Below the pieces are notes generated by a model, which worked only from the letters and a program-made list of their open reading frames with translations, did not search any database and was not told the origin of the DNA. 64,000 nucleotides of DNA from Paraburkholderia sp. (GTDB lineage Bacteria > Pseudomonadota > Gammaproteobacteria > Burkholderiales > Burkholderiaceae): contig NZ_JAPWKB010000017.1 of the NCBI RefSeq assembly GCF_028283785.1, forward strand, positions 186,001 through 250,000, given 5' to 3'. Shown here one piece after another: positions 1-64,000 of this stretch. The translations under genes were made by a program, and so were the position numbers. Every line of letters starts with the position of its first letter. Positions within the stretch are counted from its first letter, which is position 1.

Positions 1-828
1 GCCCGCCATGCCGATCATCCGGCCGTCTTTCGAAAACGGCATGGCCTGCCAGACGCGGCTCGCCTTCATCATCGTCGCGGTCGATGCGGGGAGCGGCTTC
101 ACGTAGACCAGCGTGGCGTCGCCGGTCGCGTCGAGCGCGTCGAAACCGATGATCGAATATGGCGCCCGCTGGGGTGCATGGCGCCATCCGTTGCGCAGGC
201 CGAGTGTCGTCAGCAGTTCGCCGTACAGGCTGTGCGAGCCGTACACGCGCAGATGCGATTCATCGACGAAACGCACCATATAGACCGATGCGTCGCGCGC
301 GGCAGGCAGCGCGGCGAGACGTGCGCGAGCGGCGTCGAGCGTGCGGTTCGCCTGCGCGACGACGGCCTCGCCGCGTGGCACGCAATCGAACCGCCGCGCG
401 AGTTGCAGCGTTTCCGCGCAGGCCGTCACATACGGCGTTTCGCTCGATGACAGCATGTCTAGCGTGACGGTCGGCGCGATCCGTTCGAGCGACGCGCGCA
501 TCGATGCGTGAGCGGGCGTGATCACGATCAGATCGGGTTTCAGCGCGAGCATCAGTTCCATGTTCGGCTGGAACATCAACCCGAGATCGACGACGGAATC
601 CGGCACCGGACAGGCGGTGAAATTACGCCGGAAGCCCGGCACGTTCGCCATCCCGACCGGCACCACACCGATCGACAAGGTCAGTTCGGTGAGTCCCCAG
701 TCGAGCACGATGATCCGGCGCGGCGTGTCCGCACGCGCGATTGTGCCGGTTGCGCCCATTGCGTCGATACCACCGGCAGCGAAGGTTGCCGCGCCCAGCA
801 GCGCGTTCAGCATGGCCCTGCGATTCAT
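1..828 (-). CDS. FhuD/FecB-like iron-siderophore ABC transporter substrate-binding protein (3' part runs off the window)
   Basis: Manual translation of the minus strand from ATG at 828: MNRRAMLNALLGAATFAAGG...ARADTPRRIIVLDWGLTELTLSIGVVPVGMANVPGF...; TAT/Sec-like leader; open to position 1; start overlaps the NRPS stop (ATGA) at 825-828. Not in the ORF track because it has no stop in the window. Confidence 0.85.
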   Translation of the reverse strand, partial: MNRRAMLNALLGAATFAAGGIDAMGATGTIARADTPRRIIVLDWGLTELTLSIGVVPVGMANVPGFRRNFTACPVPDSVVDLGLMFQPNMELMLALKPDLIVITPAHASMRASLERIAPTVTLDMLSSSETPYVTACAETLQLARRFDCVPRGEAVVAQANRTLDAARARLAALPAARDASVYMVRFVDESHLRVYGSHSLYGELLTTLGLRNGWRHAPQRAPYSIIGFDALDATGDATLVYVKPLPASTATMMKASRVWQAMPFSKDGRMIGMAG

Positions 829-3800
829 TGCATAAGATCGGTAAGAAGAGATTGCATGGTGTCGGCGACCGGATCGTGACCGGTAACGTCGCGCGCCCGT
901 GCATTGTCCACGGAAAGTGTGAAGGCTTCGAGCGTCGGCGCCGAGAATAATGCCGCAAGTTCGATCTCCACCGACATTTCGCGCGCAATCCGGCGCTGCA
1001 CTTTCAGGCTCAGGATCGAGTCGCCGCCGAGTTCGAAGAAATTGTCATGCCGTCCGACCCGCGCGACGCCGAGCACCTCGCGCCAGATCGCCGCGACCGC
1101 TTCTTCGGTGGCGCCTTGCGGCGCGACGTAGTCCTGGGTTTCGACCGGCTGCGGCGCGGGCAACGCGCGGCGGTCCACCTTGCCGTTCGGCGTCAGCGGC
1201 AACGCGTCGAGTACGACGATCGCGGCGGGCACCATATAGTCGGGCAAAGTCTGCGCCAACGCGCTTTTCAGCGCACGGCTGTCAGGCGCGTCGGCAGGCT
1301 GCGCGGTGAGATCGGCCGTCACATACGCAATCAGCCGCGCTGTGTTCGCCGTACCGTCCACTATCACTACGGCTTCGCGCACGCCGTCTTGCGCAAGCAG
1401 CGCCGCTTCCACTTCGCCCAGTTCGATCCGGAAACCGCGCAACTTCACCTGATGATCGAGCCGGCCGAGATATTCGAGTTCGCCGTCGTCGCGCCAGCGC
1501 ACGAGGTCGCCGGTGCGATACAGACGTCCGCCGTCGGCGTCGAACGGGTCCGGCACGAAGCGTTCGGCGCTCAGCGCGGCGCGTTGCAGATAGCCGCGCG
1601 CGAGTCCCGCGCCGCCCAGATACAGTTCGCCCGCGACGCCGCGCGGCGTCAGGTTCATGCCCGCGTCCAGCACATACGCGACGCGTTCGCCGATCTGCCG
1701 GCCGATGGGCGCGTACAGGCCGTCGAATGCGGGATCGACGTCCCACGCGGTCGGCGCGATCACGGTTTCGGTCGGACCGTACGCGCTGATCACGCGGCAA
1801 TCGCCGAGCGCGCGGCACGCCGCCTTGACGGCATCGGCGGCCCACGCCTCGCCGCCGACGATGCATAGTCGCAGCGCCAGGCTCGCCGCGTCGAGCGACG
1901 GATCGGACAGCAGATTGTTGAGGTACGACGGCGTCAGGAACACTACCGTCACGTGGCAGCGGCGGATTTCAGCAGCGAGCCGTTCGGTGGACCAGCGCGC
2001 GGCGTCCGCGATCACCAGCGCGCCGCCGACGCTCAGCGGCACGATCCAGCGTTCGTGCGCGATGTCGAAATTGATCGACGCGAAATGCAGTTCGCGGTCG
2101 CTGGACGTCATGTCGTAGCGCGCCGCAATCGCCTGACAGTGCATCGACAGCGCGCCGTGCGCGACGCCGACGCCCTTCGGACGGCCGGTCGAACCCGACG
2201 TGTAGATCACGTAAGCGAGGTTGTCCGGATGCACGCGGCACGGCGGATTGTCATCCGGTTCGCCGGACAGATCGAGCGTATCGATTTCGAGCACGCGCAT
2301 GCCGGTCGGCGTCGGAACAGCCGCGCGCACGGCGCTGTGCGCGATCAGCAGACGGATGCCGCTGTCGTCGATCATATAGCCGAGGCGATCGGCGGGATAC
2401 GCCGGATCGAGCGGCACATACACGCCACCGGCCTTCAGCACCGCCAGCATGCCGACCACCATCTCCACCGATCGCCCGACAGCGATGCCGACCCGCACTT
2501 CCGGACCGACGCCGTCACGCATCAGGCGATGCGCGAGACGGTTGGCACGCGTATTCAGTTCGCCGTAAGTCAGGCGGGTTTCCCCTGCGACCAGCGCGAG
2601 CGCGTCGGCGTGTTCCGCAGCGCGCGTTTCGATTTTCGCGTGCACGGCATCGCGGCCGAACGGCGCGACGTCGGCACGTCCGAGCGCGAGCAACGCGCTG
2701 CGCTGCGCGCGATCGAGCAGATCGAATTCGCCGAGCACGCGATCGGCCGACCCCGCCGCCGCATCGCGCAGCAAACCGGCCATCTGGTGCGCGATAGACG
2801 CGACCGCGTCGTCGCCGAACGCGTCGCGAGCGAAGCGGAAGCCGAGTTTCAGCGTGTCGCCTTGCGTGACGCCGAGCGTCAGCGCGTAGCTGGTTTCGTC
2901 GCGCGCCTGCACGCCATCGATGCGCAAACCGCCCGGCGAGGTTTCCTTGAGCACGGCATCGACCGGATAGTTTTCGAACACGACGATGCTGTCGAACAGC
3001 CCTTGTCCGCCGACTCCCGCCCAACGCTGGATCTCGTACAACGGCGTATGCGCATGTTCCTGTGCCGCCGCGCCTTGCTGCTGCAATTCGCGCAGCCAGT
3101 CGCCGAGCTTGACGCTCGCGCGCGGCGTCGCGATCACCGGCAAGGTGTTGATGAACAGTCCCAGCAGATGGGACGCGCCCGGCAAATCGGCGGGACGCCC
3201 GGCAAGCGTCGCGCCGAACGTGACGGCGGGCTGATTCGTGTAGCGCTGCAACAGCAGCGCCCATGCGGCCTGCATCAGCGTATTCACCGTCACCCGTTCC
3301 CGACGGACCCACGCGACGATGTCGGCGGTCGTCGATGCATCGAGTTCCAGGTTGTGCGATCCATATCCGGTGTCGCGTGCCGCGCGATTGCCGAACGCGT
3401 CGGCAAGCCGTGTCGGTCCGTCGATCCGCGCGATCTGCTCGCGCCAGTGCGCGGCGCTGGCGGCGGCATCGTGTCCGCGCAACCAGCCGATATAGTCGCG
3501 ATAGCGGCCGCCGTGCGCAGGCAGGCTTTGTCCACTGTAATGGCGCAGCACTTCGCCCAGCAGTTGCGACACGCTCCAGCCGTCCATCAGCACGTGATGA
3601 TGCGTCCAGACGAAGTGATAACGACGCTCGCCGGTGCGTACGAGCGCGAGCCGATGCAACGGCGCGCGCGTCAGATCGAAGCCTTGTTCGAGTTGCGCCG
3701 ACGCGAGCGTGTCGAGTGCCGTCCGGAGGTCCGGACGGTCGCGCCAGTCATGTTCGACGAGCGGCACATCCGGCGTGTCTTTCGCCCGCGCGACCCACTG

Positions 3801-6800
3801 CAGCCAGCCTTCGCCCTGCGGCACGAATGCGGTGCGCAGCATGTCGTGACGCCGCGTGACCGCCGCCCACGCGGCGCGAAAACGCACCGGGTCGAGGCCA
3901 TCGAGATCGGCGCGCAACTGGTTCAGGTAGACGCTGCCGCCGCGTGCGTACAGCGTGTGAAACAGCATGCCCGCCTGCATCGGCGACAGCGGATACAGAT
4001 CGGCGACTTCGCTCATCGTGAGCGGCAACCGATCGAGTTCGGTTTGCGTCAAACCGGCCAGCTCGAAATCGGACGGCGTCGCGCCGCTGGGACCGCTGCG
4101 CCCGTCGATGCCGCCCGTGCAATGCGCGATCACGTCGTTCAATGCTGCGCGCAGCGCGCCGACCAGCCGGTCGACCGTCGATTCGCGATAACGCGCGCCG
4201 CTATAGCCGAGCGTCAACGTCAACGCGCCATCGAGTACCTTGCCGCTGACCGACAGCGCATGCGTGAGCGGCGCGTCGTCGGCCTGCGGACGGCCGGACG
4301 GTTCGCGCGCGGGTAGCCACGCGGAACGGTTGCCGTCGTTGTCGTCGAAACTCTGATCGAACTGGCCGAGATAGTTGAACACGACCCGCGACGGCTCGAT
4401 CGCCGCCAGCGCTGCGCGATCCGCGTCGCCGCCGAGGTATTTCAGCACGCCGAAGCCGAGACCGCGATCCGGCACGGCGCGCAGCGTTTCTTTCACGCGG
4501 CGCAGCGCCGCGCCGAGTTCGCCTTGCGGTTCGAGCGCGACCGGATAGAGGCTCGTGAACCATCCGACCGTGCCGCTGATGTCGATATCGTCGAACAGGT
4601 CCTCGCGTCCGTGCCCTTCGAGATCGATGCGAATCCGTTCGCTGCCGGTCCAGTCGCACAACGCGCGGCCGAGCGCGGTCAGCAGCAGATCGTTGACCTG
4701 CGTGCGATACGCGGCGGGCGCGTCCTGCAACAGCTTCTGGGTGGCGATGCGGTCGAGTTCGAGCGTCGCGTGACGGCGATGCGCGACGGTGTTCGCGCCG
4801 TCCGGCATATCGCTGGGCAAGGCTGCGGGCGCGGCGGCCACGTCGAGCCAGTAACGCATCTGATCGCGGGCTTCGCTGGTCGTGGCATACCGCGCGAGAC
4901 GGGCCGCCCAGGCGTCGGTCGAAGCGGTGTTCGCGGGCAACGCAACCGGTTCGCCGCGCTGCAACGCGGCGTAGACGCTGCGCAGTTGCGCGACCAGCAG
5001 ACGCCACGACACGCCATCGACGGCGAGATGATGGATCGCCAGCAGCAGCCGCGCGCTTCCGTCCGCGACGTCGATCGCGAGCGCGCGCAGCAACGGCCCG
5101 TCGTTCAGATCGAGACCGCGTTGCGCGTCGTCGCACAGCGCGGCGATGTCGTCCGTCGTGCCGGCCTGACGAACCCACAACAGCGTATCGGCCGACGGCG
5201 CGTCGGCGTGGCGCGCATGCCACGCGCCCGCCGCATCCTGCGAGAACCGCAGACGCAACGCGTCGTGATGCTGCACCAGCGCATGCAATGCGCGCGCCAG
5301 CAACGCCGTGTCGAGCGGTTCGCGGCTCGTCAGCAGCACAGCCTGATTCCAGTGATGGCGCTGCGCGAGCGGCACCGGCAGATCGAAGAACCACGCCTGC
5401 ATCGGCAACAGCGCGGCCGGGCCGTCCGGCACCGGCGCGTGGGCGGCGTTCGCGGCCGGATCGACGGAAACCGGCACTGCGACGGCGGCCAGTTGCGCCA
5501 CCGACTGACGCTCGAACAGATGACGCGGCGTCAGCCTGAATCCCGCCACGCGCGCGCGATCGACGATCTGCAAGCTCAGGATCGAATCGCCGCCGAGTTC
5601 AAAAAAGTTGTCATGCCGGCCGACCTTCGGCACGCGCAACACCTGCTGCCAGATCGCGGCCAGCGCGATTTCGGCGTCGCCCTGCGGCGCTTCCCATGCG
5701 CTATCCGCGGGTTCGGTACGTTCGGGCAGCGGCAACGCACGACGATCGACCTTGCCGTTCGGCGACAGCGGCAAACGGTCGAGTTCGACCCATGCGGTCG
5801 GCACCATATAGTCGGGCAACACCGCGCCGAGTCCGGCGGCGAGCGTGTCGCGCTGCAACGCCTGCGCGTCGCGAGCCGTGACGTACGCGACGAGGCGCTT
5901 GCCGTTCGGGCCGTCCTGCGCCACCACGACGGCGGCATCGACGCCCTGCTGCGTTTGCAGCACGGCTTCGATTTCGCCGAGTTCGATGCGGAAACCGCGA
6001 ATCTTCACCTGATGATCGAGACGGCCGAGGTAATCGAGTGCGCCGTCGGCGCGCCAGCGCGCCAGATCGCCGGTGCGATAAAGTCGCGCGCCGGCCTCGA
6101 ACGGATCGGGTACGAAGCGTTCGGCAGTCAGCGACGGCCGGTTCAGATAGCCGCGCGCAAGCCCTGCGCCGCCCAGATAGAGTTCACCGGCGACGCCGAC
6201 CGGCAGCGGATTCATCGCGCCATCCAGCACATGCGTGCTGACGTTCGCGATGGGTCGTCCGATCGGCACGACCGGATCGCCCGCGCGGCACGTCCAGTGC
6301 GTGACGTCGATTGCGGCTTCGGTCGGACCGTACAGGTTGTGCACCTGAACGTGCGGCAAGCGTTGCAGCGCGCGATCCTGCAAGGTCGCGGGCAACGCTT
6401 CGCCGCTACAGATCACGTGACGCAAGCTGCGGCACACCGGCGCATCGCCGTCGAGCGACGCGACGAAGGCTTGCAGCATCGGCGGCACGAAATGCAGCGT
6501 CGTCACGCGATACGCGTCGATCAGCGCAACCAGCCGCGACGGATCGCGATGATCGCCCGGCCGCGCGACGGCGAGACGCGCGCCGTACATCAACGGCCAG
6601 AAAAATTCCCATACCGACACATCGAAACTGAACGGGGTCTTTTGCAACACGGTGTCATGCGCGTCGAGCCGATACGCAGCCTGCATCCACGCGAGCCGGT
6701 TGAACAGCGCGCCATGCCGGTTCGCCGCGCCTTTCGGACGACCGGTCGAACCCGACGTGTAGATCACGTACGCGAGATTTTCCGCGTGCAGCGGCACGTC

Positions 6801-8663
6801 GGGACGCGTATCCGGCTCGCCCGACAGATCGAGCGTGTCCAGTTCCAGCATCTCGCAGGCGGCGTGCGCGCCGAGATGCGACGCGAGACGTTCGCGGATC
6901 GCGTGCTGCGTCAGCAGCAGACCGATTCCGCTATCGTCGATCATGTACGCGAGACGATCGGGCGGATAGTCGGGATCGAGCGGCACGTAAGCGCCACCGG
7001 CCTTCAGGATCGCGAACAGCCCGACCACCATCTCGACCGAACGCTCGACGCCGATCCCCACCTTCACGTCCGGGCCGACGCCCAACCGCATCAAGCGATG
7101 CGCCAACTGGTTCGCACGACGGTCGAGTTCGCGGTAGGTCAGCGTCGTGCCGTCGAACAGCAACGCGACGGCATCGGGCGTCGCGTCGGCCTGCCGCTCG
7201 AACCGGCGATGCACCGGCTCCGGCGCGCCGTACTGCGCGTGTTGCGTACTCCACGCAAGCAGTTGCGCGCGCTCGTCGGCGTCGAGATACGGGATCTCGG
7301 CCACCGGCTGCGCGGGGTCGCGGCACAGTCCGGCCAGCATCGCTTCGTAGTGGCGGAACAGCCGCGCGATGGTTTCCGCGCGATACAGCGTGCCGTCGTA
7401 ACGCGCGGTACAGGTCGCGCCATTCGCGCTCAGGCGGATATCGACGCTCAGATCGAAACGGGCCAGCGGGCTTTCGAAATCGACGATCTCGACATCGAGT
7501 CCGTCGAGCGTCAGCGCGCCCGCCGACGCGGCGCCCTGCACATTGAACAGCGTCTGGAACAACGGATGACGATCCGCTTCGCGACGCACGCCGAGCGCAT
7601 CGACGAGCACGGGCAAGGTCACGTCGGCGTGATCCAGCGCGGCGCGCGTATCGTGGCGCACGGCTTGCAACAACGCGCGCCCGGTCATCGACGGATCGAT
7701 CCGCGCGCGATACACCTGCGTGTCGATAAACAGGCCGATCAGGTCTTCGCATTCGACGCGCGTGCGTCCGCTGGTCGGCACGCCGATGCAGAAATCGGCG
7801 CTGCCCGCGTGACGCGACAGCAGCAACTGATACGCGGCCATCAGCGCGACGAACGGCGTGCAGCGCTCGGCCTTGCAGCGCGCGCGCACCGCGTCGAGCG
7901 TGGCGTCGGAGAACGCAAACGTATGCGTGCGCGCGACGCGATCGGACGTGGGCGCACGCGGGGAATCCGTGGGTAATTCGAAGCTGCCGTTCGGCACACC
8001 GATGTAATCGGTCCACCATGCGAGATCGGCGCGCGCTTTGGCGGTTGTGAGCAGATTGCGCTGCCACGCGGCGAAATCGGTGTACTGCCATTCCGGTTGC
8101 GGCGCGGCGTCCGCGCGGCCATCGTCAGTCTGGCCGTTGACGGCGCGGCGATACGCGTGCGCGAATTCGCGCGCGAAAATCGCGGTGGAACCGCCGTCCG
8201 ACACCAGATGGTGCACCACCACCGACAGCACATGCCAATCCGCCGCCACGCTCAGCACCCGAAAGCGCGCGGCGCCTTCGGTGGCGAGATCGAACGGACG
8301 CTGCGCGTCTTCGGCGAGCGATTGTTCAAGCGCGGTTTGACGCGCATCGCCGGACAACGCCGACAGATCGACGACGCTCAACGGCGTATCGGCGGGAAGA
8401 TCGGCAATCTGCCAGGGCGTGCCGTCACGCTCGACGAAGCGCGTGCGCAACGCCGCCTGGCGACCACGCACATCGCGCAATGCATGGTCGAGCGTGGCGA
8501 TATCGAGCGGGCCGCGCAGATGAAATGCGCGCGACAGATGATAGGCCGTGGACAGCGGCGCAAGCCGCTGCATGAACCACAGGCCCTCCTGCACAGGGGA
8601 CAGCGGCTGCAAACCGGCTGACGCGCCGGGCGGGTTCAACGATCGATGCGCGTCAACTTGCAT
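825..8663 (-). CDS. NRPS, C-A-PCP-E-C-A-PCP
   Basis: C motif HHLVSDGG; A-domain YTSGSTGRPKG and GELYLGGAGLARGY; PCP FFELGGDSILSLQ; E domain (LLPMQAWFF, HHLAVDGVSWR); second C (YPLSPMQAGMLFH, HHHVLMDGWS), A and PCP; no TE. Confidence 0.95.
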   Translation of the reverse strand: MQVDAHRSLNPPGASAGLQPLSPVQEGLWFMQRLAPLSTAYHLSRAFHLRGPLDIATLDHALRDVRGRQAALRTRFVERDGTPWQIADLPADTPLSVVDLSALSGDARQTALEQSLAEDAQRPFDLATEGAARFRVLSVAADWHVLSVVVHHLVSDGGSTAIFAREFAHAYRRAVNGQTDDGRADAAPQPEWQYTDFAAWQRNLLTTAKARADLAWWTDYIGVPNGSFELPTDSPRAPTSDRVARTHTFAFSDATLDAVRARCKAERCTPFVALMAAYQLLLSRHAGSADFCIGVPTSGRTRVECEDLIGLFIDTQVYRARIDPSMTGRALLQAVRHDTRAALDHADVTLPVLVDALGVRREADRHPLFQTLFNVQGAASAGALTLDGLDVEIVDFESPLARFDLSVDIRLSANGATCTARYDGTLYRAETIARLFRHYEAMLAGLCRDPAQPVAEIPYLDADERAQLLAWSTQHAQYGAPEPVHRRFERQADATPDAVALLFDGTTLTYRELDRRANQLAHRLMRLGVGPDVKVGIGVERSVEMVVGLFAILKAGGAYVPLDPDYPPDRLAYMIDDSGIGLLLTQHAIRERLASHLGAHAACEMLELDTLDLSGEPDTRPDVPLHAENLAYVIYTSGSTGRPKGAANRHGALFNRLAWMQAAYRLDAHDTVLQKTPFSFDVSVWEFFWPLMYGARLAVARPGDHRDPSRLVALIDAYRVTTLHFVPPMLQAFVASLDGDAPVCRSLRHVICSGEALPATLQDRALQRLPHVQVHNLYGPTEAAIDVTHWTCRAGDPVVPIGRPIANVSTHVLDGAMNPLPVGVAGELYLGGAGLARGYLNRPSLTAERFVPDPFEAGARLYRTGDLARWRADGALDYLGRLDHQVKIRGFRIELGEIEAVLQTQQGVDAAVVVAQDGPNGKRLVAYVTARDAQALQRDTLAAGLGAVLPDYMVPTAWVELDRLPLSPNGKVDRRALPLPERTEPADSAWEAPQGDAEIALAAIWQQVLRVPKVGRHDNFFELGGDSILSLQIVDRARVAGFRLTPRHLFERQSVAQLAAVAVPVSVDPAANAAHAPVPDGPAALLPMQAWFFDLPVPLAQRHHWNQAVLLTSREPLDTALLARALHALVQHHDALRLRFSQDAAGAWHARHADAPSADTLLWVRQAGTTDDIAALCDDAQRGLDLNDGPLLRALAIDVADGSARLLLAIHHLAVDGVSWRLLVAQLRSVYAALQRGEPVALPANTASTDAWAARLARYATTSEARDQMRYWLDVAAAPAALPSDMPDGANTVAHRRHATLELDRIATQKLLQDAPAAYRTQVNDLLLTALGRALCDWTGSERIRIDLEGHGREDLFDDIDISGTVGWFTSLYPVALEPQGELGAALRRVKETLRAVPDRGLGFGVLKYLGGDADRAALAAIEPSRVVFNYLGQFDQSFDDNDGNRSAWLPAREPSGRPQADDAPLTHALSVSGKVLDGALTLTLGYSGARYRESTVDRLVGALRAALNDVIAHCTGGIDGRSGPSGATPSDFELAGLTQTELDRLPLTMSEVADLYPLSPMQAGMLFHTLYARGGSVYLNQLRADLDGLDPVRFRAAWAAVTRRHDMLRTAFVPQGEGWLQWVARAKDTPDVPLVEHDWRDRPDLRTALDTLASAQLEQGFDLTRAPLHRLALVRTGERRYHFVWTHHHVLMDGWSVSQLLGEVLRHYSGQSLPAHGGRYRDYIGWLRGHDAAASAAHWREQIARIDGPTRLADAFGNRAARDTGYGSHNLELDASTTADIVAWVRRERVTVNTLMQAAWALLLQRYTNQPAVTFGATLAGRPADLPGASHLLGLFINTLPVIATPRASVKLGDWLRELQQQGAAAQEHAHTPLYEIQRWAGVGGQGLFDSIVVFENYPVDAVLKETSPGGLRIDGVQARDETSYALTLGVTQGDTLKLGFRFARDAFGDDAVASIAHQMAGLLRDAAAGSADRVLGEFDLLDRAQRSALLALGRADVAPFGRDAVHAKIETRAAEHADALALVAGETRLTYGELNTRANRLAHRLMRDGVGPEVRVGIAVGRSVEMVVGMLAVLKAGGVYVPLDPAYPADRLGYMIDDSGIRLLIAHSAVRAAVPTPTGMRVLEIDTLDLSGEPDDNPPCRVHPDNLAYVIYTSGSTGRPKGVGVAHGALSMHCQAIAARYDMTSSDRELHFASINFDIAHERWIVPLSVGGALVIADAARWSTERLAAEIRRCHVTVVFLTPSYLNNLLSDPSLDAASLALRLCIVGGEAWAADAVKAACRALGDCRVISAYGPTETVIAPTAWDVDPAFDGLYAPIGRQIGERVAYVLDAGMNLTPRGVAGELYLGGAGLARGYLQRAALSAERFVPDPFDADGGRLYRTGDLVRWRDDGELEYLGRLDHQVKLRGFRIELGEVEAALLAQDGVREAVVIVDGTANTARLIAYVTADLTAQPADAPDSRALKSALAQTLPDYMVPAAIVVLDALPLTPNGKVDRRALPAPQPVETQDYVAPQGATEEAVAAIWREVLGVARVGRHDNFFELGGDSILSLKVQRRIAREMSVEIELAALFSAPTLEAFTLSVDNARARDVTGHDPVADTMQSLLTDLMQ

Positions 8664-8684
8664 GCAGCCCTGTCTCCTGATGGA

Positions 8685-10931
8685 TTACCACTGATATTTC
8701 GCGCCTGCCAGCAACAGTCGGCCTTGGCCCCAGTAGCAATAACTTGCGCTGGTGCACGACGCGAGGTACTTGCGATCGAGCAGATTGGTCACGTTGAGCG
8801 ACGCGGTCCAGCCTTGCAGGTTGGCGAAACGGCGGCCGAGGTCGTAGCGCAACGACAGATCCACCAGCGTCGCCGACGACGTCAGGAACGAGTTCGCGGT
8901 GTCGCCGTACGAGCCGCCGATATACCGCACGCCGCCACCGAACAGCACGCCTGCGAGCGGTCCGCCCGTCACCGTGTAATCCGCCCACAACGAAGCCGTA
9001 TTACGCGGAATGCCGACCGGCACCTTGTTCACCGACGCCGAATTGCTCTTCGTATTCAGCAGGTTGGTGTACGTATAGCTCGCGATAAGTTGCAGGTTGT
9101 TGGTCAGGCTCGCGTGACCTTCCACTTCGAAGCCTTGCGAGCGCACTTCGCCCGTCAGCACGCTGAAGCCCGAGTGCAGCGGATCGGTGGTCGCGACGTT
9201 GTTTTCGGTCAGGTGGAATGCCGACACCGTGACGAAGCTGTTGAAGCCCTTCGGTTGCAGCTTCACACCGACTTCATACTGTTCCGACGTCAACGGCGCG
9301 AACGCCTCTCCACCGTAGGTCGAGCCCACTTGCGGCTGGAATCCGCGCGAGTAGTTGAAGTACGGCGCGACGCCGTTGTCGAACGTGTACACCGTCCCCG
9401 CACGCCACGTGAACGCGCGATTGAACTGCGACGTGGTCGCGCCCGTCTTGTACGAAGTCTGGTCTTCGCTCGCCCAGTCTTCGCGCACGCCGAACAGGAA
9501 CGACAGCTTGCCGACGTCGATCTGGTCTTGCGCGTAGACGCCGAGCTGCTTGATGGACTGCGCGTTCGAGGTCGCGTACATGAAGGTGGACGCCGGAATC
9601 GCCTGGCCGTACACCGGATCGTTCACGTTCAGCCCCGGCGTGCTGGCGAGGCTGCCGAAGAAGTAGTGATTGAACTGGGTGTTCTGATAGTCGAGACCGA
9701 CGGTCACGTTCTGCTTGACCGGACCGAGATCGAATTTCGCGTGGACCTGGTTGTCCACGGTATGCGAATTCACCATCCCGCGATTCAGATACGGCGTGCG
9801 CGACAGCGTCTCGCCGTCGGCCGCGAAACCGTTGTTGCCGACGTACTTGACCGTCTCGCTGTTATGCAGGAAACGGTAGCTCTGCCTGAACGACCACACG
9901 TCGTTCAGGCGCTGATCGAACTGATAACCGATCGATTCCTGGGTCTTGCGGAAGCTGTCGTAGCCCGGCTCGCCCGGATACAGGCTGCGGCTCGGATAGC
10001 CGCGCGGCACCGACGTATAGATGCCCGCTTCCGGGTCCGCCTGATAGTTGGCGAACACGGTAAGCGTCGTGTCCTTGGTCGGACGCCACGTGATGGTCGG
10101 CGAAATCGCGACGCGCTGCTGGTTCACGTAGTCGGTTTGCGTGCCGGTGTTGAAGCCGTCGGCGGTCAGGCGGTACAACACCTTGCCGTCCTTGTCGATC
10201 GGACCGCTGAAGTCGAAATACCCTTGCACGCGTCCGTAGCTGCCCGTCGTAAAGCCGACTTCATGCAGCGGCTGTTCGGTCGGCATCTTGCTGACCAGAT
10301 TCACCGTACCGCCCGGCGAACTCTGGCCGTACAGCACCGACGCCGGACCGTGCAGCAGTTCGATCCGCTCGAACATATACGGATCGAAGCTCGTCACGTT
10401 GTAGCCGAAACCGCCTGCCGGTCCCGGCGTGCGCAAGCCGTTCCAGAATTCGTCCACGAGGAAGCCGCGCGCATACAGGTATTCGAGCGAATCGGTATTG
10501 GTGCCGCGCTGCTCGGGGTTCATACCCGACGTGTAGCGCAACGCCTGGGCGACGCTTTGCGCGCCCTGCACGTCCATCTGGTCGCGCGTGACGACCGAGA
10601 TCGCCTGCGGCGTCTTGATTAGCGGCGTGTCGGTTTTGGTGCCTGCCGTGCTTTGGTGCGCGACGTACCCGACCACCGGACCCGTGCCGGTTTCCGCATT
10701 GTCCTTGCCCTTCACGACCACCGCCGGCAAGGTCCCGCCTGCCGTCGCGCCCGATGCCGGACTTGCCGCCGCCGCTGCGGCATCGCCCGACGTGGCGGGC
10801 GTGGTCTGCGCGAATGCCGATGTCGCCAGCCAGAGCCCGGCGGCAATCGGCGCAAGCCGCAGAGGGTTCATCGCGCGCGAACGCGCCACATTCCGTTTCA
10901 TACAGCGTTGTTTTGATTGTTCTGTTGCCAT
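8685..10931 (-). CDS. TonB-dependent siderophore receptor
   Basis: Signal peptide, plug domain (LIKTPQAISVVTRDQMDVQGAQSVAQALRYTSGM), barrel, C-terminal NVTNLLDRKYLASC...GAKYQW. Confidence 0.95.
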   Translation of the reverse strand: MATEQSKQRCMKRNVARSRAMNPLRLAPIAAGLWLATSAFAQTTPATSGDAAAAAASPASGATAGGTLPAVVVKGKDNAETGTGPVVGYVAHQSTAGTKTDTPLIKTPQAISVVTRDQMDVQGAQSVAQALRYTSGMNPEQRGTNTDSLEYLYARGFLVDEFWNGLRTPGPAGGFGYNVTSFDPYMFERIELLHGPASVLYGQSSPGGTVNLVSKMPTEQPLHEVGFTTGSYGRVQGYFDFSGPIDKDGKVLYRLTADGFNTGTQTDYVNQQRVAISPTITWRPTKDTTLTVFANYQADPEAGIYTSVPRGYPSRSLYPGEPGYDSFRKTQESIGYQFDQRLNDVWSFRQSYRFLHNSETVKYVGNNGFAADGETLSRTPYLNRGMVNSHTVDNQVHAKFDLGPVKQNVTVGLDYQNTQFNHYFFGSLASTPGLNVNDPVYGQAIPASTFMYATSNAQSIKQLGVYAQDQIDVGKLSFLFGVREDWASEDQTSYKTGATTSQFNRAFTWRAGTVYTFDNGVAPYFNYSRGFQPQVGSTYGGEAFAPLTSEQYEVGVKLQPKGFNSFVTVSAFHLTENNVATTDPLHSGFSVLTGEVRSQGFEVEGHASLTNNLQLIASYTYTNLLNTKSNSASVNKVPVGIPRNTASLWADYTVTGGPLAGVLFGGGVRYIGGSYGDTANSFLTSSATLVDLSLRYDLGRRFANLQGWTASLNVTNLLDRKYLASCTSASYCYWGQGRLLLAGAKYQW

Positions 10932-10968
10932 GGTCTCTTGAGGTTTGTCGTGAAAGTGTTTGCGAAAT

Positions 10969-10987
10969 GCAAATGCGAATTATTGGC
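10969..10987. promoter_or_regulatory. Candidate Fur box upstream of the TonB receptor
   Basis: gcaaatgcgaattattggc; about 13/19 to GATAATGAKAATCATTATC by eye; 38 nt upstream of the receptor start in the intergenic region. Confidence 0.5.
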
Positions 10988-11052
10988 AATTGGAAATTAT
11001 AATGACGCCAACTGATTTGTGTGAATTTTCGTTATCACTTTCAGAACTTTTA

Positions 11053-11319
11053 TTAGCTAAGCTGAGTGTTAGCTTTTAGAAAGGTACTCAAGGCGGCCAC
11101 GGTCGGGTGATCGAAGACATCGCCCGGTGTCAGTTCGGTGTTGAGTTTTCGACGGATGCGTGCGACCAGCTTGATGACCATCAGCGAATCGCCGCCGAGT
11201 TCGAAGAAGTCGTTGTCGTCGCCGATTTCGCTCGGGTCGATGTCGAGCAGCGTCGCAAACAGGCTTCGCAATTCGCCATCGACGTGCTGAGCGTCGATAG
11301 AAGGCGCGGTGTGTTCCAT
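11053..11319 (-). CDS. Stand-alone acyl/peptidyl carrier protein
   Basis: MEHTAPSIDAQHVDGELRSLFATLLDIDPSEIGDDNDFFELGGDSLMVIKLVARIRRKL; 4'-phosphopantetheine site GGDSL. Confidence 0.9.
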   Translation of the reverse strand: MEHTAPSIDAQHVDGELRSLFATLLDIDPSEIGDDNDFFELGGDSLMVIKLVARIRRKLNTELTPGDVFDHPTVAALSTFLKANTQLS

Positions 11320-11360
11320 ATGCTGTCCGGAAGGATCGAGAAAGTTGTTGGAAAAAAACG

Positions 11361-12368
11361 TCAGGCGCTCGCGGCTTCGGCAAATTGCGAACGTTCGACC
11401 AGTTCGCTCATCGCGACGACGATCTTGCGCGGCCCCTTGTACGGGTCGCGCGCGTGGGCGACCAGCATGTTGTCGAGCATCAGGACATCGCCCGCCTGCC
11501 ACGCGAAACGCACCGCGCACCGCTCGTAAGCCGCGCCGATCGTCGCGATCGTGGCGTCGTCGATCTCGCTGCCGTCGCCGAAGTACGCCTGACGCGGCAT
11601 CCGTTGCGCGCCCGCGAAATCGAGCAGATCGAGCCGCACGTCGTCGTCGAGACAGCCGGTGTGGTGCAGTTGCACCTGATTGAAGAACGACCGCTCGCCG
11701 GTGCGCGGATGCACGATCACGGCCGGGCACACGGTGCGCGTTTGCAATTCGTCGTTCGGCAGCCACTCGTACTGAATGCCCGCCGCATCGCAGCGCGCTT
11801 CGACGTCGCGACGCTCTTCGGTGTCGAAAAACTCGCGCCACGGCACGTCCAGGCCGCGCGTAAAGGTGCGCACATACATCAACTGCCTGCGCTCGAACGT
11901 GTCGACCAGTTGCGCGGGCAACTGTCGCAACATCGCGCGGCAATCGACGATCGGCGTCGCGCCGCCCACCGCCGACGGCAGTTCGCAGAAGAAGAACTGC
12001 CGGCGCGGCCAGCGCGGCTGATGCGCACTTTCATTGTGGTAAAGAATCATCTGCTTCTCGGGATACGGCGTGGAGCGATACGTGTTGCGACCGCCCTCCT
12101 TCTTCGGCAGATCGCCATATTCGCCGTACAGCCCCGGTGAAATCGTTTCCGCGAACGCTTCGAAAGCGGCCGGATCGGTCAGCCCGAAATCGCGGAACAG
12201 CACCGCGCCGTGGCGCAGCAGCCACGTTTCCAGTTGGTCGCGATGCGCGTCGATCCAGCCGGACAGATCGGCAATCGGCGCGACCGGCTTCAACACCAGC
12301 GGCATCGTGCCGGCGTCGTCCAGAAAAGACGTCTCGACGGAAGCATCGTGGATCAGGGTTGCATTCAT
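11361..12368 (-). CDS. SyrP/TauD-family Fe(II)/2OG aspartyl beta-hydroxylase
   Basis: Translation from M at 12368 (MNATLIHDASVETSFLDDAGTMPLVLKP...LYHNESAHQPRWPRRQFFFCELPS...GDVLMLDNMLVAHARDPYKGPRKI); typical SyrP-like Asp hydroxylase motifs. Confidence 0.88.
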   Translation of the reverse strand: MNATLIHDASVETSFLDDAGTMPLVLKPVAPIADLSGWIDAHRDQLETWLLRHGAVLFRDFGLTDPAAFEAFAETISPGLYGEYGDLPKKEGGRNTYRSTPYPEKQMILYHNESAHQPRWPRRQFFFCELPSAVGGATPIVDCRAMLRQLPAQLVDTFERRQLMYVRTFTRGLDVPWREFFDTEERRDVEARCDAAGIQYEWLPNDELQTRTVCPAVIVHPRTGERSFFNQVQLHHTGCLDDDVRLDLLDFAGAQRMPRQAYFGDGSEIDDATIATIGAAYERCAVRFAWQAGDVLMLDNMLVAHARDPYKGPRKIVVAMSELVERSQFAEAASA

Positions 12369-12385
12369 GGATGACGTACTCCCGT

Positions 12386-15300
12386 TTATTGCGTAAGGGC
12401 CACGGCGGTCTGGCCGGCTTGGGGCAGATCGAGCGGTGCGAGAGGATCGGCGGTCACGGCATCGACCAGCGCGCGCCACTGATCGAACCAGTTCGCCACC
12501 GTCGATGCATCGAACAACGCGGTCGCGTACACCCATTCGACCTCGTAACCACCCGCTACCGGTTCGACGAACAGCGCCATGTCGAACTTGGATTGCGTGG
12601 TGCGCGGACGCAGCAGTTCGATGCCGAGATCCGGCACGCTGGTGTTGTCGCGCGGCAGATCGCGCAAGACGAACAACGCCTGCAGCAGCGGATTCGCATC
12701 GCGACGCCGCGTCACCGCCATCGCATCGACGATCCGGTCGAACGGCAACGCGCGATGTTCGAGCGCTTCCCACGTCGCATGCTTCGATGCGTCGAGCCAT
12801 GCATCGAAACTGGCCGCGTTGGCGCGGTCGTCCGCGATCCGCGAGCGCAGCGGCAACACGTTGATAAAGAAGCCGATCAGCGCTTCGAGTTCGCTGCGGT
12901 CGCGACCGGCCACGTCGGTGCCGATCAGCAGATCCGCCTGACCGGTCACGCGATGCAGAAACGCCTGGAAGCTCGCGAGCAGCACGGCGAACGGCGTCAT
13001 GCCGTGCGCCGCGGCGAGCGTCCGGACCCGCGCGCCGGTCGCGGCGGACAGCGTGAAGCTGCGCGCGTCGCCATCGTGCGACGCCCGTGCGGGACGCGGC
13101 CGGTCGGCCGGCAACGCCAGAAAATGCGGCGCACCGGCGAGATACGCGCGCCAGAAATCCTGCTCCGCACGAACCGCCGACGGCGTCAGCCTTTCGCGCT
13201 GCCAGACCGCGTAATCGGCGTATTGGACCGCCAACGCCGGTAACGCCGGTGTTGGCTGCGCGCCGTCGCGGCGAACGCGATAACCGGCGCACAACTCGTC
13301 GAGCAGAATATGCACGGACGCGCCGTCCGCGACGATGTGATGCAACGCGACGATCAGCACGTGATGCTGCGCGTCGAAACGGATCAGCGACGCGCGCAGC
13401 AACGGCGCGGCGGAGAGATCGAACGGTGTCTGCGCGGCCTCGGCGAGCAGGCTCGCGATCGTCCGCTCGCGGTCGCTCGGATCGAGACCGTCGCGTTCGA
13501 GCACCGGCATCGGCACATAGAGATGCGGCGCGAGGGTCAGCACCGGATCGCCGTCGTCGTCGCTGGAAAACGACGCGCGCAACACTTCGTGGCGCGCGAC
13601 CAGCGCGGCGAGACTCGCGTGCAGCAAGTCGGCGTCGAGCGGTCCGCGCAGATCGAGACCGGCCGCCATGTTGTACGACGCGAGCGCATTTCCGGCCAGC
13701 TGATCGACGACCCAGATGCGCTGCTGCATCATCGACAACGGCATCGCCGCATCTCGCTCGACCACGCGGATCGGCGCATCGGAGGCCAAACCGGCGGTCG
13801 CGCCGCGCAATCCGTCGATCGCCGTCGCCATTGCCTGCAAGCTCGGCGCGGTGAACACCGCGCGCAACGGCAACTCGATCGCCCACGCGCCGCGCACTCT
13901 AGACAGCAGCCGCATCGCCGCGAGCGAATGTCCGCCGAGCGCGAAGAAGCTGTCGTCGCGTGCGACAGGCGGCGCATCGGCGGGCAGTTCCAGCAGATCC
14001 GACCAGATTCGCGCGAGCGCGATTTCAGTCTCGCCTTGCGGCACGGCGCGCGCGTCGTGGCCGTCATTGCCATTTTTGCGTGTCTTCGCGGGCGGCCGCG
14101 CCAGCGCCGCGAGCGCCTGCCGGTCGAGTTTGCCGTTGCGGTTCAGCGGCAAATCCGCGATCACGCGCAACACCGACGGCACCATGTAATCGGGCAACGC
14201 AGCCGCAAGCTGCTGCTTCAACCACGCCGCGTCGAGCGTGCAACCGGGCTTCGGCGTCGCGAATCCGGCCAGCCGCGCGCCCGCCACGACGATCACCGCC
14301 GCATCGCGCACGCCGTCGAGCGCACGCAGTCGTGCCGCAATCTCGCCGGGCTCGACGCGATAGCCGCGAATCTTGACCTGATCGTCGATGCGTCCCAGAT
14401 ATTCGAGCGTGCCGTCCGCCAGACGTCGCGCGCGGTCGCCGCTGCGGTACAGACGCGCGCCCGGCGTGAACGGGTCCGGCACGAAACGCTCGGCCGTCAG
14501 CGCTGCACGGTTCAGATAACCGCGCGCCACACCCGCGCCGCCCAGATACAACTCGCCGGTTTCGCCCGCCTCGACCGGATTCATATGCGCGTCGAGCAAC
14601 CATGTCGCGCAGTTGTCGAGCGGACGGCCGAGCGGCACGATCGCCGCGTCGCGATTCGCGTGCGCCGCATCCTGCGTCAGAATGCCGACCGTGGTTTCAG
14701 TCGGACCGTAGTGATTGACGACGCGGCACGCCGGACGCAATGCGCCGATGGCGTCCAGCAGCGACCACGATGTCGCTTCGCCGCCGAGCACCAGCGTATG
14801 CGCGGGCAGAACGTCGGCGGCACGGTCGGCCTGCAGCAACGCATGCAGATGTCCCGGCACGATCTTCAGCACGTCGATCCGGTGCGTCGCCATGTAATGC
14901 GCGAAACGGTCGGCGTCGAGTGTCGTGTCGCGATCGACCAGATACAGCGCGCCGCCCGTCGCGAGTGCGCCGAACAGCACCGTATGCCCGAGATCGGCGG
15001 CCACCGTCGATACCATCGCGAACCGCGCGCGCAGCGGCAACGCGAGGCGCGCCAGCACTGCATCGACATAGTTGGTCAGCGCGGCGTGCGGAATCACGAC
15101 GCCCTTCGGCGTGCCGCTCGATCCCGATGTATAGATCACATACGCGGCATCGCGCGGATCGGTCGCGACCGGCCAGCGCTGCGCCGCGTCGGACGTGTGC
15201 CGTTGCGCGACGTCGATCGTGACGTGCCGCACGCCGTCGAGATCGTCTGCATAGTCAACATCGTCCGCATCTCCGGAACGCGGCATGTCGGACGCACGCT

Positions 15301-18300
15301 CCGCGTGTTGATGCAGCACGAAACGCGCGCCGCAGTCGCGCAGCGTCTGCGCGACGCGTTGCGGCGGATTGGCGGCATCGAGCGCGACATACGCGCCGCC
15401 CGCCTTCAGCACGCCGATCATCGCCACGACGAACGCCGTCGAGCGATCCGCGACGATCGCGACCAGCTCGCCGGTCTGCAAACCTCGATCGCGCAACCAT
15501 CCGGCAACCCGCTGCGCACGTGCGTCGAGTTCGCGATAACTGACGCTCGACGCGCCGTCGATCACGGCCGGTGCGTCCGGCTGCGTGACCGCGTGACGCG
15601 CGACGCGCATATGAACCGCTTCGCCTGAATACGGAACATGGGTCGGCTCTTGCGTCGGAACCATTGCACCCCGGCTGTCCGCCGAAATCCGCGCACGTGT
15701 CTCCGCGCCCAGCAGATCGAGGCCGGCCAGCGTAGCGGCGGCCCGATCGTCCGTCAACGCGGCGGCGAATGCTTCGACCACGCGCAGATACTGCGTCGCC
15801 ATCCGCTCGACGCTCGCCGCGTCGAATCGCGCGCTCGCATAGGTCAGATAGCCGCGCATCGTGCCATCTTTCGATTCGCGCATATCGAGCGCGAGCGGCA
15901 CCTTGACGTGCGCGTCGGGAATCTCGAAGCGCGTCGCACGCAGCGCGGGCAAACGCTCCAGCGCGGGATAGTCGTCGTTCAGATAATTGAACGTGGTGTC
16001 GAACAGCGGCACCTGCTGCGCATCGCGCGCGGGGTTCAGCCGCTCGACCAGCATATCGAACGGCAGCGCCTGATTCGCCTGACCGTCGAGCGTCTTGCGA
16101 CGCAGCGTCTCGAACAGTTCCGTGAGCGTCGCCGCGGCGTCGCAGTCGCTGCGCAACACGATCGTGTTGACGAAAAAGCCCACCACGTCCTGCGTTTCCG
16201 GCCGTTGCCGGTTCGCGACCGGTACGCCCGTGCGGATTGCGCCGTGTCCCGTCACGCGATACAGCCACGCGTGATACGCGGCCAGCAGCACGACGAACGG
16301 CGTCGCGCGATGCCGGCTCGCGACGTCGCGAAGCGTCCGCGACAACGCGGCGGGCAAGCTGAACGACACGCGCGCCGCCGTCCGCGCCGACAGCTGCGCG
16401 GCATCGCCGTCGCTGTGCGCAGCGCCCGCTGCCACCGCGCGATCGAACGGCAGATTCAGCGGCGTCGCTTCGTCGGCGAGTTCGTTGCACCAGTAGTCGA
16501 GTTGACGCCGCGCGTCGGCGCTATCGAGCCAGCGACGCTGCCACGCGGCGTAATCGACATACGCGATCGACGGCGCGGCGAGATCCGCCTGCGCGCCGTC
16601 CAGCGCGGCCCGGTATTCCGCGACGAATTCATCGACGACGATCTGCATCGACCAGCCGTCGGTGGCGATGTGGTGCAGCGCGAACATCAGCAGATGCCGG
16701 TCCGCGCCATACCGGACGAGACCGACGCGCAACACCGGCCCACGCAACAGATCGAACGGCGCAGCAGCGAAGCGCTGCGCGCAATCCGCAAGCGCGCGTT
16801 CGATGGCGTCGTCGTCATGCAGATCGCACAGATCGGCTTCGAACCAGGGCAACGGCTCCGCCGATCGAACCCGCGGCACAACCGTGTCGCGCGTCTCCGG
16901 CGCATCGGCGAAATGCGTGCGCAATGCAGGATGTCGCTCGCTCAGCCGGTCGAAACTGTGCCGCAGCGCATCGATATCCAGCGCGCCATGCAGACGGATA
17001 CCCGCCGCGATGTGATACGCGCGGCTGTCCGGATCGAGGCGCCACGCGAACAGTTGACGCTGTTGCGCATGCGACACCACCGGCTCATCAGCTGGGTCCA
17101 GCGCTTCGATCGGCGCATCCAGTCCGGTCGGTTCGCGCGACGGTTCCGCTTGCGCGAGCGTGTCGCCGAGCGCCGCCGCCATCGCGGAAAGCGTCGGCGA
17201 TTCGAAGACCTGGCCGATTTCGAAGCGGCGTCCCCACCGTTCGCTCATTCGCACCGCAAGCCGCGCCGCGCTCAGCGAACTGCCGCCCGCAGCGAAAAAA
17301 TGCGTGTCCGGCGCGAGGCCGATCTCCGCGCCGAGCACCTCGCGCCACAACGCGCCCAGTTCGGCTTCGCGCGGGTCGAGCGTATCCAACGTCTGCACCG
17401 ACGCCATCGCGCGCGCGGCGTGTGCCGCCTCGACCTGTTCGGCGCCGATCTCGAATGTGCCGCGCTCCCACAATGCGTACATATCCAGCGAGCGATCCTG
17501 CCAGCCGTGCCGCGTCGCCGCGCGTTGCAGCTTGCCGCTCGATGTCTTCGGCAATGCTGCCGGATTGAGCAGCACGATCACCGACGGCGTCTCGCCACAC
17601 GCATCGAACGCGCAACGGCTTACGTGCGCGACGATCTCGTCGGGCGCGAAACGCTTTTTCATTCGCGGCGCGACTTCCAGCGCAAGCGCGAGTCCTTCGC
17701 TGCCGGCCAGTTCCGCACCGAACGCGATCACGCGGCCCTTACGCGCGAATTCGCAATGCGCTTCGACGGCCTGCTCGACATCCTGCGGATACAGATTCCT
17801 GCCGCGCACGATGATCAGATCCTTCGCGCGCCCTGCGATATACAGCTGTCCATCGTGGACAAAACCGAGATCGCCGGTGCGCAGCCAGCGCGTCGCGCGG
17901 TCGCCGTCGAACGCGGTCACGAAGCTCTTCGCGGTGGCGTCGTCGCGTTGCCAGTAACCATGCGCGATGCTCGGACCGCTGACGTGAATCTCGCCGACGC
18001 GACCGTCGTCGAGCGTGTGCCCGTTCGCCGGATCGACGATGGCGACCCGATGATCCGCCTGCGTCACGCCGCATCCCACCAGCATCGTGGACGCTGCGTC
18101 GCCGTTCGCTTCGACGACCCGCGCCGCCGATAGCGACGCGCTGTCGAAACGGTGCGACACCAGACCCGCGCCGCGCGTGCCGCCCGTCACGAACAGCGTC
18201 GCTTCGGCCAGCCCGTAACACGGATACAGCGCCGCCGCGTCGAAACCGGTCGCGGCAAAGCGCGCGACGAACGCGTCGAGCGTGTCTCGACGCACCGGTT

Positions 18301-19204
18301 CCGAACCGGAAAACGCCAGCCGCCAGCTCGACAGATCCAGCCTCGCCAGTGCGTCGTCGCCGATCCGTTCCGCACACAAGCGGTAGGCGAAATCGGGCGC
18401 GCCGGAAATCGTGCCGCGATGGCGCGCAATCGCGTCGAGCCAGCGCATCGGCCGTTCCAGAAAATACTGCGGCGACATCAGCACCAGCGGAATGCCGCTG
18501 AAAACCGGTTGCAGCAGACTACCGATCAAACCCATGTCGTGATAAAGCGGCAACCAGCTGACGAACACGTCGTCGTCCTGCACGCCGAGCCCCGACTTGA
18601 TCGCGATTTCATTGGCGAGCAGATTGCCGTGGCTGACCATCACGCCTTTCGGCGTGCCGGTCGAACCCGACGTGTATTGCAGAAACGCGATATCCGACGG
18701 CTGCACGGGATAAAGCGCAAAAGCACCGTCGCCGGGATCGCGCGAGGCCAGCGCATCGACGGCTACGACCGTCGCGCCGGGCGCAAGCTCGCCGTACTGT
18801 TCGACGAAGCGTTCCTGCAACGCCGCGCTCGTCAGCACGTAACGCACGCCCGCGTCCTGCGCGATGCCGCGCAACCGCGCCAGATGCTGTTCGCGTTTCG
18901 ATTCCGGCGGGTAGACCGGCACGGCGACGACGCCCGCATACAGACAGCCGAAAAACGCGCTGACATAGTCGATGCCGCTGTCCATCAGCAGCAGCGCGCG
19001 CTCGCCCGCCGCGCGGTCGCGGCTGAACGACGCGGCCAGCACGCTCGCGCGGCGATCCAGTTCCGCATAGTCGTAGCGCGCTTCGCCACTGGCGTCGATC
19101 GCGATCAGCGCGGTGGCGTCGGGCCGCTGTTGCGCGAGCAGGCGCAAGCGTGCCGCGAGTCCGGTTTCGCCGGTTTGCCACGTGGTGAACTGACGTGCAT
19201 TCAT
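12386..19204 (-). CDS. NRPS, FAAL-ACP-C-A-PCP-C(like)
   Basis: N-terminal fatty acyl-AMP ligase (LQYTSGSTGTPKGVMVSHGNLL, SWLPLYHDMGLIG); ACP GGSSLSAARL; C HHIATDGWS; A domain with Asp-type code; PCP GGHSLAAMRL; terminal C-like domain HHIVADGAS; ATGA overlap with upstream NRPS stop. Confidence 0.95.
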   Translation of the reverse strand: MNARQFTTWQTGETGLAARLRLLAQQRPDATALIAIDASGEARYDYAELDRRASVLAASFSRDRAAGERALLLMDSGIDYVSAFFGCLYAGVVAVPVYPPESKREQHLARLRGIAQDAGVRYVLTSAALQERFVEQYGELAPGATVVAVDALASRDPGDGAFALYPVQPSDIAFLQYTSGSTGTPKGVMVSHGNLLANEIAIKSGLGVQDDDVFVSWLPLYHDMGLIGSLLQPVFSGIPLVLMSPQYFLERPMRWLDAIARHRGTISGAPDFAYRLCAERIGDDALARLDLSSWRLAFSGSEPVRRDTLDAFVARFAATGFDAAALYPCYGLAEATLFVTGGTRGAGLVSHRFDSASLSAARVVEANGDAASTMLVGCGVTQADHRVAIVDPANGHTLDDGRVGEIHVSGPSIAHGYWQRDDATAKSFVTAFDGDRATRWLRTGDLGFVHDGQLYIAGRAKDLIIVRGRNLYPQDVEQAVEAHCEFARKGRVIAFGAELAGSEGLALALEVAPRMKKRFAPDEIVAHVSRCAFDACGETPSVIVLLNPAALPKTSSGKLQRAATRHGWQDRSLDMYALWERGTFEIGAEQVEAAHAARAMASVQTLDTLDPREAELGALWREVLGAEIGLAPDTHFFAAGGSSLSAARLAVRMSERWGRRFEIGQVFESPTLSAMAAALGDTLAQAEPSREPTGLDAPIEALDPADEPVVSHAQQRQLFAWRLDPDSRAYHIAAGIRLHGALDIDALRHSFDRLSERHPALRTHFADAPETRDTVVPRVRSAEPLPWFEADLCDLHDDDAIERALADCAQRFAAAPFDLLRGPVLRVGLVRYGADRHLLMFALHHIATDGWSMQIVVDEFVAEYRAALDGAQADLAAPSIAYVDYAAWQRRWLDSADARRQLDYWCNELADEATPLNLPFDRAVAAGAAHSDGDAAQLSARTAARVSFSLPAALSRTLRDVASRHRATPFVVLLAAYHAWLYRVTGHGAIRTGVPVANRQRPETQDVVGFFVNTIVLRSDCDAAATLTELFETLRRKTLDGQANQALPFDMLVERLNPARDAQQVPLFDTTFNYLNDDYPALERLPALRATRFEIPDAHVKVPLALDMRESKDGTMRGYLTYASARFDAASVERMATQYLRVVEAFAAALTDDRAAATLAGLDLLGAETRARISADSRGAMVPTQEPTHVPYSGEAVHMRVARHAVTQPDAPAVIDGASSVSYRELDARAQRVAGWLRDRGLQTGELVAIVADRSTAFVVAMIGVLKAGGAYVALDAANPPQRVAQTLRDCGARFVLHQHAERASDMPRSGDADDVDYADDLDGVRHVTIDVAQRHTSDAAQRWPVATDPRDAAYVIYTSGSSGTPKGVVIPHAALTNYVDAVLARLALPLRARFAMVSTVAADLGHTVLFGALATGGALYLVDRDTTLDADRFAHYMATHRIDVLKIVPGHLHALLQADRAADVLPAHTLVLGGEATSWSLLDAIGALRPACRVVNHYGPTETTVGILTQDAAHANRDAAIVPLGRPLDNCATWLLDAHMNPVEAGETGELYLGGAGVARGYLNRAALTAERFVPDPFTPGARLYRSGDRARRLADGTLEYLGRIDDQVKIRGYRVEPGEIAARLRALDGVRDAAVIVVAGARLAGFATPKPGCTLDAAWLKQQLAAALPDYMVPSVLRVIADLPLNRNGKLDRQALAALARPPAKTRKNGNDGHDARAVPQGETEIALARIWSDLLELPADAPPVARDDSFFALGGHSLAAMRLLSRVRGAWAIELPLRAVFTAPSLQAMATAIDGLRGATAGLASDAPIRVVERDAAMPLSMMQQRIWVVDQLAGNALASYNMAAGLDLRGPLDADLLHASLAALVARHEVLRASFSSDDDGDPVLTLAPHLYVPMPVLERDGLDPSDRERTIASLLAEAAQTPFDLSAAPLLRASLIRFDAQHHVLIVALHHIVADGASVHILLDELCAGYRVRRDGAQPTPALPALAVQYADYAVWQRERLTPSAVRAEQDFWRAYLAGAPHFLALPADRPRPARASHDGDARSFTLSAATGARVRTLAAAHGMTPFAVLLASFQAFLHRVTGQADLLIGTDVAGRDRSELEALIGFFINVLPLRSRIADDRANAASFDAWLDASKHATWEALEHRALPFDRIVDAMAVTRRRDANPLLQALFVLRDLPRDNTSVPDLGIELLRPRTTQSKFDMALFVEPVAGGYEVEWVYATALFDASTVANWFDQWRALVDAVTADPLAPLDLPQAGQTAVALTQ

Positions 19205-22200
19205 CGCAGACGCTCCGGATGCGTATCGTGTGCCGCGCTGGCGACGATCGCGCGTGCGAGATCGTCGAACAGATCGCTGTGACGCACGATGTGTTTATGG
19301 TCCGCGTCGATCTCGCCGCCTTGCAGCACGCGTCCGGTCGTGCGCGCTGTCCACGACGCAATCGCTTCGCGCGCCGGACGATGCGGCCGGTGCCGCGCCC
19401 ACCACAGTTTCAGATCGACCGGCACGGGCGCCCGTTCGGTATAGCGGACGATATGGCCGATGTGACGCTGGAACAGCAGCACTTTGCTAAGCAACGCGCG
19501 CGTGCCCGCATCCGACAAACCGCCTTGCACCGACGGCCATTTCTTGCCGGAATCGTCGAGCACTTTCTGCAGCTCCGCGTCGGCCGCGCGATAGTTGCGC
19601 ATCTGGTCGTAGCTGACCGGCGCTTCGTCGCTGATCGTGTCTTGCGCGCCCAGCACGTACGCGTCGATCAAGCCGACGAACGGCACCTCGCCGCCGTCCT
19701 GCGCCAGCACGCGCGCAACTTCGGTCGCGATCAGCCCACCTACCGACCAGCCGATCAACCGGTACGGGCCGTGCGGCTGCACGCTGCGGATGCGCGCCGC
19801 GTAATCTGCAGCGAGTTCCGACAGATCGCCCGGCCACCAGTCTTCGGTGTAGAACGGCGCCTGCACGCCGTACACGCTCGCCACGCCGTCGAGTGCGGCG
19901 GCCAGCGGACGGTAGTCGGCCACCAGACCCGACGCCGGGTGAATTGCGAACACGGTCGGCAGATCGGTGCGCGTGCTCATCGACACGACATTCGCCGCAG
20001 GCGATGCCGCGCCGTTTTGCGTCGCGGGCTGCGACGCGGCAAGCGCGCCGAGATGCGCCGCGAGCGCGCGCACCGTCGCATGCTGGAACAACGCTTCGAG
20101 CGTGACGCCGGGCAAACCGGCGTCCTTCGCCTTGGCCAGCACTTTCAGCGCGAGCAGCGAATGGCCGCCTGCATCGAAGAAGTTATCGGTGACGCCGAAC
20201 TCGCCGCGCGGCAACACGTCCTGCCAGATGCCCAGCAGTTGCGCTTCAAGCGGCGTCTGCGGCGCGGCCTTCGCGGCGGCGTCGCGCGCGTGCGGCGCAG
20301 GCAACGCGTGACGGTCGAGCTTGCCGTTTTGCATCAGCGGCAAACGTTCGAGCCGCACCAGCGCGGCCGGCACCATATACGCCGGCAGACGGCTTTCGAG
20401 CACGCCGCGTGCGGTCGTTTCGTCCGCATCGCCGACGAAGTAGCCGACCAGCCGCTTTGCGTCGCCCTCGCCATGCAGCGCAACCGCGCTCGCTTCGACG
20501 CCCGGCGCTTCGCGCAGCACCGCTTCGATTTCACCGAGTTCGATCCGGAAGCCGCGCAGCTTCACCTGCTGATCGAGACGGCCGAGAAAATCGATGCTGC
20601 CGTCGGCGCGACGTCGGCACAGATCGCCGCTGCGATACAAGCGCGCGCCCGGAATCAGCGGATCGGGAATAAAGCTCGCGGCGCTCAGGCCCGGACGATC
20701 CAGATAACCGCGTGCGAGCGTCAAGCCGCCGATACACAGTTCGCCCAGCGCGCCGTCCGGCAATTCGTTGCCGTCGCGGTCCATCACGTACACGCAGCGC
20801 GACCCGTAAGGCTCGCCGATCGACACGATGGTCTGATCGGCATCGGCTGCGCGGGTCTCGCGATACATACACGCCACCGTGGTTTCCGTCGGGCCGTACA
20901 GGTTGTCGAGCCGGATATGCGCGAGCGGTCCGTCGCGCCATTGTGCGAGCGCGTCGCCCGGCAAGCCTTCGCCGCCCACCGTGATCTGCCGCAACGACGC
21001 GAGGTCCGCAGCCGGCGGCGGCGTGCGCAGCCATTGCTGCCAGTACGCGGTCGGAATCCGCGAGAACGTCACGCGGCCTTCCTTCAGATGACGGCTGGTG
21101 GTGTCGATGTCCCACAGTTGCGGGCCGCGCATCTCGACCTGGCCGCCCTGGATCAGCGCGGGCAACATCTCGTGCAGCGCAACGTCGAAATTGATCGTCG
21201 ACGATTGCAACTGCGTGTCGCGCGCGGTGATGCCGTTCGTGCCGATAAAGTCATCGAGGTGACGGCTCAACGCGTGATGGCTGACGGCCACACCCTTCGG
21301 CCGTCCCGCCGATCCCGACGTGTAGATCACGTAGGCCAGTTGCTCCGGATGAATCGGCGCGTGAACCGCCGACGCGGCATCGGCGGAAGCCGCCTTGAGC
21401 GTTGCGATATCGAACGCGTCGCGACCGGCGAACAGCGCGCCGCACGACGCCAGCGTAGCCGCGTCGCCCAACACGCACGACAGTTGCGCCTCGTCGATCA
21501 TCGCGCGCAGCCGTTCGGCCGGATACGCCGGATCGAGCGGCACGAAAGCCGCGCCCGAGCGCAATACGCCGACCAGCGCCGCGACCAGTCCGGCCGAGCG
21601 CGTCAGGCACAAGCCGACACGGGTTTCGGCATTCGCTCCACGCGCCTGCAAGGTCCGCGCAATCTGCGCCGACCACGCATCGAGTTCGCCGTAGGTCAGG
21701 CGCTCGCCTTCGCAATGCACGGCGGGCGCGGCCGGTTGCCGCTGCGCTTGCGCCGCGATCCGCGCGCCGATCGGCGCAAACGGATGCGCGTGCAACGGAT
21801 CGACGGCACGCTGCGCGAGTTCGGGCGCGAGTTGCAGCGTGGCCGGATGCACGTGCTCGTCGGCGACGATCTGTTCCAGCACCGACACATAACGGTCGAG
21901 CATCGTTTCCACCGTCGATGCATCGAACACGTCGCGCGCGTAGGTCAGCGATACCGCCATCCCGTCGGCACGTTCGCGCACCGACAGCACCAGATCGAAA
22001 CGCGCCGTTCCCGTCGACGTATCGACCTGCGATGCGCGCAGACCCGGCAAGCTGAGACCGCCGCCTTGCGCGCCGTGATCGTAGTTGAACATCACGCTGA
22101 AAAGCGGCGTTTGCGTCAGACTGCGATCCGGGCTGAGTGCATCGACGACGCGCGCGAACGGCACGTCCTGATGCGCCTGCGCTTCGAGTACGCGTTCGCG

Positions 22201-25200
22201 CACATGCTGCACGAGCGCCGCGACGCTATCGAGTCCGCGCAAATCGCTGCGCACGACCAGCGTATTGACGAAGAAACCGACCATCTGTTGCGTTTCGAGC
22301 CGGTCGCGGCCGGTTGCGGGCACGCCGACGCGAATGTCCTGCTGGCCGCTGTAACGCGCGAGCAGCACGTCGAACGCAGCCAGCAACACCATAAAGCCCG
22401 TCGCATCGTGACGGCGCGACAACGCACGAACCGCATCGACGGTCGTGGACGCGAGTTCGGTACTCACGCGCCCGCCTGTCTGGTTACGCGTCGCCGGCGG
22501 CCGGCGATCGAACGGCAGTTCGAGCGCAGTCTGCTCGCCGCCGAGCCGCATCCGCCAGAAATCGAGTTCGGCTTCGGCGCGCGCGAGTTGCGCGGGCGCG
22601 TGTTGCCATAGCGCGTAGTCCGCGTATTGCACCGGCAACGGCGCGAGATCGGCGTTGCGGCCTTGCAGGATCGCCGCGTACGCGCGCGAAAATTCGTCGA
22701 GGATCAACTGGTTCGACCACGCATCCGACACGATGTGGTGCGTGACGACATGCAGCACGTGTTCGCACGCGCCGAGCCGGATCAGCGTGACACGCAGCAG
22801 CGGACCGTGTTCGAGCGCGAACGGTGCGCGCGAAATCGCGTACAGCGCGTCGGCGACACGCTGCGCTTTCGCGTCGTGCGGCACATCCTCGAAATCGAGC
22901 ACGGACAACACCGGCTCCGTCACCTCGATAACCTGCATCGGCACGCCGTCCGTTTCGACGAAACGCGTGCGCAAGGATTCGTGACGCGCGACCAGCACGC
23001 TCAGCGCGGCACGCAACGCATCGCGATCCAGCGCGCCGTCCAGTTTGACCGCGCCCGGCAGGTTGTATGCCGCGCTGTGCGGATTGAGGCGCGAGAAGAA
23101 CCACAGGCGCGCCTGCGCCGCCGACAGCGGCACGATCGACAGCCCCGCCGCACGCGCCGGAATCACATCGGTCCACGTATTCGCAGCGGCGGTCGGCGGT
23201 GCAGCTTGCGCATCCCGCGCCGCCAGTTCGGCGACCGCGCGCGCGAGATCCGCGAGTACCGGCGACGCAAAGACCAGCCGCACCGGCACGTCGGTTTTCA
23301 GCGACGCCCGCAACGCCGCCACCACGCGCAGCGCCAGCAACGACTGACCGCCGAGTTCGAAGAAATGATCGCGCCGTCCGATCCGCTCGACGCGCAGCAA
23401 CGGTTGCCAGATCGCCGCGAGCAGGGTTTCGGTGTCGCCTTGCGGCGCTTCCCATCGAGCGTCCGCGTGGACGGGTTCGGGCAGCGCATGACGATCCACC
23501 TTGCCGTTCGCATTCAGCGGCAAACGGTCGAGCGTGATCACCGTTGCCGGCACCATGTAGTCCGGCAACACAGCGCCGAGCCGTTGCCGCAACTGTTCGC
23601 CGAACGTCGCGGTGTCAATCGATGCGTCCGCGCGCGGCGCGACATACGCGACGAGGCGCGCGCCGTCCGCTGCATCGCGAGCGACCACGACGGCTTCGCG
23701 CACATCCGCATGCGTCAGCAGTTGCGCCTCGATTTCGCCCAGCTCGATCCGGAAGCCGCGAATCTTCACCTGATGATCGATCCGCCCGAGATAGTCGAGG
23801 CGGCCATCGGCACGCCACATCGCGAGGTCGCCGGTGCGATACAGACGACCGCCGTTCGCGTCGAACGGACTGGCGACGAACTGCGTCGCCGTCAACGCGC
23901 GGCGTCCCATATAACCGCGCGCCAGCCCGACACCGCCGATATACAGCTCGCCCGCCACGTTCGCGGGCGCGAGATCGAGATTCGCGTCGAGCACGTACAA
24001 CTGCGTTCCCGCGACCGGCGCGCCCAGCGCGGGCGATGCATCGGTCACGCGTCCGGCCGCCGACCAGATCGTCGTTTCGGTCGGGCCGTACATGTTCCAC
24101 ACGTCGATGCCGAGACCGTGCAGGTCGCGCGCCAGATCCGGCTGCAACGCTTCGCCGCCGCACAGCGCCTTGAAGCGGACCGGCGCGCTGAACGGCCAGC
24201 CGCCCGCGCGCAGCAGACGCCAGCCCGCAGGCGTCGATTGCAATGCGGTCGCGTCCGATGCATCGACGAGGCGCGCCAGCGCCGCACCGTCGCGCGTCGT
24301 TTCACGCGAGGCGATCACGATCCGTGCCCCGACCGACAACGGCAGATACAACTCCAGCGCGGCGATATCGAACGACAGCGAGGTCACCGCGACCAGCACG
24401 TCGTCCGCCGCGAGGCCGGGCGCCTGCTGCATGCCGAGGATAAAGTGGCCCAGCGCCGCGTGCGTCACCATTACGCCTTTCGGCTTGCCGGTCGATCCCG
24501 ACGTATAGATCACGTATGCGAGGCTCTCGCCGTGCACGTCGATCGTCACGCGATCCGACGGCTCGCCGTCCAGATTCACGCGATCGAGTTCGAGGACCGG
24601 CAGATCGCGCAATCCGTCCACCGATGCGTCGCGCTGCGCCAGATAACTTTGAGTCAGCAGCAGACGCACGCCGCTATCGGCTGCCATATAGGCACGACGC
24701 GCGGCGGGGATCGACGGATCGAGCGGCACGTACGCGCCGCCCGCTTTCAGCACGGCGAGCAAACCTACCACCATCTCCAGCGAACGTTCGACGCCGATCC
24801 CCACTTTCACGTCCGGCCCGACGCCGAGCGTCGTCAACCGATGCGCGAGGCGATTCGCGCGCGCGTCGAGTTCGCGATACGTCAGCGTTTGTCCGTCGAA
24901 TTGCAGCGCGATAGCGTCCGGCGTCGATTCGGCCTGACGCTCGAACAGACGATGCACCGGCATCGCCGCGTCGAATGTCAGGTCGTTGCGGCCGCAGGCG
25001 AGCAGCCGCTGCCGCTCGCTGTCGTCGAGCAACGCAAGGTTGCGCGCGGCGGGATCGCGCGCGATCTGATGCAGCACGCCGAGATAGCTGTCGAGCAGAC
25101 GGGTTGCCGTGTCGTGCTCGAAAATATCGGTGGCGTAGGTCAGCGACAGCTTCAGCCCATCGCCATCGACGGCGACGTCGAGCGACAGATCGAACTGCGC

Positions 25201-28200
25201 CGCCGACGCCACGCCCGTCAACGTACGCGCGACGATTCCCGGCAACGCGAGCGGCGCGGCGTTCTGCGCGCTGTAGTTGAACATCGCCTGAAACAGCGGC
25301 GTATGCGCGACGCTGCGTTGCGGCTGAAGCCGCTCGACCAGCGACGCGAACGGCACGTCCGCATGCGCGTGCGCGCTCACGACGCGATCACGCACTTCGT
25401 CGAGCATCGCGACAAACGGCGCGCTGCGCGGCGTCGTCATCCGGATCACCAGCGTATTGACGAAAAAGCCCAGCAGCGATTCCGTTTCGAGCCGGTCACG
25501 TCCTGCAACCGGCACGCCGACCCGCACGTCCTGCTGGCCGCTATAGCCCTGAAGCAGGCTGCCGAACGCGGCGAGCAGCGTCATGAAACGGGTTGCGCCA
25601 TGTTCGTGGGCGCACGCGTCGAGCGATGACGTCAACGCGGCGTCGAGCGTGCGGCGCAGCGTGGCGCCCGCACTGCTGCGCGCGCCGTGGCGCGGCCGGT
25701 CGGCGGGCAACGCAAGCAACGGCTGTTCGCCGCCGAGCGTGTCCGCCCAGTACGCGCATTGCGCTTCGTGCGCGGCCGGATCGTGACGGGCGCGCTGCCA
25801 CACCGCGTAGTCGCCGTACTGGACCGGCAACGCGGGCAAGGAAGGCGCCCGCTCGTGGATCGCGGCTTCGTAGAAGTGGCCGAATTCACGCAGCAGGATG
25901 GCTTGCGACCACGCGTCGGAGACGATGTGCGGCATCGCGAAATGCAACACGGTGTCGTCCGGCGTGTGCGGGTTCGTCAGCAACGTGACGCGCAGCATCG
26001 GACCGCGTTCGAGATCGAACGGCATCCGCGTCAGCGCTTTCAGACGCGCGTCGAGTTCGTCGGCGCCACCGGCATGTTCTTCGCGCCAGTCGTACGATCG
26101 CGCATCGTCGACCACTTGCCAAGGCTGGCCGTCCGCTTCGACAAAGCGCGTGCGCAGGCTCTCGTGACGATCGAGCAAACCGTCGAGCGCGCGCCGCACG
26201 GCATTGCGATCCAGCGCGCCGGTCAGATTGACGGCGCCGGAAATCGTGTACGCGGCGCTGTCAGGTTCGAGCTTCCACAGGAACCACAGGCGTTCCTGGC
26301 CGTCGGTCAGCGGAATGCGCGCGCCGGCTTCGCGGCGCGTCATCCGGTCAGCCGCGCGAGGCGCCTGCGCGTCGAGTTCGGCGGCGAGATCGGCCAGCAC
26401 CGGATTCAGGAACAACGTGCGCAGCGAGACGTCGAGTTCGAGTTCCTGGCGGATCCGCGAGGCCACCCGCATCATCAGCAACGAATGGCCGCCCGCTTCG
26501 AAGAAGTTGTCGGTGACGCCCACTTCGTCGTGACCGAGCACTGTTTTCCAGATCGCGAGCAACGACGCTTCGAGCGGCGTGCGCGCGGCCGTACGCTGAC
26601 GGGTCGCCTCGACGCCGGGCTCAGGCAGCGCGGCGCGATCGAGCTTGCCGTTCTGCATCGTCGGCAAGCGGTCGAGCCACATCAGCGACGACGGCACCAT
26701 ATAACCCGGCAAACGGCTTTGCAGCACGCGACGGACCACCGCGTCGTCCGCATCGCCGACGACGTAACCGACTAGCCGTTTCGCGTCGCCTTCACCGCGC
26801 AATGCCGCGGCGGCTGCTTCGACACCGGGCGCTTCGCGCAACACCGCTTCGATCTCGCCGAGTTCGATCCGGTAGCCGCGCAGCTTGATCTGCTGATCGA
26901 GCCGGCCAAGAAAATCGATGCTGCCGTCCAGACGACGGCGGCAGAGGTCGCCAGTGCGATACAGGCGGCTGCCCGCCGGACCGTGCGGATCGGGCACGAA
27001 GCGTTCCGCCGTCAACGCGGCGCGCCCCAGATAACCGCGCGCCAGCGTATAACCGCCGATGCACAGCTCGCCGGTCGCGCCCGGCGGCGCATCGTTGCCG
27101 TCGGCATCGCACATGCGCACCGAGCGCGACGGATACGGACCGCCGATCGACACGATGGCCTGCTCTTCGTCGAGCGCGCGCGTCTCGCGGAACATGCACG
27201 CGATCGTCGTTTCAGTCGGCCCGTACAGGTTGTCGAGACGGATGTGGCCGAGCGGCCCGTTGCGCCATTGGCGCAGCGCATCGCCAGGCAAACCTTCGCC
27301 GCCGACCGTGATCTGACGCAGCGACGCGAGCGACGCAGCCGAAGGCGGATCGCGCAGCCATTGCTGCCAGTACGCGGTCGGAATCCGCGAGAACGTGACC
27401 TTTTCTTCGATCAGATGACGGCTGGTGGTTTCCGGGTCCCACAGTTGCGGGCCGCGCATTTCCACCTGACCGCCCATCAGCAGCGCGGGCAGCAGTTCAT
27501 GCAGCGCGACGTCGAAATTGATCGTCGACGATTGCAGCACCTTGTCCGTCGCGGCAATGCCGTACGTGCCGATAAAGTCGTCCAGATGCTGCGACAACGT
27601 GCCATGCGTGATAGCAACGCCCTTCGGACGACCGGTCGAACCCGACGTGTAGATCACATACGCTAGTTGCTCCGGATGAATCGCGGCGACGCACGGCGCG
27701 CTGTCGGCGTGTGCGGATTCATTGGTAGTTTCAGCGGAGTCGGCGAGCGCCGCGATATCCACGGCCTCGCGATCTCGCAGCAGATCGCCGAGCCGTTGTG
27801 CGCCGGTCTGATCCACCAGCACGCGCTCGATGCCCGCGTCGTCGAGCATCGCCGCGAGCCGTTCGAGCGGATACGCGGGATCGAGCGGCACGAACGCCGC
27901 GCCCGATTTCAACACGCCGAGCACGCCTGCCGCCAGCGCGGCCGATCGCTCGACGCACAGGCCGATCCGTTGGTCCGCGGTCACGCCGAGCCGGTTCAGA
28001 CGCGCGGCGATGCGGTTGGTCCAGCGTTCGAGTTCGCCATACGCGAGCCGTTCGCCCTCGCAGTGCAGCGCGGGCGCGTGCGGCTGCAACGCGGCGCGTC
28101 GGCTGAAGCGCGCGCCGGTTGCATCGAATGCGGTGCGCAACGCGTGCGCGTCGCCGGACTGCGCATGCGTCAGCGCAATCTGCGACAACGGTTGATCGAC

Positions 28201-30498
28201 GACGCTCGCGGCTTGCGCGAGCACTGCGCCGAGATGGTCGAGCATCTGCTGGACGATGGCTTCGTCGAACAGGTCCGCCGCGTAGTTGAACGACAGACGC
28301 AGCGTGTCGTCACGTTCGACCGCGTTCAGCACGAGGTCGAAACGCGCGGTGGGCAGATCGCCCGACAGTTCGGACACATGCAATCCAGCCACGTCGAACG
28401 CAACCCGTTGCGCGCGTGTGTGGTTGAACATCACCTGGAACAGCGGCGTCTGCCCGGCGCTGCGCTCGGGTTGCAGCACCTCGACCAGTTGCGCGAACGG
28501 CAACGCGTCGTGACGATGCGCGTCGAGCACGCATTGATGAAGCTGGCCGAGCAACGCACCGAAACTCGGCACGTGATTGAGGTCGGCGCGAATCACCAGC
28601 GTGTTGACGAAAAAGCCGATCAGCCGTTCCGTTTCCAGACGGCTGCGGCCCGATACCGGCACGCCGATCCGTACATCCTTCTGACCGGTATACCGTGCGA
28701 GCAGCACCGCATACGCCGACAGCAACAACGTAAACAGCGTCGTGCGATGTGCGGCCGCGAGTTGCTTCAACGCGCGCGTTTGCGCGGCGTCGAGCGTCAT
28801 GCCGACGCGCGCGCCGGGTACGTTGCGAATGCCCGCGCGCTTCTTCGTGACCGGCAGTTCGAGTGCGGCCGGCGTGTCGCCGAGTTGGCCCGTCCAGTAC
28901 TGGAGATCGGTTTCGCGCTCGCCGTCGTCCGACCATTCCTGCTGCCACGCGGCGAAGTCGCCGTATTGCACGGGCAACGCAGCCGCTGTGAGGCTGCGGC
29001 CTTCGCACAGATCGCCGTAAGCGGCGACGAATTCGTCGAGCAGCAGTTTGACGGACGCGTGATCCGCGATGATGTGATGCATCGACACATGCAGCACATG
29101 CGACACGCTGGCTGCAGACTCTGCCGACCCTTCGCGCAGCAATGCGACGCGCAGCAACGGCCCGCGTGTCAGGTCGAACGGTTCGAGCGACAAGGCCTGC
29201 AAGCGCTGGTCGAGCGACGCGGATGCGGATGTGGACACCGCATCCGTCGCATCGATCTGCGACCACGCGTAATTCACGCCGCCGACGATTTGCGCGACCT
29301 GTCCGTCGTTTTCTTCGAAATGCGTGCGCAGCGATTCATGCCGCGCGACCACATGATCGAGCGCGGCACGCAGCCGTTCGACATCCAGCGCGCCTTCGAG
29401 TCGAAGCGCACCGGCGATGTTGTAACTCGCGTCGTCCGGGCTGAGTTGCCACAGGAACCACAAACGCGCCTGCGCCGACGACAGCGGAAAACGGTGCGAC
29501 CGCCCTTCGAGCGGCATCACCGGAAGCTGTTTGCCGGACATGCCGCGCTCGCGCAAACGCGCGCGGAAAGTCGCTCGCTTGTCCGACGGCAAGCCCGCGT
29601 AGCTTCGCGCGATCGCCGCCATATCCGGTTGCGGCGCGGCCGGTGGTTGCGGTTGCGGTTGTGCAGCGGGTTTCGACGTTAAGCCCGCTAAGGCAGGCTC
29701 CGATTCGGCCTGAGCCTCGGCCGGTTTTGCGACGGCCGACTGCACGCCCGCTTCGCGCGCCTTGCGCTTCAGGAACGGACAGACATCGGCGGCCGCGACG
29801 TTTTTATCGTCGAGGAAATACTGTTTCCATTCGAGATTGCCGGGATCGCCGTAAAAGCCGAGGTCCGGATGCGCGGGCGTATCGTCCCAGGTTTCCAGAC
29901 GCTTTCGAACCTGATTGCGCGCCTCGCGGCCGATCACCTTGTTGGTGATCGTATCGACGAACACGCTGCGCGGCTGGAACAGCAGCACCATGCCCGGACC
30001 GAGATTGCGGCTGTGACGCAACTGGAACGACGGGCACGCGCACACGACGAACATCTGCACACCCGCGAACGAGAACTCCCAGTCCTCGTGCGACGGCTCC
30101 GGCTGCTGGTCGGCGGTCGGATCGGGATCGACGTTATGCAGTTGCTGGAGCGCGTCCCAGAAGAGCCCGTGATAGTCGTCGTGCGACAGCGGGACCGCGT
30201 CCGGCTCGAAAAACACCGCGATATTGTTCTTGCGATATTGCGGCAACGACGCGAGTTCCGCGAACGTCTGCATGGTCGCAGGCAGATCGCGAATGTCCTT
30301 GCCGTTGACGAAGGAATAGAACATCTCGCCGCGCCGCTCGGCCATCGTGCCGAAGAAGCACGGATACGCGGGGTCCATCACCTGCTCGCGCAAGGTCTCG
30401 TACGACGCATCGAGCCATGCGGGCGGCTGTGCCGCCGCGCCGGTCACACGTCCGGCAATGATCCGGCTTTTCCAGTCCGCCGCATCGAAGCCGCTCAT
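19201..30498 (-). CDS. NRPS, [YqcI/YcgG domain]-C-A-PCP-C-A-PCP-C-A-PCP-TE
   Basis: N-terminus PCFFGTMAERRGEMFYSFV...FFEPDAVPLSHDDYHGLFWDAL...FAGVQMFVVCACPSFQLRHSRNLGPGMVLLFQPRSVF is YqcI/YcgG-like; then three C-A-PCP modules and a TE (GWSVGGLIATEVARVL). The ORF extends to 30570, but GAGGAG 6 nt upstream of the ATG at 30498 favours that start. Confidence 0.93.
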   Translation of the reverse strand: MSGFDAADWKSRIIAGRVTGAAAQPPAWLDASYETLREQVMDPAYPCFFGTMAERRGEMFYSFVNGKDIRDLPATMQTFAELASLPQYRKNNIAVFFEPDAVPLSHDDYHGLFWDALQQLHNVDPDPTADQQPEPSHEDWEFSFAGVQMFVVCACPSFQLRHSRNLGPGMVLLFQPRSVFVDTITNKVIGREARNQVRKRLETWDDTPAHPDLGFYGDPGNLEWKQYFLDDKNVAAADVCPFLKRKAREAGVQSAVAKPAEAQAESEPALAGLTSKPAAQPQPQPPAAPQPDMAAIARSYAGLPSDKRATFRARLRERGMSGKQLPVMPLEGRSHRFPLSSAQARLWFLWQLSPDDASYNIAGALRLEGALDVERLRAALDHVVARHESLRTHFEENDGQVAQIVGGVNYAWSQIDATDAVSTSASASLDQRLQALSLEPFDLTRGPLLRVALLREGSAESAASVSHVLHVSMHHIIADHASVKLLLDEFVAAYGDLCEGRSLTAAALPVQYGDFAAWQQEWSDDGERETDLQYWTGQLGDTPAALELPVTKKRAGIRNVPGARVGMTLDAAQTRALKQLAAAHRTTLFTLLLSAYAVLLARYTGQKDVRIGVPVSGRSRLETERLIGFFVNTLVIRADLNHVPSFGALLGQLHQCVLDAHRHDALPFAQLVEVLQPERSAGQTPLFQVMFNHTRAQRVAFDVAGLHVSELSGDLPTARFDLVLNAVERDDTLRLSFNYAADLFDEAIVQQMLDHLGAVLAQAASVVDQPLSQIALTHAQSGDAHALRTAFDATGARFSRRAALQPHAPALHCEGERLAYGELERWTNRIAARLNRLGVTADQRIGLCVERSAALAAGVLGVLKSGAAFVPLDPAYPLERLAAMLDDAGIERVLVDQTGAQRLGDLLRDREAVDIAALADSAETTNESAHADSAPCVAAIHPEQLAYVIYTSGSTGRPKGVAITHGTLSQHLDDFIGTYGIAATDKVLQSSTINFDVALHELLPALLMGGQVEMRGPQLWDPETTSRHLIEEKVTFSRIPTAYWQQWLRDPPSAASLASLRQITVGGEGLPGDALRQWRNGPLGHIRLDNLYGPTETTIACMFRETRALDEEQAIVSIGGPYPSRSVRMCDADGNDAPPGATGELCIGGYTLARGYLGRAALTAERFVPDPHGPAGSRLYRTGDLCRRRLDGSIDFLGRLDQQIKLRGYRIELGEIEAVLREAPGVEAAAAALRGEGDAKRLVGYVVGDADDAVVRRVLQSRLPGYMVPSSLMWLDRLPTMQNGKLDRAALPEPGVEATRQRTAARTPLEASLLAIWKTVLGHDEVGVTDNFFEAGGHSLLMMRVASRIRQELELDVSLRTLFLNPVLADLAAELDAQAPRAADRMTRREAGARIPLTDGQERLWFLWKLEPDSAAYTISGAVNLTGALDRNAVRRALDGLLDRHESLRTRFVEADGQPWQVVDDARSYDWREEHAGGADELDARLKALTRMPFDLERGPMLRVTLLTNPHTPDDTVLHFAMPHIVSDAWSQAILLREFGHFYEAAIHERAPSLPALPVQYGDYAVWQRARHDPAAHEAQCAYWADTLGGEQPLLALPADRPRHGARSSAGATLRRTLDAALTSSLDACAHEHGATRFMTLLAAFGSLLQGYSGQQDVRVGVPVAGRDRLETESLLGFFVNTLVIRMTTPRSAPFVAMLDEVRDRVVSAHAHADVPFASLVERLQPQRSVAHTPLFQAMFNYSAQNAAPLALPGIVARTLTGVASAAQFDLSLDVAVDGDGLKLSLTYATDIFEHDTATRLLDSYLGVLHQIARDPAARNLALLDDSERQRLLACGRNDLTFDAAMPVHRLFERQAESTPDAIALQFDGQTLTYRELDARANRLAHRLTTLGVGPDVKVGIGVERSLEMVVGLLAVLKAGGAYVPLDPSIPAARRAYMAADSGVRLLLTQSYLAQRDASVDGLRDLPVLELDRVNLDGEPSDRVTIDVHGESLAYVIYTSGSTGKPKGVMVTHAALGHFILGMQQAPGLAADDVLVAVTSLSFDIAALELYLPLSVGARIVIASRETTRDGAALARLVDASDATALQSTPAGWRLLRAGGWPFSAPVRFKALCGGEALQPDLARDLHGLGIDVWNMYGPTETTIWSAAGRVTDASPALGAPVAGTQLYVLDANLDLAPANVAGELYIGGVGLARGYMGRRALTATQFVASPFDANGGRLYRTGDLAMWRADGRLDYLGRIDHQVKIRGFRIELGEIEAQLLTHADVREAVVVARDAADGARLVAYVAPRADASIDTATFGEQLRQRLGAVLPDYMVPATVITLDRLPLNANGKVDRHALPEPVHADARWEAPQGDTETLLAAIWQPLLRVERIGRRDHFFELGGQSLLALRVVAALRASLKTDVPVRLVFASPVLADLARAVAELAARDAQAAPPTAAANTWTDVIPARAAGLSIVPLSAAQARLWFFSRLNPHSAAYNLPGAVKLDGALDRDALRAALSVLVARHESLRTRFVETDGVPMQVIEVTEPVLSVLDFEDVPHDAKAQRVADALYAISRAPFALEHGPLLRVTLIRLGACEHVLHVVTHHIVSDAWSNQLILDEFSRAYAAILQGRNADLAPLPVQYADYALWQHAPAQLARAEAELDFWRMRLGGEQTALELPFDRRPPATRNQTGGRVSTELASTTVDAVRALSRRHDATGFMVLLAAFDVLLARYSGQQDIRVGVPATGRDRLETQQMVGFFVNTLVVRSDLRGLDSVAALVQHVRERVLEAQAHQDVPFARVVDALSPDRSLTQTPLFSVMFNYDHGAQGGGLSLPGLRASQVDTSTGTARFDLVLSVRERADGMAVSLTYARDVFDASTVETMLDRYVSVLEQIVADEHVHPATLQLAPELAQRAVDPLHAHPFAPIGARIAAQAQRQPAAPAVHCEGERLTYGELDAWSAQIARTLQARGANAETRVGLCLTRSAGLVAALVGVLRSGAAFVPLDPAYPAERLRAMIDEAQLSCVLGDAATLASCGALFAGRDAFDIATLKAASADAASAVHAPIHPEQLAYVIYTSGSAGRPKGVAVSHHALSRHLDDFIGTNGITARDTQLQSSTINFDVALHEMLPALIQGGQVEMRGPQLWDIDTTSRHLKEGRVTFSRIPTAYWQQWLRTPPPAADLASLRQITVGGEGLPGDALAQWRDGPLAHIRLDNLYGPTETTVACMYRETRAADADQTIVSIGEPYGSRCVYVMDRDGNELPDGALGELCIGGLTLARGYLDRPGLSAASFIPDPLIPGARLYRSGDLCRRRADGSIDFLGRLDQQVKLRGFRIELGEIEAVLREAPGVEASAVALHGEGDAKRLVGYFVGDADETTARGVLESRLPAYMVPAALVRLERLPLMQNGKLDRHALPAPHARDAAAKAAPQTPLEAQLLGIWQDVLPRGEFGVTDNFFDAGGHSLLALKVLAKAKDAGLPGVTLEALFQHATVRALAAHLGALAASQPATQNGAASPAANVVSMSTRTDLPTVFAIHPASGLVADYRPLAAALDGVASVYGVQAPFYTEDWWPGDLSELAADYAARIRSVQPHGPYRLIGWSVGGLIATEVARVLAQDGGEVPFVGLIDAYVLGAQDTISDEAPVSYDQMRNYRAADAELQKVLDDSGKKWPSVQGGLSDAGTRALLSKVLLFQRHIGHIVRYTERAPVPVDLKLWWARHRPHRPAREAIASWTARTTGRVLQGGEIDADHKHIVRHSDLFDDLARAIVASAAHDTHPERLR
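20850..21262 (-). repeat. Near-duplicate A-domain core (module 3 copy)
   Basis: HLDDFIGTNGITARDTQLQSSTINFDVALHEMLPALIQGGQVEMRGPQLWD...FSRIPTAYWQQWLR...ITVGGEGLPGDAL...LDNLYGPTETTVAC is nearly identical to 27174-27590. Confidence 0.85.
27174..27590 (-). repeat. Near-duplicate A-domain core (module 1 copy)
   Basis: HLDDFIGTYGIAATDKVLQSSTINFDVALHELLPALLMGGQVEMRGPQLWD...FSRIPTAYWQQWLR...ITVGGEGLPGDAL...LDNLYGPTETTIAC; direct repeat about 6.3 kb from the module 3 copy. Confidence 0.85.
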
Positions 30499-30720
30499 GG
30501 TGGTCTCCTCGTCGATCGTGTCCAGCGACGACGTTGCGTTGTGTTGCGTCATCTCTTCGTTCGTCCGCATTTTCGTTCCTCTCGTTCCGCACCCGGCGTG
30601 CTGCCGGCGGTCCGCACGTGGCGGCCGACGACGACAGTGCGCCGATACAGGCCCTGTAACAGGTGCTTGTCATGGATTTTTTGTGGGGAGAATCAGCACC
30701 TTCGAACGAGGTGTCTGAAG

Positions 30721-30743
30721 AACGGAGTGCGAGGCACTCCGTT
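30721..30743. other. Perfect 10-bp stem / 3-nt loop inverted repeat in the intergenic region
   Basis: aacggagtgc gag gcactccgtt, read directly. Confidence 0.8.
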
Positions 30744-30777
30744 GGAAATGCTCTACGCGTCGCGCGCGATCACGCGG

Positions 30778-32220
30778 CTACGCGGCGACTCGCGCCGGTT
30801 TCGGCGCTTCGAGTTCGAGCACCAGCGCCTGAACCCAGTCGTCGGGAATGATCGGTTGGTGATACGTGCAGACGCCGGACATCACCGTCGAACCGTGCAG
30901 ACGGCCATCGGGAATCAGCACCATGTCACCTTCGTTCATCTGCAACTGCATGCCGAGGTTGCCCCAGAACAGCATCTCGCCTTCCTGGATGGTGACGAGC
31001 CGGTGATCGTTGTGAACGTGCGTCGTCGAGCACATTTCATGCGGCTCGACGAAGGTTTCCCGGTCGATGTCCGGGCATTCGACATCGATGCGCGCGCTGA
31101 TGCGCCGCGCGAAATCGCAGAAGCGCGGAATCGCCGACAGCCACTTCAACTGCTCGCCGAGATCCCAGCGGCCACGCTCGGCCAGATGCTCGCCTGCGGC
31201 CGCGCCCTTCACGCATTGCGCGAGCGCCGCATCGCCGAACCGTTCGCCGATCGCGCGCAGCGCATTGGCGAAGCGCCCAACCAGTTCATGCTTGCGCGAC
31301 TCGACATCGCCCGCGCGACGATGTGCAGGCTGCAAATGCGCGCAGGCGCGTTCGAGCGCCACGCCGAACGCCAGCCATTCCGCTTCGGCGGCGAACACGG
31401 CGCCCGCCAGCGCGAACGCGCGATCCGGACGGCGTGCCAACGCGTACAGCAGATTGGTTTTCGCCATGCTGGTCGGCAGATAGAACTGCCAGTACGCGTG
31501 CTGCTGACGCGTCACGCCGCAGCTTCCGGCGATGCGCTTCAACAGTTCGTCATCCGGAAGATCGCCTTCGATCGTCGGACGCGCATCGACCGGCAAGCCG
31601 TCGAAGAATCCGCTGGCAAGCGCTTGCGCCACCGCGCGGCGACGCGAAGGCGCGAGCGCCCAGCGCTGAACCATGATGAAGCGCAGTCCCTCTTCGAGGT
31701 AGTCGTTGCGCATCAGCCGCGCAAACGTTTGATCCCAGAACGCTGTTTCGTCGTCGAAGATGCGCAGCAGGCGTTCTGCGGCCGCATCGACGCCTTCGTC
31801 ACCTGCGGTGAGATTGCCGAGATACGAGAACGCATACGCTTCGAGGAACGGCGACAGTTGCGCGCCGAGCGTCTTCACGTCGTCGCGGTAGAACTCGGTG
31901 AAGCGCTGCCAGTCGGCGGGGTCGGCGCTGCGCGGCATCCGCGCGACGTCCAGTTCGTAAATCGACAGCAACGTGCGGTTCGACGCCAGCGACGGCAAAC
32001 GGCTCACGTTGTCGCTGCGCACCGGCTTCATGAACTTGAGGAAGTCGAAGTCTTCGGGACGCAACGGACGACGATGGTAATCGTCGTCGAGCACGAGTTC
32101 ATCGACCGTCGCGCTGCGAAACGCTTGCGCGGCGGCGAACTGCCTGATCAGCGCGACATACTCTTCGCTTCGTCCGGAAAAGTCACCGAAATCGAACAGC
32201 GCGGGATGGCGGTGCGTCAT
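30778..32220 (-). CDS. SznF-like protein: heme-oxygenase-like diiron (HDO) domain + C-terminal cupin
   Basis: Helical region FLEAYAFSYLGNLTAGDEG...FDDETAFWDQTFARLMRNDYLEEGLRFIMVQRWAL...FAAEAEWLAFGVALERACAHL, then cupin TTHVHNDHRLVTIQEGEMLFWGNLGMQLQMNEGDMVLIPDGRLHGSTV. Confidence 0.8.
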   Translation of the reverse strand: MTHRHPALFDFGDFSGRSEEYVALIRQFAAAQAFRSATVDELVLDDDYHRRPLRPEDFDFLKFMKPVRSDNVSRLPSLASNRTLLSIYELDVARMPRSADPADWQRFTEFYRDDVKTLGAQLSPFLEAYAFSYLGNLTAGDEGVDAAAERLLRIFDDETAFWDQTFARLMRNDYLEEGLRFIMVQRWALAPSRRRAVAQALASGFFDGLPVDARPTIEGDLPDDELLKRIAGSCGVTRQQHAYWQFYLPTSMAKTNLLYALARRPDRAFALAGAVFAAEAEWLAFGVALERACAHLQPAHRRAGDVESRKHELVGRFANALRAIGERFGDAALAQCVKGAAAGEHLAERGRWDLGEQLKWLSAIPRFCDFARRISARIDVECPDIDRETFVEPHEMCSTTHVHNDHRLVTIQEGEMLFWGNLGMQLQMNEGDMVLIPDGRLHGSTVMSGVCTYHQPIIPDDWVQALVLELEAPKPARVAA

Positions 32221-32310
32221 GAGTAATAGCTCCTTGGGGCCGACGATCCGGCCGAATCAGTAGAGACAGGACGAAGGAAACACGCTTGCGGCCGACGCGC
32301 GGCAGCCGGC

Positions 32311-33138
32311 TTACGCGCAACCGGCGGCGACGATCGCCGGCGATCGATTCGCTACGCCGGGCACGTCGCGCAACGCGGTCGCAATGTCGCGAGTCAACTG
32401 GCGACGCGCCGTTTCGACGAAGAAATGGCCGCCATCCAACGTATGTTCAGAGAATTGTGCGATTGTTTCGTGACACCAGGCCGACAGGTTTTCCGATTGT
32501 TCGGATACCGTATCGTCCCGCCCACCAAAAACCGCGACAGGGCAATCGAGGGGCTTCCGCACGTCATGCGCGCGACGCACATAAGTCGCGCACAAATGGA
32601 AATCCGCTCGCAAAACGGGCAATGCCAGATCGAGAAACTCTTCGTCTTCGAGCAACGCTTCAGGCGTGCCGCCGAGCCGGCGCAATTCGTCGACCATCTC
32701 GCCGACACTGCAATCGAGCCACTTCGTTTCGTAGTCTCGCCGCAGTGGCGCAACGCATGCGGAGACGCCGAGCCACGCAGGCGTGCGGCCGGTTCGCTCG
32801 CGTAGCGCATGCGCCAGTTCGAGCCCGACCAGCGCACCCATGCTGTGCCCGAAGATCGCTACATCCTGTGCGGGCAACGGACCGATTGCATCGATCAGCG
32901 CATCGATCAACGCAGGCCAGTCGCTCAGCGGCGACATTGCGCGAAGGCGGCCGTGCCCCGGCAAATCGAGCGGCACACATTCGATCCACGATGGCAGCAG
33001 GTCGCGCCAGCCGCGGTAGGTCATCGAATGTCCGCCCGCATAGGGCAAGCAGAACAACGTCACCGGCGACGCCTCGCGCAACGCCCGGGAATCCGCCGAC
33101 ACGTCAGGCCTGCGAGCCGCCGGCATCCGTTGCGGCAT
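32311..33138 (-). CDS. Type II thioesterase
   Basis: [48 protein letters not shown]. Confidence 0.93.
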
Positions 33139-33355
33139 TGCCGCTCCGGTCCGCCATTGCTTCGCGCAAGCTCAACGGACGCATGTCCGTCCATACGGCT
33201 TCGATATGCTGAAGGCATTCGTCCTTCGTGCCTTCCTTGCCGACGGCACGCCAGCCCGCCGGAACGGCCTTGAAATCCGGCCAGATCGAGTACTGCTCTT
33301 CGTGATTGACAACGACCTTGAAACGGGTGTTCTCATCGCCCCAGCTCATCAGCAC
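33104..33355 (-). CDS. mbtH: MbtH-family NRPS accessory protein
   Basis: [61 protein letters not shown]. Confidence 0.96.
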
Positions 33356-33450
33356 TCCTACGCCACGTGAATGAATTCAGAGATTTGGGATCGCACAGTG
33401 CGCTGCAACCGACGCGCCCTCTGCGGACTGACTCCAAATGCCATTTATTT

Positions 33451-33469
33451 TCAAATGAGAAGCATTCCT
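33451..33469. promoter_or_regulatory. Candidate Fur box upstream of mbtH
   Basis: tcAAATGAGAAGCATTcct; core AATGAGAA(g)CATT, about 12/19 overall; about 95 nt upstream of the mbtH start. Confidence 0.5.
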
Positions 33470-33653
33470 ATCGCCAGACAAATTAAATGTTGGGTGGCCG
33501 CTTGTCAAGAAATTTAGAAAGGCATACGACGTGCTGAGTACGATGCGAACTTCAATGATGCGCACGCTGAGTTTTGCTAGAAAAATGACGGTGTTAGTGC
33601 CGCGCAAGCGTGTGCACTGCGGACATGCAGTCACGACGAACGCCTGGCAAATT

Positions 33654-33679
33654 ACGTTAAATATTAGTCAATTTAACGT
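33654..33679. repeat. 9-bp perfect inverted repeat, possible operator
   Basis: acgttaaat-attagtca-atttaacgt in an AT-rich intergenic region. Confidence 0.6.
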
Positions 33680-34029
33680 TAAATTTTGTCAATCGACAAC
33701 GCTCCGCAAATCAATTCAGGTCGCGCCAAAGCCGCGAAAAACGGGGTCGTTTCGCGTGCTTTTCAAGCATTATGCGAAGTGCTTTTAGCGAGGTTTTTAT
33801 CGCCGATTTTTAGATGGGTTATGCGGCAATAACCTGAACGCGAGAAGGGGAATAGATATAAGTCGTCCTGGTATTCAGCCAATCATTAGGCAAACGCAGG
33901 ATTAATGAAAGGCATTAGAAAGTAAAATGACCGAGACGGTCAGCGGCGCGAGATCCGTGTCAGAGGCGCAGCAGTCCCCTCTTGCGAAAGGGCCTGCCAC
34001 TGCCCGAAGTCACGAACCCGGCTCTTGCG

Positions 34030-34941
34030 CTATTCGACGTTATCGTCGACGTCAGTCATGCGGACCATATGCGGCTTGACGGCGTCGTCTTCTGCATCGT
34101 GCTCCGTCGGCGGGTGAATCAATGCCTCTAAACGCGCCTTCGTCGCCAGAAACTCGGGCGACGTCACCTGCGAATAATCGCGCGGTCGTGGCACCGGCAC
34201 TTCGATCAACTCCTGCACTTCGCCGGGATTCGCTTTAAGCACCAGAATCCGGTCGGCAAGAAAGATCGCCTCGTCGAGGTCGTGCGTGATGAACAGCACG
34301 GTGACGTCGATGTTTCGCCAGATATCCAGCAGATGGGTTTGCATTTTCGCGCGCGTCTGCGCGTCGAGCGCGCCGAACGGTTCGTCCATCAGCAGAATGC
34401 GCGGCCGGTTGGCGAGCGCGCGCGCAATCGCCACACGCTGCTTCATGCCCCCGGATAACTGATGCGGATACGCGTCCGCGAACTTCGTCAAACCAACCAG
34501 ATCCAGCCATTGCAGCGCCTCGCGTTCCGCATGCATGGTGCTGTGGCCGTTCATCTTGAGCCCGAACATGACGTTCTTCTTGACCGTCAGCCACGGAAAC
34601 AGCGTGTAGCCCTGAAACACCATTCCCCGGTCGGCGCCGGGACCTTCGACGGGCTCGCCGTCGAGCAGAACCGCGCCGCTGGTCTGCTGTTCGAGGCCCG
34701 CAAGAATACGGATCAGCGTGGACTTGCCGCATCCCGACGGTCCAAGCACGCAGACGAACTCGCGGCGGTGCGTCTTGAAGTTGATGTCGTTCAGTGCGAT
34801 GTGGTGACCCGTCGGTGTGTCGAAGCGCTTGCCGAGATCGCGCACTTCGAGAATCACCTCACGCGACTTCAGACGGTCGAAGCGCTCGCGTACGGGTTCG
34901 GACTGGATCAGATATGACGGGACCGGCTGTGGATTTAACAT
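34030..34941 (-). CDS. ABC transporter ATP-binding protein (SsuB/TauB/nitrate-type; urea/guanidine uptake)
   Basis: Walker [18 protein letters not shown], signature [15 protein letters not shown], Walker [13 protein letters not shown]. Confidence 0.95.
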
Positions 34942-34990
34942 GGTGGAATCCTTTTAACTCTGTGCTTTGGGCTCACTCACGACACTGACG

Positions 34991-35962
34991 TTATGCCTTT
35001 AGCGTGCGGTCCCACGGAAACAGCTTGCGACCGAGCCATGCCAGCACGATATCGGTACCCAGTCCGATGATGCCGATCATCATGATCGCCGCGTAGACGT
35101 TGTCGAAATGCTCGTAGCGCGCCTGTTGCGTGATGTACCAGGTAATGCCCGAACTGGTGCCCACCAGTTCCGCGACGATCAGATACGTCCACGCCCATCC
35201 AAGCAGAATCCGCTGGTCGCGGTACAGGTCCGGCAGCACACCTGGAATCACCACATGCGTCAGCAACTTGAACTTCTTCGTGCCGAGCGTCATCGCTGCT
35301 TCGAACAGACCGTACTCGAGCTTGCGCGTGGTATTCGCCACGATAAGCACCTGTTGAAACAACGTGCCGATCACGATGATCGCGATTTTCGGCCCGTCGT
35401 AAATGCCGAGAATCGCCACCATCAGCGCGCCGAATGCAGGCGCCGGCAAATAGCGGAAGAACTCGAAAAACGGCTCCTGCAACCGGGCGATCGCGCTATA
35501 GGTGCCACACACGATGCCAACCGGCACGCCAATCGCCGACGAGATGACAAAGCCCCAGAAAATCACCTGAATGCTGTGCCACAAGCTTTGATGCAGCCAG
35601 ACGCCATCGCGCGAAGCAGGCGGTGTCGTGAACGCGGTGTAAAACGCGCGCAACACCTCGTGCGGCGCAGGCAGATAGACGGGATTGACAGCCTCGCCGG
35701 TCGGTAGAGCCGTGTGGGCGTCACGCGCATGACTGAGTTCGTCGGCGAATACGTCCTTGTCGATTCGCATGCCCGGCTGGAAATAGTCGACGCTGCCGGG
35801 TTGCTCGATCAACACCTGCGGATGCCAGATAAACGGCACATAGCTCACGAGACACCAGACCAGCACCGGCAACAGGAACGAACCCGCGCCGAGCAGCCAC
35901 CGGCTTCGTCCCGAGAGTTCGCGGCGCACCGCGAACCATTGCGTTCTACTCGTCGCGGTCAT
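34991..35962 (-). CDS. ABC transporter permease
   Basis: Multiple TM segments; EAAMTLGTKKFKLLTHVVIPGVLPDLY EAA loop; start MTATSRTQ at 35962. Confidence 0.93.
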   Translation of the reverse strand: MTATSRTQWFAVRRELSGRSRWLLGAGSFLLPVLVWCLVSYVPFIWHPQVLIEQPGSVDYFQPGMRIDKDVFADELSHARDAHTALPTGEAVNPVYLPAPHEVLRAFYTAFTTPPASRDGVWLHQSLWHSIQVIFWGFVISSAIGVPVGIVCGTYSAIARLQEPFFEFFRYLPAPAFGALMVAILGIYDGPKIAIIVIGTLFQQVLIVANTTRKLEYGLFEAAMTLGTKKFKLLTHVVIPGVLPDLYRDQRILLGWAWTYLIVAELVGTSSGITWYITQQARYEHFDNVYAAIMMIGIIGLGTDIVLAWLGRKLFPWDRTLKA

Positions 35963-37397
35963 TCGATTCTCCCAGGCTAAGGTCGCGTGCGGGCTGCTGT
36001 TTCGGCGATGTTTCATCGAGCCACGCGCGCGCCAGATCGAGCAGCATGATGTCTTCATGGGCTCGCGCAACGAAGCTCACGCCGAACGGCAAACCTTCGT
36101 GCTTGCCGAGCGCACAGACACCCGCCGGCACCGCCAGCGCGGACAGGTCGAGCAGATTGACGAAGTTCGTGTAGTAGCCAAAGCGCGAGTTGACACGAAT
36201 CGGATCGGCTTCGAGTTCATCGACCGTTGCGGTGGTCGCGGATGTCGGCGTGACGATGACGTCGATCCGGTCCCACACTTCGGCGGCTTGCATCCGCAGA
36301 TGCGCGAGGCGATCGAACGCGGCAAACGCATCGGCCGCACTCCAACGCGCCGCACCGCCAAGAATCTCGCGGATCACCGGATGCAATGCGTCAGGTTGCG
36401 CGTCGCTGAACTCGCGGATCGCGGCAAGCCGTTCGGCAACCCACGGCCCTTCGTACAGCAGTCGCGCGGTGGCGAGAAACGGCTCGAAGTCTATTTCGAC
36501 CAACGCTGCGCCGCCGTCGCGCAGGCGTGATAACGCGGCGCCGAACGCATGCGCGTACGACGTGTCGCCGAAGAACTCCAATTGGCTTGCGCGAGGTACG
36601 CCGAATCTCATTCCACGCAACGACGGTCCGGAATCGCGGGCAATCGTCGCTGGCGGCTGGAATTCACGTGCATACGGATCGTGATCCGACACACCACGCG
36701 CCGCGTCGAACACCGTCTGCGCATCGCTGGTCGAGCGTGCGAAGATGGAAACGCAGTCGAGCGATGCGCATGCGGGAACCACGCCTAGCGTGCTCAAAAC
36801 GCCCTTGGTGGGCTTCAATCCGATCAGACCATGGAACGCAGCAGGCACGCGCCCCGAGCCCGCTGTATCCGTTCCTAGCGAAAACGCGGCCAGGCCCATC
36901 GCAACCGAGACGGCCGAACCGGAACTCGACCCACCCGACGCGTAGCGCGGATCGAGCGCATTACGGCACGCGCCGTGCGGCGATCGTTGGCCCGACAGCC
37001 CGGTCGCAAACTGGTCCAGGTTCGCTTTGCCGATCGGGATCGCGCCGGCCGAGATCAATCGCGCCACCACCGGTGCGCTCTCCGTGGGCGTGTAGGCATA
37101 AGCCGGGCAACCTGCCGTGGTCGGAATCCCCGCGAGATCGATATTGTCCTTGATCGCGAACGGCACGCCGTACAAAGGCAACGAGTCGATATCACGGCTT
37201 TCGAGTGCGTCGGCGTAGCGCATCATCTCGCTACGGCTCAGCGGCCGGATCCACACGCGATGCGGATCGTCGCCCGAAGTACGCGCGGCGATCGCATCGA
37301 CCAGTTGCGCCGGCGTGAGGCTTCCGTCGCGGTATCGCGCGCGAAGCATCGGGATGGACATGGACCCGAACAGGGTGTCGTGTGTTTTCATTTGCAT
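35946..37397 (-). CDS. atzF: Allophanate hydrolase (amidase signature)
   Basis: AIKDNIDLAGIPTTAGCPAYAYTP, YASGGSSSGSAVSVAMGLAAFSLGTDTAGSGRVPAAFHGLIGLKPTKG; next to urea carboxylase. Confidence 0.92.
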   Translation of the reverse strand: MQMKTHDTLFGSMSIPMLRARYRDGSLTPAQLVDAIAARTSGDDPHRVWIRPLSRSEMMRYADALESRDIDSLPLYGVPFAIKDNIDLAGIPTTAGCPAYAYTPTESAPVVARLISAGAIPIGKANLDQFATGLSGQRSPHGACRNALDPRYASGGSSSGSAVSVAMGLAAFSLGTDTAGSGRVPAAFHGLIGLKPTKGVLSTLGVVPACASLDCVSIFARSTSDAQTVFDAARGVSDHDPYAREFQPPATIARDSGPSLRGMRFGVPRASQLEFFGDTSYAHAFGAALSRLRDGGAALVEIDFEPFLATARLLYEGPWVAERLAAIREFSDAQPDALHPVIREILGGAARWSAADAFAAFDRLAHLRMQAAEVWDRIDVIVTPTSATTATVDELEADPIRVNSRFGYYTNFVNLLDLSALAVPAGVCALGKHEGLPFGVSFVARAHEDIMLLDLARAWLDETSPKQQPARDLSLGESNDRDE

Positions 37398-40300
37398 GAC
37401 GCCTCCTCTGCGACACGAGCTGCAACGCCGGTGCGCATCACCATCAATCGTTGCCCCGCGACAATTGCCGCGCCCTCTCCGCACTCGATCGTTTCGATCA
37501 TGCCGTCGCCCGTCACGGTCACCGAGACCTCCATCTTCATCGATTCGAGGATCGCCACCACCTGCCCGTCCGTCACCTTGTCGCCCTTGGCGACAAGCAT
37601 CTTCCAGACACTGCCGGATACATCGGCGACGATGCCTTGCTGATCGGCATCGAGCGTCTCGACCTCCGCGCTGCCGGACGATGCCGCGCTGTCCGTTTCG
37701 CCGACATAAGCTGCATGCCCGGCCGCTTCCCAACGCTCGCGCTCCGCGTCGAATGCAGCCTGCTGCGTCTGTTTGAACGCGGTGATCGACGCGGCTTCGT
37801 CCTTCAGGAAACGGTTGTATGCGCCGAGGTCGAACACCGACTCCTCGATCTTCAAGCTCGCGCGACCGGCGATGAAATCCGTCCGCAGTTCGGCCAGTTC
37901 GGCCTCGCTGACTTCGTAAAAACGGATCTCATCGAAGAAGCGCAGCAGCCAGGGCTTGCCTGCCTCGAACTCACGCGTCGTGCGATAGCGGTTCCACATC
38001 TGTACCGTGCGACCGACGAACTGGTATCCGCCAGGTCCTTCCATGCCGTACACACACAGATACGCGCCGCCAATCCCGACTGCATTTTCCGGCGTCCACG
38101 TGCGCGCCGGGTTGTACTTGGTGGTGACGAGCCGGTGACGCGGATCGAGCGGCGTGGCAACCGGCGCGCCGAGATACACATCGCCGAGCCCCATCACGAG
38201 GTAGCGTGCGTCGAACACGATGCGCTTCACGTCGTCGATGCTGTTCAGGCCGTTGATGCGCCGGATGAACTCGATATTGCTCGGACACCAGGGCGCGTCG
38301 GGACGCACCGATTGCATATACCGCTCGATCGCGATCCGCGTCGACGGATCGTCCCAGGACAATGGCAGATGCACGATCCGGTTGCGTACCTGCATTGCGT
38401 CCACTGCCGGAAATTCGCGCTCCGCCTGCTGAAGATGCGCAAGCAGCGTGTCGTGCGACAGCACATGGCGATCGAAATGCACCTGCAGCGAGCGGATGCC
38501 CGGCGTCAGGTCGATGATGCCCGGCAGCCGGTGATCGTCCAGCCAGTTCATCAGTGCATGAACGCGGAACCGCAGATTCAGGTCGAGCATCAGTGGGCCG
38601 TACTCGATCAGTACGTTCTGATCGCCGGACCGGCGATAGACCACCCCCGTGCCCTCACCCGCAGCAGGATCGCTATAGAGAATGCAGCCGTGACCCGGCA
38701 CGCCAGGCTGCGTCGCCGGTTCAGGCGCGGTGATGGCGTCGTCGACAGCGACCCGTGCGAAGCGCACCGTATCGCCCGGACGCAGTTGACCGAGCTTCCA
38801 TAGCTCGTCGGTTACGACCGTCACCGGACACACGAAGCCGCCCAGACTCGGACCATCGGGTCCAAGAATCACCGGCATGTCGCCGGTGAAATCGACCGCG
38901 CCGACTGCGTAAGCATTGTCGTGGATGTTCGACGGATGCAGTCCCGCCTCACCGCCGTCCGTACGGGCCCATTGCGGCTTCGGCCCGATCAGGCGCACGC
39001 CGGTCCGGCTCGAGTTGTAATGCACCGTCCAATGGGTGCCGTAGAGCATCGCAATGTCGTCGGGCGTAAAGAAGTCAGGCGCACCATGCGGACCGTCGAG
39101 CACGCCGAGCGTCCACTCATGCGTCAAAACCGGTATCCGTGCTTCGTCCAGTCGTGCACCGGTTTCGCCGCAACCCGCACCTTCGGCGAGATGCAAGACA
39201 TCGCCTTTTCGCAAAGCGCGGCCCGCGTGGCCGCCAAACTGACCGAGCGTGAAGGTCGCCTTGCTGCCGAGATAGTCCGGCACCTGCAAGCCACCCTTGA
39301 CCGCCAGACACGAACGCACCCCGGCGGCCGTCACACCACCCAGCTTGAGTACCGAACCTGCCGGTGCGCGCGTGACCTGCCAGGACGCGACAGGCTCGCC
39401 GTCGAGCGTAGCCGCATGCGTTGCGCCACCCAGCACGAATAGCGTCTGCGTGTTGAATCGCAGCGTCGAGCCGACCATCACGCACTCGAGACCCGCCGCA
39501 TCGGGCGGATTGCCGAGCAGTTCATTGGCAAGACGGAACGAGAGATCGTCCATCGGGCCCGATGGCGGCACACCGATGTCCCAGAAGCCCGTGCGCCCTG
39601 GCGCCTGCTGCACGGTCGTCTGCACGCCACCGTCGAGCACGTCGATGGTGTGCGGCGCGAACATCAAACGCGATAGAAACGCGGTGGTCTGTTCGCCACG
39701 CGCGAACGTCGTGGACCCGGCAATGGCACGCAGATAGTCGAGGTTCGTTTCGATTCCGTACAGTTGCGTCTGATCGAGCGCCTCACGTAATGCGTCTAAC
39801 GCGCGCTCGCGTGTCTCACCGCGCACGATGAGTTTGGCAATCAGCGGATCGTAAAACGCGCTGACTTCCGTGCCCGCATCGACCCACGTATCGACCCGCA
39901 CACCGGACGGAAACGCGACATGCGTGAGCACACCTGCGCTCGGCTGAAACTGCTTGTGCGGATCCTCGGCATACAGCCGCACCTGAATGCTTGCGCCTTG
40001 CGCAACCGGCACGAGCGTATCGAGTGGCGCGAGTTTGCCTTCGGCCTGACGGATCATCCATTCGACGAGATCGAGCCCCGTGACCTCCTCCGTCACGCAA
40101 TGCTCGACCTGAAGCCGCGTGTTCACTTCGAGGAAGTAAAAGCGACGCGTATCGGCGTCGAAAACGAATTCGACCGTTCCCGCCGACTCATACTGAACAG
40201 CTTGCGCAAGGCGCACTGCGCTGGCGTGCAACGCGCGACGCTCGTCGCCCGTCAATCCAGGTGCAGGGGTTTCCTCGATGACCTTCTGGTTGCGTCGCTG

Positions 40301-40993
40301 CACCGAGCAATCGCGCTCACCCAGCGCAATGGCAGTGCCGCGTCCATCACCGAAAATCTGCACTTCGATGTGACGCGCGTTTTCGACGAACTTCTCGACG
40401 TAGACGCCCGCGTTGGCAAAGTTGGCCTGGCCAAGCCGCGCCACCGACTCGAATACGCTCGCCAGGTGCGCCGCGTCACGGCACAGCGACATGCCGATAC
40501 CACCGCCACCTGCCGTGCTCTTCAGCATGACGGGATAGCCGATCGATTCCGCCGCCGACAACGCTGCGGCCACGTCGTCGAGCAGGCCCGTTCCCGGCAA
40601 CAACGCGACATCGTTGGCTTTCGCGATCTCGCGTGCCGTGTGCTTCAGGCCGAATTCACGCATCTGCGCGGGCGTGGGTCCAATAAAGCGGATTCCCGCG
40701 TCGGCGCAGGCTTGCGCAAAGGCCGCGTTCTCGGACAGAAAGCCGTAGCCTGGATGAATCGCGTCGGCACCGCAGGCACGCGCGGCGTCGAGGATCGCGT
40801 CGCTGTTCAGATAGCTTTGCGCCGCGACCGCCGGGCCGATACAGAACGCTTCGTCGGCGAGCATCACGTGCATCGCATGACGGTCGGCTTCCGAATACAC
40901 CGCGACCGAAGCGATGCCGAGCCGTTCGAGCGTGCGGATCACCCGGCACGCGATCTCTCCGCGATTGGCGATCAGGATTTTCTTGAACGTCAT
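37388..40993 (-). CDS. uca: Biotin-dependent urea/guanidine carboxylase
   Basis: BC domain ([19 protein letters not shown]...[14 protein letters not shown]), KipI/KipA-like carboxyltransferase region, C-terminal biotin site [15 protein letters not shown] overlap with upstream gene. Confidence 0.95.
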
Positions 40994-41646
40994 TGCGGAT
41001 CCCATACTGTCAATCTCACAGGCGTCGGGTTATAGCCGTTGCACGGATTGTTCAGTTGCGGGCAGTTCGAAATCAGCACGGTGACGTCCATATCGGCACG
41101 CATTTCGACGTATTTGCCCGGCGCGGAAATGCCGTCCTCGAACGTCAGCTTGCCGAGCGGCGTCACCGGCACGTTCATGAAAAAGTTGATATTGCTGACG
41201 ATGTCCCGCTTGCCGAGCTGCGTGCCGACGCCACAGGTGCAATGCGTGATCGCATGCAGGAAGCTGTCGCGACAGCTGTGCATATGGCGTTTGTCGAGCG
41301 CATAGCGGACCGTGTTGCTCTCCGCCGCGCATGCGCCGCCGAGCGTGTCGTGGCGACCGCACGTATCGGCCACGATGGTTAGCATCGGCTGACCGAAGTT
41401 CGACATCAGCACACTACCGGCCGACAGATACAGTTTCCGTTGCGCACGGATGGTGTCCTGCGCGCTGTAGCGTTCAAGCGGATCGGCCGTGTTATAGAAC
41501 AGCGTGTCGACGGCCTGATTTCCTTCGAGATCGAGAATACGAAACAGCTGGCCACGTTTGACTTCATGCAGCCACGGTTCGCCCGACGGCAGCGTGAGGT
41601 CGTACACCGCGTGACGGATGTCGAGATTGCTTTCGATAATGGACAT
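40990..41646 (-). CDS. Urea amidolyase-associated protein UAAP2 (DUF1989; carboxyguanidine deiminase-type subunit)
   Basis: [36 protein letters not shown]...[37 protein letters not shown]. Confidence 0.92.
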
Positions 41647-41657
41647 CGCGGTTCCCC

Positions 41658-42413
41658 TTAAACGAACAGACGGTCGGTGTTGGTGAAGCCCCGCTCATTC
41701 TCGGGACATGCCGACCGGCAGACATCGTCGGCGGGAACGCTTGAATCGCTTGCGTACGCGCGATACGCAATCAGCTTGACGGGTCTCGGCTCGTATCGCG
41801 ATGACGGGTCCATCGGATGAGGCGCCGTGGAAAACACCACAAGGGTGTCCATTTCGAAACGCAGATCGAATGCGGCGCCGGCCGGCGAGTGGTTCGCCAC
41901 GAACGCGAGCCCACCTTCTTCGTCGATCGACAGCTTGCTAAAGAAGTTGATGTTGGCAACCAGATCGCGCGAACCGAGTCCGTGTTTCGCCAGTTCGAGC
42001 AACAGGCTGTCGCGACCGTTACGGATCATTGCGTTGCGATGTTGTTGATAAGCAGCTACGCCGTATCGATCCGCGAACAACGCCGCATCGCCCACGCCGC
42101 CGAGCGGATCGTGCCAGCCGACGGTGTCGGCGGTGATGGACGCCATCACACAGCCCATATCCGAATACAGCACATGGCCACGCGTCAGATGCGCGGTGTG
42201 CTGCGCCTTGAGCGTATCGGCCATGTTGTAGCGTTCGAGCGGTGCGTCGTGACGGTAGAACACAGCGGACAGATTCGCAGCGCCGTCGGTATCGACGACT
42301 CGCAAGGCCATGCCCCGGCGCAACATGCCGGACCAGTGCGTACCGGCAGGAATCACCGTTTCCCACGACACGTGAGAGATCGGTGCGAGATCGACAGGGG
42401 ATTGCGTCGACAT
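41658..42413 (-). CDS. Urea amidolyase-associated protein UAAP1 (DUF1989; carboxyguanidine deiminase-type subunit)
   Basis: [34 protein letters not shown]...[24 protein letters not shown]...[16 protein letters not shown]; start at 42413. Confidence 0.92.
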
Positions 42414-42471
42414 GGAGGCTCCAGGTAGCGGTTGGGAATAAGCGTGAGAGGGCGATTGAACGACATCGCGA

Positions 42472-42596
42472 CCTCCCGGGCTTTTATCCCTCCGTGGAGC
42501 CTCACCGACGCCTTGAAAGAAGGTAGGCGGCAAGACCGGATTGCTCTCGGACCAGACATCGCGCGCTGTTAAAACGCCCGACCGGAACCCTAGCGA
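42472..42596 (-). ncRNA. Guanidine-I (ykkC) riboswitch upstream of UAAP1
   Basis: Reverse complement reads CGCTAGGGTTCCGGTCGGGCG...GTCTGGTCCGAGAGCAATCCGGTC...CACGGAGGGATAAAAGCCCGGGAGG, matching conserved ykkC segments CUAGGGUUCCG / GGUCCGAGAG / GGGAnAAAAGCCCGGGAG. Confidence 0.9.
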
Positions 42597-42978
42597 TCCT
42601 GAAGATGATGCAAATTACTTCGCACCTCTCGGAGACTCTTAAAGCGAGTTACGTGCCAGTCATGCACAGACAGGCCGCGCACGCGTCACTACACGGCTTC
42701 ACCTGATTAACGGACCGCTAACACCATGCAGACGCTTCGAAAAAAGCACCACGGCCGCGCTTCGGCAAGCACCGCGTTGATGCTTCGAGCACCATGAACG
42801 GGCGTAAGCGGCACTTGCGACGATGCTGGACCTGGCGCTTGCTCATGGCATGTTGCGTGCATATCGTCTGGCGATCACTCAACCCTTGCCGACTATGAAC
42901 ATGCCAACGATCGTCGCAATTCGTCGCGCGCTATACGCGGTATTTTCCGCACGATTTATCGAACTGCAAAAGCAGAAA

Positions 42979-43000
42979 CACCGCTCCTGATGAAGCGGTG
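42979..43000 (-). terminator. Possible intrinsic terminator downstream of the 2OG oxygenase
   Basis: 7-bp stem caccgct/agcggtg followed on the minus strand by TTTCTGCTTTTG. Confidence 0.45.
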
Positions 43001-43064
43001 CTGTTGTCGCTAACCGGGTGCAATGACGCCAGGCTAAATCCTCGATGCGTCACTTGCCAGAGTC

Positions 43065-44120
43065 CTATAGATCCGACGCCACTCCTGCATACCGCGCCTG
43101 CTGGCCGAAACTCGCCAATGCCCGCGAACCATCCGGCAGCACCAGTTCACCCCGCTCCATTTTCTCTTTCAGATAGGTAAAACTCTGCGCCGTCTGGGCA
43201 AACAGATGATCGCCAGCGCATACCGGCGGATACTTCTCTAGCGACTCCGGTGTCGCGAACGCCGGCAACGGAGCAACGACCGTGTGGTAATCACAGGCGA
43301 AGAAGAGCGGAAACGAATACCTTTCCTCTTTGACCTTACGTACCCGATGCGACGTCGCCACATACGCGCCGCCGGTCCACACTTCCAGCATGTCACCTAT
43401 ATTGACGACGAATGCGCCTTCGACGGGCGGCGCATCGATCCACTCGCCTGCACCATTCATCACCTCAAGGCCGGGCGCGGTCGGCATCAGGATCGTGAAG
43501 CACTCGTAGTCGGTGTGCGCACCAATGCCGGGACGATCTTCCGCCGACAGGTCGACCGGATAGTGGATCAGCCGCAACTGGCTGGGCGGCTTTTTCAGGT
43601 AAGCCTCGAAATGATCCTCGTCCAGGCCGAGCGCGAGCGAAAAACCGCGAAACAGGGTTTGTCCGAGTTCAAACGCCGCGTCGTAATAACCACCCACCGC
43701 ATCGCGGAAGCCCGCCTGATCCGGCCAGTTGTTCGGACCGAGCATCGGTGTGCCCGCAACCACATCGGGGTCGTCGGAAGGTAACTCGCGGCCGGTATCG
43801 AACGCCTCCTTCCGATCGCGCTTGCCGCTCGCAAACACCTCCTCACCCTCAGGCACATAGCCACGATGCGAGATCGAGTGTCCGATGTAATAGCGCATCT
43901 TCCAGCCGGATTCCGCCGCGAAGAAGCGTTTAGCCTGATTCACCAGCGCGCCGCGCTGTTCGCTCGACACCCGATGGCCAGTGACATAGAAGAATCCGGC
44001 GTCCCGCGCGGCACGACCGAGTTCCTGTGCAGTTGAAAGCCGTTGCGCGAGGTCGTCGCTGTAAAGTCCCGCGACATCGACGATTGGCAAATGCTGAAAA
44101 CGGGTATGGGTATGGGTCAT
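43065..44120 (-). CDS. Isopenicillin N synthase-like 2OG-Fe(II) oxygenase
   Basis: LPIVDVAGLYSDDLAQRL...RDAGFFYVTGH...HTDYECFTILMPTAPGLEVMN...VVNIGDMLEVWTGGAYVATSHRV (HxD...H, RxS-type). Confidence 0.93.
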   Translation of the reverse strand: MTHTHTRFQHLPIVDVAGLYSDDLAQRLSTAQELGRAARDAGFFYVTGHRVSSEQRGALVNQAKRFFAAESGWKMRYYIGHSISHRGYVPEGEEVFASGKRDRKEAFDTGRELPSDDPDVVAGTPMLGPNNWPDQAGFRDAVGGYYDAAFELGQTLFRGFSLALGLDEDHFEAYLKKPPSQLRLIHYPVDLSAEDRPGIGAHTDYECFTILMPTAPGLEVMNGAGEWIDAPPVEGAFVVNIGDMLEVWTGGAYVATSHRVRKVKEERYSFPLFFACDYHTVVAPLPAFATPESLEKYPPVCAGDHLFAQTAQSFTYLKEKMERGELVLPDGSRALASFGQQARYAGVASDL

Positions 44121-44128
44121 GACAGCGA

Positions 44129-45025
44129 TCAGGCGAATTGTGAGTGAGGCAGCGGTTGCAATGTCGAATCCGTAAGTGCTTCGCGGTTTGCGAGAAAGGC
44201 CGCGATATGCCGACGCTCTTCATTGCCCATCCACGTATTGATCTCCCACAGATCGGCCACAGGTGCATTCGTAAACGGAAGCGTGTGCAAATAGCCGTCG
44301 GGACCAAACTCGGGCGTCATCGTGGTGACTGTGTAGCCGTGATCCAACTGTGCCGTCCACAGCGCTTCCCAGATGCGTTGATGCGATGCAAGGCAATCCG
44401 CATACTCGGGCGCGGCGGGATGAGGCACTTGCGGACCTTGCGGATAACCGACGCGGCCATGCACGTGATGCGCATGCGGTGCAAGTTCCAGCACGGTGTC
44501 CCACTCTCCATCGAGAAGCCGCTCGCACACATTCGCCCAATGACTGAAGTCACATGTAAGCTTCAGCGATGGCACCGCGCGCACGACGTCGCGGGTGATC
44601 CACGGATTGAAGAATGAGCGCCCGCGATGCGTTTCGAAGCTACACGTCACGTCGTGCGTTGCGGCAATCTCGACTGCCCGCGCGAAGAAATCCATTTGCG
44701 TTGCTGCGGGCCATGCATCGCACCCCGCCATGACATTGAAGAACCGCGGTTTAAGCGGCTTTCCCCAAACGATCTTTTCTTCCAGATCGCGAAGATGGTC
44801 TTGCGGGCTCGCGGACCGCTCCGGCACATAGCTACCGGCAGTCGTAATCTCGGCGATAAATTCGAGCTTTTGATCGACGATTTCCTGTGCGAACACCTCA
44901 CGAGCGGCACCGTCCGCCGGCACGGGCGCCTCGATGCCATCGAAGCCGGCCGCACGCACCAACGGTGCGGCATCGCCGGGGCTACCGTCAAATCCCCAGA
45001 ACGTCTTGAACAGTTCGAGTTTCAT
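44129..45025 (-). CDS. Sugar phosphate isomerase/epimerase (AP-endonuclease-2 TIM barrel)
   Basis: MKLELFKTFWGFDGSPGDAAPLVRAAGFDGIEAPVP...SFETHRGRSFFNPW...LTCDFSHWANV...HHVHGRVGYPQGPQVPHP. Confidence 0.88.
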   Translation of the reverse strand: MKLELFKTFWGFDGSPGDAAPLVRAAGFDGIEAPVPADGAAREVFAQEIVDQKLEFIAEITTAGSYVPERSASPQDHLRDLEEKIVWGKPLKPRFFNVMAGCDAWPAATQMDFFARAVEIAATHDVTCSFETHRGRSFFNPWITRDVVRAVPSLKLTCDFSHWANVCERLLDGEWDTVLELAPHAHHVHGRVGYPQGPQVPHPAAPEYADCLASHQRIWEALWTAQLDHGYTVTTMTPEFGPDGYLHTLPFTNAPVADLWEINTWMGNEERRHIAAFLANREALTDSTLQPLPHSQFA

Positions 45026-45034
45026 TGTGAGCCC

Positions 45035-45071
45035 ATTTACATGTAAATTTGCACGCAATAGTACATGTAAA
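45035..45071. promoter_or_regulatory. Palindromic operator pair in the divergent promoter
   Basis: atttacatgtaaat (14-bp perfect palindrome, 45035-45048) and tacatgta (45062-45069), centres 24 bp apart. Confidence 0.6.
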
Positions 45072-45181
45072 ATGACGAGATCAATAAAGCTTCCAATGTT
45101 ATCGATGCAGAATTGTCAGATGCCCGATCTCCGCCTGAACCGGCACTCAAACTGTGCGCGCCTCCTCCTAATGGTGAATGA

Positions 45182-45553
45182 ATGACCAAGAAAATCGCGC
45201 GTCCCAAAGGGCAAGCTGTTGCACGCGCCATCCTCGACATGGACTGGCAGTGGTCGTCCCGCTTTGGCGATATCGGCCTGAACGACCTGAACTACAGCGA
45301 TCTCTTCTGCCGGATGTGGCTGGACGACGAAGCGTATTTCGCCAAGACCGCGCTCTACGAATTCATGCCGGGCGTGAGCCGACGCACTGCCGTCCGCTAC
45401 GTCCAGGCGTTGATCGATGGCGGCTGGCTGGTCGAAACAAGCTCGACGGAAGATCGCCGCATCAAGCATGTCAGTCTGGCGACTTCTATCAGCGAACGTC
45501 TGGAGCAGTTCCTTGCTTACGTGCATCAACGGTTTTCCGCGCTAGACAAATAG
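45182..45553 (+). CDS. Small winged-helix (MarR-like) transcriptional regulator
   Basis: MTKKIARPKGQAVARAILDMDWQWSSRFGDIGLNDLNYSDLFCRMWL...SRRTAVRYVQALIDGGWLVETSSTEDRRIKHVSL wing. Confidence 0.75.
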   Translation: MTKKIARPKGQAVARAILDMDWQWSSRFGDIGLNDLNYSDLFCRMWLDDEAYFAKTALYEFMPGVSRRTAVRYVQALIDGGWLVETSSTEDRRIKHVSLATSISERLEQFLAYVHQRFSALDK

Positions 45554-45654
45554 CGTGTGCAAACCGGTGTGCGCGCAACGATGGCGACACAGGTAACGCC
45601 TTTGGCATACTTCTCGCTAGAGTTTTGTCCGAGAGGTGCGGCAGCGTCGCATCT

Positions 45655-45792
45655 TAGGGGTGCTAGGGTTCCGGTTCGCGAGAACGTCTGGTCCGAGAGC
45701 AGCCCGGCACATCGAGCGGTGTATCTGCGAGCGACACGCGAGCACACACCGGCATGCGCTACACGGCGGGACAAAAGCCCGGGAGATTGGCG
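45655..45792 (+). ncRNA. Guanidine-I (ykkC) riboswitch upstream of the ABC substrate-binding protein
   Basis: gctagggttccggttcgcgagaacgtctggtccgagagcagcccggc...acacggcgggacaaaagcccgggagat; all conserved ykkC blocks in order. Confidence 0.93.
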
Positions 45793-45970
45793 ATAGCAAT
45801 GTCTATCGTGCCTCTCCGTGGCCGGCGTTTGTCCCTGCAGTTTCCGCGTTTTTTCCATGCGAGCCTCGCGTGGTTCGCTGTTTCGCGGGAACCGGTCATG
45901 TTGTTTTATCGCGCAGTCGCCGCGCGATCCAACTCAACAATCGCAATTGACCGGTCTCCTGGAGAAAACG

Positions 45971-47023
45971 ATGAAACGATTCGAAACCACTCGCACTATC
46001 CGCAGTTCACTCGCCGCACTCGGCCGTCTCGCGCCGACGCTGCGCATTCGCGGTGCTTGTGCCGCTGTCGCCACCACCCTCGCCGTAGGTTTCGCCGCCG
46101 CGCCCGCACTCGCTGCAACACCCCTCTCTATCGGTTATAGCGACTGGCCCGGCTTCGTCGCATTCCAGGTCGGAATCGAGAAAGGCTGGTTCAAGGAAGC
46201 TGGCGTCGATGTCAATTTTCAGTGGTTCGATTACTCGGCTTCACTAGACGCGTTTTCTGCCGGCAAACTCGATGCGGTCGGCGCCACGAACGGTGACGCA
46301 CTCGTGACAGGTGCAAGCGGCGCGAAAAACGTGATGATCCTGCTGACCGACTATTCGAGCGGGAACGACACGGTCATCGCCAAGCCGCCTATTCGCACGA
46401 TCGAAGGTTTGAAAGGCAAGAAGGTCGGCGTCGAAACGGGACTAGTCGATCACCTGCTTCTCGACACCGCGCTCGAACGACATGCGATGAAGGAATCGGA
46501 CATTACGCTCGTCAACGCGAAGACCAACGAACTGCCGCAAGTGCTGGCGTCGTCGGGCGACGTGGCGGCGATCGCCGCGTGGCAACCGAACTCCGGTGAG
46601 GCCCTCAAGCGCGTGCCCGGTTCCCGTGCGATTTTCACTTCCGCTGACGCGCCTGGCCTGATCTACGATGCGATCACTGTCAACCCGGTCAGCCTCCAGA
46701 CACGCAAAGCGGATTGGGAAAAGGTGCTGAAGGTATGGTATCGATGCGTGGCTTACATCAATGATCCGAAAACCCAACCCGACGCAGTCAAGATCATGGC
46801 CGCACGTGTTGGACTGACACCGGCGCAATATCTGCCGTTGCTGAAGGGCACGCATCTTCTCGACCAGGCAGCCGCGAAGAAAGCCTTCGTCAAGGGCGAT
46901 GGATTGGCTTCCGTGTACGGCTCCACTGTCAACGCAGACAAGTTCAACGTGCGCAACGCGGTATATAAGCAATCGCAAACGGTCGGTTCATACATCGATC
47001 CTTCGCTTACCAGCGCCCAGTAA
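45971..47023 (+). CDS. ABC transporter substrate-binding protein (NMT1/TauA-like)
   Basis: MKRFETTRTIRSSL...ALAATPLSIGYSDWPGFVAFQVGIEKGWFKEAGVDVNFQWFDY; signal peptide; preceded by ggaga. Confidence 0.93.
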   Translation: MKRFETTRTIRSSLAALGRLAPTLRIRGACAAVATTLAVGFAAAPALAATPLSIGYSDWPGFVAFQVGIEKGWFKEAGVDVNFQWFDYSASLDAFSAGKLDAVGATNGDALVTGASGAKNVMILLTDYSSGNDTVIAKPPIRTIEGLKGKKVGVETGLVDHLLLDTALERHAMKESDITLVNAKTNELPQVLASSGDVAAIAAWQPNSGEALKRVPGSRAIFTSADAPGLIYDAITVNPVSLQTRKADWEKVLKVWYRCVAYINDPKTQPDAVKIMAARVGLTPAQYLPLLKGTHLLDQAAAKKAFVKGDGLASVYGSTVNADKFNVRNAVYKQSQTVGSYIDPSLTSAQ

Positions 47024-47066
47024 GATCCAGTGCTTCGCAAGCCGGTAGCAACGATGCATCGGCACT

Positions 47067-47107
47067 AAAAAAAGCACGGACCATCCGCAGATGGTCCGTG
47101 CTTTTTC
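47067..47107. terminator. Bidirectional intrinsic terminator between convergent genes
   Basis: aaaaagcacggaccatc-cgca-gatggtccgtgcttttt; long perfect stem with A and T tracts. Confidence 0.9.
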
Positions 47108-47132
47108 GTTTCGTCACAGCGACGCTTTCAGA

Positions 47133-48293
47133 TCAGAACGCGTGACGAAGTCCCACGGTGACGGCAACCTGCGTATCCGACGACGACGGCGACAACGTGT
47201 TGATCATCGCGTGCGACAGAACCGAATCCGCCGGGGCGCCGTGCACGCTCTGGTACACGCCTTCGAGATAGACATCCGTGCGTTTGCTCAACGAGTAATC
47301 GGTCTGAAGCATGGCCGTATTCCATCCCGGCGAAGATCCGTTATAAGCGCCGTGGGTGTACGTATAGGCTCCCGACACACTCAACGCCGGCGTCAACGCG
47401 TACTTTCCGTTGATTTCGAAATTGTCGAAACGCAGCGATCCGGCGAGCGAGCCGGCTGAGCTATCACCCGAGCCGAGATACGTGCCCGTTCCAAACGAGA
47501 ATACGCCCGACGCGTTATCGATTTGCGAGTGGCTCCACACAAGACCGACCGTGGCAGGCCCAAACGTATAGTTGCCGCCAAGCGACCAGATGCGCTGACG
47601 TTGTGAAATGAAGTTCGCGCTTGCGTCGCTCGACGTTACAGCGCCGCTCCCCGTGCCGGCATTGCTGAACTGGAGATAGCCAGCGGCAAGGTTGATCGGC
47701 CCTTGCGCATACGAAACAGCAAAGCCGTATGACCGATTGTTCGCAAAGGCGCCAGCCTGATTGCTGAAGCCATACATGGTCTCGAACGTAACGCCGTGAT
47801 ACGTCGGGCTCGCGTACTTGACCGTGTTGTTGATGACAACCGAGTTCGCCGCGAGGTTGTCGTTCTCAAACGGATGCGCGGCCATACTGCCGCCCCACGT
47901 ATTGAGCTCGGCAGTAAGCGGCCCAACGAGGTCGTTCATCACGTCGAACTGCCGCCCAAACGTCACCGTTCCGTAAGACTCGCTCTGCAGACCAACCCAT
48001 GCCTGCGAGCCGAAGCCATCACCGGAAAACGCTTGCGCACCGTTGTTTAGCAGGAAGCCTTGCTCCAGTTTGAAGACCGCGCTCAATCCGCCTCCGAGGT
48101 CTTCCGTTCCTTTCAAACCAAACACGGTGTTCTGCGTCGAACTGCTGTTCTCTTGCCAGTTGTGGCTGCCGTACTGGTTGTTGGTATAAACCAGACCGGC
48201 ATCGATCAGGCCGTAGAGCGTCACACTGCTTTGCGCGTAAGCGGAGATCGAAAACGCGCCGGATAGTGCTGCCACAAGGAGTGTTCTTTTCAT
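47133..48293 (-). CDS. Gram-negative trimeric porin (OmpC/Burkholderia-type)
   Basis: MKRTLLVAALSGAFSISAYAQSSVTLYGLIDAGLVYTNN...TVGLRHAF. Confidence 0.96.
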   Translation of the reverse strand: MKRTLLVAALSGAFSISAYAQSSVTLYGLIDAGLVYTNNQYGSHNWQENSSSTQNTVFGLKGTEDLGGGLSAVFKLEQGFLLNNGAQAFSGDGFGSQAWVGLQSESYGTVTFGRQFDVMNDLVGPLTAELNTWGGSMAAHPFENDNLAANSVVINNTVKYASPTYHGVTFETMYGFSNQAGAFANNRSYGFAVSYAQGPINLAAGYLQFSNAGTGSGAVTSSDASANFISQRQRIWSLGGNYTFGPATVGLVWSHSQIDNASGVFSFGTGTYLGSGDSSAGSLAGSLRFDNFEINGKYALTPALSVSGAYTYTHGAYNGSSPGWNTAMLQTDYSLSKRTDVYLEGVYQSVHGAPADSVLSHAMINTLSPSSSDTQVAVTVGLRHAF

Positions 48294-48605
48294 GGTCGAG
48301 TGGATATCAGTTCACAGGTTATTGAAAGGATTCAACCGCCCTGCACAATGACGTCAAAGCGGCATCGACCTGGACGCTATATGCAATGGCGGGGTCATCA
48401 CAGGGCGTCGCAATCTTAATTAATCAAAATAAAATCAGCGCGCGAGCAGCCCTATTGCAATGAAGACGACTGCCGCATGACAATCAATTTGAACGCCATG
48501 TGTGCATTTTTCCTGTGATGATCCAAGACATCTGTAAGCAAATCGGGTTCACGTTGCTCTATTCCACGACGTTCCCGAAAGAATGCTCGTGGAATCGGCG
48601 AACAC

Positions 48606-49667
48606 CTACCGTACAAGCACCAGCTTCTGACTACCCGTTCCCGGAGCCCGGACCTTCTTTCTCGACACTTCCGATCGATCATCGTCCGTAACCACTGCCG
48701 CGGCATCCGGACGAAACCGGTCGCGATACTCGGCCGGATTGATGTTCAGACGCCGTTGAAAGACGCGTCTGAATCCATCCATGCTGTCATACCCGCATCG
48801 CCGGGCGATCTCTCGTAGCGATAGCTCCGTACCTTCCAGGAAACGCCGCGCTGCATCGATCCGGGCGTTGTTCAAAAACGTCATCGGACCCACGCCACAC
48901 TCGCGCGTAAACGTTCGCGTCAGGTTGCGTGTGCTCATATGAGCACGCTCGGCGAGTGAGGTGACCGTGTGCTCCAGATGCAAGTGATCCAGCATGTACT
49001 GTTGCAACATGACCGTCTGCGAACCGGGTAACGCCAGCGATTCGAGCAGCGGGCTGAATTGCGACTGTCCGCCAGCGCGACGCAGATAGACGACCAGATA
49101 TTTGGCGACGTCGAGTGCCATCTGCCGACCGAAATCATCCTCGATCATTGCAAGTGACAGGTCGATACCGGCAGTCACACCCGCCGTCGTGAACACGTTG
49201 CCGTCCTGAACAAAGATATGGTCAGGCTCGATCTTCGCTCGCGGAAAGGTTGCGGCGAGACGCGGAACATCCATCCAATGCGTCGTCACGACCTTATTGT
49301 CGAGTAGCCCCGCCGATCCGAACGCAAACAGTCCATTGCAGATCGCAGCAATCCGGCGGCAGCGTTTTTGCTGGTCTTTCAGCCATGCGCTCAGTGCGGG
49401 ATCGTCAAACGCGTCGAAGATACCGAGACCGCCGGGCACGATCACCGTGTCGAAATCCGGACACGGATCGAAAATCGTCCGGTCGGGTACGGTCGTCAAT
49501 CCACTCGACGACTGGACTGTGCCTCGCGTCGTCCCGACCGTCAGCATTTCGTATTCGCATTCCCCCTTGCTTAGAATTTTTACTTCGGCAAAGGCGTCTT
49601 TGGGGCCGGCGATGTCCAGTAACTGAAAGCCGGGAAAGACCACCATGCCGACTTTAATTCTCTTCAT
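48606..49667 (-). CDS. GlxA-like AraC-family transcriptional regulator (DJ-1/PfpI domain)
   Basis: MKRIKVGMVVFPGFQLLDIAGPKDAFAEV; C-terminal AraC HTH (MSTRNLTRTFTRECGVGPMTFLNNARIDAARRFLE). Confidence 0.93.
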   Translation of the reverse strand: MKRIKVGMVVFPGFQLLDIAGPKDAFAEVKILSKGECEYEMLTVGTTRGTVQSSSGLTTVPDRTIFDPCPDFDTVIVPGGLGIFDAFDDPALSAWLKDQQKRCRRIAAICNGLFAFGSAGLLDNKVVTTHWMDVPRLAATFPRAKIEPDHIFVQDGNVFTTAGVTAGIDLSLAMIEDDFGRQMALDVAKYLVVYLRRAGGQSQFSPLLESLALPGSQTVMLQQYMLDHLHLEHTVTSLAERAHMSTRNLTRTFTRECGVGPMTFLNNARIDAARRFLEGTELSLREIARRCGYDSMDGFRRVFQRRLNINPAEYRDRFRPDAAAVVTDDDRSEVSRKKVRAPGTGSQKLVLVR

Positions 49668-49759
49668 CGCGCGACCTCGCAGGTTCAACCGCGTATAGCA
49701 GTGGTAATGGAATAGCGCGGCTATCGTGCCGCGTAACCGTCAGTCTAATCGTAGATTGG

Positions 49760-50536
49760 TCAGTGGCCTCTCCGGACAAAATTCCGGGCCATCCGGCCGG
49801 CGACATAGCCGCGTTCGTCTGCGCTGCGCGACATGTTAGGCGCCCGTTCCGCCAACATGCCGAAGAGCGCACCGATGCTCGTCCACATGACGATTTGCAT
49901 ACCCATAGCAACGGTTCGGAATTTCCACAACAGGGCAGCCGGGAACGCGGCGGGAACTTCATTGATTTCAGGCAGCGCACTCAACGCAACGCCGACGATC
50001 ACGACAAAGAAAATCACACCGACAAGCGAACCATTCCATTGCCCGAATCGCGTGGCAGCGATTCGCCTGACGTTGAGCGATAACACCATTGCGGCAATCG
50101 AAATGGCGAGTGTCAGGAAAAAGAGGCCCGTGCGATAGCCGATCGTTTCCGGATCGCCGACCGACGGTGGATTCGGCGGATACTTCAGCGTAGGCACGAC
50201 GACCAGCGCGACAAAGGCCGCCAACGCCAGCCACGCGGAGAGCGGTCTTGCGCCGATGGACCCGATTCGACCGTAAGCATAGGCGTACGTCAGCGCAAAC
50301 AGGCCGCCCAATGCCATTCCGTAAGACACCACGCCGGTCAGCAAGCCCAGCCCCGCCTGAGTGCCACGGCTGACCAGCTCCGGCTCGGGTGCATCACCTG
50401 CCGCCGCGTGCTCGTGATCCTCGAACGAGATCGCCTGAGCGACTTGCGGCTCGCCGAACGTCCTGGCGAACGCGAACGTAACGAGTCCCGCGACGATTCC
50501 GACCAGCATCCCGCGCATCAAAAGCTTTCCGACCAT
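49760..50536 (-). CDS. cbtA: CbtA family cobalt transporter subunit
   Basis: MVGKLLMRGMLVGIVAGLVTFAFARTFGEPQVAQAI; multiple TM helices; next to CbtB. Confidence 0.9.
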   Translation of the reverse strand: MVGKLLMRGMLVGIVAGLVTFAFARTFGEPQVAQAISFEDHEHAAAGDAPEPELVSRGTQAGLGLLTGVVSYGMALGGLFALTYAYAYGRIGSIGARPLSAWLALAAFVALVVVPTLKYPPNPPSVGDPETIGYRTGLFFLTLAISIAAMVLSLNVRRIAATRFGQWNGSLVGVIFFVVIVGVALSALPEINEVPAAFPAALLWKFRTVAMGMQIVMWTSIGALFGMLAERAPNMSRSADERGYVAGRMARNFVRRGH

Positions 50537-50580
50537 GACGGCCTCCGTTTCCTCTACCAGTTATTGAAATTCCGGCGTCT

Positions 50581-50790
50581 TCAATGACACGGGAAGCCGA
50601 GCAGATGGCGCCCGTCATGCACGAATTCATGCACGTACATGCCCGGGACGATCGATGTGGCACCCTGCTCCGCGCCGACGAAATAGATCAGCAGCAACAT
50701 CAAAAGACCGCCGAAAACGGCCCACGGAAGTACTTCGCGAAGCGGTATGGGTGTGAATTCCGCAGCGGGTTGAAAGACAGCTTCATTCAT
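50581..50790 (-). CDS. cbtB: CbtB family cobalt transporter subunit
   Basis: MNEAVFQPAAEFTPIPLREVLPWAVFGGLLMLLLIYFVGAEQGATSIVPGMYVHEFVHDGRHLLGFPCH; one TM plus His-rich C-terminus. Confidence 0.9.
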   Translation of the reverse strand: MNEAVFQPAAEFTPIPLREVLPWAVFGGLLMLLLIYFVGAEQGATSIVPGMYVHEFVHDGRHLLGFPCH

Positions 50791-50835
50791 GTGAGACCTC
50801 AAAAATTAGTCGGATTCCCGATGCCGGAAACCCGG

Positions 50836-51195
50836 TCAACGGACATATGCGGGCGGCGTCTCCTGCCGTCGCATGCTCAGAACATGACGCAACTCGTCGG
50901 CGGATAGCACGCCGTGCGCTTCGACCACGTTCACCAGCGCTTCGAGAAAACGCTCGTAGTAGTCCCAACGCGGCTGATTCGCACAGTCGGTCGACTCCCA
51001 CTTCCCAATCGACGCGATCAGGCTTTGTCGAAAGTCTTCCCATTCAAAGCAGCCGGCTTTCGCCAATGAAAGTGCGAGGCCGAACACGTCGCGCTCCCAG
51101 CGGTTGGTGAACAGCAGCTTTCCATCCAGCCTTGGCGGCGAGTCGGGCTCACCCAGCATCGACGCGGCGGCGTACTCTTCAAAACGCGTGAACAT
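50836..51195 (-). CDS. Nitrile hydratase accessory/activator protein
   Basis: MFTRFEEYAAASMLGEPDSPPRLDGKLLFTNRWERDVFGLALSLAKAGCFEWEDFRQSLIASIGKWE. Confidence 0.85.
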   Translation of the reverse strand: MFTRFEEYAAASMLGEPDSPPRLDGKLLFTNRWERDVFGLALSLAKAGCFEWEDFRQSLIASIGKWESTDCANQPRWDYYERFLEALVNVVEAHGVLSADELRHVLSMRRQETPPAYVR

Positions 51196-51206
51196 GACGA
51201 ATGCCC

Positions 51207-51830
51207 TCAAGCAGCGGGCGGTGCGACGAGCGCAACGCCCATCATCGACTCGGGTGTCACGAGTGCCGCCAGCGCTTCTTCGCTTAGCCCGTCGGTGTTC
51301 GCCGGCCGCTCGGGAATCACGAACCAGCGAATCTGTGCACTGCTGTCCCATACCTTGACCGACTTTGCTTCAGGCACCGTCACGCCAAACTCCTGAAGCA
51401 CCGCTCGCGGTTCGCGAACACCCCGCGCACGGAACACCGGGTCCTTGTACCAGTACGGCGGCAAACCCAGCACGGGCCACGGATAGCATGAGCAAAGCGT
51501 ACAGATGATCAGGTTGTGGGTATCGGCGTCGTTCGCGACGGCCGCCATGTGCTCGCCTTCCGCGCCTGCCATGCCAAGCGGCAATGACAGCTCGGCGATC
51601 GCCTTGGGCGTGTCTTCTACGAGCCGCTGTTTGTATGCCGGATCGACCCACGCATGCGCGACGATCTTCGCGCCGTTGAACGGACCGGCCATCGTCTCGA
51701 AGTGCTTGAGCACAGCATCGACAGAGTCACTGCCGATCACGCCTTTTTCAATCAGCAGCGCTTCCAACGCGCGAACCTTCGCGGCGCTGGACGCCTCACG
51801 GTCATCAGAAAATTCGAACAGGTCAGTCAT
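51207..51830 (-). CDS. nthA: Nitrile hydratase subunit alpha (cobalt type)
   Basis: Metal claw CTLCSCYPWPVLGLPPYWYKDPVFRARGVREPRAVLQEFG; CTLCSC is the Co-type signature. Confidence 0.95.
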   Translation of the reverse strand: MTDLFEFSDDREASSAAKVRALEALLIEKGVIGSDSVDAVLKHFETMAGPFNGAKIVAHAWVDPAYKQRLVEDTPKAIAELSLPLGMAGAEGEHMAAVANDADTHNLIICTLCSCYPWPVLGLPPYWYKDPVFRARGVREPRAVLQEFGVTVPEAKSVKVWDSSAQIRWFVIPERPANTDGLSEEALAALVTPESMMGVALVAPPAA

Positions 51831-51851
51831 GTTTCTCTCGCTAAGGGAGGA

Positions 51852-52595
51852 TCAGTTCGCAGGTTCGACATACGCGTCGTACAGGTCGGCGTAAATCGTC
51901 GTGTTGGGTTCGCTTTTGCCCGGCCCCCAGATATCGGCAGCGTCGAATGCAATCCGATACACCGGCATCGGCTTCCCAATGCCATCCACGCCCGTCGTCA
52001 CGAAATAGGAAAACGCACCCGGATAGACGAGGTCCACCGTCCCCGTCTTGCTTCGCAGATAACCCGGCAACCGGGTATGGTCCACGGCTTCAGGATCAGC
52101 GATGCGCACGGTGTCGCCCACCTTGAAACGCGCAGCGCCATCGAGCGCGTTATAGCCGGAGTCGCCCTTGAGGAGATAAGCCTCGATCTGCGTCTCCAGT
52201 TCGGCGTTCGGCTGGTCCGGCAGCGCCGCGTCCGGCTGCTTGCGGTAATGCTCCGTCTTCGCCGCAAGCTCGTCGGCCGTGATATAGCCCTGACTGACGA
52301 AAAACTGCGAGATACCGCCGAGCCATTTTTCGTAGTACCGGTATTTGAAGTACTCGAACGGCTGCATGTCCTCGGCACCGGTACGCAGTGACGCCCACGT
52401 CCAGTTATCCTTGAACGTTGTCGGTAGCTGATCGACCGGATACGCGGCTAGCGCGTCGGTCAGGTGTGCGCTCTCGGCCATCATGACCGTGTGAATCCCA
52501 AAGATTCTGGTCTCCCACGGCTCGACGAAGACACGCGTTTCGGTGCTGACTGGACCGAGGTTTTCAATGCCGCCAAGGTGATGCTGTAGTTTCAC
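51852..52595 (-). CDS. nthB: Nitrile hydratase subunit beta
   Basis: MKLQHHLGGIENLGPVSTETRVFVEPWETRIFGIHTVMM; C-terminal SH3-like FKVGDTVRIADPEAVDHTRLPGYLRSKTGTVDLVYPG. Confidence 0.95.
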   Translation of the reverse strand: MKLQHHLGGIENLGPVSTETRVFVEPWETRIFGIHTVMMAESAHLTDALAAYPVDQLPTTFKDNWTWASLRTGAEDMQPFEYFKYRYYEKWLGGISQFFVSQGYITADELAAKTEHYRKQPDAALPDQPNAELETQIEAYLLKGDSGYNALDGAARFKVGDTVRIADPEAVDHTRLPGYLRSKTGTVDLVYPGAFSYFVTTGVDGIGKPMPVYRIAFDAADIWGPGKSEPNTTIYADLYDAYVEPAN

Positions 52596-52635
52596 GGTTC
52601 GCTCCGGAAATGGGCTATAGGTAGTCGCGCGAGCC

Positions 52636-53139
52636 TTAGCTCAGCCGGTGTTCGCGCTTGAACGACAGTGCTTCCCCGAGCATCTCGGACACGAACCCGA
52701 ACACCGCTCCCGTGACAAGCGCACCCGCCGCGACGAGGCCGGGATTGGATATGCCGATGGTCGTGATTGCCTTGCCGGTTGCGACAGTCGTGCCGACGGT
52801 AGAGGCAAAGCCCCAGACGATTGCAGGCAGCACGTCGAGCAGTTTGATCTTCGACGCTTGCACCATCGCTGCACTACCGATACCCACGGCTACGGCCGCG
52901 CCGAATGCGCCCGCGCTCATCGTCGTGATACACAATAAGGTTACCGATGCGATCACGAGCCCCGTCAGATTCGATGCGACACTCTTCACGAAGCCGGCCT
53001 GACCACCGCCAAGCACGAAGAACGATGCCCATGCGATAAACGTCACCCACACCGGCACTGGAAATACCGTGCCGGTCAACCAGGTATCGGCGACGGCAAG
53101 AACGCCGATGCTCAATGTGTATGCTTCAGGCTTTTTCAT
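52636..53139 (-). CDS. DUF1097 family membrane protein
   Basis: MKKPEAYTLSIGVLAVADTWLTGTVFPVPVWVTFIAWASFFVLGGGQAGFVKSVASNLTG; start at 53139. Confidence 0.75.
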   Translation of the reverse strand: MKKPEAYTLSIGVLAVADTWLTGTVFPVPVWVTFIAWASFFVLGGGQAGFVKSVASNLTGLVIASVTLLCITTMSAGAFGAAVAVGIGSAAMVQASKIKLLDVLPAIVWGFASTVGTTVATGKAITTIGISNPGLVAAGALVTGAVFGFVSEMLGEALSFKREHRLS

Positions 53140-53191
53140 TTCATTGCTCCTTAAGGAAAAACTACGGTCATGAAAATGCAAATCAACAGGA

Positions 53192-54160
53192 TCAGTGCAT
53201 ACAACCAAGCAGGCCTTCCCGCATTTGCCCGGCGTCGAGATTGCGTCCGATCATGACAAAGCGGTTGTCGCGTGACTCGTCTCCACGCCATGCCTTTCCA
53301 AACGTCGTATCGAGCAACATATGGACACTATGAAAATGCAGCCGTCGGCTTTCTTCATGCAGGTTCAGGACGCCCTTCATACGGAGAATCTGCTGACCGT
53401 GCGTCTGCACGAGACGGTTGACCCATTGATTGAAACGTCCCGCGTCGATCGCGCCGGGTAGAACGAATGCACACGATGCGATGCTCTCGTCGTGCTCATG
53501 GTCATGAGCCGTTTCGTCGAGCAGATCGGGTTCGACAGCGAGCAGGTTGTCGATCGAAAAGCTGCGTACGCCCAGTAGCTTTTCGACTTCAATGGCGGAG
53601 TGAGATGCGAACTCGATGGTCGCGGTGGGATTGAGTTGGCGGATTGTCTCGACGAGCGCGTTGAGTGCGTCAGCAGCGACGACGTCGGTCTTGTTGATCA
53701 CGATTCGATCCGCAAACACGACCTGCTCGCGCGCGATATCGTCGTTCAGTTGCGACGGCGCGTGCAGTGCGTCTATCACGGCGACGACGGCCTCCAGCTC
53801 GACGCGCTTGCGGACATCGGGGTCCGCGAGAAAAGTCTGCAGCACGGGTGCCGGGTCGGCGAGTCCCGACGTCTCGACAATAAGATGCTCGAGCCGGTCG
53901 CCAAACCGGTCGAGCAGCATGCGCACGCTTTCCACAAGGTCCGTACGCACTGTGCAGCAGACGCAGCCATTGTTGATTTCGACGACGGCGTCTTCGTCCG
54001 CAACGATCAACTCGCCGTCGATTCCGACCTCGCCGAACTCATTGACGACGATGCCGATCTGCATTGGCCGCGTCGCATCGAGAATGTGATTGACCAGTGT
54101 CGTCTTGCCCGCGCCGAGGAAACCGGTCACGACTGTCGTGGGAATTTTCTTGAGTTGCAT
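53192..54160 (-). CDS. CobW/P47K family GTP-binding metallochaperone
   Basis: MQLKKIPTTVVTGFLGAGKTTLVNHIL (Walker A), GCVCCTVRTDLV (CxCC), INKTDVV (NKxD). Confidence 0.95.
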   Translation of the reverse strand: MQLKKIPTTVVTGFLGAGKTTLVNHILDATRPMQIGIVVNEFGEVGIDGELIVADEDAVVEINNGCVCCTVRTDLVESVRMLLDRFGDRLEHLIVETSGLADPAPVLQTFLADPDVRKRVELEAVVAVIDALHAPSQLNDDIAREQVVFADRIVINKTDVVAADALNALVETIRQLNPTATIEFASHSAIEVEKLLGVRSFSIDNLLAVEPDLLDETAHDHEHDESIASCAFVLPGAIDAGRFNQWVNRLVQTHGQQILRMKGVLNLHEESRRLHFHSVHMLLDTTFGKAWRGDESRDNRFVMIGRNLDAGQMREGLLGCMH

Positions 54161-54510
54161 CGCGCGCTCCGTGAACCCCGGCACACGCCGGACCGGATAC
54201 CAAGAGCGACAACCGCGCCGGATTTCGTCAAATGGCCGTGTGTCGCCGCAAGTCGGCGCGGATCGACGGCCTTGATGGCTCACATTGCAGATTCAAGCAA
54301 TTCACGCCAAAACACCGCGGATCGACCACCCTATCGTCCGATGTGTTTCAAGCGCGAAAGCCGTGCGCCGACGCACGTGGATTGTGCGCAGCGCACTTTG
54401 AGAGCGCGTTCATTTCGCGTTGGACGTTGCATCCATACGCGATGTTCGTGCAGACACGAGGGCGACGACGGGCGCCGGAGCGCCCGATGCGACGAGTCTT
54501 TATCGACCGT

Positions 54511-55965
54511 CTAGCGTGTGATCTCTTCGAGCGAGAGATTTCGGGTCTTGGGACCGAGCAAACCGATAGCCAGCATAACGACGACCATCGCCGCAGAGAT
54601 AAAAACGAACACGCCGACAGTGCCGAACTGCTTGAGTACATCCGCGATGATAAAGGCGGTAAAGATCGCGGAAAAGCGGCTCCACGAATAGACGAAACCC
54701 ACCGCCCGCGCGCGAATGCTGGTCGGATACAACTCCGCCTGATACGCATGAAAGCTGTACGAGATGATGTTGCTGGCGAGCGTCAGGCACACGCCGAGAC
54801 TCACCAGCAGCACCGCGCTCGACGCCTGACTGAACCACAAGCCCGCGACGATATTCGCTGCCGCCATCACCACGATCACCGTCTTGCGCTCGAAGCGGTC
54901 GCCGATAAACAGTCCGATGACCGGTCCGATCGGCGCGGCAAGCGCAATCACGCTCGAATATCCGAGACTCGTCGTCACCGTGATGCCCTGCTTGATCAAC
55001 AGCGTCGGTACCCAATTTGCGAAGCCATAGAAACCCACAGTCTGAAACACGTTGAAGAGCGTCATCATCAGCGTGCGATTGCGGTACGGTGCAACCCACA
55101 TATCGCGGAAACTGCCGCGCGGTGAGACCGCCACCGCCGCAGCGGGCGCCGGCAGCGGCCGGCCATACTCGGCTTGCACTTTCGCTTCGAGCGCGCTCAT
55201 CACGCGGTCCGCCTCGACGAGGCGGCCTTGTTGCGCGAGCCAGCGCGGACTCTCCGGCAACGCGCGGCGAATCCACCACACGAACAGTGCGCCATGCGCG
55301 CCGATCACCACGACCCAACGCCATCCGTCGATACCGAACGGCGTGCGCGGCACCAGCAGATACGACAGAAAAGCGACCACGGGCACAGCGGTAAAACCCA
55401 CGGCCTGTTCGCACGCAAACGCGCGACCCCGGATATGTTTGGGCACGAGTTCGGAGATGTATGTGCCGATCGTCACCAGTTCGACACCGATCCCCACGCC
55501 CGCGACGAAGCGCCAGAAGTTGAGTCCCGTTGCCGTCTCCTGAAACGCCATGACGAGATTCGCGACGGTGTACCACAGCAGCGAATACGTAAAAACCGCG
55601 CGACGTCCATAGCGATCCGCGAGAAAGCCGCACGCAATCGTGCCGACAAACAGGCCCGAAAACAGTGCGGCGATAAAACTCGCCACGCCCGTCGTGCCGA
55701 ACAGACCATGCGTCGTCGCGCTCAGCAGTCCGCTTCTGACGAGGCCCGGCGCGACGTAACCGCTATAAAGCAGATCGTAAAGTTCGAAGAAAAAGCCGAG
55801 GCTCAGCAGTACGACCAGTTTCCACACGCTGCGCGTGGCGGGCAAACGGTCGAGACGCGCGGAAATGGTGCCGGCGTCGAGTCGTACGGCGGGGTCGGGT
55901 GCCGACGCGCCGCGCCCGGCTGCGCCCGCGTGCGCGAGGTCGCCGGATGTTTCGGGGGATGCCAT
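54511..55965 (-). CDS. MFS transporter (sugar porter-like)
   Basis: Multiple TM helices; GFLADRYGRRAVF; SPRWLAQQGRLVEADRVMSALE; start MASPETSG at 55965. Confidence 0.92.
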   Translation of the reverse strand: MASPETSGDLAHAGAAGRGASAPDPAVRLDAGTISARLDRLPATRSVWKLVVLLSLGFFFELYDLLYSGYVAPGLVRSGLLSATTHGLFGTTGVASFIAALFSGLFVGTIACGFLADRYGRRAVFTYSLLWYTVANLVMAFQETATGLNFWRFVAGVGIGVELVTIGTYISELVPKHIRGRAFACEQAVGFTAVPVVAFLSYLLVPRTPFGIDGWRWVVVIGAHGALFVWWIRRALPESPRWLAQQGRLVEADRVMSALEAKVQAEYGRPLPAPAAAVAVSPRGSFRDMWVAPYRNRTLMMTLFNVFQTVGFYGFANWVPTLLIKQGITVTTSLGYSSVIALAAPIGPVIGLFIGDRFERKTVIVVMAAANIVAGLWFSQASSAVLLVSLGVCLTLASNIISYSFHAYQAELYPTSIRARAVGFVYSWSRFSAIFTAFIIADVLKQFGTVGVFVFISAAMVVVMLAIGLLGPKTRNLSLEEITR

Positions 55966-56058
55966 GGTGTCTCCTTCCTGTTGAGGCCGGTCTAGCGCCG
56001 GCTCCCGTGTCACACCTGAGGCGGTGAACGATGCCGGACGTCGAGCCCGGCGAGCATT

Positions 56059-58025
56059 CTAGCCGTGCGCGCGCCTGAGTTGTTCGAACGTGGTTATTTT
56101 TCCGGCTAGCGCACTGGCTGCAACGGTATACGGACTCGCGAGCCACACGTCGCCCGGTCCCGAACGACCTGGAAAATTGCGGTTGATCGCGCTGATCGTC
56201 ACGTCGCTGGCGGCGTCGGACTGGCCTGGTCCGCAATTCGCGCACGACCCGCAACCCGGCATGATCAGCGTGACGCCGGCGCGTTCGAACACCGGCAGAT
56301 ACCCTTGCGCGACACAATATTCACGCACCGCAAGCGTGCCGAATTGCAGATACAGACGCGTGCCCTGCGGGACGGTCATTCCGTGTTCGACGCCCCAGCG
56401 CAAGACCTCGTGATAGAAGTCGAAGTCTTCGCGCTTGCCTGCCGTGCACGACCCGCCGTATGCAATGCCGATCGCCACGTCGTGCGATCGAGTTGCGGCG
56501 CAGGCACGCCGTTGCCGGGATCGCCGGGGCGCGCGAGCATCGGCTCGATAGTGGTGGCGTCGATGCGGATCGTGTCGCGATAGGTCGCGCCAGGGTCGGA
56601 CGTCATCCACGCTTCGAGCGTGAAATCGACGCCACGTCGCGCTTTCAGAAACGCCACGGTCTGTTCGTCCGGCTCGACGATGCCGGTAAAACCACCGAGT
56701 TCCGCGACCATATTGGTCAACGTCGCACGTTCGTCGATCGACATCGCGCGCACCGCTGCGCCGCCATATTCGAACACCAGACCGATCGCGCCGCCCGAGC
56801 GGATCGCGTCGAGTTGCAGCAGATACAGCACCACGTCTTTCGCGGTCACACCGTCACGCAACGCGCCGTCGATTTCGATTCGCACGGTTTCCGGCACCTT
56901 GCAGCGCACGTAGCCCGTCACCCAGCTATTGGCGATTTCAGTTGCGCCCGCACCGAATGCGAGGCAACCCAATGCGCCCGAGTGCGGCGTGTGCGAATCG
57001 GTGCCGGTCGCGACCTGTCCGGGCAACACGTATTGCTCGGCCATCAACGCGTGGCAAATGCCTTCGGAACCGGGCGCGCTACCCGGCGTATCCGCAAGCG
57101 CGCCATGCGCGCGCACCGGATAGTCGCGCGAAAACGTCGTATGTCCGTCCATCAGGTTCGCGACGCCCGGCAACAGACCATCGCGAACATGCGGAATGCT
57201 TTGAGCGGCGAGTACCAGATGATCCTGAAACGCGATGATGTGATCGGGCGCATGCAACGGCGCAGGCTTGCCGAATGCGCGATGCATCAGATGCGCGCAC
57301 ATGCCGGTGAAATAGTCGTGACTGAAGCGCCAGTCAGCGGCGATAAACACGCCGTCGCCGCGCGTCGCGCTCGCCATCGCGGGATGCAGATGACGCTCGA
57401 TAATCTTCTCGACGAGGGTTTTCGGTGCGGCCGCCGCTTCGCTTGCATCCGGCGCGGCACGCAACGAGGGCGCGGGCCAGTCCGCGAACTTGCTGTACGC
57501 GAGCAGGCCGCCGCTGCGAATGATCTGCTGCGTCAGCGCATCGCGTCCTTCGAGGAACGCGTCGATCGGCACGAATTCGCCGTCGATCAAGCGGTCGAGC
57601 ACGCTGAAATCGGTGGTGGTCAGGATGCCGATGTTGTCGCAATTCTGCTGGTAAATACGCTCGAAACTCTCGGCGACGATCAGCCGGATACCCGCCGACA
57701 ACTCCGCCAGCGGACTCGATTCTCGCGACGAGCCCTTGCCGTAGCGCTTGCCCGCAACCGTCACCTGGAAGCCGCCGTTTCTCACCGCGTCGCGACCGAT
57801 CGGCATCGCGTCGCCGGCCTTGAAACCGACATACGGAAACTGTCCCAGACGCTCGTCGTAAGTGAGCATCACCGTGACCGGCGTGATTTCGTCCGTGGAC
57901 ACGTTGTCACGGAGCGCGCCCGCCTGCTCGCGCGTGAAGTCGTTGCCGGCCATCTGCGCGGCGACGATGGCAGGGTCTTGCGACAGATACAGCACGCGGC
58001 CGTCGAGGCGGATCGAGTCTTCCAT
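56059..58025 (-). pseudogene. Aconitase/3-isopropylmalate dehydratase family protein, interrupted by an apparent 1-nt frameshift near 56490
   Basis: Frame 1 (58025 to ~56490) holds the swivel domain (FQVTVAGKRYGKGSSRESSPLAEL) and the first Fe-S Cys region (ATGTDSHTPHSGALGC). The conserved continuation HDVAIGIAYGGSCTAGKREDF...MPGCGSCANCGPG lies in another frame (56059-56610). Confidence 0.75.
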
Positions 58026-58154
58026 GGGGTGCAGGTCTCCTTTGCACCACTATAAGGCGCGCACCGGGCGCGCCGAAGTGCTGCCTCGGCAACGCTGGCG
58101 TCTCGTTTCGCGATGGCGGTCCGCCGGACCTGGAGTATGGACTGAAAGCGCGGT

Positions 58155-59057
58155 CTAGCCGGTCTTGCCCAGGAAATGCACCAGCGCCGCAGCACTCGCA
58201 CTCAACTGGTCGCGCGCGCGGTAGATCAGAACCAGTTGCCGCACGGCCCATTCGTCGCGCAACGGCAGCAACGCGACATCGAGCGTGTTCAGATACAACT
58301 GCCCGACCTGTTCCGGCACGACCGTGACACCCAGTCCCGCATGGACCATCCGGCACAACGCATCGAGACTGCTGACGCGGATTTTCACGTCGAGCACGTG
58401 ACCGGCTTGCGCCGCGTGTTGCGCCAGCATTTGCGTCAGCGCACTCTCGCCGCGCAGACCGACGAAGCTGTCCGCGAGCACATCGCGGAATGCGATGCGC
58501 GACGCCTGCGCGAGTCGATGCGTGCGCGGCACCAGCACGGCGAGGCGGTCCGTCCGATACGGCGTCTGCCCGAACGCTTCGACGCCTGAAACCGGATTAC
58601 AGATACCGAAATCCGCATCGTGTTCGCCGACGATCCGCAACACGTCGGCGCTGTGCTCTTCTTCGAGTTCGATCGATACATCGGGAAAGACCCGGCTGAA
58701 CGCCGCGACATCTTCAGGCAGGAACTGCACGATCGACGACAGGTTGGCGACGACCCGCACGCGTCCTTTCGCGCCCGAAGAAAAGCGCGACAACTCCGCG
58801 CTCATCTGTTCGAGATTGCCGATGATGGCCTGCGCATAACGCAGCACCGTTTCTCCGACCGGCGTCACGGTGATGCCGCGCGATTGCCGCTGAATCACCG
58901 GCAAGCCGATCAGCGCTTCGATCTCCGCAATGCGACGGCTCACCGCCGACGACGCGATGAACTCGCGCTCGGCGGCACGAGCGATATTCTGTTCCTGACA
59001 CACCGCGACGAACAGCCGGAGCGACGTGAGATCGAGTTTCTTGAGGAGCTTGTCCAT
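58155..59057 (-). CDS. LysR-family transcriptional regulator
   Basis: LTSLRLFVAVCQEQNIARAAEREFIASSAVSRRIAEIEALIGLPVIQRQSRGITVTPVGETVL. Confidence 0.95.
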   Translation of the reverse strand: MDKLLKKLDLTSLRLFVAVCQEQNIARAAEREFIASSAVSRRIAEIEALIGLPVIQRQSRGITVTPVGETVLRYAQAIIGNLEQMSAELSRFSSGAKGRVRVVANLSSIVQFLPEDVAAFSRVFPDVSIELEEEHSADVLRIVGEHDADFGICNPVSGVEAFGQTPYRTDRLAVLVPRTHRLAQASRIAFRDVLADSFVGLRGESALTQMLAQHAAQAGHVLDVKIRVSSLDALCRMVHAGLGVTVVPEQVGQLYLNTLDVALLPLRDEWAVRQLVLIYRARDQLSASAAALVHFLGKTG

Positions 59058-59173
59058 GATGCGGCAGTGCGCGAGTCACCAGAAAGAGACGCTGGATTAT
59101 CGCGCACTGCGGGGCCGGCTTTCGAAACGCGTGAGACCACGTGTGAAGTCGGCGATCGGACCTGACGTATCGG

Positions 59174-60499
59174 CTACCGCGTGCTGACGCGCGGATGACC
59201 GACCGTCGCGGGGTCGCGCCGTTCGACCACGGCGGGCGCCGTTTCGCGCATCGAGATCGCGCACCATGCGGAGATCAGGCCGAGCACCGACACCATCAAC
59301 GCCGGCCCGATCCATCCGACGATCCCGAACAGCGCGGTCGCGATGAACGGCAGCAAGCCTGCCACCACCGACGCGCCGTTATAGCCCAGCGAAATGCCCG
59401 ACGAGCGCACGTTGGCCGGAAACTGCTCGGAGAACCAGCTCGATTCGACGGCGAAGATCGGATCGTGGCTGAACAGCAGCGACAGCGATACCGCCGTCAC
59501 GACCATGATCGCAGCACCCGTATTGATCAGCAGGAACATCGGCACGCCGAACAGCACGGTAAACACGGCACCGAACAGAAACACCGGACGACGCCCGACG
59601 CGGTCGCTCAACATGCCGTACACGAGATGACTGCCCAGCCCGATCGCCGAGCCGATCATCGTGCCCCACAGCACATGTTCCCTGGTCGACACGTGCGCCA
59701 GCATCACATACGACAGCATGAAACTGGTGGTGATGTAGTAGCCGCCGGTTTCCGCCATCCGCAGTCCGATGATCTTGACGATCATTCGCCAGTCGCTGCG
59801 CATCACCTGCATCGCCGGACGTTTGACGATCCGCGCTTCGGCCTTGATGGTTTCGAAAGCGGGCGATTCCTTCACGCTCAACCGGATGAAAATGCCGATT
59901 GCCACCATCACGAACGACACCAAAAACGGCGCGCGCCACACCCAGTTCCCTTCGAACAACGACGACGACAGCAGGAACGCGCCATTCGCGAGCAACAGTC
60001 CGAGCGGAATGCCCACCTGCGGCACCGCACCGAAAAAGCCACGACGCTTCGCGGGCGCATGCTCGCACGCCATCAGCACCGCGCCGCCCCACTCCGCGCC
60101 GAAGCCGATGCCCTGCACCATCCGCAGCAGGATCAGCAGCACCGGCGCGAGCACGCCCGCCTGCTCGTAAGTCGGTAATGCGCCGATCAGCACGGTTGCG
60201 CCGCCCATTGCCAGCAACGACCAGAACAGCACCGTCTTGCGACCCAGACGGTCGCCGTAGTGACCCGCCAGATAGCCGCCGAACGGACGCATCAGGAAGC
60301 CCACCGCCAGCGTCGCGAACGACGCCAGAATGCCGATGATCGGCTCGTTGGTATGGAAGAAGATCTTGCCGAAAAACGCGGCGGCGGCCGTGCCGTAGAT
60401 AAAGAAATCGTAGCTCTCGACCGCCGAGCCGATCATCGATGCAAACGACACCTTGAACGGGCTGTCTTTCGCGTCTTGCGTCGCAGAGGGTTGATTCAT
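59174..60499 (-). CDS. MFS transporter (metabolite:H+ symporter, ShiA/ProP-like)
   Basis: MNQPSATQDAKDSPFKVSFASMIGSAVESYDFFIYGTAAAAFFGKIFF...RPFGGYLAGHYGDRLGRKTVLFWSLL; start 60499. Confidence 0.95.
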   Translation of the reverse strand: MNQPSATQDAKDSPFKVSFASMIGSAVESYDFFIYGTAAAAFFGKIFFHTNEPIIGILASFATLAVGFLMRPFGGYLAGHYGDRLGRKTVLFWSLLAMGGATVLIGALPTYEQAGVLAPVLLILLRMVQGIGFGAEWGGAVLMACEHAPAKRRGFFGAVPQVGIPLGLLLANGAFLLSSSLFEGNWVWRAPFLVSFVMVAIGIFIRLSVKESPAFETIKAEARIVKRPAMQVMRSDWRMIVKIIGLRMAETGGYYITTSFMLSYVMLAHVSTREHVLWGTMIGSAIGLGSHLVYGMLSDRVGRRPVFLFGAVFTVLFGVPMFLLINTGAAIMVVTAVSLSLLFSHDPIFAVESSWFSEQFPANVRSSGISLGYNGASVVAGLLPFIATALFGIVGWIGPALMVSVLGLISAWCAISMRETAPAVVERRDPATVGHPRVSTR

Positions 60500-60555
60500 G
60501 TCTTGTCTCCGAATCGTTTTAATCGTGAGGATCGCGCGCGTGTCCCGCGCTGCGG

Positions 60556-61401
60556 TCAGCGCCAGGTTTCGATCACGCGGCTGTCGTCCTTCATGCCGAG
60601 TCCCGCATCGGCGGCCTGCTGGTAGCGCGCGTTCGCGATCGTCAGCAACGGCACGTCCGCGCCGCACGACGCCGCGGCCGACGCCACGAGCCCGCTGTCC
60701 TTGACGAAGATATTGATCGCGCTGGTGACGCCGACATCGGTGCCTTCGAGCATGCGCGGCCCACGATCCGACAGCATCCACGAACCCGCCGCGCCGCTTT
60801 CGACGAGCTTCAGCACGGCGGCCGGATCGAGTCCGAGCGCGCGCGCCAGGTTCAGCGCTTCCGCCGCCGCGACGATATGCACCGAGCACAGATGCTGGTT
60901 CACGACCTTGATGCTCTGGCCGTCGCCGAGTTGTTCGCCGGTCACGTTGACCTTGCCCATCGCGCTCAACACCGGCAATACGGTCTCGATGTCATGCGCG
61001 TCACCTGCTGCGAAGATCACGAGTTCGCCGGTTTTCGCGCGCGCCACGCCGCCCGTCACCGGCGCATCGACAACCCGCGCACCGAGCTTGCGCAAGCGGT
61101 CGCCCTGCTCGCGCACGCTGGAAGGACCGACCGTCGACATGATGACCCACGTCTGATCGCTGACGGCGGCGGTGGCCTGATCGACGAGGCTCGCCAGATG
61201 CTCGGGCGTCGCGACCATCACCACGACGACCGGCGCATGCGGCGCATCCGCAAACCCGGCGACTGCGTCCACGCCGCTCATCTGCGCGTTTTCGCGCGCC
61301 CGGCCGACCACATCGACGCCGGTGACCGGATGGCCTGCCTGCTGGATCCGCAACGCCATCGGCAAACCGATCGCGCCGACTCCTACAAAAGTCACGTTCA
61401 T
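60556..61401 (-). CDS. NAD(P)-dependent beta-hydroxyacid dehydrogenase (GarR/HIBADH family)
   Basis: MNVTFVGVGAIGLPMALRIQQAGHPVTGVDV; VDAPVTGGVARAKTGELVIFAAGD. Confidence 0.93.
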   Translation of the reverse strand: MNVTFVGVGAIGLPMALRIQQAGHPVTGVDVVGRARENAQMSGVDAVAGFADAPHAPVVVVMVATPEHLASLVDQATAAVSDQTWVIMSTVGPSSVREQGDRLRKLGARVVDAPVTGGVARAKTGELVIFAAGDAHDIETVLPVLSAMGKVNVTGEQLGDGQSIKVVNQHLCSVHIVAAAEALNLARALGLDPAAVLKLVESGAAGSWMLSDRGPRMLEGTDVGVTSAINIFVKDSGLVASAAASCGADVPLLTIANARYQQAADAGLGMKDDSRVIETWR

Positions 61402-61410
61402 GATGTCTCC

Positions 61411-62445
61411 TTACGCCAGCCACGTTTTGATGCTGTCGACCATCGACGCAGTCGAAATGCCGTAGCGGTCGTGGAGCGTCGGCAACGCGCCCGCTGCGAG
61501 AAACTGGTCCGGCAACGCGATCTGACGGAACGCGCAGTTCACGCGCGCCAGCATCAGCGCGGTCGCCACCGACTCGCCCAGACCGCCCACGCAGCTATGG
61601 TTTTCCGCGACGACGACAAGGCGTCCCGGACGGCTGCATTGCGCGACGATGGTGTCGATATCGAGCGGCTTGATGGTCGGCACATGCAGCACGGCGACGT
61701 CCGCGGTGCCGTCGGCCATCGCCTGCGCGGTTTCGAGCGCGCGCATCGTCATGATGCCGGACGAGATGATCAGCACGTCGCGACCGTCGCGCAGCAGCTT
61801 TGCCTTGCCGAGTTCGAACTGATAGTCGTAGTCGTCGAGCACGAGCGGCACCTTGCCGCGCAGCAGTCGCATATAGACCGGACCGTCATGCGCGGCAATC
61901 GCGGACACGGCCTGTTCGGTGTCGAGTGCGTCGCACGGATCGACGATCGTGAGACCGGGAATGCCGCGCATCATCGCGATGTCTTCGGTTGCCTGGTGAC
62001 TCGGCCCGTAACCGGTCGTCAGACCCGGCAACGCGGCGCAAATCTTCACGTTGAGGTTTTCCTCGGCGATCACCTGATGAATGAAATCGTACGCACGGCG
62101 CGTCGCGAAAACCGCATACGTGGTCGCAAACGGAATGAAACCTTCTTTGGCCATGCCGCCCGCCGCGCCCATCAACAGCTGCTCGGCCATGCCCATCTGG
62201 AAGTGGCGTTCCGGATACGCGTTCGCGAAGATGTGCAGGTCGGTGTACTTCGACAGATCCGCCGTCATGCCGACGATGTTCGGCCGCTTCGCCGCTTCCG
62301 CGACGAGTGCATGCCCGAACGGCGCAGCCTTCGTGCGCTGCCCTTCCGACGCGATCGACGCGATCATCGCCGAGGTCGTCAGGCGCGGCTTCGCGACGAC
62401 GGGTGCTTCTGGTTTGGAATCCCTGGCTTCGACCGTCGCGCTCAT
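61411..62445 (-). CDS. Transketolase, C-terminal subunit
   Basis: KRPNIVGMTADLSKYTDLHIFANAYPERHFQMGMAEQLLMGAAGGMAKEGFIPFATTYAVF; start at 62445. Confidence 0.94.
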   Translation of the reverse strand: MSATVEARDSKPEAPVVAKPRLTTSAMIASIASEGQRTKAAPFGHALVAEAAKRPNIVGMTADLSKYTDLHIFANAYPERHFQMGMAEQLLMGAAGGMAKEGFIPFATTYAVFATRRAYDFIHQVIAEENLNVKICAALPGLTTGYGPSHQATEDIAMMRGIPGLTIVDPCDALDTEQAVSAIAAHDGPVYMRLLRGKVPLVLDDYDYQFELGKAKLLRDGRDVLIISSGIMTMRALETAQAMADGTADVAVLHVPTIKPLDIDTIVAQCSRPGRLVVVAENHSCVGGLGESVATALMLARVNCAFRQIALPDQFLAAGALPTLHDRYGISTASMVDSIKTWLA

Positions 62446-63317
62446 GCTCGTTCTCCCTGCTGATGGTTTGCATCGAGGACGGCAATTGCGTGCTGCCATT
62501 CATCCTGCTCGACACGAATAAAGTGATTCTTCTCGCGCTGTTCGAGAAACGGTACGCCCTTGCCCATCAGCGTGTCGAACAGGATCACGCGCGGCACCGG
62601 ATCGTTGACGGCGCGTGCGGTATCGAATGCATCGATCACTGCGGCGAGATCGTTGCCATCGACGCGCTGCACGTGCCAGCCGAACGCGCGCCATTTGTCC
62701 ACCAGCGGTTCGAAACCGAGAATGCGTTGCGAGTGGCCGTCGGCCTGCTGCTGGTTGATGTCCACCAGCGTAATCAGATTGCTCAACTGATGATGTGCGG
62801 CGGACATCGCGGCTTCCCATGTCGCGCCTTCGTCGAGTTCGCCGTCGGACATCGAATTGAAGACCCACGCGGGATTGCGTTTCTGCCGCAGGCCGAGCGC
62901 CATGCCGACGGCAATGCTCAGACCCTGGCCGAGCGAGCCGCCTGAGATTTCCATGCCTGGGGTATACGTGGCCATGCCGGACATCGGCAGGCGGCTGTCG
63001 TCGGAACCATAGGTTTCCAGTTCCGCTTCGGGAATGATGCCGGCCTCGATCAGCGCCGCGTACAGCGCAATCGCGTAGTGGCCGTGCGACAGCAGAAAGC
63101 GGTCGCGACCTTCCCATTCGGGATCGTCGGGGCGGAAATTCATCGCATGGCAGAACGCCACAGCGAGCACGTCGGCCAGACCCAGCGCCTGGCCGATATA
63201 GCCCTGGCCCTGCACTTCGCCCATCTGCAATGCATAGCGGCGAATCCGCCATGCGTGCCGCGCGAGCGTGGTTTCTACGTGACCGACCTCGGGCCGGCTT
63301 TCGGTGATCAGTGTCAT
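62442..63317 (-). CDS. Transketolase, N-terminal subunit
   Basis: ADVLAVAFCHAMNFRPDDPEWEGRDRFLLSHGHYAIALYAAL; GGSLGQGLSIAVGMALG; ATGA overlap with the C subunit. Confidence 0.94.
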   Translation of the reverse strand: MTLITESRPEVGHVETTLARHAWRIRRYALQMGEVQGQGYIGQALGLADVLAVAFCHAMNFRPDDPEWEGRDRFLLSHGHYAIALYAALIEAGIIPEAELETYGSDDSRLPMSGMATYTPGMEISGGSLGQGLSIAVGMALGLRQKRNPAWVFNSMSDGELDEGATWEAAMSAAHHQLSNLITLVDINQQQADGHSQRILGFEPLVDKWRAFGWHVQRVDGNDLAAVIDAFDTARAVNDPVPRVILFDTLMGKGVPFLEQREKNHFIRVEQDEWQHAIAVLDANHQQGERA

Positions 63318-63501
63318 TTGTCTCCATCCTGATGGCATCTACATCTTGTACGCGGTGTCCGCGTCACCCGGTCTCAACAGGTGCTTCTCATTCACCAGTC
63401 ATGACCGGTTTCGACGCAAGTTGAGCGTATCATCGGCCGAAAGCGCAGGACAAAAGAAAAGATTGCACGCACTGATGAACAGCATTCACGAATAACGTCA
63501 T

Positions 63502-64000
63502 ATGAAACAGATACGCAAATTGCCGCTGCCGTTCTTGCGAGTGTTCGAAGCGGCCGGACGCACGGCGTCGTTCGCCGCGGCGGCACAGGAACTGGATCTG
63601 TCGCCGAGCGCGGTCAGCCACTCGATCCGCAAGCTCGAAGAGACGGTGAATCTGCGGCTGTTCCAGCGCAGCACGCGCGAAGTGACGCTCACGCGCGAAG
63701 GCGCGATCCTGCTCGAACACGTGCAGCGCGGCATGGATGAAATGCGGCGCGGTCTCGCGCTCGTGACGACGGATGACCCCTCGCCGTTGCGTCTGCACAC
63801 CGCGCCGAGCTTCGCGACGCAATGGCTGCTGCCGCGTCTCGCGGGCTTCGTTCGCGAGCACCCGAATATCGATCTGCGTTTTTCGGCGAGCACCGATTAC
63901 GCGCGTTTCGACGAAGACGATTTCGATCTCGACATCGTGTATGGCGAGCCGAAGCCGTCGCCGCACGAGAAGATTCCGCTCGCGCTCGAAAAGCTCACGC
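63502..64000 (+). CDS. LysR-family (GcvA-like) transcriptional regulator, truncated by window end
   Basis: Manual translation from ATG 63502: MKQIRKLPLPFLRVFEAAGRTASFAAAAQELDLSPSAVSHSIRKLEETVNLRLFQRSTREVTLTREGAILL...; open to the window end. Confidence 0.9.
   Translation, partial: MKQIRKLPLPFLRVFEAAGRTASFAAAAQELDLSPSAVSHSIRKLEETVNLRLFQRSTREVTLTREGAILLEHVQRGMDEMRRGLALVTTDDPSPLRLHTAPSFATQWLLPRLAGFVREHPNIDLRFSASTDYARFDEDDFDLDIVYGEPKPSPHEKIPLALEKLT

Follow-up and report, generated by a model that had tools for sequence, protein, structure and literature searches.

A GrbD-type homologue of SznF with a conserved cupin and a probably inactive diiron half in a Paraburkholderia siderophore cluster

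The streptozotocin enzyme SznF/StzF joins an active heme-oxygenase-like diiron (HDO) domain to a cupin, needs no separate N-oxygenase, and retains the guanidine carbon in an N-nitrosourea product. In P. graminis, knockout of either grbD or grbE abolishes gramibactin, and production is restored by L-graminine (PMC6771848). Labelling has shown that graminine derives from arginine and contains a bond between N-delta and N-omega (PMC9679993). In the chalkophomycin system, the YqcI protein ChmN makes both N-delta-hydroxy- and N-delta,N-omega-dihydroxyarginine in vitro, and its partner ChmM, an SznF homologue without the HDO ligands, had no activity on free hydroxyarginines when purified (PMC10849742). 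That study has already reported the co-occurrence of YqcI genes with SznF homologues lacking HDO ligands. In the literature that we searched on these relatives, we found no report of a GrbD-type enzyme that forms the N-N bond in purified form.

Here, we analyzed a 64,000-nucleotide stretch of a Paraburkholderia genome, referred to below as the window, which contains a further member of the GrbD/MobE kind known since 2019-2023. The gene (30778..32220, minus strand) was confirmed as an open reading frame with an ATG start encoding 480 amino acids. The whole genome contains a single GrbD and a single YqcI, and in the genome set searched a GrbD-type gene was carried by 40 of the 148 species of the genus. 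The protein is 71% identical to GrbD of P. graminis (L014) and 50% identical to MobE of Tistrella mobilis (L044). As part of the overall explanation set out below, in which we have high confidence, the gene is an orthologue of GrbD and belongs together with the gramibactin enzyme GrbD and its tistrellabactin counterpart MobE.

Fold and metal ligands of the GrbD-type protein

Pfam matched the protein to Cupin_2 (1.5e-5) and Haem_oxygenas_2 (0.0044), both under the curated cut-offs, so Pfam alone could not settle its family, and an NCBIfam profile search returned no model for the family. A phmmer search of the PDB matched SznF over residues 38-455 (E ~5e-32). The structure was predicted with AlphaFold2 from a 24-row alignment (mean pLDDT 86.6, pTM 0.89), which solved the low score of the single-sequence prediction (pLDDT only 38.5). 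In this model the protein is all-helical to about residue 381 and forms a beta cupin at 387-458. All 12 Foldseek matches to solved structures with E <=0.001 were SznF chains (best E 2.4e-22, TM 0.70-0.81 over ~460 columns). This likeness is far beyond chance, and the protein is a full-length homologue of SznF in both halves. The preliminary description, made from the sequence alone, had proposed this same order of a helical HDO-type domain followed by a cupin and had suggested structural comparison with SznF as a check, and the HDO fold is indeed present. A published remark that GrbD resembles the SznF cupin only (PMC9679993) is refined by this result, as the helical half is homologous to SznF in both sequence and fold, with the metal site gone.

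The cupin motif THVHNDH noted in the preliminary description occupies residues 400-406 (in the context STTHVHNDH, with H401 and H403), and the later histidine is H442, in GRLHGSTVMSG. These three histidines and Y453 are all kept, and correspond to the SznF cupin ligands H407, H409 and H448 and to Y459, which has also been implicated (PMC11705231). In the diiron half, however, six of the seven SznF ligands are replaced. The seventh SznF ligand counted here is E189, which we take to be part of the site and which agrees with a 3H/4C ligand set. Such a set has been described in PMC13108848, and the other six ligands are E215, H225, E281, H311, D315, and H318 (PMC11705231). Two alignments both placed R, D, D, and E opposite SznF E189, E215, H225, and E281 (R193, D212, D223, and E279 in one of them), leaving E279 as the sole survivor. 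At the H311, D315, and H318 positions one alignment read K, V, and a gap and the other a gap, H, and V, but though the placements differ, neither restores the set. By this comparison the diiron half appears dead, and the helical half is probably a scaffold.

This bears on how the oxidation steps are divided. It had been proposed that the N-hydroxylations are shared, with YqcI acting first and the HDO domain next, before the cupin forms the N-N bond, an arrangement that would give the cluster two arginine N-oxygenation activities. The cupin part of this split fits, and domain order and fold match SznF as the proposal expects. A hydroxylating HDO domain is nevertheless very unlikely: the absence of its metal ligands, named beforehand as a ground for abandoning the idea, was found here despite the fold, no member of the clade that could be read has the complete set, and the homologue ChmN yields the dihydroxy product alone (PMC10849742). 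Because the diiron ligands are lost, the cluster probably has one arginine N-oxygenase, YqcI, and not two.

The helical half might instead hold another kind of metal site, mononuclear or not based on iron, that has a catalytic role of its own. In favor of this, four acidic residues in this half (E158, D173, E281, and E356) are conserved specifically in the clade and E279 is kept here, but there is no clade-specific histidine in the helical half. Its invariant histidine, H241, is just as invariant in HDO-intact relatives, and the matching SznF H243 is not an iron ligand. Our search of the helical half for a replacement metal site gave no convincing candidate, and we consider this explanation highly improbable. 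Though ligand-poor, the helical half is well conserved across the GrbD clade. Such conservation is in keeping with a structural role, but a further function could lie behind it.

The YqcI-NRPS fusion and the siderophore cluster

The gene next to the grbD-type gene encodes a 3789-aa NRPS (19201..30570, minus strand) with the organization C-A-T-C-A-T-C-A-T-TE behind an N-terminal YqcI/YcgG heme N-oxygenase domain (PF08892, 1.9e-62; residues 61-266). The pairing with a YqcI heme domain put forward in the preliminary description is thus borne out. Within this domain, Cys71 in YPCFFG is the putative axial heme cysteine, and the YPC.FG motif was present in all 43 YqcI neighbors. Cys47 of ChmN is required for heme binding (PMC10849742), and we infer that Cys71 is its equivalent.

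The specificity positions of the A domains were located in the sequences by their motifs, without a dedicated predictor. Nine positions were read, giving DVHRTGLIA for the first A domain and DVHRTGLVA for the third; both fit the published graminine code DVHRTGLVAK (PMC10391617), and A2 is Gly-like. The diazeniumdiolate product that had been anticipated is supported by analogy with the GrbD relatives. An N-nitroso product of the SznF type had also been suggested, but the product is probably graminine, a C-diazeniumdiolate in which the guanidine carbon and one nitrogen are lost. The NRPS containing both graminine modules (window 19201-30570) showed no separate epimerization domain, whereas D-graminine is present in gramibactin and megapolibactin. 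Here the graminine stereochemistry may be different, or may depend on dual-function C domains.

On the minus strand, the cluster begins with genes for an MbtH-like protein (33104..33355; PF03621, 2.7e-25) and a stand-alone type II thioesterase (32311..33138; PF00975, 1.3e-41), followed by the GrbD-type gene and the 3789-aa NRPS. Next is a 2272-aa NRPS (12386..19204), in which an N-terminal acyl-activating (FAAL-like) domain precedes T-C-A-T-C, and then a TauD-family Fe/2-oxoglutarate oxygenase (11361..12386; PF02668, 1.8e-48), which is a candidate Asp beta-hydroxylase, with the substrate suggested by the cluster type. The order ends with a stand-alone peptidyl carrier protein (11053..11350, start approximate), a TonB-dependent siderophore receptor (8685..10931), and a 2612-aa NRPS (825..8663) composed of C-A(Ser-like)-T, a domain that carries a motif of the epimerization type (HHLAVDG), and C-A-T. 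In addition to the TonB receptor, siderophore transport genes for a periplasmic binding protein, a FecCD permease, and ABC components accompany the cluster just outside the window. Judged by its gene content, this is predicted to be a complete cluster for a lipopeptide siderophore with two graminines, in the same class as gramibactin. Its peptide, for which the predicted content is limited to two graminines and Gly-like and Ser-like positions, may represent a new siderophore of the graminine type.

The locus shares with gramibactin the cupin triad, the loss of HDO ligands, and a YqcI gene directly downstream of GrbD, but in P. graminis that gene (GrbE) is stand-alone, unlike the NRPS-fused YqcI of this locus. 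Tistrellabactin has the fused arrangement, with YqcI at the start of the NRPS MobF, the GrbD homologue MobE directly upstream, and the graminine code, although MobE is only ~50% identical and the peptide is different. Lipid loading appears to differ from the related megapolibactin line, which uses a starter C domain in place of the acyl-activating starter domain found here. ChmM and ChmN are likewise an SznF homologue and a YqcI heme N-oxygenase, but their cluster is actinobacterial and has another A-domain code, and the sequence similarity network of PMC10849742 groups them separately. In the GrbD clade, YqcI is fused to an NRPS in 13 of 34 rows, including this locus and T. mobilis MobF, and is a separate gene in the other 21. 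On the best tree the state changes three times, but well-supported branches force just one change. As the fusion was noted by Hermenau et al. (PMC6771848) and, for MobF, in PMC10391617, it is not new.

A guanidine-catabolism locus (window 34030-47023) is located directly upstream of the siderophore cluster. It contains genes for a urea-carboxylase-like enzyme, an amidase-family protein, two DUF1989 proteins, and ABC transporter parts, which are preceded by Guanidine-I riboswitches at 42471-42604 (minus strand) and 45652-45787 (plus strand). Its operon was considered as a part of the pathway and rejected, since no Guanidine-I riboswitch was found near GrbD in seven relatives (stretches of up to 10 kb on each side), and it was treated as a chance neighbor.

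Partner genes across relatives

Loci of relatives were taken from genomes (40), plasmids (four), and a phylum-wide draw (two), and ligands and neighbors were counted on those with full-length readable proteins. The phylum-wide draw covered 399 genomes and yielded just two clear homologues beyond that of the window, both HDO-intact. All 36 readable relatives in the GrbD clade had 0-2 of the seven exact HDO ligands, an HHH cupin, and YqcI nearby, and no Rieske gene was found in these 36 loci. Nine homologues keep 6-7 exact HDO ligands; no YqcI was found in the stretches fetched for them, and in eight the next ORF downstream encodes a small Rieske-type ferredoxin, which suggests that in these relatives the HDO domain receives electrons from the ferredoxin. 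The ferredoxin loci without YqcI were L036, L039, L040, L045, L046, L047, L053, and L054. The GrbD clade is split from the HDO-intact group by one branch with support of 100/100, so the swap of partners may have happened only once in evolution, and the association has to be weighed accordingly. No statement on the Rieske neighbor was found in PMC13108848, which combines SznF, Rieske, and heme-oxygenase-like proteins, and this does not in itself prove novelty.

Two further variants were seen among the relatives. L038 and L039 (Pyrinomonadaceae MAG) keep the HDO ligands (with E215 changed to D) and have lost the cupin HxH (QxL and RxY), a mirror image whose sequences suggest N-hydroxylation without N-N bond formation. 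L035, L037, and L041 (Accumulibacter and Propionivibrio) form a divergent GrbD-like group with ~27-31% identity, in which the HDO ligands are lost and a YqcI gene is found ~2 kb downstream.

A proposed route to graminine

The homology, fold, loss and retention of ligands, gene neighbors, and A-domain codes described above belong to this locus itself, while its reaction steps, substrate, and product would follow those of its relatives in the literature. In the explanation that we hold with high confidence, the YqcI/YcgG domain of the adjacent NRPS would hydroxylate free L-arginine at both N-delta and N-omega. The GrbD cupin, with a mononuclear iron on H401, H403, and H442 and with Y453 nearby, would then rearrange the dihydroxyguanidine, bonding N-delta to N-omega and expelling the guanidine carbon and third nitrogen to give L-graminine. 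The HDO-fold helical half, without a diiron cluster, would act as a scaffold, dimer interface, or substrate pocket, and the two graminine-code A domains would load graminine into the lipopeptide siderophore. Two YqcI hydroxylations followed by N-N bonding and loss of the guanidine carbon at the cupin appears the most economical model.

As ChmM was inactive on free hydroxyarginines, the cupin step is still unproven, and in the chalkophomycin cluster its substrate may be carrier-bound. Arginine could in the same way be oxidized and rearranged here while tethered to the NRPS carrier, with the route otherwise as above. The ChmM result (PMC10849742) points in this direction, as does the fusion of YqcI to the NRPS that loads graminine, which is seen at this locus and at 12 of 33 other GrbD-clade loci including T. 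mobilis, but free L-graminine rescues the P. graminis grbD and grbE mutants (PMC6771848), the A domains bear the graminine code, and YqcI is stand-alone in 21 relatives. We therefore regard tethering as very unlikely and favor free arginine as the substrate. A broader scenario, which is tentative and on balance doubtful, is that the GrbD clade is a division-of-labor offshoot of SznF that lost its working diiron domain a single time, upon replacement by a heme oxygenase, and that in some lines, this one among them, the oxygenase was welded to the NRPS, physically coupling arginine oxidation, N-N bonding, and graminine loading in one complex with GrbD.

Overall, the resemblance to SznF is correct and the idea of shared hydroxylation is unsupported. 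The locus is of modest interest, owing to the cupin chemistry and to how cleanly the partner genes are exchanged, YqcI versus Rieske. It is a well-placed example in which a cupin without a working diiron partner would make the N-N bond and eject the guanidine carbon. The annotation is also corrected, in that an SznF-like protein need not have a functional HDO domain, and the gene next to an SznF homologue, YqcI or a Rieske ferredoxin, predicts which kind it is.
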